From Kocuria varians (GTDB lineage: Bacteria > Actinomycetota > Actinomycetes > Actinomycetales > Micrococcaceae), in contig NZ_BJNW01000013.1 in NCBI RefSeq assembly GCF_006539885.1, positions 1 to 64,000 of the forward strand: a stretch of DNA of 64,000 bases, written 5' to 3'. Made by a program: the position numbers and the translations under genes. Numbering within the stretch: the stretch's first letter is position 1; every line of letters starts with the position of its first letter. Under the pieces are notes generated by a model, which did no database searches, was not told where the DNA came from, and worked only from the letters and a program-made list of their open reading frames with translations. Shown here one piece after another: positions 1 through 64,000 of the stretch.

Positions 1-2
1 TC

Positions 3-59
3 CGACAGGCCCTCAACGCCTATGCGGAGTGGAGTTCCACCCCAGTGACCACAACGTCA
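3..59 (+). other. possible 3' end of an ORF entering from the left edge
   Basis: One forward frame is open from the window edge and ends at TGA with the peptide tail RQALNAYAEWSSTPVTTTS. Only 18 codons are visible, so the product cannot be named. The Ala-Tyr-Ala-Glu-Trp run loosely recalls the C-terminal ends of some transposases, but that is a guess. It would be convergent with the membrane protein at 57-608. It may equally be a chance open frame. Confidence 0.2.
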
Positions 60-608
60 TGACCCGCGCCCCCTGGTAGAGGAGCCCTCCCGGCCGCGTG
101 TTCGGGCTTTGTTGCGGAGTTCGTCCAGTCGTATCAACACGTCAATCTGAAGCAGACACGGCCACCCATGGACCACCAGACCCAAGAGCAAGCACCCCAG
201 GGCCCACCAGGGATGGGCGAAGACCGCGAGAGCTGCAGCGGCCAGCAGATGGATCGCAAGCGACGCAGCATGGCTGACCAATGACCCAGCGGCATCGAAC
301 CTGAACGGATCAAGGTCGGCGAAGGACCTGATGGGGCGACGTACCTGCCGGTTCCACCCCACCCGGTCCAGCATTCGGGCCAGCAAACGCGGCCTGGCCC
401 AGCGAAACATCGAGGACCGCAACGCTGTTCGTGGCCACTGGTGGGCGAGCAGCCGGTGGGTGGGATGCCCGTAGAACACGCCCGCCCCAAAGGTTCCAGC
501 CGTCACCAGCCCCACGTACCCGCCAGGGGATCGCGGCACGACGACAACAAAGCCACATGCCAGGACAAGTACGGTCACCAAAGCGGCAAGGAGACTGGAA
601 GTCTTCAT
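57..608 (-). CDS. small multi-spanning membrane protein, possibly CrtO-like
   Basis: The frame encodes 183 residues. There is an N-terminal hydrophobic segment (about residues 4-24), a second weak one, then two adjacent strong membrane segments at about 110-150, and a basic Arg/Gly/Ser-rich tail. The stretch HGWPCLLQ followed by Arg-rich positions recalls the end of the glycosyl-diaponeurosporenoate acyltransferase (CrtO) family, where an Asn-x-x-Pro-x-x-x-Gln-Arg signature closes the protein. The match is loose and no carotenoid genes lie nearby, so the function is open. I chose the ATG at 608; a TTG nine bases upstream is an alternative. No good Shine-Dalgarno sequence precedes either start. 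Confidence 0.55.
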   Translation of the reverse strand: MKTSSLLAALVTVLVLACGFVVVVPRSPGGYVGLVTAGTFGAGVFYGHPTHRLLAHQWPRTALRSSMFRWARPRLLARMLDRVGWNRQVRRPIRSFADLDPFRFDAAGSLVSHAASLAIHLLAAAALAVFAHPWWALGCLLLGLVVHGWPCLLQIDVLIRLDELRNKARTRGREGSSTRGRGS

Positions 609-680
609 CCCCGGCAATCCATCTGTCGCCCTACGGTCTTTTCAGCGCAGTTCTCAATGCCTGCGCCCCGTGGACGGTAC

Positions 681-1115
681 TCATCTCCAGCCGCCGGTAA
701 CTTCATCATCAAACACGGTCATCCAGTAGTCCGGAAGCACGTCACGCAATGCCGTCCACACCACCTGCGCGGGGTCCTCCGGCACTGCGACACCCACCAG
801 CACGTCAGGCCCGTGCACGGCCAGCCGTTCCCGGCACACTCCGCACGGGCTGAGCACCAGAAATCGCCCGTGGCCATCACGATGCAGGCACACCGACGCA
901 ACGACGGCCTGGTTCAACCGGAACGCCCCCGCGTACGGCTCGATCTCGTGGCACACCTCCACCGCCGGGTTCACCGCATCCGGAGCGGTGCCGGTGAGGA
1001 TGGTCCCGTCGGCCAGCAGCATCGCGGCAGCACCGCGCTCCTCCCCGTCCGGGAAGCGCGTTTCGATCAGGTTCAGGCACGCGCTGACGGTCTCGTCCAG
1101 CTGGTCACGGTTCAT
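681..1115 (-). CDS. cdd: cytidine deaminase family protein
   Basis: The product is 144 residues, the usual size of homotetrameric cytidine deaminases. Both zinc motifs are visible. CHE (about residues 55-57) supplies a cysteine ligand and the proton-shuttling glutamate. PCGVC (about 91-95) supplies the two other cysteines. The likely reaction is hydrolytic deamination of cytidine or deoxycytidine to the uracil nucleoside in pyrimidine salvage; blasticidin-S-deaminase-like specificity cannot be excluded. It starts 16 bp after the hpaI stop on the same strand and lacks a clear ribosome binding site, so it may be read from the hpa transcript, although its function is unrelated. Confidence 0.87.
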   Translation of the reverse strand: MNRDQLDETVSACLNLIETRFPDGEERGAAAMLLADGTILTGTAPDAVNPAVEVCHEIEPYAGAFRLNQAVVASVCLHRDGHGRFLVLSPCGVCRERLAVHGPDVLVGVAVPEDPAQVVWTALRDVLPDYWMTVFDDEVTGGWR

Positions 1116-1131
1116 GTAACAAGGGTATGAC

Positions 1132-1956
1132 TCAGCCCCGGAACGCCCCCGCCAGGTTCCGTGCCCCGGAAGCCAGCAGGGCGACGTCGGCGCCCACGTT
1201 CACGAAGTCGGCACCCGCCGCGAGGTAGTCCCGCGCCTGGTCCTGGGCGAACGCGTTGACGCCCACGAACTTGCCCGCCTCGTGCACGGCGGTGATCACG
1301 TGCTTCACGGCGGCGACGACGTCCGGGTGGGTCTGCTGACCGATGAGCCCCATGGAGGCGGCGAGGTCCGAGGGGCCCACGAACACGCCGTCCACACCGT
1401 CCACCGCCGCGATCTCCTCGATGCTCGCCACGGCCGCCGCGGACTCCGCCTGCACCACCAGGGTGATGGTCTCCCGGGCGCGCGGCAGGTAGCCGGGGAT
1501 CCCGCCCCAGCGGCCGGAGCGCGCGAGCGCCGCGCCCACACCGCGCACACCCTCGGACGGGTACGCCACGGCCCGCGCAGCGGCCTCCGCCTCCGCCACG
1601 GAGTCCACCATGGGCACGATCAGCGACTGCACCCCGAGGTCCAGGTACTGCTTGACGACGACCTCGTCGTTGGCGGGCACCCGCACCACGGACAGCGTGG
1701 GGTACCCGGCGATGGCGCGCAGCTGCGCCTGGATCGACTCCAGCGACAGCGGCGAGTGCTCCCCGTCCACCAGCAGGTAGTCGAAGCCCGCGCTCGCGCA
1801 AATCTCTGCGGCGGTCGGGTCCCCGGAGGAGAGGAAGATGCCCGTGACCGGGTCCTCGGGTGTAAGCGGCAGCGCGAAGAGGTCCTTGAGGCTCGGCAGC
1901 ACACCGGGCAGGTTCGGCGCGTCCGGCGCGCGGAAGGTGTGGATCAGCTCGTTCAC
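1132..1956 (-). CDS. hpaI: 4-hydroxy-2-oxoheptanedioate aldolase (HpaI)
   Basis: This is a 274-residue class II HpaI/HpcH-type aldolase. It cleaves 4-hydroxy-2-oxoheptane-1,7-dioate to pyruvate and succinate semialdehyde, the last step of the homoprotocatechuate pathway. Visible family marks are DGEHSP with the catalytic histidine (His67), the metal-binding glutamate in QAES and the aspartate in GPSDLA. I placed the start at the GTG at 1956 because it overlaps the hpaH stop as GTGA, indicating translational coupling. The frame is open far upstream, but only as a shadow of hpaH. It is the last hpa gene of the minus-strand cluster. Confidence 0.93.
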   Translation of the reverse strand: MNELIHTFRAPDAPNLPGVLPSLKDLFALPLTPEDPVTGIFLSSGDPTAAEICASAGFDYLLVDGEHSPLSLESIQAQLRAIAGYPTLSVVRVPANDEVVVKQYLDLGVQSLIVPMVDSVAEAEAAARAVAYPSEGVRGVGAALARSGRWGGIPGYLPRARETITLVVQAESAAAVASIEEIAAVDGVDGVFVGPSDLAASMGLIGQQTHPDVVAAVKHVITAVHEAGKFVGVNAFAQDQARDYLAAGADFVNVGADVALLASGARNLAGAFRG

Positions 1957-2738
1957 TCGAAACGACACGTGATGGCTCCCAACTGTCCGTAGTCCGCGTG
2001 GACGGTGTCCCCCGGGTGCACCCACATGGGCTTGGTGAAGGACCCGGCCAGCACGATGCTCCCGGCCTCCAGCGCATCCCCGTGCGCCGCGAGCTTGTTC
2101 GCGAGCCACGCCACCCCGTTCGCCGGGTGGTTCAGCACCGCGGCGGCCACGCCCGTGTCCTCCAGGGTCTCGTTGCGGTACAGCAGCGCGGACACCCAGC
2201 GCAGGTCCACGGCGTCCGGGGCCACGGGGTTGCCGCCGTAGACCATCCCGCCCAGGGCGGCGTTGTCCGAGATGGTGTCCACGATGGTGCGGCCCTCCAT
2301 CTGGATCCGCGAGCTCAGGATCTCCAGCGCCGGCACCACGTACTCGGTGGCCCGCAGCACGTCGAAGATGCTCGTGTGCGGCCCGCGCAGCTCCTCCTTG
2401 AGCACGAACGCGAGCTCCACCTCGATCCGCACGTTCGAGTACTGCGCGTGCTCGATCACCGAACCGTTCTCGTGCACCTGGTCCGCGAAGATCGCCCCGT
2501 AGTCCGGCTCGGTGATCCCCGTGGCCTCCTGCATGACCTTGGACGTGAGCCCGATCTTGCGGCCCACGAGCCGCCGCCCGGACTCCTGCGCCCGCCGGCG
2601 CCACTCGTTCTGCACCGCGTAGGAGTCCTCCACGGTCATCTCCGGGTAGCGCTTGGTGAGGCGCTCCACCATCGTGCGGTTCGCCTCGGCGGCGGCCAGT
2701 TCGTCCGCGATGGCCACCACGCGTTCGTGCTCCAGCAT
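1953..2738 (-). CDS. hpaH: 2-oxo-hepta-3-ene-1,7-dioate hydratase (HpaH)
   Basis: This 261-residue protein of the fumarylacetoacetate-hydrolase-like hydratase family resembles HpaH, MhpD and DmpE. It adds water to 2-oxohept-3-enedioate to give the HpaI substrate. Recognisable blocks are GRKIGLTSK, the acidic IEVELAFVL segment that supplies metal ligands, and LAGSFTKP near the C-terminus. The ATG at 2738 follows an AGGCAGGGA ribosome binding site. A longer frame upstream would run through the 20-bp hairpin and is not credible. The 3' end overlaps hpaI by four bases. Confidence 0.93.
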
Positions 2739-2770
2739 GTCCCTGCCTTTCGGTTCGTGCGTGCTCGGGG

Positions 2771-2818
2771 GACGACGACGCCGCCCGCCCACGCGAGGGG
2801 GCGGGCGGCGTCGTCGTC
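2771..2818. terminator. 20-bp perfect inverted repeat between hpaD and hpaH
   Basis: The arms 2771-2790 and 2799-2818 are perfect complements with an 8-base loop. Each arm opens with GACGACGACGCCGC, the motif dispersed through this window. There is no T-tract. Because hpaD, hpaH and hpaI appear to share a transcript, the hairpin may attenuate transcription or mark an mRNA processing or stability point rather than terminate fully. Confidence 0.75.
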
Positions 2819-2823
2819 GCGGG

Positions 2824-3990
2824 TCAGAGCTGGTGACCCATCTTGTACTCGCCCTGCTTCCACTCCGGCATGGAGTCCTCGCCCTCGGAGGGGCGGGTGT
2901 AGGAGAAGCCGTCCGCGCCGATGGTCACCTCCAGCTCGGAGTCGTCCGTGCGGGAGACGACCTCCTGGGGGTTGCCGTCCAGGTCCAGCACCAGGGAGGC
3001 GTCCGTGTACCAGGACGGGACCACGGGGGTGCCCCACCAGTCGCGGCGCTGGTTGTCGTGGACGTCCCACGTGACCACGGGGTTGTCCGGGTCACCGGTG
3101 TAGTAGTCCTGCGTGTAGATCTCCACGCGGTGCCCGTCCGGGTCCCGCAGGTAGAGGTAGAACGCGTTGGAGACGCCGTGGCGGCCGGGACCCCGCTCGA
3201 TCCTGTCCGACTGGCGCAGCGCGCCGAGCTTGTCGCAGATGGCCAGGATGTTGTGCTTCTCGTGGGTCGCGAAGGCCACGTGGTGCATGCGGGGGCCGTC
3301 ACCACCGGTCATGGCGGTGTCGTGCACGGTGGGCTTGCGGCGCATCCACGCGGCGTAGACCGTGCCCTCCTGGTCCTGGATGTCCTCGGTCACGCGGAAG
3401 CCCAGGTCCTGCATGAACTTGGTGGCGCGGGGGACGTCCGGGGTGACCTGGTTGAAGTGGTCCAGACGCACCAGGGCGCCCGGGGTGTACAGGTCGTAGC
3501 GCCAGGCCAGGCGCTCCACGTGCTCCACGTCGTGGAAGAACTCGTAGGGGAAGCCCAGCGGGTCCTCCACGCGCACGGAGTCCCCGATGCCCTTGGTGAA
3601 GCCCTCGCTGCGGCGCTCCACACGGCAGCCGAGCTCCTCGTAGAAGGCGACGGCGCGGTCCAGGTCCTCGGGGCTGCGCACCCGGTACGAGAACGCGGCC
3701 ACGGCGGCCTGCGGGCCCTTGCGCAGCACCAGGTTGTGGTGGATGAACTCCTCGATCGAGCGCAGGTAGACGCTGTCCTCGTCCTCCTCCGTGACCGTGA
3801 GACCCAGCACGTCCACGTAGAACGCGCGGGACTTCGCGAGGTCCGTGACCACGAGCTCCATGTACGCGCAGCGCAGGATGTCCGGCGCCGGGACGGAGGG
3901 GGTCGTGACGGGGTCGTCGGTGGTGATCGGGGCTTCCTGCGAAACGTAGAAGCCCGAGGACGTCATTGTCCGATCAGCGGGATTCGTCAT
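2824..3990 (-). CDS. hpaD: 3,4-dihydroxyphenylacetate 2,3-dioxygenase (extradiol, HpaD)
   Basis: This 388-residue two-domain vicinal-oxygen-chelate extradiol dioxygenase matches the Brevibacterium homoprotocatechuate 2,3-dioxygenase type. It opens homoprotocatechuate to 5-carboxymethyl-2-hydroxymuconate semialdehyde with O2. The expected facial triad is present: His178 (LDHFNQ), His237 (MHHVAF) and Glu290 (HRVEIY). Their spacings of 59 and 53 residues equal those of the Brevibacterium enzyme (His155, His214, Glu267). The first about 35 residues are an extra unstructured leader. The gene lies 111 bp after hpaE and is followed by a perfect 20-bp hairpin. Confidence 0.95.
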   Translation of the reverse strand: MTNPADRTMTSSGFYVSQEAPITTDDPVTTPSVPAPDILRCAYMELVVTDLAKSRAFYVDVLGLTVTEEDEDSVYLRSIEEFIHHNLVLRKGPQAAVAAFSYRVRSPEDLDRAVAFYEELGCRVERRSEGFTKGIGDSVRVEDPLGFPYEFFHDVEHVERLAWRYDLYTPGALVRLDHFNQVTPDVPRATKFMQDLGFRVTEDIQDQEGTVYAAWMRRKPTVHDTAMTGGDGPRMHHVAFATHEKHNILAICDKLGALRQSDRIERGPGRHGVSNAFYLYLRDPDGHRVEIYTQDYYTGDPDNPVVTWDVHDNQRRDWWGTPVVPSWYTDASLVLDLDGNPQEVVSRTDDSELEVTIGADGFSYTRPSEGEDSMPEWKQGEYKMGHQL

Positions 3991-4101
3991 GATGTGTCCT
4001 TCGTGATGAGGGTGACGGGGTCAGTGGAGATTGCGGGGTCCTCGGCGGACCCTGCGCCGCTGCGGCCCGTGCGGACCGCAGCGGCGGGGTGGGAGTGGGC
4101 C

Positions 4102-5637
4102 TCAGCCGTCCGCCTTCGCGGCGGCGTCCTCCTGCTTGCCGAACACCGGGTTGTGCACTTCACCCAGGTTGATGTGCACGGCCTGCTGGTCGGTGTAGAA
4201 GTCGATCGAGCGGTAGCCGCCCTCGTGGCCCAGCCCGGAGGCCTTCACGCCGCCGAACGGGGTGCGCAGGTCCCGCACGTTGTTGGAGTTCAGCCACACC
4301 ATGCCCGCCTCCACGTTCTGCGCGAAGTTGTGGGCGCGCTTGAGGTCGCTCGTCCAGATGTAGGCGGCCAGGCCGTACTTCGTGTTGTTGGCGAGCTCCA
4401 GGGCCTCCTCGTCCGTGTCGAACGGGGTGATCGCCACCACCGGGCCGAAGATCTCCTCCTGGAAGATCCGGGCGTCCGGCTTCACGTCCACGAACACGGT
4501 GGGCGCCACGTAGTTGCCGGTCTCGAAGCCCTCCGGGCGCCCGCCACCGGCCACCAGACGGGCCTCCTGCTTGCCGATCTCCACGTAGGACATGACCTTC
4601 TCGTAGTGCTCCGGGTGCACGAGCGCGCCCACCTCGGTGCTCGGGTCCGAGGGCAGGCCCACCTTCACGCGCTTGGCCTGCGCGGCGTAGCGCTCCACGA
4701 ACTCGTCGTAGATCCCGCGCTGGACCAGGATGCGCGAGCCCGCGGTGCAGCGCTCGCCGTTGAGGGAGAACACACCGAAGATGGTCGCGTTGATCGCGGC
4801 CTCCAGGTCAGCGTCCTCGAAGACCACGGCCGGGGACTTTCCGCCCAGCTCCATGGACAGACCCTTGAGGTACGGGGCGGCGTTGCCGAAAATGATCTGC
4901 CCGGTGCGGGACTCGCCCGTGAACGAGATCAGGGGAACGTCCGGGTGCTTCACGAGGGAGTCGCCCGCGTAGCCCTCCTCGCCGAAACCGTTGACCAGGT
5001 TGAAGACACCGGCAGGCACGCCGGCCTCCTCGAAGATGCCCGGCCACAGGGACGCCGAGAGCGGTGTGAACTCCGCAGGCTTGAGGACCACGCAGTTGCC
5101 CGTGGCCAGCGCGGGGCCCAGCTTCCAGGACTCGAGCATGAACGGGGTGTTCCACGGGGTGATCAGGCCGGCCACACCGATGGGCTTGCGGTTCACGTAG
5201 TTCACCTGGCGGCCCGGGACCTTGTAGGCGTCGTCCGTCTGGGCGACGACCAGGTCCGCGAAGAACCGGAAGTTCTCCGCCGCGCGGCGCGCCTGGCCGA
5301 GCGCCTGGGTGATGGGCAGACCGGAGTCGTAGGACTCCATGGCGGCGAGCTGGTCCCCGCGGGACTCCACGATGTCCGCGATCCTGTGCAGGATCCGGGA
5401 GCGCTCGCGCGGGAGCATCTTGGGCCACGGGCCCTCCTCGAAGGCCTTCTTCGCGGCGGCCACGGCGGCCTCGATGTCCGCCTTCTTGCCGGAGGCGGCC
5501 TTGATGTAGGGCTCGTTGGCCACGGGGTTGAGGACGTCGAACGTGTCCCCGTCGATCGAGTCGACCCACTCGCCGTCGATGTAGTGGCGGATGGAATCGG
5601 GAAGGTTCTCGGGCTTGGTGTCCTGCAGGGCTGCCAT
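4102..5637 (-). CDS. hpaE: 5-carboxymethyl-2-hydroxymuconate semialdehyde dehydrogenase (HpaE)
   Basis: This is a 511-residue NAD-dependent aldehyde dehydrogenase of the HpaE/hydroxymuconic semialdehyde class. It oxidises the ring-cleavage semialdehyde to 5-carboxymethyl-2-hydroxymuconate. Catalytic residues are visible: Glu263 in MELGGKSP and Cys297 in NGERCTAGSR. The cofactor-binding TPWN and FTGE blocks are also present. The ATG at 5637 follows AAGGAGT. It lies downstream of the GntR regulator and upstream of hpaD, consistent with a single polycistronic hpa transcript. Assignment as HpaE rather than a generic dehydrogenase rests on context. Confidence 0.93.
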   Translation of the reverse strand: MAALQDTKPENLPDSIRHYIDGEWVDSIDGDTFDVLNPVANEPYIKAASGKKADIEAAVAAAKKAFEEGPWPKMLPRERSRILHRIADIVESRGDQLAAMESYDSGLPITQALGQARRAAENFRFFADLVVAQTDDAYKVPGRQVNYVNRKPIGVAGLITPWNTPFMLESWKLGPALATGNCVVLKPAEFTPLSASLWPGIFEEAGVPAGVFNLVNGFGEEGYAGDSLVKHPDVPLISFTGESRTGQIIFGNAAPYLKGLSMELGGKSPAVVFEDADLEAAINATIFGVFSLNGERCTAGSRILVQRGIYDEFVERYAAQAKRVKVGLPSDPSTEVGALVHPEHYEKVMSYVEIGKQEARLVAGGGRPEGFETGNYVAPTVFVDVKPDARIFQEEIFGPVVAITPFDTDEEALELANNTKYGLAAYIWTSDLKRAHNFAQNVEAGMVWLNSNNVRDLRTPFGGVKASGLGHEGGYRSIDFYTDQQAVHINLGEVHNPVFGKQEDAAAKADG

Positions 5638-5699
5638 GTGGTGACTCCTTGAATCAGTGCGAAGAATCGGTGCGAATCAGTGGGACGGCCGTCGGTGGG

Positions 5700-6398
5700 T
5701 CATGCGGTGCGCCGCTGCGCCTCGTCCGTGCCGCCGCGGCTGCTGAGGTAGCTCTGCAGGGTTGCGGCGCGGTGCTGGCGCACGGCACGCTCCACGGCGT
5801 CCGCCGGGGCGTGGGTCTCGATGAGGTGGAGGATGTGGTGGTGCTCGTTGACGGAGGCGCGGGCGCGCTCCGGGACGAACGAGAACGTGGAGCTGCGCAG
5901 GTGGTTCAGGCGCTCCCACTCCACGGTCACGAGGTCGTTGAGCCGCTCGTTCGGGCAGCGGCACGCGAGCACCCGGTGGAACTCGTGGTTGGTCTCCGTG
6001 AACGCCTGGGGGTCGAAGTTCTGCAGCGACTCCTCCATGGCGGCGTTGAGCTCACGGGCCCGGGCGAGGTCCGCGGCCGTGATGCGCTCGGCGGACAGGG
6101 CCGTGGCGGCGCCCTCCAGGATCGCGAGGGTCTCCATGCTGTAGCGGTACTGCTCGCCGTCCACCATGGACACCCGTGCGCCCACGTTGCGCTCGAACGT
6201 CACGAGTCCCTCGGCCTCCAGCCGGCGGATCGCCTCGCGCACCGGCACCACGGACATCCCCAGCGCCTCCGCGATGCTCGCGAGCACCAGGCGGTAGCCC
6301 GGGGAGAACGCCTGGGTCATGATCTGCGCCTTGATCCAGTCGTAGGCGCGCTGCGCCTTGCTCGGCGCGGCGTTCGCGGAGTCCGCGGTCAGGGGCAT
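5700..6398 (-). CDS. GntR-family (FCD type) transcriptional regulator
   Basis: The product has 232 residues. An N-terminal winged helix-turn-helix (about residues 15-75; IAEALGMSVVPVREAIRRL) is followed by an all-helical FCD ligand domain with the histidines typical of its metal or carboxylate pocket (ETNHEFHRVL, NEHHHILHLI). It lies inside the hpa cluster between hpaG and hpaE and is the obvious candidate to bind the two AT-rich palindromic sites at 8051-8064 and 8192-8207. The probable inducer is an aromatic acid or ring-cleavage product. I chose the ATG at 6398, preceded by GAGGAA; a GTG at 6443 lacks a good ribosome binding site. Confidence 0.9.
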   Translation of the reverse strand: MPLTADSANAAPSKAQRAYDWIKAQIMTQAFSPGYRLVLASIAEALGMSVVPVREAIRRLEAEGLVTFERNVGARVSMVDGEQYRYSMETLAILEGAATALSAERITAADLARARELNAAMEESLQNFDPQAFTETNHEFHRVLACRCPNERLNDLVTVEWERLNHLRSSTFSFVPERARASVNEHHHILHLIETHAPADAVERAVRQHRAATLQSYLSSRGGTDEAQRRTA

Positions 6399-6489
6399 GG
6401 GTTCCTCGGTTCGGTACGGGGGTCGTGCACTCGGGTCGTGCACTCGGCGCGTCGGGCGGCGAGCCGCGGGTCGTGCGGCGGGTGGCGGG

Positions 6490-8013
6490 TCAGTCGGTGG
6501 GCACCGGGTTCTCGGCCAGCCACCGCTGGAACTTCTCCTTCCACTCCCCGGTGGGCGGGAACAGCCCGTCCACGGGGTGACCCTCGGCCACGCGCTCGGC
6601 CACCCAGCCGTCTTCGTGCTCCTTGGCCAGGGCGTCCCGGGCCACCTCCTCGGCGAGCGCGCGGGGGATGACGACGACGCCGTCGTCGTCGCCCACGATC
6701 ACGTCACCCGGCAGCACGGTGACGTCACCGCAGGCCACGGCCACGTCCGACTCCCAGGGCACGTGGCGCCGGCCGAGCACCGCGGGGTTGGGCGCCTTGC
6801 AGAAGACCGGCAGCCCGATCTCCTGCACGGCCGCGTAGTCGCGCACACCGCCGTCCGTGACCACGCCGGCCGCGCCGCGGTGGCGGGCGCGCAGCGCGAG
6901 GACGTCCCCGAGGGTCGCGGAACCGGTCTCGCCGCGCGCCTCGATGACGATCACCTCGCCCTCACCCACGGCGTCGAACGCGCGCTTCTGGGCGTTGTAG
7001 CCGCCGCCGTGGCTCTTGAAGAGGTCCTCACGGTTGGGCACGAAGCGCAGGGTCCTGGCGGTGCCCACGAGCTTGGTGCCCGGGGTCTGCGGGAAGACGC
7101 CGGCCACCACCACGTTGTTCAGCCCGCGCTTGCGCAGCTGGGCGGAGAGCCCGGCGGTGGGGGCCTTGTCGAGCATCGCGCGCAGCTCGGGGGACAGCGC
7201 GTGCTCCGCGCCCCGCTCGGGCAGGCCCGCGGCCTCGCGGGAGCCCCACGCCTCCTCGCGCTGGGTGTCGTTCACGGCCGGCATGGCGCCCAGGCCCTCG
7301 TCGAAGCCCTCGCCGCCCTCGGTCACGCGGCTCACCAGACGCCCGGACGACGGCGCCCCGGGGGCCGTGGGCGCGTCCACCTCCACCTCCACCACGTCAC
7401 CCGGGCGGGCGACCGAGGAGCCGGCGGGCGTGCCCGTGAGGATCACGTCCCCCTCCTCGAGGGTCACGTGCTGGGAGAGGTCCGCCACGAACTGGGCGAG
7501 CGGAAAGATCATGTTCTCGGCGCCGGTGGTGTCCTCCTGGACCACCCGGCCGTTGAGCCACGTGCGCACGCGCAGCTGCTCCGGGGAGACCGTGCGGGCG
7601 TCGATGAGCGCCGGGCCCAGGGAGGTGTAGCCGTCCCGGCCCTTGTTGCGCAGGTTGGAGCCCTTGTCCGCGGCGCGCAGGTCGTAGAGGCCCCAGTCGT
7701 TGGAGGCGGTCACCGCCGCCACGTGGTCCCAGGCGCCCTCGAGGGAGACGTTCCTCGCGGGCGTGCCGATCACCAGGGCGATCTCACCCTCGAACGCGAG
7801 CAGCTCCGTGCCCGCGGGGCGCTCCACCGCGGCACCGGAACCGGCCAGGGAGCTGGCGGGCTTGAGGAAGTAGGAAGGCACGGCAGGCTTGCGACCACGC
7901 TGCGCGGCGCGGGACTCGTAGGCCACGTGCACCGCGATGATCTTGCCGGGGCGCACCGGAACCGGCTGCGCGGCGTCGTTGCCGGGTGCGGGGTTCTGCG
8001 GGGTCTGGGTCAC
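6490..8013 (-). CDS. hpaG: FAH-domain decarboxylase/isomerase fused to an RraA-like domain (HpaG-type)
   Basis: The 507-residue protein has two parts. Residues about 1-235 are a fumarylacetoacetate-hydrolase-fold domain with the metal-ligand pair in FEGEIALVIG, SNDWGLYDLR and TGTPAG. This fold in HpaG performs decarboxylation and isomerisation after HpaE. Residues about 285-505 are an RraA-like (HMG aldolase/oxaloacetate decarboxylase) domain with DGGVRDY, carrying the Arg-Asp pair that positions metal and substrate. E. coli HpaG is instead a tandem of two FAH repeats. No separate hpaF isomerase is seen here. I placed the start at the GTG at 8013, 8 bases after AGGAGA, rather than the GTG at 8037. 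It is the first gene of the hpa transcript. Confidence 0.88.
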   Translation of the reverse strand: MTQTPQNPAPGNDAAQPVPVRPGKIIAVHVAYESRAAQRGRKPAVPSYFLKPASSLAGSGAAVERPAGTELLAFEGEIALVIGTPARNVSLEGAWDHVAAVTASNDWGLYDLRAADKGSNLRNKGRDGYTSLGPALIDARTVSPEQLRVRTWLNGRVVQEDTTGAENMIFPLAQFVADLSQHVTLEEGDVILTGTPAGSSVARPGDVVEVEVDAPTAPGAPSSGRLVSRVTEGGEGFDEGLGAMPAVNDTQREEAWGSREAAGLPERGAEHALSPELRAMLDKAPTAGLSAQLRKRGLNNVVVAGVFPQTPGTKLVGTARTLRFVPNREDLFKSHGGGYNAQKRAFDAVGEGEVIVIEARGETGSATLGDVLALRARHRGAAGVVTDGGVRDYAAVQEIGLPVFCKAPNPAVLGRRHVPWESDVAVACGDVTVLPGDVIVGDDDGVVVIPRALAEEVARDALAKEHEDGWVAERVAEGHPVDGLFPPTGEWKEKFQRWLAENPVPTD

Positions 8014-8050
8014 GGGACCGTCTCCTCTGGTCGTCACGGTGTTGTGCCAA

Positions 8051-8064
8051 ATCGTATATTATCC
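8051..8064. promoter_or_regulatory. putative GntR operator over the hpaG promoter
   Basis: ATCGTATATTATCC shares 9 consecutive bases with the site at 8194. On the minus strand it includes a TACGAT -10 candidate 17 bp from TTGTTG, so bound repressor would block the hpaG promoter. The likely ligand-responsive protein is the FCD-type GntR encoded in the cluster. Confidence 0.65.
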
Positions 8065-8191
8065 ACGGAGGGTCAACAAGTGGTGTGCTTCACACGAATT
8101 GACCGGCGGCCGACAAACAGCTCCACTACTCCCCCGCCAGGCCAGGAGAGTCCGCCGATCTCACCGCCGTGGACCCTGTCACATTCGGGGT

Positions 8192-8207
8192 AGATCGTAT
8201 ATGATCT
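8192..8207. promoter_or_regulatory. putative GntR operator over the hydroxylase promoter
   Basis: AGATCGTATATGATCT is a 16-bp near-perfect palindrome; only the pair at positions 6 and 11 fails to match. It overlaps a plus-strand TATGAT -10 candidate at 8200. It is the stronger of two related sites in this intergenic region. Confidence 0.7.
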
Positions 8208-8329
8208 GAGCCACAGCCACCGTCGTCCATCCGTCACCCGGATCGCCGTGGACGGAGTAGCGCCGCTCCTCCGGCTCCCGATCCCGGACCACGCCCCGGC
8301 CCGCGCCGCGGAAGAACACAGGAGAAACC

Positions 8330-10216
8330 ATGCAATTTCATCAGAACGGATACGTCTCCGAGGATCCCCGCGTGGAAGAGGCCCGCGGCTACGGCGTGGA
8401 CCGTGCCGAGGACCTCCCGGAGACCATGGACGTGCTCATCGTCGGCTCCGGCCCGGCCGGTGTGATTGCGGCGGCGCAGCTCTCCCAGTACCCGGACGTG
8501 AGCACCCGGTTGATCGAGCGCCGCCCGGGCCGTCTGGAGATCGGCCAGGCGGACGGCATCCAGGCCCGCAGCGTGGAGACCTTCCAGTCCTTCGGGTTCG
8601 CGCAGGAGATCATCCAGGAGGCGTTCATGCTCCAGGAGATGTGCTTCTGGAACCCGGACCCCACGAACCCGCAGAACATCGTGCGCACGGGCCGCCCCGC
8701 GGACGACCCCCACGGCATCTCCGAGTTCCCGCACATGATCGTGAACCAGGCGCGCGTGCTCGACTACTTCCTGCGTGCCGCCAAGCGCGGCCCCGGGCGG
8801 ATCGAGCCGGACTACGGGATCGAGTTCGTGGGCCTGGAGGTTGACCAGGAGCAGGAGTACCCGGTGGCCGTCACGGTCCGTCACGTGGCCGGTCCGCGCG
8901 AGGGCGAGGAGCGCACGGTGCGCGCCAAGTACGTCTTCGGCTGCGACGGCGCCGCATCCCGCGTGCGCAAGGCGATCGGCCGCAAGCTCGAGGGCCAGGG
9001 GGCCAACCACGCGTGGGGCGTCATGGACGTGCTCGCCAACACCGACTTCCCGGACATCCGCACCAAGTGCGCGATCAACTCCGTGAACGGCTCCATCCTG
9101 CACATCCCCCGCGAGGGCGGCCTGCTCTTCCGCATGTACGTGGACCTGGGCGAGGTGCCCGAGGACGACAACCACGAGATCCGCAAGACCCCCGTGGAGG
9201 AGGTCATCCGCCGGGCCAACCAGATCATCCACCCCTACAGCGTGGACGTGAAGTCCGTGGCGTGGTCCTCCGTGTACGAGGTGGGCCACCGCCTCACGGA
9301 CCACTTCGACGACGTCGACACCGAGGACCGCGGCACCCGCTGCCCCCGCGTGTTCATCGCCGGGGACGCCTGCCACACCCACTCGGCGAAGGCCGGGCAG
9401 GGCATGAACGTGTCCATGCAGGACGGCTGGAACCTGGGCTGGAAACTCGGCGCGGTGCTCTCCGGCCGGGCGGACGAGTCCCTCCTGGACACCTACTCCG
9501 AGGAGCGCCAGGAGATCGCCAAGAACCTGATCGACTTCGACCGCGAGTGGTCCACCCTGATGGCCACGCCGCAGGACAAGCTCCCGGACCCCAAGTACCT
9601 GGAGGAGTTCTACGTCAAGACCGCCGAGTTCCCGGCAGGCTTCATGACCGAGTACAAGCCCTCCATGATCGTTGCGGGCACCGAGCACCAGGACCTCGCG
9701 GAAGGCTGGCCCGTGGGCAAGCGCTTCAAGTCCGCGCGGGTGCAGCGCGTGTGCGACTCGATGGTCGTGCACCAGGGCCACGAGGCCACCGCGGACGGCC
9801 GCTGGCGCATCCACGTGTACGCGGACCCCGCCGTGGCCGGCGCGGACTCCCCCACCACCGCGTTCGCCGAGTGGTGGCAGAACGACCCCGCCTCCCCGCT
9901 GCAGGCCCACCGCCGCGAGGGCGACGGCGACGCCACGCTCTTCGACCTGGACGTCACCTACCAGCAGGCCTACACGGACGTGGACATCAACGCCGTGCCG
10001 CGCGCGTTCAAGCCGCAGGTGGGACCGCTCGAGCTGAACTACTGGGAGCGCGTGTACGCGGCCATCCCCGGTGAGGACGTCTTCGACCTGCGGAAGATCA
10101 GCCGCGACGGCGCCGTGGTGGTCGTCCGACCGGACCACTACGTGGCCGCGGTGCTCCCGCTGGACGCCACCGCTGAGCTCGCGGCGTTCTTCGACGGTTT
10201 CCTGCGCACGAACTGA
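8330..10216 (+). CDS. FAD-dependent aromatic ring hydroxylase (3-hydroxybenzoate 4-monooxygenase/phenol hydroxylase type)
   Basis: This 628-residue group A flavoprotein monooxygenase has a dinucleotide-binding GSGPAGVIAA (about residues 37-46), the FAD/NADPH motif around FGCDGAASRVRKAIG, and the flavin-ribityl GDACHTHSAKAGQGMN motif. A C-terminal thioredoxin-like domain is typical of the phenol hydroxylase/MobA branch. MobA hydroxylates 3-hydroxybenzoate para to its OH. By analogy, and because the gene faces the homoprotocatechuate cluster, I infer that it converts 3-hydroxyphenylacetate (or the 4-isomer) to homoprotocatechuate. It would replace a two-component HpaBC, which is absent here. 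A ribosome binding site (ACAGGAGAAACC) precedes the ATG. The gene ends before a strong hairpin. Confidence 0.9.
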   Translation: MQFHQNGYVSEDPRVEEARGYGVDRAEDLPETMDVLIVGSGPAGVIAAAQLSQYPDVSTRLIERRPGRLEIGQADGIQARSVETFQSFGFAQEIIQEAFMLQEMCFWNPDPTNPQNIVRTGRPADDPHGISEFPHMIVNQARVLDYFLRAAKRGPGRIEPDYGIEFVGLEVDQEQEYPVAVTVRHVAGPREGEERTVRAKYVFGCDGAASRVRKAIGRKLEGQGANHAWGVMDVLANTDFPDIRTKCAINSVNGSILHIPREGGLLFRMYVDLGEVPEDDNHEIRKTPVEEVIRRANQIIHPYSVDVKSVAWSSVYEVGHRLTDHFDDVDTEDRGTRCPRVFIAGDACHTHSAKAGQGMNVSMQDGWNLGWKLGAVLSGRADESLLDTYSEERQEIAKNLIDFDREWSTLMATPQDKLPDPKYLEEFYVKTAEFPAGFMTEYKPSMIVAGTEHQDLAEGWPVGKRFKSARVQRVCDSMVVHQGHEATADGRWRIHVYADPAVAGADSPTTAFAEWWQNDPASPLQAHRREGDGDATLFDLDVTYQQAYTDVDINAVPRAFKPQVGPLELNYWERVYAAIPGEDVFDLRKISRDGAVVVVRPDHYVAAVLPLDATAELAAFFDGFLRTN

Positions 10217-10238
10217 TCCACCGGGGCGGCCCGGTCAC

Positions 10239-10290
10239 ACGACGAAACCCGTCGTGTATCGCTTGGGGGATGCACGACGGGTTTCGTCGT
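10239..10290. terminator. bidirectional terminator hairpin
   Basis: The arms 10239-10256 and 10273-10290 are 18-bp perfect complements around a 16-base loop, between two convergent genes (the hydroxylase and encapsulin). The arms contain AAACCC/GGGTTT and no long T-tract. Confidence 0.8.
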
Positions 10291-10366
10291 GGTTGGGCTG
10301 CCGGACGGCCCGTCAGTCGGGTGCTACGCGGGCGGGACGCCCCGGCCCGGCGCAGCGGGACTCGCC

Positions 10367-11167
10367 TCAGCGGGAGATCACCACGCTGGCCTCCGAGGTG
10401 TTGACCCGGAAGGTGAGCGTCTCGCGCAGGTAGAGGTCCACGGTCTCGGCGGTGTGGGACGTGTAGCCGATCGCCGTGTCCTGGCCCAGATGCAGCTCGT
10501 AGTCACCGCCGCGCGCGGAGACCAGCAGGGCGTCGTCGAGCGCGGGGGCCCAGATGATGCTGCCGTCGCCCAGGATCCGCTGGATGTGGTCGTGGACCGG
10601 GTAGCCGTGGTCCGTGGTCTCGGTGACCTCCGTGTAGAGGTCCGCGGGCAGCAGCAGGTTGTACGGGCCCGCCACGCCGGCCAGGCGCAGCTCGGTCTTG
10701 GCCTTGGCCACCGCGTTCGGGAACTCGCGGACGTCCTGCGGCATGGTGACGCGCTCGTTGTCGCTGGCCGGGGCGATGCCCTGGATGCCGGCGGCGTCCG
10801 AGCCGTAGAACACGGTGCGGTCCTCGGCGGAGGCCAGGGCCACGGCGGCGTCCTTCACGGGCTGCCAGTCCGGGTCCGTGGCGCCGCGCTCGACGTCGTC
10901 CACGTCCGAGCGCTTGACCGTGAACGGCGCGCGCAGCTCCACCACGCGCACCACGTGGCGCTGCAGCGCCTCCACACCCGGGGTGTCCGCGGCCACAGGG
11001 CTGACGTGGCCCGTGCCCAGCGCGGAGAACTCGGCCCCGGCGGGGTCCGGCATGTCCACGGTGCGGCGGGCCGCCACGCGGGCCTTGAAGGTCCGGCGGG
11101 CCTCGTCGCCCATGTCGGCCCACGCAGCGGATGAGATGGGAGCGAGGTCCCTGTACAGGTTGTTCAT
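10367..11167 (-). CDS. enc: encapsulin shell protein (linocin M18 family)
   Basis: This is a 266-residue encapsulin of the HK97 capsid fold. It self-assembles into a closed proteinaceous nanocompartment. Family landmarks are the N-terminal MNNLYRDLAPIS, WADMGDEARRTFK, the central GTDAAGI-like segment (YGSDAAGIQGIAP) and the C-terminal ETVDLYLRETLTFRVN. The size is that of family 1 encapsulins of about 260-270 residues. It is preceded by the DyP peroxidase gene on the same strand with a 46-bp gap, forming the classic cargo-shell pair. The ATG at 11167 is preceded by AAGGAGT. The in-frame extension upstream lies within the dyp gene and is not used. Confidence 0.95.
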   Translation of the reverse strand: MNNLYRDLAPISSAAWADMGDEARRTFKARVAARRTVDMPDPAGAEFSALGTGHVSPVAADTPGVEALQRHVVRVVELRAPFTVKRSDVDDVERGATDPDWQPVKDAAVALASAEDRTVFYGSDAAGIQGIAPASDNERVTMPQDVREFPNAVAKAKTELRLAGVAGPYNLLLPADLYTEVTETTDHGYPVHDHIQRILGDGSIIWAPALDDALLVSARGGDYELHLGQDTAIGYTSHTAETVDLYLRETLTFRVNTSEASVVISR

Positions 11168-11213
11168 CGTCAACTCCTTGGGTTGGTTGGTCGAGTGGTG
11201 TGCCCGGCCCGTG

Positions 11214-12239
11214 TCAGGACTTCTTGAGGCTGCCGATGCCCAGCGACCCGTCCGCCGAGGCGGCGGGGGCGGCGTCCTCGTCCGCAGCGTCGACGCCGGC
11301 GGACGTGCTCTGGGCGGGCACCGTGGTGGGGTCGTCCAGGAAGGACTTGGGGGGCGCGAAGAACAGGCCACCCGTGACCGCGGTGGAGAAGTCGAGGATG
11401 CGGTCGTACGTGCCCGGCGGGTTGCCGATGAACATGTTCTCGAGCATCGTCTCGGTGATCGCCGGGTCCGCGGCGTAGCCGATGAAGTAGGTGCCGAACT
11501 CCTGCGAGCCCACTTCCCCGAAGGGCATGTTGTCCCGCATGATCTCGCGGGCGTGGCCGTCCACGTCGTCGAGGTCGTTGAGCGCCACGTGCGAGTTCGC
11601 GGGCTTCTGCTCGTCCGGCATCTCGATGTCCTCGAGCTTGGAACGGCCGATCACCCGCTCCTGCTCCCCGGTGGACAGCGCCTCCCACTCGCTCATCTCG
11701 TGCAGGTACTTCTGCACGATCACGTAGCTGCCGCCGCGGTAGGCCGGGTCCTGGTCCCCCACGACCGCGGCCGTCTGGGCCTCGTCCCCCTCCGGGTTGG
11801 CGGTGCCGTCCACGAAGCCCAGCAGGTCCCGCTCCTCGAAGAACTTGAAGCCGTGGACCTCGTCCTGGACCTGCGTGTACGGGCGCAGCCGGGTCATCAG
11901 CTGCTTGGCCAGCTCGAAGCAGACGTCCTGCGTGCCCGCCCGCAGGTGGATCAGCAGGTCGCCGGGGGTGGCCGGTGCGGAGTGGACGTCCCCGTGGAAC
12001 TCCTTGAACGGGTGCAGGTCCTTGGGCAGGGGAGCGTCGAAGAGCCGACCCCAGGCGTCGTGCCCGATGCCCACCACGCACAGCAGGTTGCTCGTGGGCA
12101 CGCGGAACGAGACCGCCTTGGTCAGGTCCGAGACGCCGGTGAGGACGTCCGCCACCTGCGCCTCCGCACCCTCGTTGACGGTGAGGACCAGGAACATGGC
12201 GGCATTGGCCGGTGGGGCCACGATCTTCTGAGTGGGCAT
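11214..12239 (-). CDS. dyp: dye-decolorizing peroxidase, encapsulin cargo
   Basis: This 341-residue DyP-type heme peroxidase has the signature GFVDGTANPEG with the distal catalytic Asp144. A conserved histidine in NSHVALND is the probable proximal heme ligand. After the catalytic domain there is an Ala/Asp/Ser-rich linker (about residues 300-328). The C-terminus, SLGIGSLKKS, is a near-textbook encapsulin-targeting peptide. The enzyme oxidises phenolic and other substrates with peroxide and should be packaged in the shell encoded next door. The ATG at 12239 follows GGAGGCAC. Confidence 0.95.
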   Translation of the reverse strand: MPTQKIVAPPANAAMFLVLTVNEGAEAQVADVLTGVSDLTKAVSFRVPTSNLLCVVGIGHDAWGRLFDAPLPKDLHPFKEFHGDVHSAPATPGDLLIHLRAGTQDVCFELAKQLMTRLRPYTQVQDEVHGFKFFEERDLLGFVDGTANPEGDEAQTAAVVGDQDPAYRGGSYVIVQKYLHEMSEWEALSTGEQERVIGRSKLEDIEMPDEQKPANSHVALNDLDDVDGHAREIMRDNMPFGEVGSQEFGTYFIGYAADPAITETMLENMFIGNPPGTYDRILDFSTAVTGGLFFAPPKSFLDDPTTVPAQSTSAGVDAADEDAAPAASADGSLGIGSLKKS

Positions 12240-12468
12240 GGTGCCTCCGTGGGTGAGCGGGCTACCGTTGCGGGCCGTTGACTGCCTCCACACTATCCCC
12301 CTGAGTGCGGAGCCCCGGGAGGGAACGCCGGTTCCCGGAGGCGGGTCCCGAGGGCGCCACCCGTCGGGTGTCCCTCACGACGACGCCGACGGCGCCGCCG
12401 GCCTGGGTGCGCGGAACCCGTCCCGCTCAGCACACCGCGGGCCCACGTCCGTCACGACGCCGGGACCT

Positions 12469-13482
12469 TCAGAGCCCTCGGAAGAGATCGACGACGTTGG
12501 CCGCCGTGGTCTCGCGGCACCCCGCGAAACCGGTGCCGGCCCACAGGTTCAGCCCCTCGGGGTCGTCCGCGGAAGCCGCCCGCAGCGGTGCGGTCATGTA
12601 GTGGACCTGCGGGTAGCCGGGCACCTGCGCGGCGGCGAGGCGGTCCGTGAAGCGGTTGCGCAGGGCGCGGGCCGCCCGCCCGGAGAACACCCGGGTCACC
12701 ACGGTCTCCTCGTGCTCGCCGCCCAGCAGCGCGCGGCGGTGGGCGGGCTTGGTTCCCGCCTCCTGCGCGGTGAGGAACAGGGTCCCCACCTGCACGGCGT
12801 CCGCGCCGCGCTCGAGGAGGTCAGCGGCGTCGTCGCGCCCGGACACGCCACCCGCCGCGATCAGCGGCAGCGCGGTCTGCTCGCGCACGCTGCTCACGAG
12901 GTCCGCGGTGGAGATCTCCTGCGGGGTCTTCGCCTGGCCGTGGGTGGCGCGGTGGCCGCCCGCCTCCGCGCCCTGCACGACGACCGCGTCCGGGTCGAGG
13001 GCCAGCGCCGCGGTGAACTCCGCCTCGTCCGTGGCGTTGAGGATCACGGCGGTGCCCACGGACCGCAACCGGGCGACGTCGTCCACGGACGGCAGGCCGA
13101 ACGTGAAGGAGACCGCCGGGACCGGCTGGGCCACCAGGTGGTCGAGCTTGGCGGCGTAGTGGTCGTCCGTGTACTCGCCCGGCCGCGGCGCGGGCACGCC
13201 CAGCTCTGCGGCCAGGGGCGCGAGGGCGTCCGCGAAAGCGTCCAGCTGCGCGGGGTCCGAGGGGTCCTGCTCGGGCGTGAAGAGGTTCACGCCGAAGCGG
13301 TCCGTGCGCTCGGCGACCTTGCGGATCTCCGCCGCCATGGCCTCGGTGGTCTTGTAGCCGGCGGCCAGCATGCCCAGTCCCCCGGCTCGGGCGACGGCGA
13401 CCGCGAGCGCCGCCGTGGACGGCCCACCCGCCATGGGGGCCTGGACCACGGGGACCTGCAGCGCGCTCAGGGGATTGGACAT
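12469..13482 (-). CDS. nitronate monooxygenase (2-nitropropane dioxygenase family)
   Basis: This 337-residue FMN-dependent TIM barrel begins QVPVVQAPMAGGPSTAALA, the family N-terminal FMN loop. It contains VVQGAEAGGHR with the catalytic histidine and the phosphate-binding PLIAAGGVSGRDD and GADAVQVGTLFLT. It oxidises propionate-3-nitronate or alkyl nitronates. The DDAA following GGVSGR is encoded by a copy of the dispersed GACGACGCCGC motif. It is divergent from the NUDIX gene with only 23 bp between starts. Confidence 0.92.
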   Translation of the reverse strand: MSNPLSALQVPVVQAPMAGGPSTAALAVAVARAGGLGMLAAGYKTTEAMAAEIRKVAERTDRFGVNLFTPEQDPSDPAQLDAFADALAPLAAELGVPAPRPGEYTDDHYAAKLDHLVAQPVPAVSFTFGLPSVDDVARLRSVGTAVILNATDEAEFTAALALDPDAVVVQGAEAGGHRATHGQAKTPQEISTADLVSSVREQTALPLIAAGGVSGRDDAADLLERGADAVQVGTLFLTAQEAGTKPAHRRALLGGEHEETVVTRVFSGRAARALRNRFTDRLAAAQVPGYPQVHYMTAPLRAASADDPEGLNLWAGTGFAGCRETTAANVVDLFRGL

Positions 13483-13505
13483 GGTGGCTCCTTAGACTGG
13501 CGGTC

Positions 13506-14024
13506 GTGTTCGACTCCCATGATGCGCGCCGCGCCCCCGTTCCGTCCTCCCCCGTGACCCACCCGGTGACTTCGGAGGTCGACGACGCCGCCCCCTCCCG
13601 TCCCGTCATCAAGGTCACCGGGGTGGTGCTGCGCCGCGCGGCGGACGGCCACGCACTGACCGTGCGCAAGCGCGGGACCGGGATGTTCATGTTCCCCGGT
13701 GGCAAGCCGGAGGCGGACGAGACCCCGCGCGAGGCCGGGATCCGGGAGGTCCGCGAGGAGCTGGGGCTCGAGCTGCCCCCGGAGGACCTCGTGCTCGTGG
13801 GCGAGTGGCACACGGACGCCGCCAACGAGCCCGGACACGCGCTGCACAGCCACGTGTTCCTCAGCACCGTGCCGCTCACGGAGACGCCCATACCCGCCGC
13901 GGAGATCGAGGAGCTGCGCTGGCAGCCGCTCGACGGCGTGGAGGGCGTTGAGGACCTCGCCCCGCTCTCCCGCTGGTACGCGCTGCCGGTGGTGCGGAGC
14001 GCGGGGAGTTGGCCCCGCCGCTAG
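13506..14024 (+). CDS. NUDIX hydrolase
   Basis: The 172-residue protein has a complete NUDIX box, G(x5)E(x7)REVREELG, at about residues 66-88, with the metal-binding REVREE core. It should hydrolyse a nucleoside diphosphate linked to another moiety; the substrate is unknown. The first about 35 residues are a disordered leader that contains DDAA from a GACGACGCCGC motif copy. The GTG at 13506 lacks an obvious ribosome binding site, so the mRNA may be leaderless or the start may lie at a later GTG before the NUDIX fold. It is nearly end-to-end with the next gene (3' gap 2 bp). Confidence 0.88.
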   Translation: MFDSHDARRAPVPSSPVTHPVTSEVDDAAPSRPVIKVTGVVLRRAADGHALTVRKRGTGMFMFPGGKPEADETPREAGIREVREELGLELPPEDLVLVGEWHTDAANEPGHALHSHVFLSTVPLTETPIPAAEIEELRWQPLDGVEGVEDLAPLSRWYALPVVRSAGSWPRR

Positions 14025-14026
14025 GG

Positions 14027-14434
14027 TCAGGGTTGCTGACCCGGCACGCTCCTGGCTTCGTCCCTGGGTGGAATCTTCCCCCAGGCTTCGAGTCTTCCCA
14101 CTCGGAACCGGCGCAGGGCCAGCTGTCCACCGGCAAAAATGATTGCGTAGATGGCAGGCACGACCAGCGAATCCCGGACGATTTCATGCGGCCAGATTGT
14201 CAGCGTCAACACCGTGATCAGTCCCAGCACAGCGAGGAAAATCACCACAGCCAGAAACACCGCACGCAACACTGTGTGGGGATAGTACGGATCTGCCTTC
14301 AGGATCTCCTAACGCCTCGTATCCGAGCCGTGTGGGCCGGCACGTCGGGCATGATCGTCCCCGGCCCGGTGGGTGTTGCCTGCTTCTGCTCCGCCGGCTT
14401 GCTGCCCGGCCGCGTTCTGTTCGCTCGTGGACAT
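14027..14434 (-). pseudogene. small membrane protein interrupted by an in-frame amber codon
   Basis: The reading frame from the ATG at 14434 encodes a 41-residue hydrophilic, Gly/Ala/Asp-rich segment and stops at TAG (14311-14309). The same frame continues EILKADPYYPHTVLRAVF and two membrane segments to 14027, giving 136 codons in all. The downstream part alone could start at the GTG at 14272 (81 residues). The even continuation across the TAG suggests a nonsense mutation, for example CAG to TAG. I do not recognise the family. The neighbouring transporter also contains an in-frame TAG. Confidence 0.55.
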
Positions 14435-14574
14435 CGCTGTCTCACCCGCTCCGGTTTCTTCCACCGGGACTCTCCCGGCCTTCCACCGTCCCAGACTGGA
14501 CGGGCCCGCACAATGGCCGATCGGCCACTTCTCGCACGCCCCGCCCGGCCAGGTGTCGCGCACGCGGCCGGCCA

Positions 14575-14610
14575 CGCGGCGTCGTCATCCCTTGGGCCGA
14601 CGACGCCGCG
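14575..14610. terminator. inverted pair of the GACGACGCCGC motif
   Basis: Perfect 12-bp arms lie at 14575-14586 and 14599-14610 with a 12-base loop. Each arm is one copy of the dispersed motif plus a flanking base. It lies just beyond the 3' end of the DHA2 transporter pseudogene and could terminate its transcript. There is no T-tract. Confidence 0.65.
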
Positions 14611-14621
14611 CACGGCCCCGC

Positions 14622-16289
14622 TCAGGCCGCCGCCTTCTCCTCCCGGCGGGCGGAGCGGCGGACCTGCAGGGCGCCGATGAAGCCCAGCACGATGAACCCG
14701 GTGGCGATCACGAGCGCCCACTGCGTCGCATGCGTGAAGCCGGTGGCGAGCGCGTCCACGACGTGCTGCGTCTCCGGACCCAGGGGGTGCTGCGGGGCCT
14801 GCTCACGCAGATGGGGGATCATGCCGCCGGCGGACTGGCGAGTGGCCTCCGCGAGCTGGTCCGCGTGCGCGGAGTCCAGGCCGGTGCCGCTCAGCGCGGC
14901 GGGCAGGGTGAGCCCCATGAACACGGACAGCGCGGCTCCCGCGAAGGCGGTGCCGAGCGCGGAGCCGATCTGGCGCACGGTGCTCTGCGTGGCGGACGCC
15001 TGGCCCGACGCCGCCACGGGGACGTCCCGCAGGACCGTGCCGGTGAGCTGCGCGGAGGCGAGCCCCAGGCCCACGCCGTAGACCACGAGCGGCAGTGCGA
15101 TCAGCCATGCGGACGTGCTGGGTCCCATGAGCAGCCCGAGCACGGCCACGCCCACGACCTCGAGCCCCAGGCCGATCAGCACGGTCCCCGGGGCACCGAA
15201 CCTCGCGGCGAGGTGCCGTGCGGAGGCACCCGAGATGAACGCACCCACCGCCATGGCGGCAAGCACCAGGCCGGACTGCATGATGTCCAGACCCAGCACG
15301 TTGGTCAGGTAGAGCGGCAGCACGAAGATGATGGCGAACTAGCCCACGGCCACCATGGCGGCCGCCAGGTTGCCCCACGAGAACGTGCGCACTTGGAAGA
15401 GGTTGAGATTCAGCAGGGCCGAGCGGCGCACGCGGGCGCGGTGGCGCTCCCACACCACGAACAGCGCCAGCGCCACGACCCCCCACCACGAGCGCGACCG
15501 CCACGACGGACACGGCCGCCGTGGCGGGCCACACCCATCCGAAGATCGAGAAGTCCGCCGTGGGGGTGAGCCAGCCGACGGCCGGTCCCTCGATGATCGC
15601 GAAGACCAACGCCCCGAACGCCAGGGCGCTGAGCATGGCGCCGTCCACCTCCGCGCCGCGTTCCCGCACGTCGCTGCGGGTGTTGGTGATGCTGCGCCAC
15701 CCCACCGCGGCAATGATCGCGGCCAGGGGCAGGTTCACCAGGAAGATCCAGTGCCAGGACGCCCAGTGGGTCAGCGCACCGCCCACCAGCGGGCCGATCG
15801 CCGCCGCGCCGGACATCACCGCACCCCACACGCCGAACGCCGGCCCCCGGTACTTGCCACGGAACAGGGCGTTCACCGTGGACAGCGTGGACGGCATGAT
15901 GAACGCCGCCCCCAGCGCCTGCACCGCGCGGGAGGAGATCAGCGCCCCCGCCGTCCCGGACAGCGCCGCGAGCAGGCTGCCCCCGGCGAAGACCAGCAGC
16001 CCCACCATGAAAATGGTCTGCGCCCCCACCGGTCCGCGAGCTTGCCCGTGGACAGCAGCAGCGCGGCGAGCAGCACCGCGTAGAGGTTGTTGACCCACTG
16101 CGCATCCGTGAGGTTGAGGTGCAGGTCCGAGATGATCGCGGGCAGAGCCACTCCCACGATCGTGCCGTCCAGCACGATCATCCCCAGCCCCGCGGCGAGC
16201 GCGCCGAGCGCCACCCAGTCCTGGCGTCGTGGCGCGGGTGCGCTCTCGACGTCGCTCGGTCGTGTTCCCGCCGCCGGTGTCGACGCCAT
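14622..16289 (-). pseudogene. DHA2-type (14-TM) MFS drug transporter, broken three times
   Basis: Pieces of one EmrB/QacA-like transporter are spread over three frame states. The N-terminus from the ATG at 16289 carries DGTIVGVALPAI and LADRWG. It shifts frame at the C5 run 16023-16027, continues through GAALISSRAVQALGAAFIMP-like helices, shifts again at the C6 run 15479-15484, and then meets an in-frame TAG at 15341-15339. The C-terminal helices continue in frame to 14622 (FVLPLYLTNVLGL onward). A GGAGG ribosome binding site precedes the ATG. The homopolymer shifts could be sequencing errors, but the TAG could not be explained that way, so I regard the gene as decayed. Confidence 0.85.
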
Positions 16290-16436
16290 GTTCCAGCCTC
16301 CGCAGATGGTCGGTGCCCCGCCCGTTCCGCGGCTCGGTGGCCGACGGCGCCGGGACGAGTTGTCCTGGCGGGAAGACTATCCGCTCGGCGCGTGCCGGTG
16401 CGCATGCATGGACCGTGCGTCCCGGCGGCGCGCGGT

Positions 16437-17321
16437 TCAGGTGCGGCGCATCACCGTGGCCGCGTCCACGGCGACGTCGCCGGTGCCGGGCGCCGCGGCG
16501 TCGTCGTCCGTGAGGCCAGGGAGGGTGACGTCCCAGAAGGGCGTGGGGCCCGTGATGCCGAGCTCCTCGCGGGGCACGGCGTGCGTGTCCTGGCTGCGGT
16601 CGTCCACCGGGGCGCGCAGCAGGGTGGCCGTGGCCCAGCCGTGGGTGAGGAGGTGGTGGTCGCTGTCCGGCTCCTCGGGCCCGGTCTCCGCGCTGTAGGT
16701 CACCGCGATGTGCTGTTCGTCCCCGCGCCCGATCTGCGCCTGGACGGCACCGAAACTCGCCAGGTGCGCGGGCTTCAGACCGCGCAGCCGCGCGGGGGCC
16801 ACGTCCGGGACGTTGAGGTTGAGGATCCACTCGTCGAACGGGCGCTCCTCCCAGTGCTCCAGCGCGAACCGGGTGACCAGCTGCGCGGTCTCCCAGTGCT
16901 GCGGGGCGCCGGAGGTGATGGACACCGCGATGCCCGGGATCCCGTGGGACGCCGCCGTCAGCACGGCTCCCACCGTGCCCGAGTGCAGCGTGGCCTTGCC
17001 CGTGTTCGCCCCCAGGTTCACCCCGGAGAGCACCATGTCCGGGCGCTGGCCGAACGCCCCGTACGAGGCCAGGAAGGCGATCAGCGCCGGGGCGGCCTTC
17101 ACGCCCACGCACTCCACGCCGTGGGGCATGCCGGGCGGAGCGGCCTCCACGAGCGCGATCCGGCCGTCGATCTCCTCGCCGGACAGGGATGCGCTCGCAC
17201 CGGAGTACTCCTCCGCGGGCGCGGCCACCTTCACGGTGTGGCCGCGCTCCAGTGCCGCCCGGGCGAGGACCGCGAGGCCCGGGGACGAGATGCCATCGTC
17301 ATTGGTGACCAGGATGTGCAT
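16437..17321 (-). CDS. surE: 5'/3'-nucleotidase SurE
   Basis: This 294-residue SurE starts MHILVTNDDGISSPG, the family's acidic metal-binding N-terminus. It continues with APAEEYSGASASLS (Ser/Asn pocket) and SGVNLGANTG with the metal-ligand Asn. SurE dephosphorylates nucleoside monophosphates in stress and stationary phase. The C-terminus contains TDDDAAAPG, encoded by a copy of the 14-bp dispersed motif in a nonconserved tail. An ATG at 17330 is an alternative start. Neither has a clear ribosome binding site, and I prefer 17321 because the family begins there. Confidence 0.9.
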   Translation of the reverse strand: MHILVTNDDGISSPGLAVLARAALERGHTVKVAAPAEEYSGASASLSGEEIDGRIALVEAAPPGMPHGVECVGVKAAPALIAFLASYGAFGQRPDMVLSGVNLGANTGKATLHSGTVGAVLTAASHGIPGIAVSITSGAPQHWETAQLVTRFALEHWEERPFDEWILNLNVPDVAPARLRGLKPAHLASFGAVQAQIGRGDEQHIAVTYSAETGPEEPDSDHHLLTHGWATATLLRAPVDDRSQDTHAVPREELGITGPTPFWDVTLPGLTDDDAAAPGTGDVAVDAATVMRRT

Positions 17322-17367
17322 GTGGACCATCGTGGCACGCGGCCCGCACCCGGACCAGGTGCGGACG

Positions 17368-18330
17368 TCAGGAAATCGTGCGCACCGTAATCTGGCGGGC
17401 GAACTTCTCGATGGTCGTGCGGTTGCCCGTGCCCAGTCCGCGCCGTGCCACGTTGAGGGCACCGGCGGAGGCCCCGAGTGCCACGGCGTCCACGAGGTCC
17501 AGGCCGCGGGCCAGCCCCACCGAGATCCCCGCGGTCATGGAGTCCCCGGCGCCGCGGTGGTCCAGCGGGGTGATCGACGGGGCGGAGACCTCCCGCACGG
17601 AGTCCGCCGTCACGAGCAGCGCGGGGTCCTTGGCGCGCGAGATGACGACGGCGCCGGCGCCGCGTTCGAGCAGCGCACGTCCCGCGCCCACCAGGGACTC
17701 GGGGGTGTCGTCCGAACCGAGGTCCAGGTCCCGCACCTCCTCGTGGCTGATCTTCAGCACGTCCACCTTCGCCTCCACCGCGGCGAGCGCGGGTGCCCCG
17801 CTGAGGTCCGCCACGACCGTGGTCCCGGCGTCCCGGGTGTCACGGATGAGACGGCCGAAGAACGCGGCCGGCACCACGTCCCCCGGTTCCGCCCCCGTGA
17901 CGGTCAGGACGTCCGAGGCCAGCGCGTCCACGAAGGCCGTTCCGTAGAGGTCGTCCAGCTCGTGGCGCGAGAGCTCCGGCGGGGGCATGTGGGCCACGGT
18001 CTCCCGGTCCTCGCCCCGCAGGTCGTACACGTAGCCGCCGTTGCCGTAGCCGTAGCGCACCGCGTTGACCTGCATGCCCAGCCCGTCCAGCATGGAGCGG
18101 ATCAGGGCGCCGAGCTCCCCGCCGAAGGGCCCGCTCACGGACACGTCCGTGCCCAGGGAACTCGCCATGCGCGCCACCCACAGCCCCTGTCCACCCGGGT
18201 GCATGTGCACGTCCGACTCGTGGGGGCTGCGGTTGCGGTACGCCGCGGGCTCCGTGATCTCGGTGATCAGCAGCGGCGTGGGAACCAGGACGGAGAGGCG
18301 CGGCTTCGCGCCGGAACGGGTGTCGGTCAC
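17368..18330 (-). CDS. PfkB-family sugar kinase
   Basis: This is a 320-residue ribokinase/1-phosphofructokinase-fold protein. It has the glycine-rich GGQGLWVARMASSLG substrate/dimer region and the C-terminal PLDHRGAGDSMTAG signature with the catalytic aspartate (GAGDS). The N-terminal PTPLLITEIT and HMHPGGQG resemble the tagatose-6-phosphate/1-phosphofructokinase branch. The substrate cannot be fixed from the sequence. It stands alone with surE 46 bp downstream on the same strand. Confidence 0.88.
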   Translation of the reverse strand: MTDTRSGAKPRLSVLVPTPLLITEITEPAAYRNRSPHESDVHMHPGGQGLWVARMASSLGTDVSVSGPFGGELGALIRSMLDGLGMQVNAVRYGYGNGGYVYDLRGEDRETVAHMPPPELSRHELDDLYGTAFVDALASDVLTVTGAEPGDVVPAAFFGRLIRDTRDAGTTVVADLSGAPALAAVEAKVDVLKISHEEVRDLDLGSDDTPESLVGAGRALLERGAGAVVISRAKDPALLVTADSVREVSAPSITPLDHRGAGDSMTAGISVGLARGLDLVDAVALGASAGALNVARRGLGTGNRTTIEKFARQITVRTIS

Positions 18331-18391
18331 GCACGAAAACTACCCCACACGGGTGCTGGTGAACAGGACGGGGAGGTGCCACGATGGTGGG

Positions 18392-18871
18392 ATGAACGCC
18401 ACCGCACCCATTCGCATCGTGGAGGGTCAGGCGGCCAGCGAGCACACGCTCCGCGCCCTGGGCTCGTACTTCAGCGAGCTGGACCACCGGATCGACGGCG
18501 GCTTCGACCCCGAGCTCACGGAGGTCACCCGCCCCGAGGACGTCACCCCGCCCCACGGCGACTTCCTCCTCATGACGGACCTGGTCACCGGGGAGGTCAT
18601 CGCGTGCGGCGCGGTCCGCCGGATCGACGACGACCGCGTGGAGCTGCGCCGGATCTGGGTCACCCCCGAGCACCGCGGCAAGGGCCACGCCCGCACGCTG
18701 GTGCGCGCCCTGGAGAACAAGGTGCGCTCCTTCGGCGCCGGCACGGCCGTGGTCTCGCTGAACCCCGAGATGACCGAGGGCATCGCCATGTTCCGCAACC
18801 GCGGCTACGAACCCGTGGAGTCCTTCCATGAGGCCACCACGGCGTCGGTGTTCCTGGCCCGCACGCTGTAG
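18392..18871 (+). CDS. GNAT family N-acetyltransferase
   Basis: The product has 159 residues. The acetyl-CoA-binding motif A appears as VELRRIWVTPEHRGKGHARTLV (the R/Q-x-x-G-x-G/A loop in HRGKGHA), preceded by the strand GEVIACGAVRRI and followed by GIAMFRNRGYEPVES. The acceptor is unknown. The ATG at 18392 is one of two close ATGs; the other at 18384 is out of frame. It is convergent with the ChaB-like gene. Confidence 0.88.
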   Translation: MNATAPIRIVEGQAASEHTLRALGSYFSELDHRIDGGFDPELTEVTRPEDVTPPHGDFLLMTDLVTGEVIACGAVRRIDDDRVELRRIWVTPEHRGKGHARTLVRALENKVRSFGAGTAVVSLNPEMTEGIAMFRNRGYEPVESFHEATTASVFLARTL

Positions 18872-18911
18872 GGGCGAGCCTTCCGGCGCGGGCGACGACG
18901 ACGGCGCCCCG

Positions 18912-19331
18912 CTACTTCCGCGCGTCCCTCGTCCTCTTCTCGTTTGCGGCTTCAATGGCCCGCACCAGTTCCTCTTTCGTCATCTCCGAGCGCCCCTGCA
19001 CGTCCAGCTCCTGGGCGATCCCGTAGAGGTGCTCCTTGCTCGCGTTGGCGTCCACGCCCCCGGCGGTGTCCTCCGAGTTCAGCCCGCCCTTCTCGGCGCG
19101 GGCGTCCGACGGGCCGTTCTCCTCCTTGGGCTCCCAGTGGTCCCCGACCTTCTCGTGGGTGTGCTTCACCGCGGACCAGGCAGTGCGCGCGGCCCGGGAG
19201 TCGTCGTGGTACTCCTCCTCCGCGGCGTCCCAGGTCTGCGCGAAGGTGTCCTGCGCCTTCTCGTCCGAGCGCCGCAGCGTGGACGGGATCTCGTCCTGGC
19301 GTGCGCGGCCGTCCTTGTTCGCCTTGGGCAT
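18912..19331 (-). CDS. ChaB-like protein with a C-terminal Rho-N/SAP-like helix-extended domain
   Basis: The product has 139 residues. Residues about 13-67 match the ChaB cation-transport-regulator fold: IPSTLRRSDEKAQDTFAQ, then AAEEEYHDD and TAWSAVKHTHEKVGDHW. Residues about 100-135 (KEHLYGIAQELDVQGRSEMTKEELVRAI) look like a Rho N-terminal or SAP-type nucleic-acid-binding helical hairpin. The fusion is common in actinobacteria and the role is unknown, perhaps stress-related. An AGGAGG ribosome binding site precedes the ATG at 19331. Confidence 0.85.
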   Translation of the reverse strand: MPKANKDGRARQDEIPSTLRRSDEKAQDTFAQTWDAAEEEYHDDSRAARTAWSAVKHTHEKVGDHWEPKEENGPSDARAEKGGLNSEDTAGGVDANASKEHLYGIAQELDVQGRSEMTKEELVRAIEAANEKRTRDARK

Positions 19332-19435
19332 CGTGGCCTCCTGGGGTCTTCCGGTCGTCGAGGACACCCCCAATTTTAGAAACGACGACGCCGCGCACCC
19401 CACCCTTTCGGGCCCGGCACCCGCGTACTGTGCGC

Positions 19436-19456
19436 CTTGAGCTGAATCCGCTCAAC
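19436..19456. promoter_or_regulatory. HAIR-like box (HspR site) upstream of hsp20
   Basis: CTTGAGC-N7-GCTCAAC matches the HAIR consensus CTTGAGT-N7-ACTCAAG with symmetrical changes. It lies upstream of the promoter and is consistent with HspR binding. No hspR gene is in the window. Confidence 0.7.
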
Positions 19457-19472
19457 TTTACTGCCCGGGGTA

Positions 19473-19501
19473 TTGGCACTCTCCGCACCGAGTGCTATCT
19501 T
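19473..19501 (+). promoter_or_regulatory. CIRCE-like element overlapping the hsp20 promoter
   Basis: TTGGCACTC-N8-GAGTGCTAT resembles CIRCE (TTAGCACTC-N9-GAGTGCTAA) but with a spacer of 8 rather than 9. The same bases give a good promoter: TTGGCA (19473-19478), 17 bp, TATCTT (19496-19501). HrcA binding here would occlude RNA polymerase. Confidence 0.75.
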
Positions 19502-19508
19502 TTTCGTA

Positions 19509-19529
19509 GTTGAGTCAAGGGGACTCAAG
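19509..19529. promoter_or_regulatory. HAIR box (HspR site) downstream of the hsp20 -10
   Basis: GTTGAGT-N7-ACTCAAG matches the HAIR consensus except for its first base. It lies just 3' of the -10 box, where bound HspR would block initiation or elongation. Confidence 0.85.
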
Positions 19530-19611
19530 AAACGTGAAAGCTCCACTTCCACGGGATGACAGGGCGGCGGGGCACATCACGGCGGTGTCCATCATGTAAG
19601 GAGCAACTCCC

Positions 19612-20088
19612 ATGGCTACTTTCGATCCGTTCTCCGAGGTCCAGAACTTCGCCAACCAGGTGCTCTCCAGCCGCAACGGCCTGGAGCAGATGCCCATGGA
19701 CCTCTACCGTCAGGGTTCCGACTACTACCTCGCGGCGGACCTGCCGGGCATCGACCCGTCCAGCGTGGACGTGGACGTCGACGGCCAGCTGCTGACCATC
19801 CGCGCCCAGCGCCGCCTGCCTTCCGCAGAGAAGGACACCAAGTGGATCGTGCGCGAGCGCCGCAACCACTCCTTCGTGCGCCAGCTGAACCTGGGCCAGG
19901 GCATCGACACCGAGAACATCACCGCCGCCTACGACAACGGCGTGCTCACGGTGCGCATCCCGGTCTCCCCCAAGTCCCAGCCCCGCAAGATCCAGGTGGC
20001 CACGGGTCAGGGCAACCAGGATAACGTGGTGCTCGAGCACGGTGGGAAGTCCGAGGACTCCTCCCCCGAGAAGGGCTCCGAGGACTGA
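19612..20088 (+). CDS. hsp20: Hsp20/alpha-crystallin small heat-shock protein
   Basis: This is a 158-residue small heat-shock protein. The alpha-crystallin domain spans about residues 30-125, with DYYLAADLPGIDPSSVDVDVDG, RERRNHSFVRQLNLG and the conserved ENITAAYDNGVLTVRIP (A-x-x-x-N-G-V-L motif). The C-terminal tail is acidic and disordered. It holds unfolding proteins during heat stress as an ATP-independent chaperone. AAGGAGCAACTCCC precedes the ATG. The upstream region combines a promoter with two HAIR boxes and one CIRCE-like box. Confidence 0.95.
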   Translation: MATFDPFSEVQNFANQVLSSRNGLEQMPMDLYRQGSDYYLAADLPGIDPSSVDVDVDGQLLTIRAQRRLPSAEKDTKWIVRERRNHSFVRQLNLGQGIDTENITAAYDNGVLTVRIPVSPKSQPRKIQVATGQGNQDNVVLEHGGKSEDSSPEKGSED

Positions 20089-20138
20089 CCTCGTGAACGG
20101 GCGGTGGTCCGGCACACGGACCGCGCTGTAGGACGAGC

Positions 20139-20170
20139 AAGGGCCCGCGGGAGTGATCCCGCGGGCCCTT
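20139..20170. terminator. bidirectional terminator between hsp20 and cdsA
   Basis: Perfect 14-bp arms (20139-20152 and 20157-20170) with a GTGA tetraloop end in AA/TT, between convergent genes. Confidence 0.85.
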
Positions 20171-20190
20171 CGTCACGTCCGGGGACAGCC

Positions 20191-21189
20191 TCAGCCCGCG
20201 AAGAAGAACCGCGTGAGGTGGAAGAACACCGGGGCCGCGAAGATCAGGGAGTCCATGCGGTCCAGGATGCCGCCGTGGCCGGGGATGAGCGTGCCGAAGT
20301 CCTTGATGCCGCGGTCCCGTTTGAGGCTGCTCATCACGAGCCCGCCCGCGAAGCCCAGGACGCACGAGAGCAGCGCGAGCCCGGCGGCCTGCCAGGGCGT
20401 GAACGGGGTGAGCCACCACAGGGCGGCGCCGAGCGTCGTCGCCGAGAGGATGCCCCCCACGAACCCCTCCCACGTCTTGTTGGGGCTGACGGTGGGTGCG
20501 ATCCGGTGCCGCCCCAGGGTCTTGCCCCACAGGTACTGCAGGACGTCCGAGCCCTGGACGACGACCACCAGGAACAGCAGCAGCGCACCCGCCTCCGCGC
20601 CGCCGGAGCCCACGGGGGAACCGTCCGCGGCGGCCTTGCCCTCCCGGAACACCACCGGAAGCTGCAGCACGGCCGGGAGGTAGCTCAGCGCGTACACGCA
20701 CACCATGAGCCCCCACTGGCTCAGCGCGGCCCTGTGGAGGAACGAGTCCGTGCGCCCGGACAGCGCCAGCAGCACCGGCAGGAAGAGGAACGCGTAGACC
20801 GGGATGAAGATGGCGTACATGCCGTACCAGTGCTGCCACAGGAACCAGAAGTGCAGGGGGCTCAGCACGGCCATGATCCACACCATCACGCGGGTGTCCC
20901 GCTCGCCGCGGGGCATGAGGTCCGCGAACTCGCGCATGGCCACCAGGGACAGCGCCAGGAACAGCAGCACCACCACGGTCTCCCCGAGGGCGAGGCTGCC
21001 CACGAGCACCCCCGTCATGATCCACCACGCGAAGATCCGCTGCCGCACGTTGAGCAGCGTGGCCCGCAGCCCGTCCGAGCGGGTGCGGCGGTACATCACC
21101 TCCGCAACCACGGTGGCCACCACGAGGAACGCGAGCAGTCCCAGGACCAGCCGCAGACTCTCCGGGCCGAGCAGCCCCACGGTCGGCAC
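20191..21189 (-). CDS. cdsA: phosphatidate cytidylyltransferase (CdsA family)
   Basis: The 332-residue integral membrane protein has about eight hydrophobic helices. It contains the family signature near its C-terminus: SSLKRDRGIKDFGTLIPGHG, then GILDRMDS, including the catalytic Lys-Asp pair and the metal-binding aspartates. It makes CDP-diacylglycerol from phosphatidate and CTP. It starts 3 bp after the stop of the CDP-alcohol phosphatidyltransferase gene, so the two form an operon that would supply and use CDP-activated lipid. It could be a paralogue rather than the essential copy. Confidence 0.9.
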   Translation of the reverse strand: MPTVGLLGPESLRLVLGLLAFLVVATVVAEVMYRRTRSDGLRATLLNVRQRIFAWWIMTGVLVGSLALGETVVVLLFLALSLVAMREFADLMPRGERDTRVMVWIMAVLSPLHFWFLWQHWYGMYAIFIPVYAFLFLPVLLALSGRTDSFLHRAALSQWGLMVCVYALSYLPAVLQLPVVFREGKAAADGSPVGSGGAEAGALLLFLVVVVQGSDVLQYLWGKTLGRHRIAPTVSPNKTWEGFVGGILSATTLGAALWWLTPFTPWQAAGLALLSCVLGFAGGLVMSSLKRDRGIKDFGTLIPGHGGILDRMDSLIFAAPVFFHLTRFFFAG

Positions 21190-21192
21190 GGC

Positions 21193-21855
21193 CTAGCCCC
21201 GTGCCCGCAGCTCGCGGGCGGTGGCACCGAGCCGGGTGACTGCGGTGACCGCGCAGCCCGCGACGACCACCACGAGCGTGAGCCACAGGACGATCCCCGG
21301 GTGCCAGCCCAGCACCGGCTCGAACAGGCTGACCAGGATGCCGCCCATGAGCACCCACATGCGCCGCTGCTTGGGCAGGATCCCACCGAACTGCTGGGCG
21401 CAGCCCAGGCTCACGCCGAGCGTGCGCACGTAGGCGGTGAACACCGCGAGGGTCCCGGCGAGCCAGCCGAGCGTCACGCCCCCGGCCACGGACGACGCCG
21501 CCCAGCCGGCTCCCACGAACAGGGCCAGGTCCGAGAGCCGGTCCGGTACCTCGTTGTACAGGTCCCCGGTGGGCGTCCGCAGCCCGCCCTCGACCGCGAG
21601 CATCCCGTCCAGCATGTTGCACAGCAGACGCAGCGGGATGCAGACCGCGGCGAGCAGCAGGGCGACGGTGCGCAGGGCGCCGTCCGCGTGGCCCGCGACC
21701 ACCAGGCACCCGGCGCCCACCAGTGCCGTGACCACGGACGCCACCGACACGTGGTTCGGGCGGATCCCGGTGCGCTGCAGCGCCGAGGCCGCGGCGGTCG
21801 CCCACCCGGCGCTGCGCTGCGGAATGGGTCGGCGCAAGGGGCCGGTGGGGGTCAT
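21193..21855 (-). CDS. CDP-alcohol phosphatidyltransferase
   Basis: The product has 220 residues with about six membrane segments. The catalytic region NMLDGMLAVE...GDLYNEVPDRLSD contains the DG-x2-A and D-x3-D elements of the CDP-OH-P-transferase motif; the usual Ala-Arg is Ala-Val here, as in a YnbA-like subgroup. It should transfer phosphatidyl groups from CDP-diacylglycerol to an alcohol that I cannot identify. The ATG at 21855 follows GAGGAG. The next gene downstream, cdsA, provides its likely substrate. Confidence 0.85.
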   Translation of the reverse strand: MTPTGPLRRPIPQRSAGWATAAASALQRTGIRPNHVSVASVVTALVGAGCLVVAGHADGALRTVALLLAAVCIPLRLLCNMLDGMLAVEGGLRTPTGDLYNEVPDRLSDLALFVGAGWAASSVAGGVTLGWLAGTLAVFTAYVRTLGVSLGCAQQFGGILPKQRRMWVLMGGILVSLFEPVLGWHPGIVLWLTLVVVVAGCAVTAVTRLGATARELRARG

Positions 21856-22047
21856 GACGCTCCTCGTCTCGTGGACTTCTTCTCGGGCTCTTCTTCTCGT
21901 GCTCATCGGCGCGGGCATTGGGCCTGGGCTCTCAGATGTATTTTCATGAATCATCTGCACTGTGAGTATGCGGCAACAGTGACACGGCGGCGAGTCCGTG
22001 GGGTTGGATATCCACAAGAAGACGACGAACGACACCGGGAGACCGCC

Positions 22048-22653
22048 ATGCTCAGCAGCCGACGACGCCATCGCAGGGAGCGCGGACACGCGGCGTCCAG
22101 GGCGGAGCACGCTCTTGCCGCGGCGTGGGGGTTCGCGGAGGCGACCGGGTTCTTCATCGTCCCGGACGTGTGGCTCTCCGCGGTGGCCATGCGCAGCGTC
22201 GGCCGGGGGCTGTCCTGCGTGGGCTCCGCGACCGCCGGGGCGGTGCTCGGCGGCGCCGTGATGCACCGCTGGGGTGCGCGCGTCCCGGCCCGCCGCTCCG
22301 CGAGCGTGCTGTCCCGGCTGCCCGCGGTCTCCCCCGCGATGATCACCCGCGTGGAACGCGAGATGCCCGCCCACCGCTACACCGCCGTGCTGCTCGGACC
22401 GCTGCGGGGCACTCCCTACAAGCTCTACGCCCGCGCCGCCGGGCTGCAGGGAGACCCGCTTCTGCCGTTCCTCGCGTGGTCCGTCCCCGCCCGGGCACCG
22501 CGGTTCGTGCTGGTCACCGCCGGGGTCGGCGGCCTCTCCGAGCTGCTCAGGACCCGCTGCCCGGGACTCCCCGAGGGCACCCGGTGGGCGGTCTTCGCAG
22601 CCGGGTGGACGGCGTTCTACGCGTGGTACTTCCGCACGGTGGGCCGGGACTGA
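22048..22653 (+). CDS. membrane protein with a DedA/YqaA-like (VTT-type) core
   Basis: The 201-residue protein has a basic N-terminus (SSRRRHRRERGH). Membrane segments include WGFAEATGFFIVPDVWLSAVAM, a Gly/Ala-rich helix (SATAGAVLGGAVMHRWG) and FLAWSVPARAPRFVLVTAG. The Pro-Asp after the first helix and the Gly-rich second helix recall SNARE-associated/VTT proteins, but the match is weak. I infer only a small inner-membrane protein. GGGAGA lies 8 bp before the ATG. It is divergent from the phosphatidyltransferase gene. Confidence 0.72.
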   Translation: MLSSRRRHRRERGHAASRAEHALAAAWGFAEATGFFIVPDVWLSAVAMRSVGRGLSCVGSATAGAVLGGAVMHRWGARVPARRSASVLSRLPAVSPAMITRVEREMPAHRYTAVLLGPLRGTPYKLYARAAGLQGDPLLPFLAWSVPARAPRFVLVTAGVGGLSELLRTRCPGLPEGTRWAVFAAGWTAFYAWYFRTVGRD

Positions 22654-22797
22654 CAGTCCGCTCCCCTGCCGGGCCACACACGTGCAGCCCAGTCCGACGA
22701 GGCCCGCGGCGCATCTGCACGATCTGGAACGCGTCCGGCGCGGGCGGGCTTTCCCGCACCGCGCGCCGGCGTGGAGCCCCGGAACGACGTCGCCGCG

Positions 22798-24294
22798 TCA
22801 CGCCAGGTAGCGCGCCCGCACCTCCTCCGGCAGCATCCCGCCGCCGGTCAGCCAGGCCATGTGGGTCGCGGTCGGCGGCACGGTTCGCGCGGTCGCGGTC
22901 GTCTCGGCTGCGCCCGTCTCCGGCGCGACGCCCGCGGACCCGCCCGTCCCCGGGTCGGCGGCGTGCCCCGGAAGGCCGCGCGCGGCGTCGTCGTCCCCCG
23001 TGCCAGCGCCCGCCACCCGGCGGACCGACTCGAGGGCGGCCGCCGCGGACGGCTCCACGACGATGCCCTCGGCCGCGTTCAGGGCCCTGACCTGCGCGAG
23101 CATCTGCTCGTCGGAGGCGGTGACGTACCCGTCCACCAGGCCCTGCACGGCGCGGCCCACGAAGCCGGAGGGCCGCCCCACCGCGAGGCCGTCCGCGACG
23201 GTGCGGGTGGTGAGGCCCAGCTCGGCGACCGAGACGGTGTCGTGCCGGCCCGTGCGGACTCCCAGCAGCATGCACGGCGCCTGGGTGGGCTCCACGAACA
23301 CGCAGTGCACGGCGTTGCCGAACTCACGCTTGAGGCCGTAGGCCACGCCGCCCGGGGCGCCGCCGATCCCGCACGGCAGGTGCACGCACAGGGGGTGCTC
23401 CTCGTCCACGGCGATCCCCTGCTCGCGCAGCTGCCGGGCCACGCGGGCGCCCGCCACGGCGTAGCCGGCGAAGAGGCTCAGGGAGTGCTCGTCGTCCACG
23501 AAGTGCACGGTGTCGTCCGCCTCGGCGGCGGCCCGCCCGGCCGCCACGGCCTCCGTGTAGTCGGTGCTGTGCTCCACGACCTCCACGCCGCGCGAGCGCA
23601 GGAGGTCCTTCTTCCACTGCTGCGCGTGCGTGGACATGTGCACGGTGGCCTGCAGCCCCAGGGCTGCGGAGATGATGCCGATCGACATCCCCAGGTTGCC
23701 GGTGGAGCCCACCACCACGCGGTGCGCGGCCATGAGCTCGCGGAACGGGGCCGTGGCGAACACGGAGTGGTCGACGACGCCGCCCGCGGGCAGCGGTGCA
23801 TCGGCACCGGTCTGCGCGGGGAGCGGAGCGTCGGGAACGGCCAGCAGCCCGTGCGCCACGGCGAGGGACTCCGCGTACTGCAGCACCTCGTGCACCCCGC
23901 CGCGCGCCTTCACGGAACCGCTCACGGGCAGGATGTCGTCGCGCTTGAGCAGCACCCGCCCGGCCTCCGGGGCCTCGGCCGCACGCCAGGCGGACGCCTC
24001 CTGCACGGGCGACTCGATGAGCCCACCCGCCGCGGCGGTGTCCGGGAACGTGGCGGCGATCCAGGGGCGGAATCGTTCCAGGCGCGCGGCGGCATTGGCC
24101 ACGATGGCCGGGTCCACGCCGGAGTCCTCCAACCCACGGGAACTGTCCCCGGCCGCGGGGTTCCACCAGGTGAGGGGCTCCTCGCGGGCCAGCCGGTCGA
24201 CGAGCGGGTCCGCGAGCAGGGCGGCGTCGCCCGCGGGCACGGCGTCGGCTGCCGGCGTGGGGCGGGCGGACGGTTCGGCTCCGTGAGTGGTCAT
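22798..24294 (-). CDS. dsdA: D-serine ammonia-lyase (DsdA)
   Basis: This 498-residue fold-type II PLP enzyme has the Schiff-base lysine in SGSVKARGGVHE, the phosphate/carboxylate loop GSTGNLGMSIG and the glycine loop LPCGIGGAPGG. It deaminates D-serine to pyruvate and ammonia. Near the C-terminus, about residues 416-470 form a Gly/Ala/Thr-rich insertion before the conserved THMAWLTGGGMLP ending. It begins GTGDDDAARG, encoded by a motif copy at 22982-22995. A second motif copy (23773-23783) is read antisense as GGVVDH. It starts 46 bp after qsuB and may be cotranscribed. Confidence 0.92.
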   Translation of the reverse strand: MTTHGAEPSARPTPAADAVPAGDAALLADPLVDRLAREEPLTWWNPAAGDSSRGLEDSGVDPAIVANAAARLERFRPWIAATFPDTAAAGGLIESPVQEASAWRAAEAPEAGRVLLKRDDILPVSGSVKARGGVHEVLQYAESLAVAHGLLAVPDAPLPAQTGADAPLPAGGVVDHSVFATAPFRELMAAHRVVVGSTGNLGMSIGIISAALGLQATVHMSTHAQQWKKDLLRSRGVEVVEHSTDYTEAVAAGRAAAEADDTVHFVDDEHSLSLFAGYAVAGARVARQLREQGIAVDEEHPLCVHLPCGIGGAPGGVAYGLKREFGNAVHCVFVEPTQAPCMLLGVRTGRHDTVSVAELGLTTRTVADGLAVGRPSGFVGRAVQGLVDGYVTASDEQMLAQVRALNAAEGIVVEPSAAAALESVRRVAGAGTGDDDAARGLPGHAADPGTGGSAGVAPETGAAETTATARTVPPTATHMAWLTGGGMLPEEVRARYLA

Positions 24295-24340
24295 GAAGTC
24301 ATCATGGCGTGCGCACGGTGGGAAGGGTCAAGCCGCCCGC

Positions 24341-26203
24341 CTACCCCTTCCGCGCGAACTCCCGGTACTGCGACGCCAGCCGCACCGGCGCGTTGGGGGC
24401 GCCATATCCCTCGTAGCCGTTGCGGCGCTCCACGACCTCCACGAACACCTCGCCGAGGGTGGGGGTGTAGAAGTGCAGGAACTCGCCGGCGTCGTCGCGG
24501 TCGTAGAGCAGGCCGTTGGACTCGAGCAGGGCCACGAAGTCCGGGTCGAGGTCGAAGCGGGCCACGAGGTCCTCGTAGTAGTTGGTGGGGACGGGCAGGA
24601 AGGCGAGGCCGCGGCGTCGTGCCCGCTGGGCCACGGCGACGATGTCCGAGCACGCGAGCGCGATGTGCTCCGGGTACGCCGCCCCCGTGAACGCCCCCTG
24701 CTCCGCGGCCATGGGCGCCACGTTGAGCGGGATGCGCACCACCCCGCCGGCGGAGCGCATGACCTGCGAGCGCACGAGCCCGGAGGGTCCCGCCACGTCC
24801 TGGGAGGGTGCGGGGTGCAGGTCGAGCAGGGAGGTCAGGAACAGGACGGCCTCGTCGTAGTGCTGCCACGGCTGCGCGAGGTTCACGTGGTCCACGCCGG
24901 TGAACAGGGACTCGGGGGCGCCCTCGCGGGGGTCCGCGCCGAACTCGACGAGCCACGGCGGCACGCCGCGGTCCCCCGTGGGGCCGAAGAAGATCTCCGT
25001 GCCGTCCGGGGCGACGACGCCGTGCAGCACGGTCTCGTCCGGCAGCTGCGCGCGGTCCACGGTCTGGGCGAGCAGGCGCTGCGCTCGGTAGGCGGCGACG
25101 TCCGGGTCCGTGACCTGGACGCCGAGCGCCGCGAGCCGCGTGGGCTGCGCGGAGTCCCGCGAGTCCTCGGAGACGATGATCCGCACCGGCCCCTGGGCCC
25201 ACACCTGCACCTGGTCCTTGGAGCGGTGGTGCCCGGCGAGCGCGAACCCGAGCTGGTGCAGCATGCGCGTCACGTGCCCGAGCTCGCGGGTGCGCAGCTC
25301 CAGGAAGTCCCACGCCCGCGGCGCCTGGGGCGCGGGCAGGTCCGTGAGCACCAGCGGCGGCCGGTCCGGATCCCCTCCGGCCTCGCGCACGGCGTCCGCG
25401 GTCTGGTCCTCGAGCCAGCGCAGGGAGCGCAGCCCGTCCACGGCGGTGCGGTGCACGTCCGCCTGGCGGAACGAGTCGTTGAAGATCTCCAGGGAGACGG
25501 GACCCGCGTAGCCGGTCTCGTGCAGCCGCCCGAGCAGGTCCACGAGGTCGAAGTCCCCCTCCCCCGGGAACACCCGGTGGTGGCGGGACCACGAGAGCAC
25601 GTCCTGCGTGAGCAGGGGCGCGTCCGCGAGCTGCACGAAGAAGATCTTGCGGGGGTCGCACGCCTCCACGCCCTCCACGGTGTCCCCGCGGGAGAAGATG
25701 TGGAAGCTGTCCAGGCACGTGCCCACCCGGGGGTGGTCCGCGAGCTCCACGATGCGGTGGGCGTGGCGCCACGTGTTCACGTGCGCGCCCCACGCGAGCG
25801 CCTCGTACGCGAGGTCGATCCCGTACTCGTCCGCCACGTCACCGGCCGCGCGCAGCTGCTCGGCAATGGCGGCGTCGTCCTCCAGCACACCCGTGGCCAC
25901 GTTCGAGCACACCAGCAGCACGGAGGTGCCCAGCCGGTTCATGAGTTCGCACTTGGCGCGCAGCCGCCGCAGCGAGTCCGGGAACGCCTCCGGGGCCACC
26001 TCCACGCCGTCGCGGAAGGGCTGGTACATGTCCAGGGACAGCCCCAGCTCGGCGGCGAGTTCGCGCAGCTGCTCCGGGGAGGACGGCGAGACCACGAGGT
26101 CCGGCTCGAAGACCTCCACGCCGTCGAAACCCGCGGCCGCGGCGGCGCGCATCTTCTCCTCCAGCGTCCCGGACAGGCACACCGTGGCGATGCTGGTCCT
26201 CAC
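24341..26203 (-). CDS. qsuB: 3-dehydroshikimate dehydratase, TIM barrel fused to HPPD-like domain (QsuB type)
   Basis: The product has 620 residues. Residues about 1-275 form a sugar-phosphate-isomerase/AP-endonuclease-type barrel with metal ligands in YEALAW, CLDSFHIF, HHRVFPGEGDFD and VSLEIFND. Residues about 300-615 are a two-part vicinal-oxygen-chelate region related to 4-hydroxyphenylpyruvate dioxygenase, with GVDHVNLAQ, PEHIALACSD and EVFVEVVER. This is the QsuB architecture of Corynebacterium glutamicum, which dehydrates 3-dehydroshikimate to protocatechuate. The GTG at 26203 overlaps the qsuD stop as GTGA. A motif copy encodes EDDAA at 25869-25879. Confidence 0.92.
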   Translation of the reverse strand: MRTSIATVCLSGTLEEKMRAAAAAGFDGVEVFEPDLVVSPSSPEQLRELAAELGLSLDMYQPFRDGVEVAPEAFPDSLRRLRAKCELMNRLGTSVLLVCSNVATGVLEDDAAIAEQLRAAGDVADEYGIDLAYEALAWGAHVNTWRHAHRIVELADHPRVGTCLDSFHIFSRGDTVEGVEACDPRKIFFVQLADAPLLTQDVLSWSRHHRVFPGEGDFDLVDLLGRLHETGYAGPVSLEIFNDSFRQADVHRTAVDGLRSLRWLEDQTADAVREAGGDPDRPPLVLTDLPAPQAPRAWDFLELRTRELGHVTRMLHQLGFALAGHHRSKDQVQVWAQGPVRIIVSEDSRDSAQPTRLAALGVQVTDPDVAAYRAQRLLAQTVDRAQLPDETVLHGVVAPDGTEIFFGPTGDRGVPPWLVEFGADPREGAPESLFTGVDHVNLAQPWQHYDEAVLFLTSLLDLHPAPSQDVAGPSGLVRSQVMRSAGGVVRIPLNVAPMAAEQGAFTGAAYPEHIALACSDIVAVAQRARRRGLAFLPVPTNYYEDLVARFDLDPDFVALLESNGLLYDRDDAGEFLHFYTPTLGEVFVEVVERRNGYEGYGAPNAPVRLASQYREFARKG

Positions 26204-27156
26204 AGGGCACCGCCCTCGACGGCGCGGCCCGAGTCCGTGGCCGCGGGCGCCTCCACCGGGACCGTGCCCGGGGCATCCACGCCGGGGGTGTCCTGGCCCG
26301 TGAGCTCCAGGAAGTGCGCGCGCATCCGGGCACTGTCCGGGGTCTCCCCGGTGATCAGCGCGAACGCGTCCACGGCCTGCCCCACCGCCATGTGCCCGCC
26401 GTCCAGGACCTGGCAGCCCAGGTCCCGCGCGGCCCGCACGAGAGGGGTGTCCATGGGCAGGTAGACCACGTCCGCGACCCAGTGCTCGGCGCGCAGCAGA
26501 CCCAGGTCGAACGGCGCCCCCGGGTGGTGGTGCATGCCCACGGGGGTCGCGTTGACCACGCCGTCCGCGGCGGCGATCCGCTCGGGGGCCTGCTCGGCGC
26601 TGATCGCCTCGACCGTGGCGTCCGGGTAGCGGGCGGCCAGCTCCTCGGCACGCTCCGCGGCGCGCGAGAGGTCCATGTCCACGAGGGACAGCCGCTGCGC
26701 CCCCAGGTCCAGCAGCGCCTCGGCCACCGCGGAACCGGCCCCGCCCGAGCCGAACTGCACCACGCGACCCACCGTGACGCCGTCGAGCCCGTGCTCGAAG
26801 CCGCGGGTGAAGCCCGAGCAGTCCGTGTTGAACCCCCCGAACTTCCCGTCCCGGATCAGCACGGTGTTCACCGCCTGGATGGCCCGGGCCTGCGGGTCGA
26901 TCTCGTCCAGGTGCTCCAGCACCAGCTGCTTGCACGGGTGGGTGATGTTGAACGCGTTGAACCCCAGGTCACGCCCCGCGCGCAGCAGCTCGCCCACGTC
27001 CACGCCCGGGCGCCCGATCACCGCGAGATCCACGGGCCGGTAGAGGTAGCGCAGGCCGTGGTGGTCCGCCTCGTGCTCGTGCATGGGTGGGGTGAGGCTC
27101 TCGGTGATGCCGTCACCGATCAGCCCCACCAGGTAGGACTCGCTGCGAGTGGACAT
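26200..27156 (-). CDS. qsuD: quinate/shikimate dehydrogenase (AroE/QsuD type)
   Basis: The 318-residue protein has an N-terminal shikimate-binding domain with ESLTPPMHEHEA and the catalytic lysine in NITHPCKQ. NTDCSGFTRGF carries the substrate aspartate. A Rossmann GSGGAGSAVAEAL is followed by LVDMD; the acidic residue at the end of the second strand suggests NAD rather than NADP. Together with qsuB and a shikimate-type transporter, this points to a catabolic quinate/shikimate dehydrogenase rather than biosynthetic AroE. The C-terminal 35 residues are a Pro/Ala/Thr-rich tail not needed by the family. Confidence 0.9.
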   Translation of the reverse strand: MSTRSESYLVGLIGDGITESLTPPMHEHEADHHGLRYLYRPVDLAVIGRPGVDVGELLRAGRDLGFNAFNITHPCKQLVLEHLDEIDPQARAIQAVNTVLIRDGKFGGFNTDCSGFTRGFEHGLDGVTVGRVVQFGSGGAGSAVAEALLDLGAQRLSLVDMDLSRAAERAEELAARYPDATVEAISAEQAPERIAAADGVVNATPVGMHHHPGAPFDLGLLRAEHWVADVVYLPMDTPLVRAARDLGCQVLDGGHMAVGQAVDAFALITGETPDSARMRAHFLELTGQDTPGVDAPGTVPVEAPAATDSGRAVEGGAL

Positions 27157-27195
27157 GGGGTTCCTTCCGGAGAAAACGTGTGGGTTCGGGAGCCG

Positions 27196-28158
27196 TCAGC
27201 GGCGCTGCGGCAGCACCGCCGCGAGCCGGTCCGCGGCCTGCCGGAGCAGCGGCACGTGGTCCACCAGCGCCTGCGGGTCGCAGCGGTGGACGGGGGCGGC
27301 CAGGGCGAGGGCGGCGCGCACGGGAGCCCCCGGGGAGACCACGGGCACGGCCAGGGCGGCCATGGCGTCGTCGTGCTCCTGGTCCTGCAGGGCCCAGCCC
27401 TGCTCCCGGACCCGCTCCAGCTCCGTGCGCAGGGCGTCCCGGTCCGTGAGCGAGCGCTCCGTGCGGGCGGGCAGGTCCAGGGTCTCGACCAGGTGCTCGC
27501 GAAGCTGCGGCTCCGAGAACGCGAGCAGCACCCGGCCCAGCGCGGAGGTGTGCAGCTCCCCGCGGTCCCCCGGATCCGTGGTGGTGCGGTGGTGCGGGCC
27601 GTCCACGGTGTGCACGGTGAGGAACCGGTCCCCGTCCAGCACGGCCAGTAGGCAGCTCTCGCCGGTGGCCTCCACGACCTCGCGCATCACCGGCAGGGCG
27701 GTACCGGCCCAGCCGCGCGCCGAGGCCACCTTCTGCCCCATCGCGAAGAGCAGCACGCCCAGCCGGTAGCGCTTCGTCTCCGGCTCGAACTCCGCGTACC
27801 CGGCGTCCACGAGCGTGGCCAGCAGCCGGTAGCACGTGCTGAACGCGAGCCCCGAGTCCGCGACGAGCTGCCCGGCGGTCGCCCCCTCCGGGTGGTCCCC
27901 GAGCAGCTGCAGCAGCGCGAGACCCTTGCGGACCGTGCCGGAGCGGTCGCCGGAGCGCGGTGTGCCGCGGGTTGTGGGGGACGACGACGCCGCGGCGCTG
28001 GTGGGCGCGGCGGGCTGAGTCGTCGCTGTGCCGGGGACGGGTCCCGGTACCGCGCCGCTCGGCGTCGTGATGTCCGACGTCGTGCCGCTCGGCGTTGTGC
28101 TGGCGGCGGCCGCGCCGTCCGAGGGCACGGCAGACCCCGGCGCGGGTGGGGTGTTCAC
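27196..28158 (-). CDS. IclR-family transcriptional regulator of the shikimate module
   Basis: The product has 320 residues. A 75-residue Pro/Thr/Ala-rich, low-complexity leader (containing AAASSS from an antisense motif copy at 27980-27993) precedes a winged helix-turn-helix (KGLALLQLLGDHPEGATAGQLVADSGLAFSTCYRLL). An IclR effector domain follows, with the TSALGRVLLA signature. It is the first gene of the minus-strand qsuD-qsuB unit and is divergent from the shikimate-type transporter, so shikimate or quinate is a likely ligand. I chose the GTG at 28158, preceded by AGGAG. Confidence 0.88.
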   Translation of the reverse strand: MNTPPAPGSAVPSDGAAAASTTPSGTTSDITTPSGAVPGPVPGTATTQPAAPTSAAASSSPTTRGTPRSGDRSGTVRKGLALLQLLGDHPEGATAGQLVADSGLAFSTCYRLLATLVDAGYAEFEPETKRYRLGVLLFAMGQKVASARGWAGTALPVMREVVEATGESCLLAVLDGDRFLTVHTVDGPHHRTTTDPGDRGELHTSALGRVLLAFSEPQLREHLVETLDLPARTERSLTDRDALRTELERVREQGWALQDQEHDDAMAALAVPVVSPGAPVRAALALAAPVHRCDPQALVDHVPLLRQAADRLAAVLPQRR

Positions 28159-28239
28159 GACGGACTCCTGACTGCTGCGGGCACACCCCGGGAGGGGCGG
28201 GAACGGACGAGGCACTTGACGAACAGTGTGACCCACACC

Positions 28240-28257
28240 ATGCTTTCTTTCAAGCAT
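28240..28257. promoter_or_regulatory. putative IclR operator between regulator and transporter
   Basis: ATGCTT-N6-AAGCAT is an 18-bp inverted repeat in the 167-bp divergent region. It lies about 20 bp downstream of a plus-strand TTGACG -35 candidate (28216-28221). Its position suggests control of both directions by the IclR protein. Confidence 0.5.
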
Positions 28258-28325
28258 TCGGAAGTCATTTTCATTATTCAGCAACTATGCGCCGCGCTGC
28301 CCCCTTCACCCGTTAGGACACGCTC

Positions 28326-29766
28326 ATGACCACGACCCCGGCACCGGGCGGTCCCGGCCGCCCACCGGGCACCGCGGCAGGCCCCGCCGCGGCGCACACC
28401 GGCCCCGTCAAGACGCCCAAGAAGGCCGCTCTGGCCAGCTGGGTGGGCTCTGCCCTGGAGTACTACGACTTCGCGGTGTACGGCACGGCCGCCGCGCTCG
28501 TGCTCAACCACCTGTTCTTCCCGAAGGACACCTCTCCCGGCATGGGGATCCTGTTCGCCATGGGAACGGTGGGCGTCGCGTACATCGTGCGCCCACTCGG
28601 AGCGCTCGTCATGGGACCGTTGGGCGACCGCCTGGGACGCAAGTTCGTGCTCATGCTGACGCTGTTCCTCATGGGCGGCTCCACGTTCGCCGTCGGCTGC
28701 CTGCCCACCTACGGCCAGGTGGGGATGCTCGCCCCCGTGCTGCTGGTGCTGTGCCGCGTGATCCAGGGGCTCTCGGCCTCCGGGGAGCAGGCGAGCGCGA
28801 TCTCGGTGTCCCTGGAGCACGCCGACGACCGCCACCGCGCCGTCACCACCTCGTGGACGCTGCAGGGCACCCAGTTCGGGACCCTGCTGGCCACCGCCGT
28901 GTTCATCCCGTTCACGCTGCTGCTCTCCGAGGAGCAGCTCTTCAGCTGGGGCTGGCGCGTGCCGTTCTGGATCTCCGCCGTGGTGGTGCTGACCGCGTAC
29001 CTGATCCGCCGCCACCTGGAGGAGCCGCCCGCCTTCGAGGACGCCCAGCAGGAGATGCCGGACGAGAAGCCCGCGACCCCGCTGTCCGTGATGTTCAAGT
29101 ACCACAGGGCCGCGGTGCTGCGGATCGCCGCCGCCGCGCTCATCAACACGGTGAACGTGGTGTTCCTGGTGTGGTCCCTGTCCTTCGCGACCTCCGTGGT
29201 GGGCCTGGAGCGCTCCACGATGCTGTGGGTCTCCGTGCTCGCCAACTTCGTGGCCCTGTTCACGATCCCCGCGTGGGCCATGCTCGCGGACCGGATCGGG
29301 CGCAAGCCGGTGTTCATCGCCGGTGTGTTCGGCTCCGCGCTGATGATGTTCCCCCTACCTGGCCGCGGTCTCCGCCGGAAACTGGGTCCTGATCTTCGTC
29401 CTGGGCGCACTGCTCTCCGGCGTGCTGTACTCCATGGCGAACGGCGTGTGGCCGGCGTTCTACGCGGAGATGTTCCCCACCCGGGTGCGCGTCTCCGGCC
29501 TGGCGCTCGGCACGCAGATCGGCTTCGCGATCTCCGGCGGCATCACCCCCATCCTCGCCACCGCGGTGTCCGGCGCGCAGGGCGACAACTGGTTCAACGT
29601 GGCCCTGGTGGTCTGCGGCGCGGCGCTGCTCTCCGCGATCGCCGCCTTCACCGCCAAGGAGACGAAGTCCCGGTCCCTGCGGGAGATCGACAACCTCCAC
29701 ACGAGCCGCACGGAGGCCCTGGAGATCATCACCCTCGACAAGCAGGGCGTGGGGCACCGCCGCTGA
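28326..29766 (+). pseudogene. shikimate-type MHS-family MFS transporter with one frameshift
   Basis: The first 340 codons encode a metabolite:proton symporter of the MHS family: SWVGSALEYYDFAVYG, GDRLGRKFVLM, ASGEQASAISVSLEH. At the C5 run 29351-29355 the frame breaks. Removing one C restores MMFPYLAAVSAGNWVLIFVLG and the final helices through GFAISGGITPILAT to the stop at 29766. Intact, the protein would be about 480 residues, the family norm. It is divergent from the IclR-qsuD-qsuB genes and would import shikimate or quinate. One extra C may be a real mutation, phase variation or a sequencing error. Confidence 0.88.
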
Positions 29767-29790
29767 TCCCGGTTCGTGCCCCTTCCTCCC

Positions 29791-29841
29791 ACGACGACGC
29801 CGCGGGGCCCGGGTTCTCCCCGGTCACCGCGGCGTCGTCGT
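29791..29841. terminator. inverted motif pair between the convergent transporter and rbsD
   Basis: Perfect 15-bp arms (29791-29805 and 29827-29841) flank a 21-base loop. Each arm contains GACGACGCCGC. It sits in the only gap between two convergent transcripts, the position of a bidirectional terminator. There is no T-tract. Confidence 0.75.
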
Positions 29842-29860
29842 TCCATGCCGTCGGGCCGGC

Positions 29861-30244
29861 TCAGAAGGGCACGCCGCTGCGCAGCGCGATGTTCGCGTAC
29901 GGGGTGCACTCTCCGGTGCGGACGATCAGCTTGGCGCGGGCGAGCATGGTCTTCAGCTCCTCGTGGGGAACCTCCTGCACGGGGCACGCGAGGTCCGACC
30001 ACCACTGCTCGGCCGCCCCGCCGCGGGCCTCCTGCGCCACGGTGGCCCCCTCGATCTGCAGGGCCTCCGTGACCGCGGCGTAGACGTCCACGAAGCGCGG
30101 GATGCCGGCCACCAGGGTGAGGTCCACGACGGCGTCGGAAACGGGCAGGGGCATGCCCGCGTCCACGAGGAACGTCAGGTCCGTGTGGCCCAGCAGCGAG
30201 AGCCTGCGGTTCAGTTCCGGGTTCAGGATCCTGCGCTTCAGCAT
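29861..30244 (-). CDS. rbsD: D-ribose pyranase RbsD
   Basis: The 127-residue protein begins MLKRRILNPELNRRLSLLGHTD, with the catalytic histidine in GHTD. It contains DAGMPLP and ends with TGECTPYANIAL, both RbsD hallmarks. It interconverts the pyranose and furanose forms of imported ribose before phosphorylation. It overlaps the rbsK stop by 7 bases and is the last gene of the ribose operon. Confidence 0.95.
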   Translation of the reverse strand: MLKRRILNPELNRRLSLLGHTDLTFLVDAGMPLPVSDAVVDLTLVAGIPRFVDVYAAVTEALQIEGATVAQEARGGAAEQWWSDLACPVQEVPHEELKTMLARAKLIVRTGECTPYANIALRSGVPF

Positions 30245-31245
30245 GCCCGGCCCTGCCCGTCCAGCTCCGGCAGGGCGGCGTCGCGCTGCGGGTAGGAGGA
30301 CTGCGTGCCGGCGGTCAGCACGGCGCCGGCGGCGAAGCGTGCCGCGTACGACGCCGCGGTGTCCAGGTCCGCGCCCCGGGCCAGCCGAGCGGCGGCCGCG
30401 CCCGCGAAGGCGTCCCCGGCCCCGGTGGTGTCCACGGCCCGCACCCGGGCAGCCGGGGTGGAGCGCACGCCGGCGGCATCCGCCACGAGCGCCCCGCGGG
30501 AACCCAGGGTCATGATGACGCTCGGCACCCCGGCCGCGAGGAGGGCGGCCACGATGCCCTCCTCGTCCAGCCCCTCCGGCTCGCCGCCGAGCAGCCGCAG
30601 CGACTCCGCACCCTCGTGCTCGTTGACGATCAGCGGGTCCGCACTCGTGAGCACGTGGGCGGGCACCTCGATCACGGGGGCCAGGTTCACGACCACCCGG
30701 CCCGGAGCGCGCTCGGCAGCGCGGGCCACGGCGGCCGTGGGGATCTCCCCCTGCAGCACGACGACGCCCTCCAGACCACCGGCGTCCGCCACCCGGTCCA
30801 CGTCCTCGGCGGTCACGGAACCGTTGGCACCGGGGACCACCACGATCGAGTTCTCCGCGGAGTCCTCCACCCAGATCAGGGCGGTCCCGGTGGGCACTCC
30901 CTCCCGGGTGAGGACGGCGGAGAGGTCCACGCCGTCCGACCGGAGGTGGGCGAGGGCGGCGGCCGCGGCGTCGTCGTCCCCCACCGCCCCCACGAAACGG
31001 ACGGAAGCCCCGGCGCGCGAGGCCGCGAGCGCCTGGTTCGCGCCCTTGCCGCCCGGCGAGGACACGAGGGACGTACCCAGCAGTGTCTCGCCGCGGCCGG
31101 GCAGGCGCGGCACGGTGGCGGTGACGTCCAGGTTCGTGGACCCCACGACCGTGACGTCCACGGGCTGCGACGGGGCTCCCGCCCGGGTCTCGCCGTGGGA
31201 GGGAACCTCGTTGTGGGGCGAGGTCTCACTGCGGGAAGGGTGCAT
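30238..31245 (-). CDS. rbsK: ribokinase RbsK
   Basis: The 335-residue PfkB-fold kinase has GSTNLDVT (N-terminal substrate-binding Asn-Leu-Asp), SSPGGKGANQALAASRAG and the catalytic DTTGAGDAFAGA. It phosphorylates ribose to ribose-5-phosphate. About 28 extra residues precede the fold. GDDDAAAAAL after FVGAVG is encoded by the 14-bp motif at 30965-30978. Ribokinases normally have only GDD(A/P)FG here, so the motif is accommodated at a natural Asp-rich site. The start overlaps the rbsB stop by one base (TGATG). Confidence 0.95.
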   Translation of the reverse strand: MHPSRSETSPHNEVPSHGETRAGAPSQPVDVTVVGSTNLDVTATVPRLPGRGETLLGTSLVSSPGGKGANQALAASRAGASVRFVGAVGDDDAAAAALAHLRSDGVDLSAVLTREGVPTGTALIWVEDSAENSIVVVPGANGSVTAEDVDRVADAGGLEGVVVLQGEIPTAAVARAAERAPGRVVVNLAPVIEVPAHVLTSADPLIVNEHEGAESLRLLGGEPEGLDEEGIVAALLAAGVPSVIMTLGSRGALVADAAGVRSTPAARVRAVDTTGAGDAFAGAAAARLARGADLDTAASYAARFAAGAVLTAGTQSSYPQRDAALPELDGQGRAC

Positions 31246-32189
31246 CAGGACTCCTTGGACTTGGCGACGAACTCGTCCACGTTCTTGCTCGTCACAGTGG
31301 TCACGGACACGCGGACGCTGGGCTGCAACGGCTGACCCTGGACGGCGCGCAGGGCCTGCAGCACGGCCTGGCGGCCGAGTTCACGGGGGCTCTGGGCGAT
31401 CGTGCCGGACAGGGTGCCGGCTTTGACGGCGTCGAGCGCGTCCCCGCCGCCGTCGAAACCGATGATCTTGACGTCCTTGCCCGCACGCGAGCCCAGGGCC
31501 ACGGCAGCACCCAGGGCCATCTCGTCGTTGTGGGCGTAGACGGCCTGGATGCCCGGGGCGGCCTGGACCATGTTGGTCATGACGTCCAGGGCGTCCTCAC
31601 GGTCGAAGTTCGCGGTCTGGGACGCCACGACCTCCAGGCCGGGGTGCTTGCGCAGCTCCTCGAGGAAGCCCGCGCCACGGTCCCGGGTGGCGGAAGCCCC
31701 CGGCTGACCCTCCAGGACCGCGATCTTGCCCGTGCCACCCAGCAGCTCGGCGAGCAGCGTTGCGGCCTGGCGGCCACCGGCCACGTTGTCGGACGCGATG
31801 AAGCTGCCCGGCGTGCGGTCCGTGATGCCGCGGTCCACCGCGATCAGCGGGATGCCCTGGTCCATCACCGCGGTGGCCGCCGGCTTGGCGGCGTCCGAGT
31901 CCACGGGGTTGACGATCACCGCTCGGGAGCCGTTCACCGCCGCGGTGCGCAGCTGGTCCAGCTGGTTCTCGGGGTTGTCCTGCGCGTTGACCACGGCGAG
32001 GTCGATCCCCGCGGAGCGCGCCGCGGCGGCTGCACCGTCGCGCAGGTCCGCGAAGAACGGGTTGGACAGCGTGGACAGTGCCAGGGTGACCTTCGGCCCG
32101 GAGTCACGGGAGGCGCAGCCCGCGAGGGCCACCCCGGTGATCCCGGCCAGCGTGAGGCCCAGGAACGTGCGTCGTGTGGAGTGCACCAT
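31245..32189 (-). CDS. rbsB: ribose ABC transporter substrate-binding lipoprotein RbsB
   Basis: The 314-residue periplasmic-binding-protein family member captures ribose outside the membrane for RbsAC. The N-terminus has a twin-arginine-like STRRTFLGL, a hydrophobic run and the lipobox VALAGC (Cys at about residue 25), so it may be a Tat-exported lipoprotein. Binding-protein features include LSNPFFADLRDGA, NPVDSDAAKPA and FDGGGDALDAVKAG. I chose the ATG at 32189, with GGAGGG 10 bases upstream. A GTG at 32210 that overlaps the rbsC stop as GTGA is the alternative and would add seven residues. Confidence 0.94.
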   Translation of the reverse strand: MVHSTRRTFLGLTLAGITGVALAGCASRDSGPKVTLALSTLSNPFFADLRDGAAAAARSAGIDLAVVNAQDNPENQLDQLRTAAVNGSRAVIVNPVDSDAAKPAATAVMDQGIPLIAVDRGITDRTPGSFIASDNVAGGRQAATLLAELLGGTGKIAVLEGQPGASATRDRGAGFLEELRKHPGLEVVASQTANFDREDALDVMTNMVQAAPGIQAVYAHNDEMALGAAVALGSRAGKDVKIIGFDGGGDALDAVKAGTLSGTIAQSPRELGRQAVLQALRAVQGQPLQPSVRVSVTTVTSKNVDEFVAKSKES

Positions 32190-32206
32190 GAGAGCTCGTC
32201 CCTCCT

Positions 32207-33181
32207 TCACAGCCGGGTGTTCTTGTGGCGGATGACGTCGAAGAGCACGGCAAGCGCGATCACGGCGCCGATGACCACCTGCTGCCAGAACGGCGAGACG
32301 TTCATCAGGTTCAGGCCGTTGCGGATCACGGCGAGCACCAGGGCACCCACGAGCGTTCCGGAGATCCGCCCCACGCCGCCGGACAGGGAGGCCCCGCCGA
32401 TCACGACGGCGGCGATGGCATCCAGCTCCGCGCCGGTGCCGATGGTCGGCTGGACGGAGTCGAGACGGCCGGCCGTGACCATGCCCGCGAGCGCGGCGAA
32501 CACCCCGGAGAGCAGGAACACGAGCACGACCACGCGCTTGACCGGGATGCCCGAGAGCCGCGCTGCCTCGATGTTGCCGCCCACGGCGTACATGTAGGAA
32601 CCGGCCACGGTGAAACGCAGGACGAACGCCGCCACCAGACCGGCGAGCACCAGCACCACGATCGGCACGGGGACGGGACCCAGGTCACCGCCCAGAGCGG
32701 CAACCTGGCTCGGAGCCTCGACCGGACGACCGTCTGAGATCACCATGGTCAGGCCACGCGCTACGGACATCATCGCGAGGGATGCGATGAACGCGGGAAG
32801 CTTCCCGTACGCCGCGGCGATGCCGGTCACCGCACCCGCGAGGGCACCGACCACCAGACCGGCCACAATGGTCAAGACCTCCGGCAGGCCCCATCCGGCC
32901 ACCATGGAGGCGGAGGCCATAGCAGACAGCGCCGCCACCGACCCCACGGAGAGGTCGATGCCCGCGGCCACGATCACGAAGGTCATGCCGAAGGCCAGGA
33001 TGGCGATCGTCGCCACCTGCTCCCCCACGTTGACGATGTTCTGCCCGCTCAGGAACGCGGGCGAGGCGATGGCCATGACCACCGCCAGGACGATCAGCCC
33101 GATCAGGGCCCCGTTGTTCGCCGCGAAGGCCTTGAGGTCGAATCCTCGCTGCCGCGACGCCGTCGTCGAAGTGCTGTTCAT
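32207..33181 (-). CDS. rbsC: ribose ABC transporter permease RbsC
   Basis: The 324-residue permease has eight to ten membrane segments and the family cytoplasmic loop AVGGNIEAARLSGIPVKRV (the EAA-like coupling site). It also has the conserved GIDLSVGSVAALSAM near the third helix and GGASLSGGVGRISGTLVGA. It forms the channel through which ribose passes, energised by RbsA. The start overlaps the rbsA stop as ATGA. Confidence 0.95.
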   Translation of the reverse strand: MNSTSTTASRQRGFDLKAFAANNGALIGLIVLAVVMAIASPAFLSGQNIVNVGEQVATIAILAFGMTFVIVAAGIDLSVGSVAALSAMASASMVAGWGLPEVLTIVAGLVVGALAGAVTGIAAAYGKLPAFIASLAMMSVARGLTMVISDGRPVEAPSQVAALGGDLGPVPVPIVVLVLAGLVAAFVLRFTVAGSYMYAVGGNIEAARLSGIPVKRVVVLVFLLSGVFAALAGMVTAGRLDSVQPTIGTGAELDAIAAVVIGGASLSGGVGRISGTLVGALVLAVIRNGLNLMNVSPFWQQVVIGAVIALAVLFDVIRHKNTRL

Positions 33182-34731
33182 GCTCGTTCTCTCGTCTCTT
33201 CTTCCAGGGTCTGGACCGCGCGCTCGGCGCTCGCGTCGCTGTGCGTGTTGGACACCGCCAGGGCCATCACGGAGTCCTCCGTGGCCTCCTCGGCGGAGAG
33301 CTCCCCGGTGATCCGCCCCTCGGACATCACCAGGATGCGGTCGGACATCCCGAGCACCTCCGGCAGCTCGGAGGAAACCAGCAGGACCGCTCCGCCGGCG
33401 TCCGTGACGTCCCGGACCAGTTCGTAGATCTCGACCTTCGCGCCCACGTCCACGCCGCGGGTGGGCTCGTCCAGCAGCAGCACGGTGGAGCCGGCCACCA
33501 CCCAGCGGGCGAAGACCACCTTCTGCTGGTTGCCGCCGGAGAGGTCCCGCACGTGCTGGTCCACGTCCCGCATGCGCACGCGCAGCTTCTGCGCCACGTC
33601 CTGCGCACGACGCCGCTGCCCCGCCCGGTCCACCAGCCCCGCCTTCGCGGTGCTGCCCAGGGTGGCGTAGCCGATGTTCTGCGTGATGGGGGCGTCCAGC
33701 ACGAGCCCCTGGTGCTTGCGGTCCTCCGGCACGTGGCCGATGCCCGCGCGCACCGCGGCGCCGACGTCCCCGACCGGAAGCTCACTGCCGGCGACGCTCA
33801 CGGCCCCCGTGCGCTTCTCCGCACCGGCGATCGCGCGGATCAGTTCCGTGCGGCCCGCTCCCACCAGACCGGCGAGGCCCACGACCTCACCGCGGTGCAC
33901 GGAGAAGCTCGCGTCCCGGACCAGGCCACCCGTGGAGACGCCCTGCACGCGCAGCAGCTCCTCGGCGTCGTCGCCCCGGCGGCGCGGGTGACGCGGGAAC
34001 TGCTCACTGAGCTCGCGACCCACCATCAGGCGGATCAGTTCGTCCTCGGGGGTGTCCGCGGGGACCTCCGCCACCACGCGGCCGTCCCGCAGCACCACCA
34101 CGGTGTCCCCCACCCGGGCGATCTCGTCCAGGTGGTGGCTGATGAAGACCATGCCCACACCGCGGGCCTTCAGCTCGTCGATCACGGCGAACAGCGCGGC
34201 CGACTCCGCGCCGGTCAGGGCCGCGGTGGGCTCGTCCAGGATGAGGATCCGCGCGTCCAGGGACAGCGCCTTCGCCACCTCCACGAGCTGCTGGCGGGCC
34301 ACGCCCATGTCCCCGAGGTGCGCGGCCGGATCCAGGTCCATGCCGATCCTGGCCATCGCCTCCCGGGCGATCCGCGCCAGTGCCTCGCGGTCCACGACCC
34401 CGAAGCGGCGCGGCTCCCGGCCCAGCGAGATGTTCTGCGCCACCGACATGGTCGGCACCAGGTTCAATTCCTGGTGGATGGTCACGATGCCCAGCCGCTC
34501 CGCCGCCTTCACGTCCGGCAGCTGCACCGTCTCACCGGCCACCCGGATCTCACCGGCGTCCGGCTGGTAGATGCCGGACATCATCTTGATCAGGGTGGAC
34601 TTCCCCGCACCGTTCTCACCCAGCAGGACGGTCACCTGCCCCGGGTGGACGTCCACACTGACGTCCTCGATCACGCGGACCGGACCGAACGCCTTGCAGA
34701 CGTTCACCAGCCGCAGCAGCGGTTCACTCAC
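33178..34731 (-). CDS. rbsA: ribose ABC transporter ATPase RbsA (two ABC domains)
   Basis: The 517-residue protein has tandem ATPase domains. The first has GENGAGKSTLIKMMSG (Walker A) and ILDEPTAAL (Walker B). The second has the degenerate GLVGAGRTELIRAIAG P-loop, the signature LSGGNQQKVVFARW and LLLDEPTRGVDVGAK. This asymmetry is normal for RbsA/MglA proteins. It powers ribose import through RbsC. The GTG start overlaps the rbsR stop as GTGA. Confidence 0.95.
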   Translation of the reverse strand: MSEPLLRLVNVCKAFGPVRVIEDVSVDVHPGQVTVLLGENGAGKSTLIKMMSGIYQPDAGEIRVAGETVQLPDVKAAERLGIVTIHQELNLVPTMSVAQNISLGREPRRFGVVDREALARIAREAMARIGMDLDPAAHLGDMGVARQQLVEVAKALSLDARILILDEPTAALTGAESAALFAVIDELKARGVGMVFISHHLDEIARVGDTVVVLRDGRVVAEVPADTPEDELIRLMVGRELSEQFPRHPRRRGDDAEELLRVQGVSTGGLVRDASFSVHRGEVVGLAGLVGAGRTELIRAIAGAEKRTGAVSVAGSELPVGDVGAAVRAGIGHVPEDRKHQGLVLDAPITQNIGYATLGSTAKAGLVDRAGQRRRAQDVAQKLRVRMRDVDQHVRDLSGGNQQKVVFARWVVAGSTVLLLDEPTRGVDVGAKVEIYELVRDVTDAGGAVLLVSSELPEVLGMSDRILVMSEGRITGELSAEEATEDSVMALAVSNTHSDASAERAVQTLEEETRERA

Positions 34732-35813
34732 GAGTCATCGCCTCCTTCCATGGTTGTCGTGCTCTTCTGGAGACCTGCTTCGGCCACGGACCCCCGTTGG
34801 ATGAACAGCGTCGGTTGCCGCACCGTGCGTTCCTCATCGTCCGCGGGTGGTTCCAGCAGCAGGTTCAGCGCCACCGCCCCCATCGCGGCAATGTCCTGCG
34901 CGATCGCCGAGACCGGCGGATCGCACAGTCGGAACGCGTCGAGATCATCGTGTGCCACCACGGAGAGGTCCTGCGGGATCCTGACCCCGCGCTCGTTCAG
35001 CGCTGCGAGCGCACCCACAGCCATCGGCCCGTCCGCGATGACCACTGCACTCGGACGTCTTCCCGGAGGCAGGCCCAGCAGACGTGCAACACCCTCTCGA
35101 CCGGACGCGGGCTGGAAGTCCCCCTCGTGCACCAGGTCCGGATCCGGCGTCGCCCCGGCCGCGTCCAACGCGGCGTCGAAAGCCAGACGCCGCTCCCGCC
35201 CCGTGGAGGATGTCGCCGGGCCCGCGATCAGCGCGATGCGCTCGTGGCCCAGTGCCAGCAGCTCGTTCACGGCGTCGGTGAGACCGTTCGTTCCAGGGAC
35301 AACGGCGGGCACGTCCAGACCCGAGACCATCCGGTCCGCAAGCACCAGAGGGATTCCGCGCTGCACCACGGCGTCGAGCGCCTCCGGTCCCCTGGGGCTG
35401 TCGCGGCGACCCTGGGGCACCACGATCAGACCGTCCACGTTGTGGGACATCAGTAGCCGCAGGGCGGTCTCCTGGGTGTCCAGTCGCTCATCGGACGCTG
35501 AGATCAGGGTTACGAGGCCACGCTCCCGCGCATGCATCTCCACAGAGTGAGCGAGGTCCCCGAAATGGGGGTTCCTGATGTCCGGGATCAGCAGACCGAT
35601 CGACGCCGTGCGCGAACTGCGCAGCGCCCGGGCCTGGACGTTCGGGTGGAAGTCGAGCTGCGCCGCAGCGGCGGTGACCGCCTGGCGGGAGGTGGAGCTC
35701 GTGGCGGGGTTTCCCGACAGGACGCGGGACGCCGTGGCCACGGAGACACCCGCCGCCGCCGCGACATCACGCAGGGTGGCCGGGGGCCGAGGTGTGGAGG
35801 GCAGCTGCGCCAC
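34728..35813 (-). CDS. rbsR: LacI-family repressor of the ribose operon (RbsR)
   Basis: The 361-residue protein has the LacI headpiece (ATLRDVAAAAGVSVATASRVLSGN) at about residues 12-35, a hinge and a periplasmic-binding-protein-like effector domain (IGLLIPDIRNPHFGDLAHSVE, VVPGTNGLTDAVNELLALGH). I place the start at the GTG at 35813 because AAAGGAG lies 6 bases upstream. The ATG at 35852 lacks a ribosome binding site and lies inside the operator palindrome. It is first in rbsR-A-C-B-K-D and probably represses its own operon until ribose (or a ribose phosphate) binds. Confidence 0.93.
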   Translation of the reverse strand: MAQLPSTPRPPATLRDVAAAAGVSVATASRVLSGNPATSSTSRQAVTAAAAQLDFHPNVQARALRSSRTASIGLLIPDIRNPHFGDLAHSVEMHARERGLVTLISASDERLDTQETALRLLMSHNVDGLIVVPQGRRDSPRGPEALDAVVQRGIPLVLADRMVSGLDVPAVVPGTNGLTDAVNELLALGHERIALIAGPATSSTGRERRLAFDAALDAAGATPDPDLVHEGDFQPASGREGVARLLGLPPGRRPSAVVIADGPMAVGALAALNERGVRIPQDLSVVAHDDLDAFRLCDPPVSAIAQDIAAMGAVALNLLLEPPADDEERTVRQPTLFIQRGSVAEAGLQKSTTTMEGGDDS

Positions 35814-35848
35814 GCCAAGCTCCTTTGCTCGCGTGTCAGGTGACAGCG

Positions 35849-35868
35849 TCATGGAAACGTTTCCATGA
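35849..35868. promoter_or_regulatory. perfect 20-bp LacI-type operator of the rbs operon
   Basis: TCATGGAAACGTTTCCATGA is a perfect palindrome with the central CG typical of LacI/GalR-family operators (here AAACGTTT). It lies 36 bp upstream of the GTG start of rbsR, where it can control the whole ribose operon. Confidence 0.88.
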
Positions 35869-36039
35869 CATCGTGTCCACAGCATGCCACGGAAATGTGA
35901 TCCACGACAACCTCTGCTGTGCGCTGTGACATGGAGTGGCTGAGAGGCAACGCCGTTGTTTGGACGTCAGCGCAAGCCGCAGCCAACGACCGGCAGGGCA
36001 CCCGGGGTGCCGCGGCGTCGTCGTCCCTTCCTCTGCCGC

Positions 36040-37275
36040 CTACTCCACGACCGTGCGCCCGGGCTCCGGGCGGGTGACGTGCAGCGCCACGGCGGCCACC
36101 ATTCCCACGAGCCCCGCGGCGAGGGTGAGCAGGAAACCCTGCCGGGGCACCGCGGAGAGCACACCGCCCAGGGCGGAGCCGAAGGAGACTCCCAGCACCA
36201 GGCAGGTGGTCAGCATGGTCATCACGCTCGCGATCCGGCGGGACGGTGCCACGTGCTCGCCGCGCGTGTAGGCGCTCACGAGCATCGCCCCGACGCCCAG
36301 GCCGGTCACCATGAACAGCAGCCCCAGCACCGCGGGCCCGGGAATGCTCAGGAGCACGAGCGCCACGAGCGAGACGAGCATCGCCCCGCCCGCCACGCGG
36401 ACAGACAGCGGCAGCCGCCGGGGCAGGCGGGAGACCAGCATGCTCGCCAGCGCACTGCCCACGCCCATGCAGCCGTAGATGAGACCCGTGTACCCGGCCG
36501 TACCGCGGGCGTCGTTGATGGCGGTCAGCACTGTCTGCGTGGAGCCGAACACGGTCCCCACGCACAGGCACACGAGCATGGGCGGCAGCACAGCGGCCCA
36601 GCGGATCCGGGGTGCGGTGCCGTCGGCGACGTCCAGCGTGTGGGTGTCCACGGCGAGTCCGCGGCGGCTGAGCAGGTACACGATGAAGCACCCCTGCCCC
36701 AGCACCACCCAGGCCATCAGCACCCCCAGCGCTGGGTTCGGTCCGAGCAGGCCCACCAGCACACCCGCGATCACGGGGCCCAGGATGAACCCCACCTCGT
36801 CGCACGCCGTCTCGTAGCCGAGCGCCCTGCTCACAAGTCCCGGTAGCCGACGTCGCCGCGCGATCGCCGACCAGCGCGCCCTCGCGATCGCACCCACCTG
36901 CGGGTTCGCGGAACCGATCAGTGCGGCGAAAACGAGCACGAGGGCGGAGGGCCCGTCATGGAGGACCACGAGCAGCAGCGACCCCATGCCGAGAAGCTGC
37001 ACCACTGTGGCGGCGACGACCACGGGCAACGGCCCGAACCGGTCCACCAGCCGCCCCACCAGCGGTGCACCGATCGCGGAGCCGAGACCGGCCGCGGCCA
37101 CGGTGAGCCCGGCGAGCCCGAGACCCAGCCCGGCTCCGCTCACGTAGAGCAGCAGCCCGAGCTGCACGGTCGCGGCGGGCAGGCGCCCGATCAGCGCGGT
37201 GACGAGGAACGCCCAGCCGCCCACAGCCGGGAGGGACAGGGACCCGCCCGCCTCAGAGGGGTGGGACGACGTCAC
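36040..37275 (-). CDS. MFS transporter (12 TM)
   Basis: A 411-residue major facilitator with about twelve hydrophobic segments, GSAIGAPLVGRLVDRFGPLP in the first intracellular loop and a strongly basic central loop (RARWSAIARRRRLPG). The substrate is unknown. The start is uncertain. The GTG at 37275 has no ribosome binding site. A separate 19-codon frame with a GGAG site starts at the ATG at 37331-37329 and ends TGA overlapping this GTG (GTGA). Either that frame is a coupled leader, or a one-base shift separates the true N-terminus. A motif copy sits 14 bp beyond the stop (36013-36026). Confidence 0.8.
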   Translation of the reverse strand: MTSSHPSEAGGSLSLPAVGGWAFLVTALIGRLPAATVQLGLLLYVSGAGLGLGLAGLTVAAAGLGSAIGAPLVGRLVDRFGPLPVVVAATVVQLLGMGSLLLVVLHDGPSALVLVFAALIGSANPQVGAIARARWSAIARRRRLPGLVSRALGYETACDEVGFILGPVIAGVLVGLLGPNPALGVLMAWVVLGQGCFIVYLLSRRGLAVDTHTLDVADGTAPRIRWAAVLPPMLVCLCVGTVFGSTQTVLTAINDARGTAGYTGLIYGCMGVGSALASMLVSRLPRRLPLSVRVAGGAMLVSLVALVLLSIPGPAVLGLLFMVTGLGVGAMLVSAYTRGEHVAPSRRIASVMTMLTTCLVLGVSFGSALGGVLSAVPRQGFLLTLAAGLVGMVAAVALHVTRPEPGRTVVE

Positions 37276-37499
37276 GGGGCGGCAGCGGCAGCGGCGTCGG
37301 GCGCCGTGCCGGGCGAGGGGGAGGAAGTCATCAGAGTGCTCCAGGGTAGGGCGAACGCCCGCGCACCCGACCACACGCGCGGAGAATCCCCTGGCAACAC
37401 CACGATGCTACCGGGAGGCCCGCACAAGTCCGCACGCAAAGACAACCACCGCACGTCCAGAAACGAGACTCACATCACACCGAAGGGCAGGATGGCCCC

Positions 37500-39104
37500 A
37501 TGACTGAACAGACAAACCCCGCCCGCCACATCGTCGTCGTGGGCGCGGGAACCGCCGGATCAATCGTCGCGGGGCGCGCCGCCGCCGCGGGCCACCGGGT
37601 GACGCTGCTCGAGGCCGGCAGCCAGGACACCAACCCCGTCATCACACGGCTCGCCCGCCTGGGAGAGCTGTGGCACGGCCCGGAGGACTGGGACTACTTC
37701 ACGGTCCCGCAGGAGCACGCGTCTGGCCGCGTCATCCACTGGCCGCGCGGACGGGTCCTCGGCGGCTCTCACGCGCTGAACGCCGCCATCTGGGTGCGCG
37801 GCAACCCGCTGGACTACGACGACTGGGCCGCGGCGGGCTGCAATGGCTGGGCCTGGAGCGACGTCGCCCCCGTCTTCGAGGCGCTGGAGGCCTACGACGG
37901 CCCCACCACGGACGACGCCGCCGCGGCGCCCCGCGGCACCGACGGTCCCGTTCCCGTGGTGGGCACGTACGAGCTCAGCCCCGTCTTCGACGCGATCATC
38001 GCCGCGTCCGAGGCGGTGGGCGTGCCCTTCAACGAGGACTACAACGGGGCCACCCAGGACGGTGTGTCCCAGGAGCAGCTCACCGTCCGGGACGGCAAGC
38101 GCGTGACCACGTACATGGCGTACGCGAAGCCGTGGGTGGACAAGGGGGCGATCGAGGTCCACACCGGCGCGGTCGTGGAGCGGCTGGTCATCCGGGACGG
38201 GCGCGTGGTCGGCGTCCAGCTTCACGCGGGGACGACCTCCGAGGTGGAGGGCATTTCCGGCGAGCCGCCCACGGCTGGTGAGTCCTCGGACGGCGAGGTG
38301 ATCGAGGCGGACGAGGTGGCCCTGTGCGCTGGGGCCCTGGACAGCCCCAAGATCCTCATGCGCTCCGGCATCGGCCCGGCCGAGCACCTGCGGGAGGTGG
38401 GGATCGAGCCGGTCGTGGACCTGCCCGGCGTAGGGGAGAACCTGCACGACCACCTGCTGGTGCCGGTGATCGCTGAGGCCACCGCGAGGACCATCGCGCA
38501 CGCCGAGGACGAGATCGCGGTGACCCAGACCCACCTGTTCTGGCGCTCCACGAAGGACCAGGACCGCCCGGACACCCAGCCCATCCACTTCTGCGTGCCC
38601 ATGTACGACGACTGGATGGAGGGCCCGGGCAACGCCTTCACCCTGCACTCCGGCCTGGTGCGCCCGTACTCGCGCGGCCGGATCACCCTGACCGGGCCCA
38701 GCAGCACGGACCCCGCCCGGTACGACCCGAACATCTTCGCCGACCCTCGGGACCGCGAGGCCCTGCGGGCGTCCTTCCGCCAGGCACGCGCGATGGTCGC
38801 GACGCCGCCCCTCGCGGATGAGTGGGGTGCGCGGGAGATCTACCCCGGGCCGGAGGTCACGGACGAGGCGTCCGAGGACGCGTACATGGACCGCGCCGTG
38901 ACGACGTACCACCACCAGGTGGGCACGTGCCGCATGGGAACGGACGAGCTGGCCGTGGTGGATTCCGCCACCCTGGAGGTTCACGGTGTGGCGGGCGTAC
39001 GGGTGGTGGACGCCTCGATCATGCCGTCCATTCCCACCGGCAACACGAACGCCCCGTCCGCGCTGATCGGCGAGAAGGGCGCGCGGATGCTCCTGGGCGA
39101 GTGA
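37500..39104 (+). CDS. GMC-family FAD oxidoreductase (choline dehydrogenase-like)
   Basis: The 534-residue flavoprotein has the N-terminal dinucleotide fold HIVVVGAGTAGSIVAGRAA, the FAD-covering RGRVLGGSHALNAAIWVRG, LCAGALDSPKILMRSGIGP (GMC signature 2) and the catalytic histidine region TYHHQVGTCRMG, with IPTGNTNAPSALIGEKGA at the end. It oxidises an alcohol; the substrate is not determinable. TTDDAAAAPRG at about residue 136 is encoded by a motif copy (37911-37921) in a variable loop. It is divergent from the MFS gene and followed by a strong terminator. Confidence 0.92.
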   Translation: MTEQTNPARHIVVVGAGTAGSIVAGRAAAAGHRVTLLEAGSQDTNPVITRLARLGELWHGPEDWDYFTVPQEHASGRVIHWPRGRVLGGSHALNAAIWVRGNPLDYDDWAAAGCNGWAWSDVAPVFEALEAYDGPTTDDAAAAPRGTDGPVPVVGTYELSPVFDAIIAASEAVGVPFNEDYNGATQDGVSQEQLTVRDGKRVTTYMAYAKPWVDKGAIEVHTGAVVERLVIRDGRVVGVQLHAGTTSEVEGISGEPPTAGESSDGEVIEADEVALCAGALDSPKILMRSGIGPAEHLREVGIEPVVDLPGVGENLHDHLLVPVIAEATARTIAHAEDEIAVTQTHLFWRSTKDQDRPDTQPIHFCVPMYDDWMEGPGNAFTLHSGLVRPYSRGRITLTGPSSTDPARYDPNIFADPRDREALRASFRQARAMVATPPLADEWGAREIYPGPEVTDEASEDAYMDRAVTTYHHQVGTCRMGTDELAVVDSATLEVHGVAGVRVVDASIMPSIPTGNTNAPSALIGEKGARMLLGE

Positions 39105-39124
39105 CACCGCAGCTCATCCCGTGC

Positions 39125-39178
39125 AAAAACTGAGCAGATGCTGATTTCGGGGCTCAAATCTGCATCTGCTCAGTTTTT
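39125..39178. terminator. strong bidirectional Rho-independent terminator
   Basis: Perfect 17-bp arms at 39125-39141 and 39162-39178 extend inward by about five more pairs after one mismatch. The outer ends are A5 and T6, giving a canonical U-tract in both directions. It is much less GC-rich than its surroundings. Confidence 0.93.
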
Positions 39179-39492
39179 TGTAGCGGTAGGCGCGGCGCTC
39201 TACTGCACCGCCGTTGAGCCCACGGGCGCTTTCGGCCCCTGAACTTCGCCGTCAGCGCCTGGTACGCCTCCTTGCCCACGCGGACCGTGGCAAGCATGAA
39301 GGTTCCCTTGGACGTCAGCAGGATGCCCGTGACGATGATCGCCCGCGTGCCTCCGCTCAGTGGCGCAAACGCCGTGAGCGCGGCAGTGGCCAGCAGCAGC
39401 GGGTAGAGGATGAACAGGCCAACCCCGACCTTGAACAGCGCGGGCTTGGGTCGCTGCGCGCCGGACGCACCCTCGAAATCGGAGGTAAGCAT
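39154..39492 (-). CDS. small two-helix membrane protein
   Basis: The 112-residue protein has two membrane segments (GVGLFILYPLLLATAALTAF and AIIVTGILLTSKGTFMLATV) followed by VGKEAYQALTAKFRGRKR. It resembles short transporter-suffix-type proteins, but I cannot name it. Its last about ten codons read through one arm of the terminator hairpin, so the C-terminus may have been altered by a frameshift: the natural end is probably near KFRGRK. TTACCTT-type sequence (AAAGGTAAGCC on the coding strand) lies before the start. Confidence 0.55.
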   Translation of the reverse strand: MLTSDFEGASGAQRPKPALFKVGVGLFILYPLLLATAALTAFAPLSGGTRAIIVTGILLTSKGTFMLATVRVGKEAYQALTAKFRGRKRPWAQRRCSRAPRLPLQKTEQMQI

Positions 39493-39537
39493 CGGCTTAC
39501 CTTTGCGGGTATTCAGCGTTTTCCCACGGTTGCCGTG

Positions 39538-40626
39538 TCACACCCGGACGCGCGAGTCCGCGAACGGGTAGTCCACGTACCCCTTGGGACCCCCCAGGTA
39601 GAAGGTCTCGGGGTCCGGGGTGTTCAGAGCCAGCCCGTCGCGCCAGCGCTCCACGAGGTCCGGGTTGGCGAGGAGCTCGCGGCCCACCATCACGCCGTCT
39701 GCCAGGTCCGCGGCCATGATGTGCTCCGCCTCGGCCAGCTCGGTGTACTCGGAAAACCCGCTGTTGAGGTAGAAGACGCCGTCGAACTGCTCGCGCAGCT
39801 CGCGGACGAAGGGGCCGTCGATGTCCCGGTGCAGTACGGAGAGGTACGCAAGACCCAACCCGCGCAGGCCCGCGAGCAGCGCGGCGTAGGTGGCGCGGAC
39901 GTCCTCATGGTCGTCCTCCAGAGCGCCCTGGACGTTGTGCTCCGGCGAGATCCGCAGGCCTACCCGGTCCGCGCCGATCTCCTCGGCGACGGCGCGCACC
40001 ACCTCGACCACGAAGCGCGCACGGTTCTCCGGCGAGCCGCCATAGGAGTCGGTGCGGTGGTTGGCGGACGGCGCGAGGAACTCGTGGAGGATGTAGCCGT
40101 TGGCGCCGTGGACCTCCACGCCGTCGATCCCGGCGTCCACCGCGCGGCGGGCGGCGGCGACGAACTCCTCACGGATCCGGGGCAGCTCGTCCGTCTCCAG
40201 TGCGCGAGGAGTGGGCACTGCCTGCTTGCCGCTGGGCACGTGGATGGACTGGTCGATGCCGACGGCGCTCGGCGCCTCGGGCAGCGGACCACCCGTGAGC
40301 TCCGGGTGGGAGACGCGCCCGGCGTTCATGACCTGCAAGAACATCACCCCGCCCTTGTCGTGGACGGCCTCCGCCACGCGGGACCACCCGAGGGCCTGCT
40401 CGGCCGTCTCGATCCCCGCCTGGCCCCAGAAGCCGCGGCCCGTCACAGCGGGGAACGTCCCCTCGGTGACCACGAGCCCCGCGGAGGCACGCTGCGCGTA
40501 GTACTCGACGTTCATATCCTTGGGCACGCCGTCCTCGTCGGAGCGCATACGGGTGAGCGGCGCCATGGCCACGCGGTTCTTCACGTGCACGGCACCCACG
40601 GTCATGGGGTCGAAAAGACTGGGCAC
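39538..40626 (-). CDS. Old Yellow Enzyme family alkene reductase
   Basis: The 362-residue FMN-dependent TIM barrel has VAMAPLTRMRSDEDGVP, LQVMNAGRVSHPELTGG, and the His/Asn substrate pair in VHGANGYILHEFL. It also has SANHRTDSYGGSPENRARF and GVMVGRELLANPDLVERWRDG. The family reduces activated C=C bonds and some nitro compounds with NADPH (NemA/XenB type). It is a single gene here; no TetR-type nemR partner is adjacent. Confidence 0.93.
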   Translation of the reverse strand: MPSLFDPMTVGAVHVKNRVAMAPLTRMRSDEDGVPKDMNVEYYAQRASAGLVVTEGTFPAVTGRGFWGQAGIETAEQALGWSRVAEAVHDKGGVMFLQVMNAGRVSHPELTGGPLPEAPSAVGIDQSIHVPSGKQAVPTPRALETDELPRIREEFVAAARRAVDAGIDGVEVHGANGYILHEFLAPSANHRTDSYGGSPENRARFVVEVVRAVAEEIGADRVGLRISPEHNVQGALEDDHEDVRATYAALLAGLRGLGLAYLSVLHRDIDGPFVRELREQFDGVFYLNSGFSEYTELAEAEHIMAADLADGVMVGRELLANPDLVERWRDGLALNTPDPETFYLGGPKGYVDYPFADSRVRV

Positions 40627-40960
40627 GGGTTTTCCTCCGTCGGAACGAGGTCTACTGACTGGTCATCAGGGCCAACACGCTTCCCCGCATCACTATTCCC
40701 CCGCCCACAGTTCCCCCGGAAAGTTCCCGCGGGAAGCTCGTGGCCTCCGGCACCCACGACGGTGCGGACGACCCGAGACCTGGGCCGCCCGCACCGTCGT
40801 GCCTGGTGGGCATCCAGGAGGGGGTCGGCGAGAGAAAACCTGCCCGCAGTCACGCCGAACCCGGCCCGCCCCACCCTGACGAGTGGTCGCGGGCCCGTCT
40901 CCCCGTGGGGGCCCGTCGAAGGAACCGGTCATTCCCCTGTTCCTGCAGGCAGGCTCCTGC
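40627..40960. other. gene-free stretch with a hairpin
   Basis: No credible coding frame is seen in these 334 bases. They hold the upstream region of the Old Yellow Enzyme gene, an imperfect hairpin at 40755-40801, a small GGGCCC-type palindrome near 40896-40917 and the 3' flank of the PheC-like gene. Confidence 0.6.
40755..40801. terminator. hairpin downstream of the PheC-like gene
   Basis: Perfect 11-bp arms CACGACGGTGC/GCACCGTCGTG lie at 40755-40765 and 40791-40801 around a 25-base loop. The distance (160 bp from the stop) and lack of a T-tract make termination only possible. Confidence 0.4.
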
Positions 40961-41809
40961 TCAGCCGTACCACTTCTCCTCCGCGGCGGCCTTGGTGCCG
41001 TCCTGGCTGGCGATGTCCAGCCAGTTGTCCACGTACTCCTCCCACACGGTGTCCCCCTGCGGCAGCAGGTAGCCCTTGTCGAAGTGGTCGAAGGGCTTGT
41101 CCGGGTGGACCGAGCACAGCTCCGGGTGGGTGTGGGCGACCCAGCGGGTCTCGGAGGCGTCCGTGACCATGACGTCAGCCTTGCCCTGGGTGATCTGGTC
41201 GAAGATCGTGTTGTTGTCCTTGTACGCGGTGACCTTGGCGTCCGGAAAGTTCTTCTCCGCGAACTTCTGGTTGGTCCCGCCCACGGGGGTGATGACCCGC
41301 ACGGAGGGCTTGTTGATGACGGCCACGGTGGCGTACTTGTCCTCCTCGCCGCAGCGCACGATCGGCGTCTTGCCGTCCGGGGAGGTCGTGTCGCTGAACG
41401 CCGCCTTCTGTGCGCGGTCGGTCGTGTAGGAGATCCCGCCCACCGCGATGTCGCAGCTGCGGTCCATGTCCGCGACCACGTCCGCCCACGAGGTCTGCAC
41501 GAACTCCACCTCCGCACCCAGGGACTTCCCCAGGCTGCGGGCCATGTCCACGTCGATCCCGGACCACTGCCCGGTCTTCGGGTCCTTGTACGTGTACGGC
41601 CGGTAGTCCCCGGTGGTGCACACCTGTATCTTCCGGTCCCGCAGCACCTGTCCCAGGCGCGAGTTCTCGGCGGCCGGCGCGACCGACGCCCCGGCGCCCG
41701 CAGACGCCGACGACGCGGCACCGCCGCCCTCCTGCGCTCCGCACCCGGTCAGTGCGCACGTGAGCGCCAGCCCCGTGAACACCGCCGTTGCCGTGGTGTG
41801 CCTGCTCAT
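40961..41809 (-). CDS. cyclohexadienyl/arogenate dehydratase-like lipoprotein (PheC-like, solute-binding fold)
   Basis: The 282-residue protein has a lipoprotein signal with lipobox CALTGC and a Ser/Ala-rich linker. A type II periplasmic-binding-protein fold follows: TTGDYRPYTYKDPKTGQWSG, then SDIAVGGISYT-like. It contains DGKTPIVRCGEEDKY, PVGGTNQKFAEKNFP, TIFDQITQGKADVMVTDASE, HPELCSVHPDKPFD and KGYLLPQGD. These blocks follow Pseudomonas PheC (cyclohexadienyl dehydratase), including the TDxxE glutamate that I recall as catalytic there, more closely than amino-acid-binding proteins. No ABC permease or ATPase is adjacent, which also favours an enzyme. AGGAGGA precedes the ATG at 41809. Confidence 0.75.
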   Translation of the reverse strand: MSRHTTATAVFTGLALTCALTGCGAQEGGGAASSASAGAGASVAPAAENSRLGQVLRDRKIQVCTTGDYRPYTYKDPKTGQWSGIDVDMARSLGKSLGAEVEFVQTSWADVVADMDRSCDIAVGGISYTTDRAQKAAFSDTTSPDGKTPIVRCGEEDKYATVAVINKPSVRVITPVGGTNQKFAEKNFPDAKVTAYKDNNTIFDQITQGKADVMVTDASETRWVAHTHPELCSVHPDKPFDHFDKGYLLPQGDTVWEEYVDNWLDIASQDGTKAAAEEKWYG

Positions 41810-41859
41810 GCGCGTTCCTCCTGGTCGACGCCCCGGTCGATGTGTGGGGTGGAGCAGGC

Positions 41860-43266
41860 TCAACGGGAGATGACCTTGCTGGCTGCCACGGACTTCAACC
41901 CCTCGACGCCGAACTCCAGGCCGAAGCCGGACTTCTTGATGCCGCCGAAGGGGATGCGGGGATCCACGGTGCCGTGCTTGTTGATCCACACGGTGCCGGC
42001 CTCGATCCGCTGGGCCACGGCCACGGCCCTCTCCGTGTCGGAGCTCCACACGGAGGCCCCGAGCCCCACGTCCAGGCCGTTGGCCATCGCGATGGCGTCC
42101 TCCACGTCCGCGTACTTCACGATGGGCAGTGCGGGGCCGAACTGCTCCTGCGTGACCAGGGGGTTGTCGTTGGGCAGGTCCGCCACCAGCGTGGTGGGGT
42201 AGAAGTAGCCGGGCTGGTCAGGATCCGGGTCCCCGCCCATGAGCACGCGGCCACCACCCTGCTTGGCATCCTCCACGAGACCCGCCACGATGTCGTACTG
42301 CTGCTTGTTCTGCAGGGGACCGAGCACGTTCTGCTCCTCGCGTCCGTTGCCCATGGGCATCTGCTGCGCCACCGCCACGAGGGCCTCGCAGACGTCGTCG
42401 TACACGTCCTCGTGCACGTAGAGGCGCTTGAGCGCAGCACAGGTCTGGCCCGTGTTGATGAAAGCGCCCCAGAAGAGGCCCTCCGCAACGGCCGTGGCGT
42501 CCACGTCCGGCAGAACCACCCCGGCGTCGTTGCCGCCGAGCTCCAGCGTGAGACGCGCCAGACCGTCCGCAGCCGAACGCATGATGGCCTGACCGGTGCT
42601 GGTGGAACCCGTGAACATGATCTTGTCCACGCCCTCGTGGGTGGACAGCGCCTTGCCCACCTCTCCGCCGCCGGGCACCACGTGCAGCACGTCCGCGGGC
42701 AGCGCCTGGTTGAGGACGTGCACGAGCCCGAGTACGGACAGCGGGGTGTACTCGGAGGGCTTGACCACCACGGTGTTGCCCATGCGCAGGGAGGACGCCA
42801 CCTGCCACACCGTGATCATCATGGGCCAGTTCCAGGGCCCGATGGCTCCCACCACGCCCAGCGGTACGTACTCCATCTCGGCGTAGCCGGACTCGTCGTC
42901 CACGAGCACCTCCGGCTCCAGCGGGAAGTCCGCGCTCGCGCGCAGCCACGCCGAGCAGCCACCCACCTCGAACGCCGCGTTCGGGCCGTTCTTCACGGGC
43001 TTGCCCTGCTCGCGGGACAGCAGCTCGGCGAGCGCCTCAGCGTTGCCCTCGACGGCGTCCGCGGCCTTGTGCAGGTACTCGGAGCGCTTCTCGTGGCCCA
43101 GCCGCGCCCACTCGGGCTGGGCGGCGCGGGCGGCGGCCACGGCGTCGTCGAGCTCGGCGGCGGTGGACTCGTGGACGGTGCCCACCAGCTCACCGGTGGC
43201 GGGGTCCAGGATCTCGCGGCCGGACGGATCCGTGACGGCGGAGAGCAGGTCTTGGTAGGTGGACAC
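41860..43266 (-). CDS. aldehyde dehydrogenase family protein
   Basis: This 468-residue NAD(P)-dependent aldehyde dehydrogenase has GPWNWPMMITVWQ, FTGSTSTGQAIM, LELGGNDAGVVL with the general-base glutamate, and NTGQTCAALKRLYV with the catalytic cysteine. The C-terminus, IPFGGIKKSGFGLEFG, is also typical. The sequence LELGGNDA is shared with several bacterial dehydrogenases of uncertain substrate. I chose the GTG at 43266, preceded by AAGGAG; the longer frame is not needed. It lies 50 bp upstream of the PheC-like gene, so the two may be cotranscribed. Confidence 0.92.
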   Translation of the reverse strand: MSTYQDLLSAVTDPSGREILDPATGELVGTVHESTAAELDDAVAAARAAQPEWARLGHEKRSEYLHKAADAVEGNAEALAELLSREQGKPVKNGPNAAFEVGGCSAWLRASADFPLEPEVLVDDESGYAEMEYVPLGVVGAIGPWNWPMMITVWQVASSLRMGNTVVVKPSEYTPLSVLGLVHVLNQALPADVLHVVPGGGEVGKALSTHEGVDKIMFTGSTSTGQAIMRSAADGLARLTLELGGNDAGVVLPDVDATAVAEGLFWGAFINTGQTCAALKRLYVHEDVYDDVCEALVAVAQQMPMGNGREEQNVLGPLQNKQQYDIVAGLVEDAKQGGGRVLMGGDPDPDQPGYFYPTTLVADLPNDNPLVTQEQFGPALPIVKYADVEDAIAMANGLDVGLGASVWSSDTERAVAVAQRIEAGTVWINKHGTVDPRIPFGGIKKSGFGLEFGVEGLKSVAASKVISR

Positions 43267-43460
43267 GGTGACTCCTTCAGACTCGTGGTGGCGCCAGCGA
43301 GCGCGGGCAGCTGCCCTCATTGTGCCGTGGATCACGCCCGGGTGCCCGGGCGGACGGACGCTCAGCAGTCAGGAACAAGCGCGGCGCGCTGAGCGACAAC
43401 AGACAACCGTGTGAGCCATCCCACAACCAGTGGGCCAATCCACCTGACCTCGGAGCCCCC

Positions 43461-43961
43461 GTGTCCGAGCCCACCACGCTGGCGAGACGCCACCCGTCCA
43501 CCACCGCGCTGGTAGTGAACGCGGTCTTCGCGATCGCCGGCGTCGGCTCCGAGCTCGGCGAGATGTTTCCCGTGCTCACGCTCTCCACGTGGCTCACCAA
43601 CGCGGCGGCGTCCGGACTCGTGTTCCTGCTGGCCGTGACGCCGATCGCGGTGGTCGTCCGGTTCGCCCGGGACCACCACGGCCGCGGCATCTGGCCGCGC
43701 GTGGTGGCGCCCGTGATCGCGGCGGTCGCGCTCGTAGCGCTCGCGCTCCTCGTGCTCTCCAACTTCGATCTGCTGATCGGTGTGGAGGGACCGTCCCCGC
43801 TGGTGGTCGTGCTGCCGGGGATCATCATCGGCTCCGGCGTTGTGGACCTGATCTGGGGCGAGATCCTGCGCCACACCCGCCCGGACGTCTACGACGCCAT
43901 GTCCCACGTGGGCCAGATCCCCGAGTCCCAGGAGATCCCGGTGGTCCCCGAACGCGCCTGA
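43461..43961 (+). CDS. small membrane protein resembling the C-terminal part of an amino-acid permease
   Basis: The 166-residue protein from the GTG at 43461 has about four hydrophobic segments (LVVNAVFAIAGVGSELGEMF, GLVFLLAVTPIAVVVRFA, VVAPVIAAVALVALALLVLS, VVVLPGIIIGSGVVDLIWG). The ending, HTRPDVYDAMSHVGQ, recalls the cytoplasmic tail of APC-family permeases. It could be a free-standing small protein or a truncated permease. CGGAG lies before the GTG. It ends just before a motif-containing hairpin and is convergent with the AraC gene. Confidence 0.6.
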   Translation: MSEPTTLARRHPSTTALVVNAVFAIAGVGSELGEMFPVLTLSTWLTNAAASGLVFLLAVTPIAVVVRFARDHHGRGIWPRVVAPVIAAVALVALALLVLSNFDLLIGVEGPSPLVVVLPGIIIGSGVVDLIWGEILRHTRPDVYDAMSHVGQIPESQEIPVVPERA

Positions 43962-43968
43962 ATTCTCG

Positions 43969-44023
43969 ACGACGACGCCGCCGCCGCGCCAGCTTCCTGG
44001 GACCGGCGCTGGGGCGTCGTCGT
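43969..44023. terminator. motif-based hairpin between convergent genes
   Basis: ACGACGACGCC (43969-43979) pairs with GGCGTCGTCGT (44013-44023), giving 11 bp. The left arm is part of a full GACGACGACGCCGC copy (43968-43981). The loop is GC-rich and can form further stems. It lies in the short gap between two convergent transcripts. Confidence 0.65.
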
Positions 44024-44035
44024 GCTCCTGCGCTG

Positions 44036-45034
44036 CTACGAGGCCGCGCGCACGCGGCGGCGGTAGGCGGAGGGCGTCTCCCCGTACTCGGCCTTGAAGA
44101 CCTTGCTCACGTGGGCGGGGTCCACCAGGCCGTGGCGGGCGCTGATGGTGTGCACCGTGTCGTGGCACTGGGCGGGATCCGCGAGGGCGGTGCGGATCCC
44201 GGCCAGGCGCTGCGCCCGGATGTGCGCGGCCACCGTGAGTTCCTGCGCGGCAAAGCGGCTGTGCAGCTGGCGCACGGAGACGTACAGGGCGCGGGCCACG
44301 GAGCCCGGTGAGAGCTCCGGGTCCGCCAGGTGGTCGTCGATGTAGGCCGTGGCCTGCTGCACGAGCAGGTCCCCCGCCTGTCCCGGGGCTGGCTCCACAA
44401 CCTCAGCGGAGAGCACGCTCACGAGCATGTCCAGGGCGGAGCGCACGAGCTTGATGGCGTGCGGGCCGTGCAGCAGGTCCATGTTCTCGGCCAGGTTGCG
44501 GAACATGGGAACGGCCACCCGCCCGAGACCCTCGTCCTGGCTCACCCGGTGGGCGGTGACGGTGTCCAGCGGGGCGGGCAGCAGGTGCACCACGGAGCGG
44601 GGGAACGTCATGACCATGCTGTGCTGGGGGCCGTCGAAGACCAGCTCGTACGGCCGGTACGCCACGTACAGGCCCAGGCTTCCCGGCGCGAGGACGCAGT
44701 CCCGCCCGTCCTGGCTCAGCCGGGCCTCGCCCTCCAGCTGCAGGCTCAGCTTCAGGTACTCCCCGGCGTCCTGCGCCACGAGGTCCGGGCTGCGGACCAC
44801 CCGGTGAGCGGTGGTGACCATGTCGAAGAGGTGGACGTCGTCCAGCTCCACCGTGCTCAGGTTCGCGCGGAACGCGGACTCCACCGGGGCGGTGATGTCC
44901 AGGGCTGCGAAGGAGGCGTTGATGGTCTCCCCCCACTGCGCCATGGTGAGGTCCTCGAACCGCCCCGACGCGCGGCCGGGATGCTCACCCCGCGGGCGTG
45001 CTCCGGCTCCCTCCCGCTCCCGTGCCTCCGGCAT
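44036..45034 (-). CDS. AraC-family transcriptional regulator
   Basis: The 332-residue protein has an AraC-binding-like N-terminal domain (about residues 25-200) related to NphR/FeaR-type regulators. A C-terminal double helix-turn-helix (about 225-325) contains DDHLADPELSPGSVARALYVSVRQLHSRF and ends KVFKAEYGETPSAYRRRVR. It is divergent from the PaaI thioesterase gene, and FeaR-like proteins often sense aromatic amines or acids. That ligand is only a guess. I chose the ATG at 45034; a start at 44944 would cut into the domain. Confidence 0.87.
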   Translation of the reverse strand: MPEAREREGAGARPRGEHPGRASGRFEDLTMAQWGETINASFAALDITAPVESAFRANLSTVELDDVHLFDMVTTAHRVVRSPDLVAQDAGEYLKLSLQLEGEARLSQDGRDCVLAPGSLGLYVAYRPYELVFDGPQHSMVMTFPRSVVHLLPAPLDTVTAHRVSQDEGLGRVAVPMFRNLAENMDLLHGPHAIKLVRSALDMLVSVLSAEVVEPAPGQAGDLLVQQATAYIDDHLADPELSPGSVARALYVSVRQLHSRFAAQELTVAAHIRAQRLAGIRTALADPAQCHDTVHTISARHGLVDPAHVSKVFKAEYGETPSAYRRRVRAAS

Positions 45035-45190
45035 GACCGCCCCTCTCCGCGCTGCCACGTGCTCTGCCTGCACCGCATCGTACGCGGGCCGGGGTCACGC
45101 CGGGCGTGGCTCTACAGTGTTCACATGTCAGCTCGCCACCCGCACGGTGGCGGTTCTCCACGGCCTCCGGGCCCACACCGAAGGACGCCC

Positions 45191-45631
45191 ATGTACGCCG
45201 ATCCGAACGACATGAACGCCATCCGGGAACTCCTCCACGAGATCCTGCGCAACGACCCCGCCCCCGTGCACCTGGGCATCGAGCTGGGCGAGATCGAGCA
45301 GGGCCGGGTGACCATGTCCCTGACCGTCGAGGACTTCATGGCCAACGGCCACGGCATCTGCCACGGCGGCTACCTCTTCACCCTCGCGGACACGACCCTC
45401 GCGTACTGCTGCGCGACCGCCGGCGCACCCATCGTGACCCGCAACGCCGAGATCACGTTCACGGCCCCCGCCCACAAGGGCCAGACCGTCACCGCCACGG
45501 CCACGCGCCGGGTGAGCTTCGGCAGGAACCAGATCTGCGACGTCGCGCTCGAGGCCGACGGCGTCGTGGTCGCCTACTTCACCGGCCAGGGCACCACCCC
45601 GCCGGCCCCGAAGACGCAGGTGCAGGCCTGA
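45191..45631 (+). CDS. paaI: PaaI-type hotdog thioesterase
   Basis: The 146-residue hotdog-fold protein has HGICHGGYLFTLADTTLAYCC (HGG motif and the catalytic aspartate in LADT), VTRNAEITFTAPAHKGQTVTATA and CDVALEADGVVVAYFTGQG. PaaI hydrolyses ring-hydroxylated phenylacetyl-CoA thioesters, relieving stalled intermediates in phenylacetate catabolism. No paa operon is present in this window. The stop codon lies within an 18-bp palindrome shared with the convergent amidohydrolase stop. Confidence 0.9.
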   Translation: MYADPNDMNAIRELLHEILRNDPAPVHLGIELGEIEQGRVTMSLTVEDFMANGHGICHGGYLFTLADTTLAYCCATAGAPIVTRNAEITFTAPAHKGQTVTATATRRVSFGRNQICDVALEADGVVVAYFTGQGTTPPAPKTQVQA

Positions 45632-45646
45632 GCGGAGCTCCGCTCA
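45629..45646. terminator. 18-bp perfect palindrome containing both stop codons of convergent genes
   Basis: TGAGCGGAGCTCCGCTCA starts with the TGA stop of paaI and, on the other strand, with the TGA stop of the amidohydrolase. Only 12 bases separate the two coding regions. Folded, it gives a 7-bp stem with a 4-base loop and may act as a minimal bidirectional terminator. Confidence 0.55.
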
Positions 45647-47305
45647 CACGGCGTCCGCGCGGTGGACGATCCGCCCGTCGCACACCGTGAGCTCCGCTGC
45701 GATGTCCTTGAGCTCGGAGGGGTCCGCGTCGAACGGGTTGCGGTCCAGGAGGACGAGGTCCCCCAGGAACCCCTCCTCGATGCGGCCCAGCCGGTCCTCG
45801 TCGAAGGACGCCTTCGCGGCCTCCACGGTGTAGGCGTCCAGCGCCTCGGCCACCGTGATGTTCTGGACGGTGTCGGCCACCTGCCCGGACACCGTGGTGC
45901 GGGTGACGCACGCGGAGATCCCGAACCACGGGTTGGCGGTGGTCACGGGGAAGTCCGAGTTGCTGGGCGCGAGGATCCCGCGGTCCAGGAACGTGCGCAT
46001 GGGGTACGTGCGGGCCATGCGCTCCGGGCCGAGGTTCCGGCAGTAGGAGTCCCCGAGCTCGTGGACGAACGCCGTGGAGCACGCCGCGACGATCCGGTTC
46101 TCCACCAGCCGCCGCAGGTCCTCCTCGGTGGGCAGCGCGCAGTGCTCCACCCGGTGCCGCCGGGAGGTGACGAGGGAGCGGTAGGCGGCCTCGGCGTCGT
46201 CGTCCTCCGCGGCGACTTCCCGGCCCGCCCCCTCGATGAGGTCCAGGGCCTGCGCCACGGCGCGCTCGCCGATGCCGTGGATGGCCAGCCGCAGCCCGTT
46301 GCGCAGCGCCTGGGCCGCCATGGGGGCGATGTCCGGCGTGTCGTAGTAGAGGATGCCGCACGAGTCACCGCCCTCGAACGGCTCCGCGACCGCCGCGGTC
46401 TGCCCTCCCACGGAGCCGTCCAGGATGAACTTCATGCCCTGGATCCGCACCATGTCGTCCCCGAGCCCGCTGCGGATGCCGGTGCCGATCACCTCGTCGT
46501 AGCTGCCGTGGAAGTCGCCCAGCTTCAGTGCGAAGTACCACGGACGGAACCTCGTGGTCAGTTCCCCGGCCTCCTCCAGCCGCAGGTACGTGCCCATCTC
46601 CAGCGGCCCGGTGCTCATGTCGTGCACCGTGGTCAGACCCCACGCCGCGAAGTCCCGCTGCGCCACGCGCATCCCGTCCAGCAGCTCGCGCGGGCCGCTG
46701 TCCGACAGGTCCGCCAGGGACATCGCCGTCTCCTGCAGCAGACCCGTGGGCTCGCCGGTGCTGTCCCGCACGATCCGCCCACCGGAGGGGTCCGGGGTGT
46801 CCGCCGTGACACCCATCCGCTCCAGTGCCGCGGAGTTCACCAGGGCCATGTGGGCGCACGTGCGCTTGAGGTACACGGGGTGGTCCGGGGCGGCCTCGTC
46901 CAGGTCCGCGCGGGTGGGCCCGGGGCCGTCCATGCGGTGCTCGTCGTAGCCCCAGCCGACCACCCACTCCCCCGGCTCGGCGCCCTCCGCCGCCTCACGG
47001 ATGGCGGTGACGACGTCGCCCGCGCGCGGCGTCGTGGCCGGGCGGCAGTCCGCGTTCAGCGCCAGCCGCGCGTAGAGGCCCGGGTGGCCGTGGGTCTCGA
47101 TGAGCCCGGGCACGAGGTACCGCCCGCCCGCGTCGACGACCGGCACGGAGGGGGCCGTGCGGCGTCGTGCCTCCTGCGGGTCCCCCACGAACGTGATCAC
47201 GCCGTCCTCGACCACGACCCCCTGGGGCTCGCGCTCGAAGCGCCCCTCGGAACGGTGCACGACGGCGTCGAGCACCGTGACGCTGCGGGTGGCTGGCTGC
47301 TCCAT
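45644..47305 (-). CDS. YtcJ-like metal-dependent amidohydrolase
   Basis: The 553-residue amidohydrolase superfamily protein has the HxH metal motif in ETHGHPG, a downstream EHCALP, IHGIGERAV with a metal histidine, and the late aspartate in APSNSDFPV. The length and domain order are those of the YtcJ/Amidohydro_3 branch, which hydrolyses amide or imide bonds of unknown compounds. AAEDDDAEAAY is encoded by a near-match to the dispersed motif. CAGGAGA precedes the ATG at 47305. The adjacent MHS transporter on the same strand may import its substrate. Confidence 0.88.
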   Translation of the reverse strand: MEQPATRSVTVLDAVVHRSEGRFEREPQGVVVEDGVITFVGDPQEARRRTAPSVPVVDAGGRYLVPGLIETHGHPGLYARLALNADCRPATTPRAGDVVTAIREAAEGAEPGEWVVGWGYDEHRMDGPGPTRADLDEAAPDHPVYLKRTCAHMALVNSAALERMGVTADTPDPSGGRIVRDSTGEPTGLLQETAMSLADLSDSGPRELLDGMRVAQRDFAAWGLTTVHDMSTGPLEMGTYLRLEEAGELTTRFRPWYFALKLGDFHGSYDEVIGTGIRSGLGDDMVRIQGMKFILDGSVGGQTAAVAEPFEGGDSCGILYYDTPDIAPMAAQALRNGLRLAIHGIGERAVAQALDLIEGAGREVAAEDDDAEAAYRSLVTSRRHRVEHCALPTEEDLRRLVENRIVAACSTAFVHELGDSYCRNLGPERMARTYPMRTFLDRGILAPSNSDFPVTTANPWFGISACVTRTTVSGQVADTVQNITVAEALDAYTVEAAKASFDEDRLGRIEEGFLGDLVLLDRNPFDADPSELKDIAAELTVCDGRIVHRADAV

Positions 47306-47474
47306 GGGGGTCTCCTGGGGGTTGGTGGAATGCGGGCCGGGCCCCGTCCGGCGGCTCGGGACCCGGGGGGACATCCGAGTCCGCGGCTCGGTGCGGCGGG
47401 CCGGTCCGTCGGTCAGCCCTGTGCTTCGGTTCTGCGGCGCGGCCCGACGGCCTGCGGGCCGTGCGGCGGCGTCG

Positions 47475-48845
47475 TCAGCGCTGCAGCAGGTCGCCGGAGA
47501 TCTGGTCCACGTTCTGCGCCTCGTCCCGGCGGATCAGCCGCCGCGCGAAGATCGACGAGACCAGGGAGATCAGCGCGAGCGCGAGCAGCAGCAGGGTGGG
47601 CCCGAGGGACGTGCCGCCGGTGGCGCCCAGGATCCAGGCGGCCAGGGCGGGCATGAACCCGGCCACCACGCCCGCAATGTTGGCGCACAGGGCGATGGCC
47701 GAGTACCGCACCTTCACCGGGAACAGCTGCGTCAGCACGGTGCCCACCGGGGCGTACGGGATGGAGGCGAAGCCGATGCCCAGGACCATGGCGGCGGTGA
47801 TCAGCGCGGTGCTGCGCGTGTCCACGAGCCAGAAGATGGGGAACGCCAGGACCGCCGCGATGGCGTAGCCCACGACCACCACGATGGAGGGCGAGGTCCG
47901 GTCCGCGATCTTGCCGGCAATGGTCATGGTGATGATCTCCGCGACCGCGCCCCACGTGATGGCCGTGAGGATCACCGTGGAGGGCACACCCAGCTGGCCG
48001 GTGGCGTAGCTGATCATGAAGGTGGTGAGCACGAAGAACCCGGCGTTGCCGAAGAGGTACGTGCCGATGCCCAGCAGCAGCCGGCCGGGCACGGTGCGCA
48101 CGATCTCGACGGCGGGCAGGCCCTCCTTCACCTCCGGTGCGGCGGCGCGGGCGGCCTGGGCGTCCTTGTAGTCGTCGGTCTCGTCCACGCGCAGCCGGAT
48201 CCACACGCCCACCACGACCAGCAGGATGGAGATCAGGTACGGGATGCGCCAGGCGCCCTCCAGGAACTTCTCCCCGGACAGCCCCACCACGGCGGCCACG
48301 ATCATCGAGGAGAGGATGGTGCCGGTGGGAGAGCCCAGCTGCACGACAGCCCCGTAGAAGCCGCGCTTGCCCTCCGGTGCGTTCTCCACGGCCATCAGGG
48401 TGGCCCCGCCCCACTCGCCGCCCGCGGCCATGCCCTGCACGAACCGCAGAGCGGCCAGCAGGACCGGCGCCACGATCCCCGCCGTCTCGTAGGTGGGCAG
48501 CACACCGATCAGCGTGGAGGCCAGGCCCATCACCACGATGGTGACCATCAGGATGGTGCGCCGCCCGAGCCGGTCCCCGAAGTGCCCGGCAAGCAGCGCG
48601 CCCACGGGGCGGGCCAGGAACCCGATGCCGAACAGCAGGAAGGACTGGATGACCTTCAGCGCCGGGTCCTCCCCGCCGAAGAACAGCGGCGCGAAGACGA
48701 TCGACGCGGTGGTGCCGAACAGGAAGAAGTCGTACCACTCCAGGGACGTCCCCACGTAGGCGCCGATCAGCGCGCGGCGGGCCTTGCGGGGGTTGTGCTC
48801 GCGCACCGGGGCGGTCTCGGAGGGGCTCTCGGGCGTGGGGGACAT
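47475..48845 (-). CDS. MHS-family MFS metabolite:proton symporter
   Basis: The 456-residue transporter has twelve membrane segments and MHS hallmarks: IGAYVGTSLEWYDFFLFG, GHFGDRLGRRTILM, RFVQGMAAGGEWGGATLMAVE, and PEGKRGFYGAVVQLGSPTG. Family members carry organic acids, shikimate, proline betaine and similar compounds. The substrate is unknown here. An AGAGG site precedes the ATG at 48845. The stop overlaps a copy of the dispersed motif (47466-47476), and 169 bp separate it from the amidohydrolase start. Confidence 0.9.
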   Translation of the reverse strand: MSPTPESPSETAPVREHNPRKARRALIGAYVGTSLEWYDFFLFGTTASIVFAPLFFGGEDPALKVIQSFLLFGIGFLARPVGALLAGHFGDRLGRRTILMVTIVVMGLASTLIGVLPTYETAGIVAPVLLAALRFVQGMAAGGEWGGATLMAVENAPEGKRGFYGAVVQLGSPTGTILSSMIVAAVVGLSGEKFLEGAWRIPYLISILLVVVGVWIRLRVDETDDYKDAQAARAAAPEVKEGLPAVEIVRTVPGRLLLGIGTYLFGNAGFFVLTTFMISYATGQLGVPSTVILTAITWGAVAEIITMTIAGKIADRTSPSIVVVVGYAIAAVLAFPIFWLVDTRSTALITAAMVLGIGFASIPYAPVGTVLTQLFPVKVRYSAIALCANIAGVVAGFMPALAAWILGATGGTSLGPTLLLLALALISLVSSIFARRLIRRDEAQNVDQISGDLLQR

Positions 48846-48974
48846 GCGGACCTCTGGGTCGGGGACGGCTGGGCGGGCCCGCGCGCTCCCGATCGTTCGC
48901 GACGTCGTGACCCTGGTCATGTCACTATGTGACCTGCTCCGCACCCCGTCAACTGGCGAGGGAAGGCCCCCGCC

Positions 48975-50732
48975 TCAGCCCCGCAGCGTGCGCACGAACT
49001 CCCACAGGGTCTCGGCGGCCGCCGTGAGGTTGTGCGCGAAGCCCTCGAGGTCTTCGCTCGTGTCCCGGCGGTAGTTCACGCAGAGCTCGTAGCCGTCCGT
49101 GTGGGTGGTGTAGGTGACCCCGAAGCCCTCGGGCGTGGTGGGTGCGAAGGCGTAGCGCACGATCCGGTCCGAGCTGCCGATGGACGTGGTGGACAGGAAG
49201 TCCCGGCGCATAGCGGCGAGCGCGGGGAGCTCGAAGAACGGGGACTCCTCGCCGCGCTGGGCGGCCACGGTGGCGAGTCCCAGCAGGTGGCGGTCCACGC
49301 CGTGGGCACTCTTGCACGCCTTGACCCAGGCGCGGTGGGTGTCCAGCGCGGCGGTGAACTGCTCCTCGGTGGCGGTGCCCTCGTGCAGGGCGCGGACGAA
49401 CGCCACGGCCTGCTGGGTGACGGGGCGCAGGCACTCGGTGCGCCCGGCCTGGTACTCGCGCATGTCCACGGCCTCGTAGACGCCACGGGGCCTGCCGTAC
49501 GTGGCAACCTGGGCGAGCAGCATGATCAGCTGCTGGGCGGCGTCGTCGCTGATGCGGAAGGGGCGCTCGGCGCGGTGCAGCCGGGGCACGAACACGCGGT
49601 GCACGCCCAGCAGGGCGGCCTCGCTGCGGTACGCGGCGGTCGCGGCCACGAGCTCCTCGCGCAGGGTGGAGTCCCGTTCCCAGGTGAGCGCGCGGGGCTC
49701 GGGGGTCTGGGCGGGCGGTTCCTCGTCCGGGATCACGACCTCCTGCAGCGCGCCGGCCACCGCGAGGATCGTGGCGCCGTCCACGGTGCTGTGCTCCACG
49801 TGCATGGCAAGCCAGTCGTCCTCCAGGCACACCTCGTACGTGATGGGCTTGTACGCCCACGCGTGGCCCACCTCGAACGCGGAGCGCTCCAGGTGCTCCA
49901 CGACCTCCGCGCGCGCCTCCACCACGTTGACCACGAACAGCATCCGCGTCAGCCGCTCGTAGACCTCGCGGTTGTGCTCCACCTCGGTGAGCCGCTCCAG
50001 CAGGGGCGCGGCCACCTCGCCGCCCAGGTAGGACAGCGCGCCGAAGGGCAGCTCGGTCTCGCGCGGCTCGTCCCGCTCCACGACGGCCCGCAGCGCCTCG
50101 GCCACGGAGCGCAGGGGCAGCGGCCGCAGCTGCGCGGTGCCGATGGGCAGGGCGTACAGCCTGCCGCGGTGGATCACGCCGATCTCCGGAACGGCGGCGG
50201 GGGCCGGTTCCGCCGTGGTTTCCCTGTGCGGTGACGACGACGCCGCCCAGCCCGGTCTGCGGATCTCGTCCCGTTCCGGAAGGGGGTGCCTGATGCCTCC
50301 CTCCAGGCACTCCCACTGGGTCATGTCCACGGGGTTGCCGCGCGGATCGACCTCCTGCGGGGTCTCCCGGCGGACCTGCCGCAAGTGCACGGACGCCGCC
50401 CGGTACACGAGCTCGGCGGCACGACCCACGCCCGGCGCCCCGAAGTCCCCGGTGATCTGGAAGCCCACGCTCGTGGTCAGGGGCAGGGGCGTGCGGACTG
50501 TGAGGTAGCCGTCCAACCACTGGCAGGAGAGCCAGCTGCGCCCCTCGGCGTCCTCGGAGCGGGCGAAGCCCTCGAGGGCGGCCTGCAGCCGCGGGCCCTC
50601 CTCAGACCCGAACCGCCGGACCTCGGTACGGGTCGCCGCGAGCGTCTCCGCGTCCACGAGGGGCTCGGCAGCGGTGAGGAAACGCTGAAGCGTCTCGCCC
50701 AGAGGCGGCACGGGGAGCGGCTTCACGCTCAT
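48975..50732 (-). CDS. choline/carnitine O-acyltransferase family protein
   Basis: The 585-residue protein matches the mostly eukaryotic carnitine acyltransferase fold throughout. It starts with LPVPPLGETLQRFL, has the catalytic histidine in MHVEHSTVDGATIL, and ends with the region STTSIGSSDRIVRYAFAPTTPEGFGVTYT, which contributes the carnitine/CoA-binding serines. It would move acyl groups between CoA and carnitine or another small alcohol. Two motif copies lie in the gene: one sense (SDDAAQQL, 49537-49547) and one antisense (AASSSPH, 50233-50246) in a loop after residue 160. AAAGGACC precedes the ATG. No other carnitine genes are adjacent. Confidence 0.87.
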   Translation of the reverse strand: MSVKPLPVPPLGETLQRFLTAAEPLVDAETLAATRTEVRRFGSEEGPRLQAALEGFARSEDAEGRSWLSCQWLDGYLTVRTPLPLTTSVGFQITGDFGAPGVGRAAELVYRAASVHLRQVRRETPQEVDPRGNPVDMTQWECLEGGIRHPLPERDEIRRPGWAASSSPHRETTAEPAPAAVPEIGVIHRGRLYALPIGTAQLRPLPLRSVAEALRAVVERDEPRETELPFGALSYLGGEVAAPLLERLTEVEHNREVYERLTRMLFVVNVVEARAEVVEHLERSAFEVGHAWAYKPITYEVCLEDDWLAMHVEHSTVDGATILAVAGALQEVVIPDEEPPAQTPEPRALTWERDSTLREELVAATAAYRSEAALLGVHRVFVPRLHRAERPFRISDDAAQQLIMLLAQVATYGRPRGVYEAVDMREYQAGRTECLRPVTQQAVAFVRALHEGTATEEQFTAALDTHRAWVKACKSAHGVDRHLLGLATVAAQRGEESPFFELPALAAMRRDFLSTTSIGSSDRIVRYAFAPTTPEGFGVTYTTHTDGYELCVNYRRDTSEDLEGFAHNLTAAAETLWEFVRTLRG

Positions 50733-50775
50733 GGCGGGGTCCTTTCGGTGGGTGGGGCAGGCCCTGGGGTGGAAC

Positions 50776-51981
50776 TCAGTTCTCGCGCTGGTACCTCTCG
50801 ATGGCGCTCGCCAGCCGCTCCACGCCCTCGCGGATCACGTCCGGGCCGTGGGTCACGAACGAGAGCCGCATGGTGGACTCGTCCGGGTCGTGCGCGTAGA
50901 AGGAGGCGCCCGGCACGAACGCCACCCCCTCCGCCACGGCGATCTGCAGCAGCCGGGTGGTATCGATCCCGTGGCCCAGGCGCACCCACAGGAACATGCC
51001 GCCGTCCGGGCGGGTGATCTGCGCGCCGTCGGGGAGCACGGGCTCCAGCGCGGCGTACATGGCCTTCGCCCGCTCGGCGTACACGGGACGCACGCGGTCC
51101 AGGTGGGCCTCCACGTCCGCGGTCTCCAGGTAGCGCGCCACCGCGAGCTGGTCCGGGACCGGGGACTGCAGACCGATGGCCTGCTTGGCGACCGTGAGCG
51201 TGAACTGGATGGGCCCCTCGGAGCGCATCCACCCCACGCGCACACCCGGCGCGATGATCTTGGAGACAGAGTTCAGCAGGATGGTCTGCGCGGACATCCC
51301 CGGCAGGGACGCGATGGGCGGCATGGGCTCGCCCGTGTAGCAGAGCTCGCCGTACGGGTCGTCCTCCACCAGGGCGGTGCCGGTGCGCAGCAGCACGTCA
51401 GCGACCGCGCGGCGCCGTTCCATGGACATGCAGATCCCGGAGGGGTTCTGGAAGGACGGGATGAGGTACACGAACTTCGGGTCGTGCTCCCCGATGAGCC
51501 GCTCCAGCTCGTCCGGGAGCACGCCGTGCTCGTCCGTGGGCACACCCACCATGTGCGCGCCGTTGAGGTCGAAGGCCTGCACCGCGGCCAGGTACGTGGG
51601 ACGCTCCACCAGGATGGTGTCCCCCGGGTTCACGAGCGCCTGGGCCACCACGAACAGCCCCTCCTGCGAGCCCGTGGTCACCTGGATCTGCTCCGCGGTG
51701 GTGGGCAGGTCACGGCTGATCCGGAGCGCCGCCTGCTCGCGCAGCTCCGGCTCCCCCTCGCTGGAGGCGTACTGCAGGGCGCGCTGCGGCTGGTGCTCGA
51801 AGACCCAGGCGTAGGCGTCCCGGACGTCCTCGACCTCGAAGTACGCGGGGTCCGGAACACCACCGGCGAAGGAGATGATCCCCTCCGTGTTGACGACCTC
51901 CAGCAGGTCGCGCACCGGCGAGGAGTCCACCCCCGCCAGTCGGTCGGCGATGGGGAACGAGAAGGTCTCCGAAGTACTCAT
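50776..51981 (-). CDS. PLP-dependent fold-type I aminotransferase (2-aminoadipate/LysN-like)
   Basis: The 401-residue aminotransferase has ISFAGGVPDPAYF, LQYASSEGEPELREQ, TTGSQEGLFVVAQALVNPGD, YLIPSFQNPSG, and the PLP lysine in NSVSKIIAPGVRVGW. It belongs to the MocR-like/2-aminoadipate branch, transferring amino groups from broad 2-amino acids. It lies 43 bp upstream of the acyltransferase gene on the same strand, so the two may be cotranscribed, but a shared pathway is not obvious. Confidence 0.9.
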   Translation of the reverse strand: MSTSETFSFPIADRLAGVDSSPVRDLLEVVNTEGIISFAGGVPDPAYFEVEDVRDAYAWVFEHQPQRALQYASSEGEPELREQAALRISRDLPTTAEQIQVTTGSQEGLFVVAQALVNPGDTILVERPTYLAAVQAFDLNGAHMVGVPTDEHGVLPDELERLIGEHDPKFVYLIPSFQNPSGICMSMERRRAVADVLLRTGTALVEDDPYGELCYTGEPMPPIASLPGMSAQTILLNSVSKIIAPGVRVGWMRSEGPIQFTLTVAKQAIGLQSPVPDQLAVARYLETADVEAHLDRVRPVYAERAKAMYAALEPVLPDGAQITRPDGGMFLWVRLGHGIDTTRLLQIAVAEGVAFVPGASFYAHDPDESTMRLSFVTHGPDVIREGVERLASAIERYQREN

Positions 51982-52157
51982 ACCGCCAGTATCCCACCGG
52001 CACCGGGGCCGACGGCGTGCGGTCGGGCCGGGTGCGCGGCGGCCGGGCGGGCGCGGGAGGCCGACCGGCCCGCGGGGTCAGGCCGACGCGCGGGCCCGGG
52101 CCCCACGAGCGAGCGGAACGGGCCGCGCGAACGGGGCGGACGGCGTCGTCGTCCCCG

Positions 52158-52856
52158 TCAGGCCAGGACGTCGCGGCGACGGTTCCGGCGCACCCGCCGG
52201 ACCACCCACCACGCGAGCGCCGCGAGCACCGTCACGAGGACCACGCGCGAGAAGACCCCCGCGTACTGCTCCGCGACGTGCCAGTTCTCGCCCAGCACGT
52301 ACCCGGCGAGCACGAAGACCGTGTTCCACACGAGCGAGCCCGCGGCACTGAGCAGCACGAAGACGCCGAAGCGCATGCGCTCGACCCCGGCGGGGATCGA
52401 GATCAGCGAGCGGAACACGGGAACCATGCGCCCCAGGAAAACCGTGGCCCGGCCGTGGCGCACGAACCACTCCTCCGTGCGGTCCAGGTCCGCGAGGTCC
52501 ACCAGCGGCATCCGCGCCACGATCCGCCGCAGCCGGTGCCGGCCGAGCGCCGCACCGAGCCAATACAGGGCGATCGCGCCCACCACCGAGCCGAGGGTCG
52601 TCCAGAAGATCGCCTCCGCAAGGGTGAACGACCCGTGGCTCGCCGTGAAGCCGGCGAGCGGGAGGATCACCTCGGACGGCAGGGGCGGGAAGAGGTTCTC
52701 CAGGGCCACGAGCAGGCCCGCGCCGGGGGCGCCAATGGACTCCATGACGTCCACCGCCCACCCGGAGATGCCGGAGAGCTGGGAGGCGCCGTCGGGGGCC
52801 TCGGGGGAGGTGGAGAGGGAGGAAGGCGTGGCGGCCAGGGTGGCAGGCAGGGACAT
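52158..52856 (-). CDS. DedA-family membrane protein
   Basis: The 232-residue VTT-domain protein has the DedA core LVALENLFPPLPSEVILPLAGF, WTTLGSVVGAIALYWLGAALGR, FLGRMVPVFRSLISIPAGVERM and AAGSLVWNTVFVLAGYVLG. Family members are linked to undecaprenyl-phosphate or phospholipid flipping and proton-motive-force maintenance. GGAGA precedes the ATG at 52856. A near-copy of the dispersed motif lies just past the stop. Confidence 0.92.
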   Translation of the reverse strand: MSLPATLAATPSSLSTSPEAPDGASQLSGISGWAVDVMESIGAPGAGLLVALENLFPPLPSEVILPLAGFTASHGSFTLAEAIFWTTLGSVVGAIALYWLGAALGRHRLRRIVARMPLVDLADLDRTEEWFVRHGRATVFLGRMVPVFRSLISIPAGVERMRFGVFVLLSAAGSLVWNTVFVLAGYVLGENWHVAEQYAGVFSRVVLVTVLAALAWWVVRRVRRNRRRDVLA

Positions 52857-52978
52857 GGGTGTTCTCCGCACGTGGTCGTCAGGGAGCCCACCACGGTACG
52901 GGAGCAAACTGCCGTGCGGCTGGGAGCTGCCCGGACCCTCGGTGAACGTCCGCCGGGGCGATGCGTTTGAATGGGTGC

Positions 52979-53428
52979 ATGCGTCTGTGGTCCGTTCACC
53001 CGTCCCTGCTCGACCGCCGGGCCCTCGTGGCCTGCTGGCGGGAGGGCCTGCTCGCACAGAAGGTGCTGCTCGGCCGCACGAAGGGGTACACGAACCACCC
53101 CCAGCTGGAGCGTTTCCGGGCCACGGAGGATCCGGTGGGCACGGTGGTCGCGTACCTGCACGGCATCGCGGACGAGGCCAACCACCGCGGCTACTCCTTC
53201 GACCGCACCCGCCTGGAGCGCCCCGCCGGGGAGTCGACGCAGTGCCTGACGGTGACCCGCGGGCAGCTGGCGTACGAGTTCGCGTTCCTGCGGCAGAAGG
53301 TGCTGGGCCGGGACCCGGAGTGGGCGGTGTCGACACTCGAAGGCGTGCCCGCAGAGGACGCTCCGCCCCACCCCCTCTTCACCAGGGTGGACGGTCCCGT
53401 CGCGTCCTGGGAGCGGGTCAAGGACTGA
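52979..53428 (+). CDS. pyrimidine-dimer DNA glycosylase (T4 endonuclease V-like)
   Basis: The 149-residue protein starts MRLWSVHPSLLDRRALVACWREGLLAQKVL and continues with TKGYTNHPQLERFRATEDP, YLHGIADEANHRGYSFD. This is the Pyr_excise family related to T4 endonuclease V. It would cleave the glycosyl bond at UV-induced cyclobutane dimers and nick the abasic site. I chose the ATG at 52979 so that the conserved N-terminus starts the protein, because the family's catalytic N-terminal region depends on it. No strong ribosome binding site is visible. Confidence 0.85.
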   Translation: MRLWSVHPSLLDRRALVACWREGLLAQKVLLGRTKGYTNHPQLERFRATEDPVGTVVAYLHGIADEANHRGYSFDRTRLERPAGESTQCLTVTRGQLAYEFAFLRQKVLGRDPEWAVSTLEGVPAEDAPPHPLFTRVDGPVASWERVKD

Positions 53429-53479
53429 GAACCCGCAGGGGTGGAGTGGGTGCCGGGCGGCGGGCCCTATGATCGGCTC

Positions 53480-54235
53480 ATGCCCTCCCGCGCACGCTCC
53501 CGACGATGGCTCCGCGCCGCGGGGATCGCCCTCCTGCTGCTGATCGTCCTGACGCTCCTCGGGTTCCTCGTCTGGGCCCGCACCGGCGTGATGGCCGCGG
53601 AACCGCGCCCGCTGCAGGGCGTGCGCTCGGATCCCGGGATCGCCTTCACGGAGGACGACGACGCCGTGGCGCTGCGGCCCGCGACCACCGTCGCCGCCTC
53701 CACGGGGCTGGTCTTCTACCCCGGTGCCAAGGTGGAGCCGGAGGCCTACGCGGCCCGGCTCTCCGGGCTGGTGACGCAGGAGGGGATGACGGTGGTGATC
53801 GTGAAGCCGTGGCTGAACCTCGCGCTGTTCGACCGCCGGGAGCTGTCCACCTTCACGAACCTGGCTCCCGGGGTGGGCACGTGGATCGTGGGCGGGCACT
53901 CGATGGGCGGGGTCCGCGCGTGCCAGATCGCCGACGAGGAGAACCGAGGCCTGCTGCTCCTGGCCTCCTACTGCGCCTCGAACCTCTCCGACACGACCGT
54001 CACGGCGCTGAGCATCAACGGCCGCAACGACGGGCTCTCCACACCGGAGAAGGTGATGCGCGCCCGCGGCAACCTCCCCGAGGACGCCGAGGTCGTGGAG
54101 GTCAGCGGCGCCAACCACGCGAGCTTCGGGGACTACGGCGCCCAGCCGGGGGACGGCACGGCGTCGGTCCCCGACGACGAGATGACCGGTCTGGTGGCCC
54201 GCGAGGTCTCCCACGCGTTCGCCGGGATCCTCTGA
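53480..54235 (+). CDS. membrane-anchored alpha/beta hydrolase
   Basis: The 251-residue protein has an N-terminal signal anchor (about residues 10-33), then an extracytoplasmic hydrolase domain with LVFYPGAKVEPEAYAARL, the nucleophile elbow GGHSMGGVRA and the late histidine in SGANHASFGDYG. It belongs to the PF12695-like hydrolases with unknown substrate. FTEDDDAVALRP near residue 58 is encoded by a one-mismatch motif copy. The ATG at 53480 is preferred to an upstream ATG at 53441. Confidence 0.82.
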   Translation: MPSRARSRRWLRAAGIALLLLIVLTLLGFLVWARTGVMAAEPRPLQGVRSDPGIAFTEDDDAVALRPATTVAASTGLVFYPGAKVEPEAYAARLSGLVTQEGMTVVIVKPWLNLALFDRRELSTFTNLAPGVGTWIVGGHSMGGVRACQIADEENRGLLLLASYCASNLSDTTVTALSINGRNDGLSTPEKVMRARGNLPEDAEVVEVSGANHASFGDYGAQPGDGTASVPDDEMTGLVAREVSHAFAGIL

Positions 54236-54311
54236 GGCCACGGGCCCGGGACCGTGTCCCGTCTCCTCGTCCACCCCTGTTCCGCACGACCACCACGGAG
54301 GGCGTCCTTTC

Positions 54312-54836
54312 ATGACCCACTTCTCCCAGACCATCGACACCCCGGACGGGCCGTTCACCGCGGTCGCCGGTGCCGACGGCGCAGTGCTCGCCTCCGGATG
54401 GACGGACTCGGTCGAGGATGTGCTCTCCCGCGTGCGTCCCGAGCACCGGCCCACCGAGGTGGAGGCCGGGACCGTGACCGCGCTGGACGCCGTCGGCGCC
54501 TACTACCGCGGCGAGCACGCTACGGTGACGACGGTCCCGGTGGTGCTGCACGGCACGGACGGCCAGGTCGCCGGGTGGGAGGCGCTGCGGCGGATCGCTC
54601 CCGGCCACCCCCTGACCTACACGGAGTTCGCGGCCGAGCTGGGGAACCCGCAGGCGGTGCGGGCCGCCGCATCCGTGTGTGCCCGCAACCCGGTGGCGCT
54701 GTTCGTGCCGTGCCACCGGGTGCTGCGCGCGGACGGGTCCCTGGGTGGATTCGCGTGGGGCGAGGACGTGAAGCGGGCGCTGCTGGCCCGCGAGGAACGC
54801 GGCGAGCGCCCCGGGGACTCCCGCCCCGGCGCATGA
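54312..54836 (+). CDS. ogt: methylated-DNA-protein-cysteine methyltransferase
   Basis: The 174-residue protein has the acceptor-cysteine motif PCHRVLRADGSLGGFAWG and the preceding helix-turn-helix (TYTEFAAELGNPQAVRAAASVCARNP). It removes O6-alkyl groups from guanine in a single suicide transfer. Its last codons overlap the next gene's ATG (ATGA), so it is translationally coupled to the glycosyltransferase; the functional reason is unclear. Confidence 0.93.
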   Translation: MTHFSQTIDTPDGPFTAVAGADGAVLASGWTDSVEDVLSRVRPEHRPTEVEAGTVTALDAVGAYYRGEHATVTTVPVVLHGTDGQVAGWEALRRIAPGHPLTYTEFAAELGNPQAVRAAASVCARNPVALFVPCHRVLRADGSLGGFAWGEDVKRALLAREERGERPGDSRPGA

Positions 54837-55681
54837 CGACGGACGGCGGAGTGGCTCGAACGCGGCCGGAGCACGGCGTCCGGTGCAGCGTGGTGATCCC
54901 CGTGCGCAACGACGCCCCCTACCTGGAGCGCTGCCTGCGGGCCCTGCGCGGCCAGACCCGCCCGCCCGACGAGATCGTGGTGGTGGACAACGGCTCCACG
55001 GACGCCCTGCCCGCGGTCCTCGCCCGGCACCCCGAGGTGCGGTGCGTGGTGGAGCCGGTGCGCGGCGTCGCCGCCGCGGCGGCCACCGGTTACGACGCCG
55101 CGCGGGGGGACGTGATCCTGCGCTGCGACTCGGACAGCGTGCCCGGGCCCGAATGGGTCGAACGGCACGTGCGCGTCCTGATCGCGGCGGGGGCGGTTCT
55201 CCCCGCGGGCTCCTCCGAGCCTCACGGGGTTCCAAGAGGCCGGGAGGTCGTGGCGGCGTCAGGGATCGCCCGTTTCGGGCCGCGGCACCCCCGGCTCGGG
55301 CGGGTCGTGGGTGCCGCCTACATCACCGCGTACCGGCTCGTGGCGGGAACCGCGCTGGGCCACTGGGCGCTGTGGGGCTCCGACATGGCCTTCACACGGC
55401 AGTGGTGGCAGCAGGTGTCGGCCCACGCGCACCGCGACGCCGGGGTGCACGACGACTTCGACCTCAGCTTCCGTGTGCAGCCCCACCAACGCGTGGTCAT
55501 GGACCCGGGCAGCGTGGCGGTGGTCTCGTGGCGCGCCGTCGTCTCCCCCGCACGCATCCGCCGGCAGCTGCGCATGGCGGCCACCACCCTGCTCACCAAC
55601 TGGGCTGAGGAGCGGCCGTGGCAGCGGTGGGGGCGCCGCCTCACGGCCCGGCGGGCCCCTGGGCAGGGCGGTCCGAGATGA
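54833..55681 (+). CDS. family 2 glycosyltransferase
   Basis: The 282-residue GT-A fold protein has VRCSVVIPVRNDAPYLERCLRALRGQ, EIVVVDNGSTD, the metal-binding CDSDS near residue 95 and a later acidic HDDFDLSFRV motif. It should use a nucleotide sugar, with acceptor unknown. It starts by ATGA overlap with the MGMT gene and ends by ATGA overlap with the membrane-protein gene, so the three make one unit, perhaps for a surface glycolipid. Confidence 0.88.
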   Translation: MTTDGGVARTRPEHGVRCSVVIPVRNDAPYLERCLRALRGQTRPPDEIVVVDNGSTDALPAVLARHPEVRCVVEPVRGVAAAAATGYDAARGDVILRCDSDSVPGPEWVERHVRVLIAAGAVLPAGSSEPHGVPRGREVVAASGIARFGPRHPRLGRVVGAAYITAYRLVAGTALGHWALWGSDMAFTRQWWQQVSAHAHRDAGVHDDFDLSFRVQPHQRVVMDPGSVAVVSWRAVVSPARIRRQLRMAATTLLTNWAEERPWQRWGRRLTARRAPGQGGPR

Positions 55682-56370
55682 GCCTCGAGAAGACACGCGA
55701 GGCCCTCGGCGGGGTGCTGTGCTTCACCGCACTGGTCGCCGCCGGCTGGTACGCGCTCGAGGGTCGGTGGGTGGACGTGGCCGTGCTGCTGCTCGCGGGG
55801 CTCGGACAGGTGCTGGCGTTCGTGTGGTTCCGCTCTGCGCTGCCACGCGCGGTGGTCTCCCTGGTCCTGCTGACGGCGGCACTGAGCGCGGCCGAGCAGG
55901 TCTACAGCGCGATCTGGTGGTGGGACCTGGTGATGCACTGCGCCGCGCTGCACGCGCTCGTGTGGTTGTGGTGGAACCGGGTGCTCACGCGGGGTGCCCC
56001 GGGCACCGAGCTCACGACGGCGCGGCCGCCCGCCGCGGCGTCGTCCCCGGCGTTGGCGGCGACGTCGGCGTCGGGAAGAAGCTGCATGCCAGACCGCACG
56101 GAGGCCCGGGCGTCCTGCGCAGGATCCCCGCCCTCCGACCTCCGCGTCCGTCTCGGCTCCCGCGAGCGCGTCCCCTCCCGGCCGTGGCAGCCGTTCGTGC
56201 TCCGCGGAGCGGTGGGGCTCGTGATCGCAGTGGTGTGGGAAGGCATGGAGCTGCTGGGATTCCTGTTCGTGACGCCGGAGATCCACATCCCGCCGCTGGA
56301 CACCCTCGGAGACATCGTGGCCGGGGTGCTGGGAGCGGCCCTCGTGGGTTTCCACCGACGGCCGTGGTGA
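55678..56370 (+). CDS. DUF2238/YjdF-like membrane protein
   Basis: The 230-residue protein has five to six membrane segments, SAIWWWDLVMHCAALHALVWL, the helix AVVWEGMELLGFLF and the ending PLDTLGDIVAGVLGAAL. These Trp/Asp/His and Glu/Asp positions resemble YjdF-family proteins of unknown function. A soluble loop (about residues 105-165) is low-complexity and includes AAASSP, encoded antisense by a motif copy at 56035-56045. Such loops are otherwise short in the family, so this one is expanded. Confidence 0.75.
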   Translation: MSLEKTREALGGVLCFTALVAAGWYALEGRWVDVAVLLLAGLGQVLAFVWFRSALPRAVVSLVLLTAALSAAEQVYSAIWWWDLVMHCAALHALVWLWWNRVLTRGAPGTELTTARPPAAASSPALAATSASGRSCMPDRTEARASCAGSPPSDLRVRLGSRERVPSRPWQPFVLRGAVGLVIAVVWEGMELLGFLFVTPEIHIPPLDTLGDIVAGVLGAALVGFHRRPW

Positions 56371-56705
56371 CGGCCCGTCCCGCCCCCAGGGCAGCACGCC
56401 CACGGGACGGTTTCCCACGCGGCGAGTCTCGATCCCCCAAGAACCGAGTCTCGCGTCGAACGCGGTCCTCAGCAACGGCGGAACTCCATTGCCTCGGGCA
56501 GAGGGTACCTCCGGTGCAGGCGTGCTGCTGCCTTCCACCGACGACACCGGGACGGGATCCTGGACGCGCCGGGAAAGGCCGCGATTGAGTTTAGTTGCTC
56601 GCTTCTAAGTTGTCCACAATTGAATGCATATGGGTGGCACTTCCTGGTGGTCGGCCAGGGCTCCGGGCGCGTCGGGGAGCCTTGGTCGTTGAAAGGGCGG
56701 GCGGT
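56371..56705. other. gene-free stretch with AT-rich patch
   Basis: No convincing gene is seen. A weak hairpin with 7-bp arms (56375-56381/56404-56410) followed by TTTCCC may end the upstream unit. Bases 56585-56632 are strikingly AT-rich for this genome; the minus strand there can read a 12-codon peptide ending EASN, with no ribosome binding site. It may be a remnant or a regulatory patch. Confidence 0.5.
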
Positions 56706-57386
56706 TCAGAAGCTGCCGCCCACGCCACCGCCCATTCCGCCCGGGCCGCGACCGCCGGGACCGCCGGGGGCCCCACCGGGACCGACGCCGGGGCCACCAC
56801 GACCCGGGCCCCCGAAACCGCCGGATCCGCCGTCGGGACCACCGGGGCCCCTCTCGCGGACGGACCCGCCGCCGCCGAAGAACCCGCCGCGGTGGCCGCC
56901 GCGGGAGGAGCCGTAGCCCTGGTCGTCGCCGTAGCCGCTCCCGTACGAGGAGCCGCCGAAGAGTCCACCCAGCCCGCCCGGGCGACGGCCACCACCGAAC
57001 AGTCGGGAGAGCAGCCCGGGACGCCCGCCCACACCGTCGCCGCCCGTGAGTCCGCTCCACACCGCGGAGCCGACGAACCCGGCCGCCAGCGACGCCAGGA
57101 CCGTACCGCCCCCGCCGAGCGAGCCCATGAGGCTGCTCATGCTCCCCGGCTGGCGCATTTCCAGGCGGGTCGCCGAGCGGGCGAGCGACGCGGAGGACGT
57201 GTCCGCGGGAGACTCGCCGTTCCGAGCGAGCGCGGCAAGAACCTCCTGACGCTCGGTGGGCGTCATCGCCGCGAACGCCTCCTCGTGGGCCTTCTCGATC
57301 TGCTCCGGGCTGCTCGTGGACAGCAGGTACCGGTACCGGGTCACGGCGTCCGTGCTCTGGGCGGATCCGTACGCGCTGGTGGTCAT
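56706..57386 (-). CDS. Gly-rich membrane-associated protein of unknown function
   Basis: The 226-residue protein has a soluble N-terminus (YRYLLSTSSPEQIEKAHEEAFAAMTPTERQEVLAALARNG), a hydrophobic stretch (TVLASLAAGFVGSAVW) and a 110-residue Gly/Pro/Arg/Phe-rich disordered tail with GGGRRPGGLGGLFGGSS-type repeats. Similar N-terminal EQI-x-x-AHxEAFA proteins are common in Micrococcales and are sometimes labelled cation-transporting ATPase without basis. AAGGAGA precedes the ATG. No function can be assigned. Confidence 0.8.
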   Translation of the reverse strand: MTTSAYGSAQSTDAVTRYRYLLSTSSPEQIEKAHEEAFAAMTPTERQEVLAALARNGESPADTSSASLARSATRLEMRQPGSMSSLMGSLGGGGTVLASLAAGFVGSAVWSGLTGGDGVGGRPGLLSRLFGGGRRPGGLGGLFGGSSYGSGYGDDQGYGSSRGGHRGGFFGGGGSVRERGPGGPDGGSGGFGGPGRGGPGVGPGGAPGGPGGRGPGGMGGGVGGSF

Positions 57387-57657
57387 GGTCGCACTCTCCT
57401 TCGTGGATTCCTTGCGGGCTGTCGGCCCGTGCTTCCACGGTAGGAACGGCAGGTGTGGCCCGTGCTGGCGGCGGCTGTGCGGGGGCTGTGGGGTGTGTGC
57501 CGGTGAGGGGTGGCGACAGCGCGGGAGGTGCGCGTGCGACGTCGGCAACGGGTCAACCCGTCCCGGGAACCCGCCCAGAGAGGGGCAGCGACCCCGGGAC
57601 GAAGAACGTCGCAGGGGCCGCCGCATGCCTGTCCGTGGGGACTGGGCCTGATAAGGG

Positions 57658-58734
57658 CTACAGACCCTCGCCCGAGGGGGAGACCAGGATCTTGACCGCG
57701 GTCTCGGTGCGGTTGATGAGAGTGTCGAAGCCCTCCTCGACCAGGCCCTCCAGGCCAATCTTGCCGGTGATGAACGGCTTGAGGTCGATCTTGCCGGACT
57801 CCACGAGCGCGATGGTCGCGGGGTGCGAGTTCACGTAGGCGATCGTGCCCCGCAGGTCGATCTCCTTCATGACCAGCTTGTGCATGTCGAAGTCCGCACG
57901 CTTGCCCCAGATGGAGACGACCACAAGTACCCCTGTGGGACGCAGTGCATCCATGAGGGTATCGAGGACCACCTGGACGCTCGTGCACTCGAAGGCGACG
58001 TCCGCGCCCTTGCCGTTGGTGAGCTTGCGGACCTCCTCAGCCACGTCCGTCTCCCGGGGGTCCAGTGCGTAGTCGGCGACACCGGCCTCGACCGCCTTCT
58101 GCCGGCGCAGCGGGCTGAGCTCGGACATCACCACGGTGACGCCCAGGGCCTTGAGGACCGCGGCCGTCAGCAGACCGATGGGGCCCGCGCCGCCCACGAG
58201 GGCGACGTCGCCGGCCTTCGCACCGGAGCGCTCGACCGCGTGGTAACCCACCGACAGCGGCTCGATCAGAGCGGCCTCGTCCAGGGGGATCTCGTTGGAG
58301 ATCGGGTGCACCCAGCGGCGCTTCACGGAGATCTTCTCCCCCAGACCGCCGCCGCCACCGGCCAGGCCGATGAAGTTCATGTTCTCCGAGAGGTGGTAGT
58401 CCCTGCTGTCCGGACCGGTGTCCACGTCCTCGCCGATGATGTACGGCTCCACGACGACGTGCTGGCCGACCTCCACGTCGTCCACACCGTCGCCAACGGC
58501 GTACACGACGCCCGAGAACTCGTGTCCCAACGTGACCGGGGACGTCTCGCCCGAGATGGGGTGCGGGGTGTCCGGCGTGGGGCAGAAGATGGGACCCTCG
58601 AGGTACTCGTGCAGGTCCGTGCCGCAGATGCCGCACCAGGCCACATCGATTCCCACCATGCCGGGTCCGACCTCTGGCTCGGGCAGGTCGTCGATGCGAA
58701 TGTCCTTGCGTCCGTAGTAGCGTGCCGCTCTCAT
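57658..58734 (-). CDS. 2,3-butanediol dehydrogenase-type zinc alcohol dehydrogenase
   Basis: This 358-residue medium-chain dehydrogenase has a catalytic-zinc site in AWCGICGTDLHEY and LGHEFSGVV. A Rossmann ALVGGAGPIGLLTAAVLKALG is followed by MSEL. The N-terminus, MRAARYYGRKDIRI, is characteristic of the (R,R)-butanediol dehydrogenase/BdhA group. The structural-zinc cysteine lobe is missing, as in that subgroup. It oxidises a vicinal diol or acetoin with NAD(H). AGGAA precedes the ATG. Confidence 0.9.
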   Translation of the reverse strand: MRAARYYGRKDIRIDDLPEPEVGPGMVGIDVAWCGICGTDLHEYLEGPIFCPTPDTPHPISGETSPVTLGHEFSGVVYAVGDGVDDVEVGQHVVVEPYIIGEDVDTGPDSRDYHLSENMNFIGLAGGGGGLGEKISVKRRWVHPISNEIPLDEAALIEPLSVGYHAVERSGAKAGDVALVGGAGPIGLLTAAVLKALGVTVVMSELSPLRRQKAVEAGVADYALDPRETDVAEEVRKLTNGKGADVAFECTSVQVVLDTLMDALRPTGVLVVVSIWGKRADFDMHKLVMKEIDLRGTIAYVNSHPATIALVESGKIDLKPFITGKIGLEGLVEEGFDTLINRTETAVKILVSPSGEGL

Positions 58735-59083
58735 GAAGGGTTCCTCCCATAGGCGGACGCGGACGTCCCGCGTCCTGCCCCCAATTTTATGCTTTTGCGG
58801 CGCCGATCATGCGGTCGAAACTTCAGGACATCTGTTGTGGGAGGTAGTCACGCCAGAAAGCATCATCCGCCCAGCCCTCGAACATTCCCCTGGGCCTCAG
58901 CGCAACGGCCGGCGGGAATGGCGGGGTGCACTCCCAGGCCAACATTTCAGAGACGACCGTGGTGAGCACAGACATTCAGCACTCGAACATATGTTTTCAG
59001 CCAGGACGACATCACGGACTCATTGAGCCCCAACCACCTGGCGACCGGTGCTCTGCGCCGCCGCACTCACTACCCTTGGCCCC
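58735..59083. other. gene-free divergent intergenic region
   Basis: These 349 bases carry no credible gene. They separate divergent transcripts (butanediol dehydrogenase and a hypothetical protein). CTCGAACAT occurs twice (near 58877 and 58981). An AT-rich AATTTTATGCTTTTG at 58783-58797 could host the dehydrogenase promoter. I see no clear operator. Confidence 0.5.
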
Positions 59084-59764
59084 ATGACCTCCTCCCCCAC
59101 CCACCGCTTCACGGGCCACATCGCCGGCGTCGGAACCGAAGGCGGCACGCGCCTTGTCCTCGGCTGCTGGTCGAGCACCCCGCACGGGCCGTTCGCGGAC
59201 GTGATGGTCGCGCACCCGGACGGCCGCCGTGAGCTGCTCGCCCCGGACCCGTGGGTCGCCGAGTTCGTCTCCGCCACCTACACGTTCGACGCCGTCACCC
59301 GCGTGCCCGTGAGCGTGACCCGCACCGGGTTCTCCCGTGGCTCGCGCTGGACGGTCACCGCCGGGCCCCTCGCCTGGCAGTTCAGCGTGGGCCCGCGAGC
59401 ACCGCTGGGGTACCTCCTGCAGGCGGTGCCGCGCCCGCTCGGCGCGTCGCTCGGTTTCGCCCGCCTCACGGATCCGGTGGCGCGCCGCGTCATGCCCGGC
59501 GTGCGCACGCTGGGCACCGCGGGCGGCGGCCGCACCGAGTGGTACTCCGCGCACGACCTCCACACCATCACGTTCTCGCATGCCACGTGGGGCGGCCATG
59601 ATCTGGGCCCCCTCACGGACATGACCCCCGCCCCGGACTTCGGCTTCAGCTCCACCCCGCGCCGCCCGAGCCTCACCGCCCTGACAAGTTCCGTCCGCCT
59701 GCCGGACGACGACGCCGCTCACGCGCCCTCCGCACAGCAGCTCACCTCGGGCGCACCCACGTGA
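59084..59764 (+). CDS. conserved hypothetical protein
   Basis: A 226-residue soluble protein with no recognisable catalytic motif or membrane segment. It looks all-beta, with repeated short strands (SVTRTGFSRGSRWTVTAG, RTEWYSAHDLHTITFSHA). A similar architecture occurs in uncharacterised actinobacterial proteins. Near the C-terminus, RLPDDDAAHAPS is encoded by a full 14-bp motif copy (59705-59718) in the disordered tail. The ATG at 59084 is one of several; no strong ribosome binding site is seen. Confidence 0.65.
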   Translation: MTSSPTHRFTGHIAGVGTEGGTRLVLGCWSSTPHGPFADVMVAHPDGRRELLAPDPWVAEFVSATYTFDAVTRVPVSVTRTGFSRGSRWTVTAGPLAWQFSVGPRAPLGYLLQAVPRPLGASLGFARLTDPVARRVMPGVRTLGTAGGGRTEWYSAHDLHTITFSHATWGGHDLGPLTDMTPAPDFGFSSTPRRPSLTALTSSVRLPDDDAAHAPSAQQLTSGAPT

Positions 59765-59828
59765 CGATCCGGCTGTGGACCACCAGCCCGGCAATCGCCA
59801 GCGCGAGCCACTGAACGGACTGAGCCAT
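59742..59828 (-). CDS. 28-residue single-helix membrane peptide
   Basis: The minus strand from the ATG at 59828 encodes 28 residues: a hydrophobic helix (VQWLALAIAGLVVHSR) and a basic end (WVRPR). A strong CAGGAGAAACG ribosome binding site is correctly spaced from the ATG. The 3' end overlaps the convergent hypothetical gene by 23 bp. It begins 22 bp after the acetyltransferase stop on the same strand, so it may be cotranscribed. Short membrane peptides of this kind are easily missed, and I cannot assign a role. Confidence 0.55.
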   Translation of the reverse strand: MAQSVQWLALAIAGLVVHSRIVTWVRPR

Positions 59829-59850
59829 CGTTTCTCCTGGGGTGGCGGGC

Positions 59851-60438
59851 TCAGCGCCGGGCCACCCGCGCCTCCAACCCGGTCTTCACCGAGGGCCACT
59901 CGTGGGCGAGGACCGAGTACACCACGGTGTCCCGCAGCACCCCGTTGCGCTCCAACCGGTCCGCGCGCAGCACACCGTCCAGGTGCGCGCCAAGGCGTTC
60001 GATGGCGGTGCGCGACTGCTGGTTGGCCCAGCTGGTCTCGTAGCGCACGCACTGGCAGCCGAGCTCCTCGAACGCGTGGGTCATCAGCAGCAGCTTGGAC
60101 TCCGCGTTGGTGCCCGTTCCGTGGGTGGAGGCCCGGTTCCACGTGTGGCCCACGCTCACGCGCGGCACCGCCCACTGGGGGTCGTAGAACGTGGTCATCC
60201 CCATCACGGCGCCGTCCGCCTGCCGCACGGTCACGAAGGGCAGCATGAATCCCTCGTCCTGCCACGTGAGCCGCTGCTCCACGGCCGCCGCCATCCCGTC
60301 CGGGTCCGCGACGCTCGTGTACCAGCGCTCCCACATGCGCCCGTCCTCGGTGGCCCCGATCAGCCCGTCCAGGTGCTCGCGGCTGAGGGGTTCCAGGCGG
60401 ACCAGCCGCCCGCGCAGTGTCACCGGTGTCCACGTCAT
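59851..60438 (-). CDS. RimJ/RimL-type GNAT acetyltransferase
   Basis: The 195-residue GNAT has LRGRLVRLEPLSREHLDGL at the N-terminus, the strand GAVMGMTTFY, a cofactor-binding region (STHGTGTNAESKLLLMTHAFE) and the later YETSWANQQSRTAIERLG. This layout is that of RimJ/L-like acetyltransferases acting on N-termini or small amines. The acceptor is unknown. It lies downstream of a single motif copy (60455-60465). Confidence 0.87.
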   Translation of the reverse strand: MTWTPVTLRGRLVRLEPLSREHLDGLIGATEDGRMWERWYTSVADPDGMAAAVEQRLTWQDEGFMLPFVTVRQADGAVMGMTTFYDPQWAVPRVSVGHTWNRASTHGTGTNAESKLLLMTHAFEELGCQCVRYETSWANQQSRTAIERLGAHLDGVLRADRLERNGVLRDTVVYSVLAHEWPSVKTGLEARVARR

Positions 60439-60622
60439 GGGATCACTGTCTCACGACGACGCCGCGCGGCCCGCGGGCGCAGCCCCTGACGGGTTCACAA
60501 CCCCGCAGGACAGCGACTGCCTCCCTACAGGTGTATGCCCACCCCCAAGGGTGCTGACAGTATGGGAGAACCACGTCGCACTCCATGACCGCGGCGTGCG
60601 TCAGCTTCGTAGAAGGATCGTC

Positions 60623-62842
<2,220 letters not shown>

Positions 62843-62873
62843 TGAATAGGAAGTAGTCGTACTATTTCCGCCG

Positions 62874-62911
62874 ATTGCCCGCGGACCGCTCCACTGCGGT
62901 CCGCGGGCAAT
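62874..62911 (+). terminator. terminator hairpin of the catalase gene
   Basis: Perfect 16-bp arms (62874-62889 and 62896-62911) with a 6-base loop lie 31 bp past the catalase stop. The arms are ATT/AAT at the outer edges, but there is no long T-tract. Confidence 0.85.
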
Positions 62912-62977
62912 CCCCGTCTTCAGAGACACCCCCCCACCCGCGCCGAGCACCCACCTTCCCGAGCGGAGAACACCATC

Positions 62978-64000
62978 ATGACGACCGTCCCCACCCGAAC
63001 CGTGGCCCCGACCGCTCGCGGACCCGTGAGCACGGCCCTCCTGGAGATCCTTACCGGCCCGGAGGAGACCCCGGCGAGCGGGTACGCGGCGCTGTCCGAA
63101 GCAACGGCCACCGCGGTTAACGCGTCGCAGGACGTCCTCGCGGACGAGGACCTGCAGCTGGCCCTGTTCCTGCTCTACCTGTTGCACTACGGGCCCGCGG
63201 AATTCGTGACCGCGGACCGCGAGTGGGATCCCGAGCTGCTGCGCGTGCGCACAGTGCTCGAGGCCGGTTTCGAGGCCGAGCTGCGCCGTCGCGTGCCCCT
63301 GCCCGATCCCCTGCCCGGTGACTCCGCGCAGCTCGTGGACACGATGTTCGCGATGACCGGCGGGGACGCCAAGCCCACCCTGGCCACGTGGCTCGCCCGG
63401 CACCCGAGGGAGGAGATCCTGAGCGAGTTCCTGGTCCACCGCTCCATCTACACGCTGCGCGAGGCGGACCCCCACTCGTGGGGCATCGCCCGGTTGCGGG
63501 GCCGCGCGAAGGCAGCGCTCGTGGAGATCCAGTCGGACGAGTACGGCGGGGGCCGTCCCGAGCGCGTGCACGCCACGATCTTCGCGCAGACCATGCGAGG
63601 TTTCGGCCTGGACGACACCCCGGACCACTACCTGGACCTCGTGCCCGCCCCCACGCTCGCGTCCATGAACCTCATGAGCCTGTTCGGACTGCACCGCCGG
63701 TTGCGCGGGGCCATCGCGGGTCACCTCGCGGCGTTCGAGATGACGTCCTCGATCCCCAACAAGTACTACGGTCGGGCGTTCCGCAAGCTCGGCTACGACG
63801 CGGACGTCACCTGGTACTACGACGAGCACGTGGAGGCCGACGCCGTTCACGAACAGATCGCCGCGCGTGACCTCGCCGGGGCGCTCGCCCAGGACGAGCC
63901 CGAGCTGCTCGAGGACATCCTGTTCGGCGCGGCCGCGTGCCTGTACGTGGACGGGCTCATGGGTGATCACATGCTCGAGTGCTGGTCAGACGGGCGGACC
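62978..64000 (+). CDS. iron-containing heme-oxygenase-like diiron enzyme, truncated by the window edge
   Basis: The frame is open from the ATG at 62978 to the right edge (341 codons). The core is an iron-containing redox enzyme (HDO-like) fold. EIQSDEYGGG, followed 10 residues later by a histidine (ERVHATIF), gives one half of a diiron site. DEHVEADAVHEQIA gives the second half with an E-x-x-x-D-x-x-H-like pattern. Members oxidise amino-acid or fatty-acid substrates with O2, but the reaction here is unknown. GGAG lies 10 bases before the ATG. The C-terminal end and downstream partners are not visible. Confidence 0.75.
   Translation, partial: MTTVPTRTVAPTARGPVSTALLEILTGPEETPASGYAALSEATATAVNASQDVLADEDLQLALFLLYLLHYGPAEFVTADREWDPELLRVRTVLEAGFEAELRRRVPLPDPLPGDSAQLVDTMFAMTGGDAKPTLATWLARHPREEILSEFLVHRSIYTLREADPHSWGIARLRGRAKAALVEIQSDEYGGGRPERVHATIFAQTMRGFGLDDTPDHYLDLVPAPTLASMNLMSLFGLHRRLRGAIAGHLAAFEMTSSIPNKYYGRAFRKLGYDADVTWYYDEHVEADAVHEQIAARDLAGALAQDEPELLEDILFGAAACLYVDGLMGDHMLECWSDGRT

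Follow-up and report, generated by a model that had tools for sequence, protein, structure and literature searches.

A DNA-uptake-sequence-like word of Kocuria and the putative co-option of its inverted pairs as 3'-end hairpins lacking a U-tract

The genome of Kocuria varians carries a short, precise word that we read, with moderate confidence, as a repeat of Kocuria resembling the DNA uptake sequences (DUS), paired copies of which have been co-opted as terminators or 3'-end elements without a U-tract. That the paired copies are 3'-end hairpins is, judging from their folding and position, well supported; transcripts presumably end at them, and we infer that the word itself has a role in uptake.

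Results

The word in the genome

The 12-mer CGACGACGCCGC is present in 302 copies on one strand and 304 on the other across the whole genome (2.84 Mb, 71% GC), as against 4 and 5 copies of the reversed control. In the window, by which we mean the whole stretch of 64,000 nucleotides analysed here, GACGACGCCGC occurs 25 times where a third-order Markov model expects 0.5. The consensus of the copies is approximately (G)ACGACGACGCCGC, and no conservation beyond about 14 bp was detected around them in 864 kb sampled from the genome. In the same sample the density of the 11-mer is 1.2/kb in intergenic and 0.22/kb in genic DNA, whereas altered 11-mers mostly reach 0-0.04/kb, with the exception of GACGACGGCGC (0.15/kb intergenic); between genes the word is about 100 times commoner than most altered 11-mers, and it is enriched within genes too. 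The exact 12-mer has 108 intergenic copies and any single substitution of it 0 to 24. The 292 copies in the 864 kb are divided into 129 intergenic and 163 genic ones, the latter occurring in all frames and enriched in antisense orientation as well.

Four paired hairpins in the window

A sequence-only reading of the window had proposed that four inverted pairs of the word form hairpins. All four are present (Table 1), and RNA folding of each strand gives structures far more stable than dinucleotide shuffles, to which the z-scores refer. On the plus and minus strands, respectively, the energies are -45.8/-45.5 kcal/mol for 29785-29847 (z -7.5/-5.8), -52.5/-49.4 kcal/mol for 2765-2824 (z -6.6), -27.3/-31.7 kcal/mol for 14570-14615 (z -3.6/-4.0) and -37.6/-39.1 kcal/mol for 43963-44029 (z -3.0/-3.1). 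By gene calls from a simple codon-usage caller, which may have misassigned some regions as intergenic or divergent, the four hairpins lie 7-25 nt beyond stop codons. Between the hairpin at 29791 and the stops of its neighbours there are 25 nt on the side of an MFS transporter gene, 29422-29766(+), and 20 nt on that of the D-ribose pyranase (RbsD) gene, 29861-30244(-). At 14575 the hairpin follows the stop of an MFS gene, 14622-15323(-), by 12 nt, this gene being convergent with an upstream NUDIX gene on the plus strand, and at 43969 it is found 8 nt past the stop of 43461-43961(+) and 13 nt past that of an AraC-type regulator gene, 44036-44944(-). The fourth, at 2771, is separated by 7 nt from the stop codon of a 3,4-dihydroxyphenylacetate 2,3-dioxygenase-like gene, 2824-3966(-). 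Three hairpins, and not two as had been claimed, are thus placed between convergent genes, while the remaining one does stand beyond a single gene. The pair at 14575 has the order GCGGCGTCGTC...GACGACGCCGC (hereafter -+); the other three have the order GACGACGCCGC...GCGGCGTCGTC (+-). An Rfam search of the window gave no match.

Table 1. Single and inverted-pair copies of the word in the window, with their strand and surroundings.
Feature	Coordinates	Strand	Context
Inverted pair, +-, 15-bp perfect outer arms and inner stem	29791..29841	.	bidirectional terminator-like hairpin
Inverted pair, +-, 20-bp arms	2771..2818	.	tandem context, past single gene
Inverted pair, -+, 12-bp arms	14575..14610	.	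between convergent genes
Inverted pair, +-, 11-bp outer arms, one mismatch in one arm	43969..44023	.	between convergent genes
Single copy (13-mer), no hairpin	36012..36024	-	15 nt past stop of 36040-37275(-); fold z +0.8
Single copy, no motif hairpin	47466..47476	-	overlaps stop codon of 47475-48845(-); fold z -0.2
Single copy (GACGACGCCG core), no hairpin above shuffles	52141..52152	-	5 nt past stop of 52158-52856(-); fold z -0.3
Single intergenic copy (10-mer core)	12378..12388	+	
Single intergenic copy	19382..19394	+	divergent (5') region, upstream of genes
Single intergenic copy	60453..60465	+	divergent (5') region, upstream of genes
In-gene copy, antisense (10-mer core)	6673..6682	+	
In-gene copy, sense	12825..12834	-	
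In-gene copy, sense	13581..13591	+	
In-gene copy, sense (13-mer)	16495..16507	-	
In-gene copy, antisense	21491..21501	+	
In-gene copy, sense (13-mer)	22982..22994	-	
In-gene copy, antisense	23773..23783	+	
In-gene copy, sense (10-mer core)	24487..24496	-	
In-gene copy, antisense (10-mer core)	25013..25022	+	
In-gene copy, sense	25869..25879	-	
In-gene copy, antisense (13-mer)	27981..27993	+	
In-gene copy, sense (13-mer)	30965..30977	-	
In-gene copy, sense (10-mer core)	33963..33972	-	
In-gene copy, sense	37911..37921	+	
In-gene copy, sense (10-mer core)	43140..43149	-	
In-gene copy, sense (10-mer core)	46192..46201	-	
In-gene copy, sense (12-mer)	49537..49548	-	
In-gene copy, antisense (13-mer)	50234..50246	+	
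In-gene copy, sense (10-mer core)	53657..53666	+	
In-gene copy, antisense	56035..56045	-	
In-gene copy, sense (13-mer)	59706..59718	+	

Single copies had also been pointed out just past gene 3' ends. Their position near the ends is confirmed, but a role in termination is not: the copies at 36012, 47466 and 52141 fold no better than shuffles and other single copies lie upstream of genes, so that they give no evidence for termination; further singles are found inside genes.

Inverted pairs, orientation and the hairpin tail

A clear excess of inverted pairs was found beyond the four of the window. The 864-kb sample holds 18 intergenic +- and 4 -+ pairs, compared with 1.36 and 1.27 when the intergenic copies were placed at random (500 runs, maximum 6), and the whole genome has 37 +- pairs as against none for the reversed control. 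In the whole genome +- pairs outnumber -+ ones 37:11 (one-sided p=1e-4), and in 12 motif-rich Kocuria genomes together 192:54. By region, the sample has 10 pairs in 20.7 kb of convergent, 8 in 55.6 kb of tandem and 4 in 29.7 kb of divergent intergenic DNA, that is 0.5/kb in convergent versus 0.13-0.14/kb in tandem and divergent regions, and seven of the eight tandem pairs are closer to the upstream stop than to the next start. Past convergent genes, the motif core is contained in 33 of 105 strong hairpins (a fold under -30 kcal/mol within at most 56 nt) versus 10 of 99 weak ones (p=2.5e-4), and in upstream regions in 4 of 116; it is present at 21% of convergent 3' ends.

None of the four hairpins in the window has a T-tract, as the sequence-only reading had noticed, and the same absence extends to the whole genome. 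In the 864-kb sample the 12 nt after the 3' arm contain 1.9 T, as against 1.7 in intergenic DNA in general, and the longest T run is 0-2; terminator-like sites with a T-rich tail are not in excess in the 28-45 kb interval. Of the features of a canonical intrinsic terminator, a GC-rich hairpin close behind the stop is found and the T-tract is absent. Is it then the arms rather than the tail that are selected, as had been suggested? The evidence supports this and extends it to the inner stem. The 37 +- pairs have 37 distinct inner stems, and the first six inner positions are paired in 78% of cases, a share that falls to 48% (at most 59%) if arms of different loci are combined. Given that the inner stems are all different and nevertheless complementary, the hairpin itself, and not only the word, is under selection.

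Orthologous sites and a variant word in related species

The word and its pairs characterise about a dozen Kocuria species, K. rhizophila among them. For one protein of the window the closest named species are K. tytonicola (96% identity) and K. tytonis (94%). About twelve Kocuria genomes carry roughly 240-600 copies of the 12-mer and the remaining ones 3-115, and the number of pairs goes with the number of copies. In K. tytonis and K. tytonicola both motif arms of the 2771 hairpin are retained, with an altered inner sequence and, in K. tytonicola, a longer insert between the arms; the motif-poor K. polaris has a different, motif-free hairpin at this site, and Micrococcus terreus one with the outer arms CCCGACGACGGCCG/CGGCCGTCGTCGGG. 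At the 29791 site, one relative (genome G025) keeps the hairpin with one exact motif arm and a partner that is altered but still pairs, and in two others (G009 and G012) the same transporter is followed by a hairpin that lacks the motif, with a -+ motif-like pair farther on. Motif-free hairpins likewise occupy orthologous 3' ends in K. polaris, Micrococcus and Citricoccus. Because orthologous 3' ends keep a hairpin though its inner sequence or motif varies, the hairpin is the general element and the word one way to build it, as expected for co-option. In the small set of 12 sites alignable with K. rhizophila, 3 of them identical, the motif sites are not detectably better conserved than their flanks.

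M. terreus has a variant word, CCCGACGACGGC, which occurs 30 times in 140 kb where 0.1 is expected; its extended form is TTCCCGACGACGGCC. CGACGACGGCCG is found in 97+89 copies on the two strands of the M. terreus genome compared with 10+8 in this Kocuria genome. No +- pairs of the M. terreus word were found in the 140-kb sample; weaker signals of variant words come from M. lacusdianchii and some Kocuria, and the Citricoccus sample yielded none. The two words have CGACGACG in common and differ in their 3' parts, so they look like dialects of one word, clearly so for Kocuria and M. terreus only.

Several motif hairpins have a common inner palindrome of the kind GGTG(A/C)CCTTTCG...CGAAAGG(T/G)CACC; examples in this genome are C3:5486, C6:61566 and C17:75740 (contig:position), and many occur in relatives G018, G002 and G023. 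Similar parts of it are seen in hairpins of M. terreus and other Micrococcaceae, and the shared palindrome is possibly a second conserved terminator module. In the motif-poor congener G004, about 21-23 copies of overlapping k-mers that read like GTGCTCCCCGCGCCTGCGGGGATGAGCC lie within 64 kb, possibly a CRISPR array.

Competence genes

The competence set of this genome comprises ComEC, a ComEA-like SLBB-HHH protein and two Tad loci (TadA-family ATPase, T2SSF and TadE-like genes). Naturally transformable M. luteus has ComEA, ComEC and two Tad clusters (PMC6370729), which is gene equipment of the same kind. ComEC is present in nearly all relatives, motif-poor ones included; competence genes therefore do not track the motif, and gene content is no proof of uptake. 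No prepilins of the ComP type (N_methyl, PF07963) were found in this genome or in the 22 congeners searched, and among the Kocuria genomes searched no pilin or competence gene tracks the motif; these searches gave no receptor candidate. A genus-wide search detected the Flp_Fap pilin (PF04964) in larger Kocuria genomes that are poor in the motif and in no others; the corresponding position in the Tad locus of this genome (L175:12023-12337) is taken by a small DUF4244 protein. We found no uptake sequence for Kocuria or Micrococcus in the open-access papers searched, where natural competence and Kocuria are mentioned together just in passing, and the studies of M. luteus transformation that were consulted on this point do not mention an uptake sequence.

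Discussion

The parallel that had been drawn with paired uptake sequences serving as terminators in Neisseria is fitting and extends to the orientation bias: of the inverted DUS pairs in N. meningitidis Z2491, 226 are +- and 5 -+ (PMC1852404). Like the Kocuria word, the neisserial DUS (GCCGTCTGAA) is short and precise, is repeated hundreds to thousands of times over the two strands, in genes and between them, and forms inverted pairs that are enriched between convergent genes. Neisseria has about 1,900 copies of its 10-mer DUS, and related species have related words, or dialects (PMC3630211). On the other hand, the Kocuria word is unrelated and GC-rich, has about 600 12-mer copies and belongs to a high-GC Gram-positive host. 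The +- bias of Neisseria is explained by the A/T tails of the extended word, whereas the Kocuria word has no such tails. The neisserial receptor is the type IVa minor pilin ComP; since no N_methyl prepilin was found in the Kocuria genomes searched, a different receptor would be needed, and we do not class the word as a neisserial DUS. In Pasteurellaceae, 17-29% of terminators make use of the uptake signal sequence (USS, AAGTGCGGT; PMC1852404), a proportion similar to that of Kocuria convergent 3' ends given above; the USS has a long AT-rich flanking consensus, whereas that of Kocuria stops after about 14 bp. Intrinsic terminators of Streptomyces are described as very stable long hairpins with few U's and with stem covariation (PMC12207403). 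In stability and paucity of U's they resemble the Kocuria hairpins, behind which T stays at background level, about 2 per 12 nt, but they are not known to carry a genome-wide stem word.

Is the word primarily a module of termination or of mRNA 3' ends in Micrococcaceae, an outer stem that RNA polymerase, an RNase or an RNA-binding protein would read best, with the genic copies as by-products? We regard this as rather unlikely, although it accounts for the enrichment between genes and past stops, for the pairs and their orientation bias, and for the complementary inner stems, and although the motif-free hairpins of K. polaris, Micrococcus and Citricoccus at corresponding sites indicate that the 3'-end hairpin is older than the word. 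More than half of the copies are genic, antisense ones among them, and altered words are many times rarer there; single copies make up most of the intergenic ones, and the three singles tested do not fold. Moreover, strong hairpins without the motif outnumber those with it at 3' ends (72 of 105); a terminator can thus do without the word.

Somewhat less probable still is a binding site of a chromosome-maintenance protein (Chi-like, FtsK-orienting or nucleoid-organising) that has been reused in hairpins. The high copy number, the precise 12-mer and the roughly random spacing of the copies (mean 2.4 kb, CV 0.96) would suit such a site. The two strands are, however, equally endowed, and K. rhizophila DC2201 has no replichore skew: with dnaA at base 1, the first 43% of its chromosome holds 100 of the 221 plus-strand copies (p=0.54, from the first 100 positions and the total), which speaks against Chi- or KOPS-like polarity, and we reject a polar motif of that type. 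The word is also rare in several congeners, and a variant takes its place in the sister genus.

We likewise reject, as very improbable, an origin of the copies from a small mobile element (a REP or MITE-like palindrome) with a preference for gene ends. The pairs whose middle folds into a hairpin at 3' ends do resemble REP elements, and some share an inner core across loci and species; yet the conserved sequence is confined to the short word, the inner stems of the 37 pairs are all distinct and many copies are single and genic. An artefact of composition at 71% GC, whether through GAC GAC GCC codons or slippage of ACG triplets, is hardly credible and was rejected, for although the commonest genic frame is the sense GAC-GAC-GCC (Asp-Asp-Ala, 91 of 163), the altered-word and antisense controls stand against it, the copy number of several congeners is about a tenth, and ACG runs (17 at four units, 1 at five) seldom exceed three units, which argues against slippage.

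The reading that we prefer, an uptake-sequence-like repeat with co-opted pairs, may be pictured as follows. A DNA-binding component of the competence machinery (a Tad-type pilus with ComEA/ComEC) would prefer DNA that carries the word, and transformation among relatives would spread and maintain copies on both strands, in and between genes. Two head-to-head copies that happen to lie just past a stop codon would provide a ready-made GC-rich hairpin, which selection may then retain and lengthen as a 3'-end element, that is, as a transcription terminator, a barrier at the mRNA 3' end or both; one hairpin would often serve two convergent genes. The hairpin would do the work instead of a U-tract, and the +- order would put spaced U's (GCGUCGUCGU, GUCGUCGU) in the 3' arm. 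We suggest that these may be a partial substitute for the U-tract in a high-GC genome.

To our knowledge uptake sequences are known only from Neisseriaceae and Pasteurellaceae, and we know of no actinobacterial one. We lean, if only slightly, towards a wider proposal, namely that Kocuria and M. terreus possess the first DNA uptake sequence system of the Actinomycetota, with a GC-rich word, recognition by some component of a Tad-pilus and ComEA competence apparatus, and species variants acting as transformation barriers, which would have evolved independently of Neisseriaceae and Pasteurellaceae and been independently co-opted as paired terminators without a U-tract. If the word guides uptake, it would be the first such signal reported in this bacterial branch. 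The repeated evolution of biased DNA uptake has rested on two cases, and a third, if true, would make convergence testable; it would offer a Gram-positive case with a different pilus and a handle on the receptor of Tad-based transformation, and it would predict which Kocuria and Micrococcus strains exchange DNA. The hairpins themselves are a natural set of strong structures without U-tracts, with constant outer and variable inner stems, for studying termination in high-GC bacteria.

Two transporter genes of the window appear split. The first, an MFS/sugar transporter gene that precedes the 29791 hairpin, is divided over two frames at about 29353, at a C run in GTTCCCCCTACC, by one extra or missing base that is either a homopolymer sequencing error or a recent frameshift. 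As the same transporter is in a single frame in five Kocuria relatives, the convergent arrangement at this hairpin stands. A second MFS gene, 14622-17112, seems likewise to be in two frames, with MFS_1 positions 224-347 in 14622-15323 and 60-255 in the frame of 14803-17112, which suggests another frameshift.
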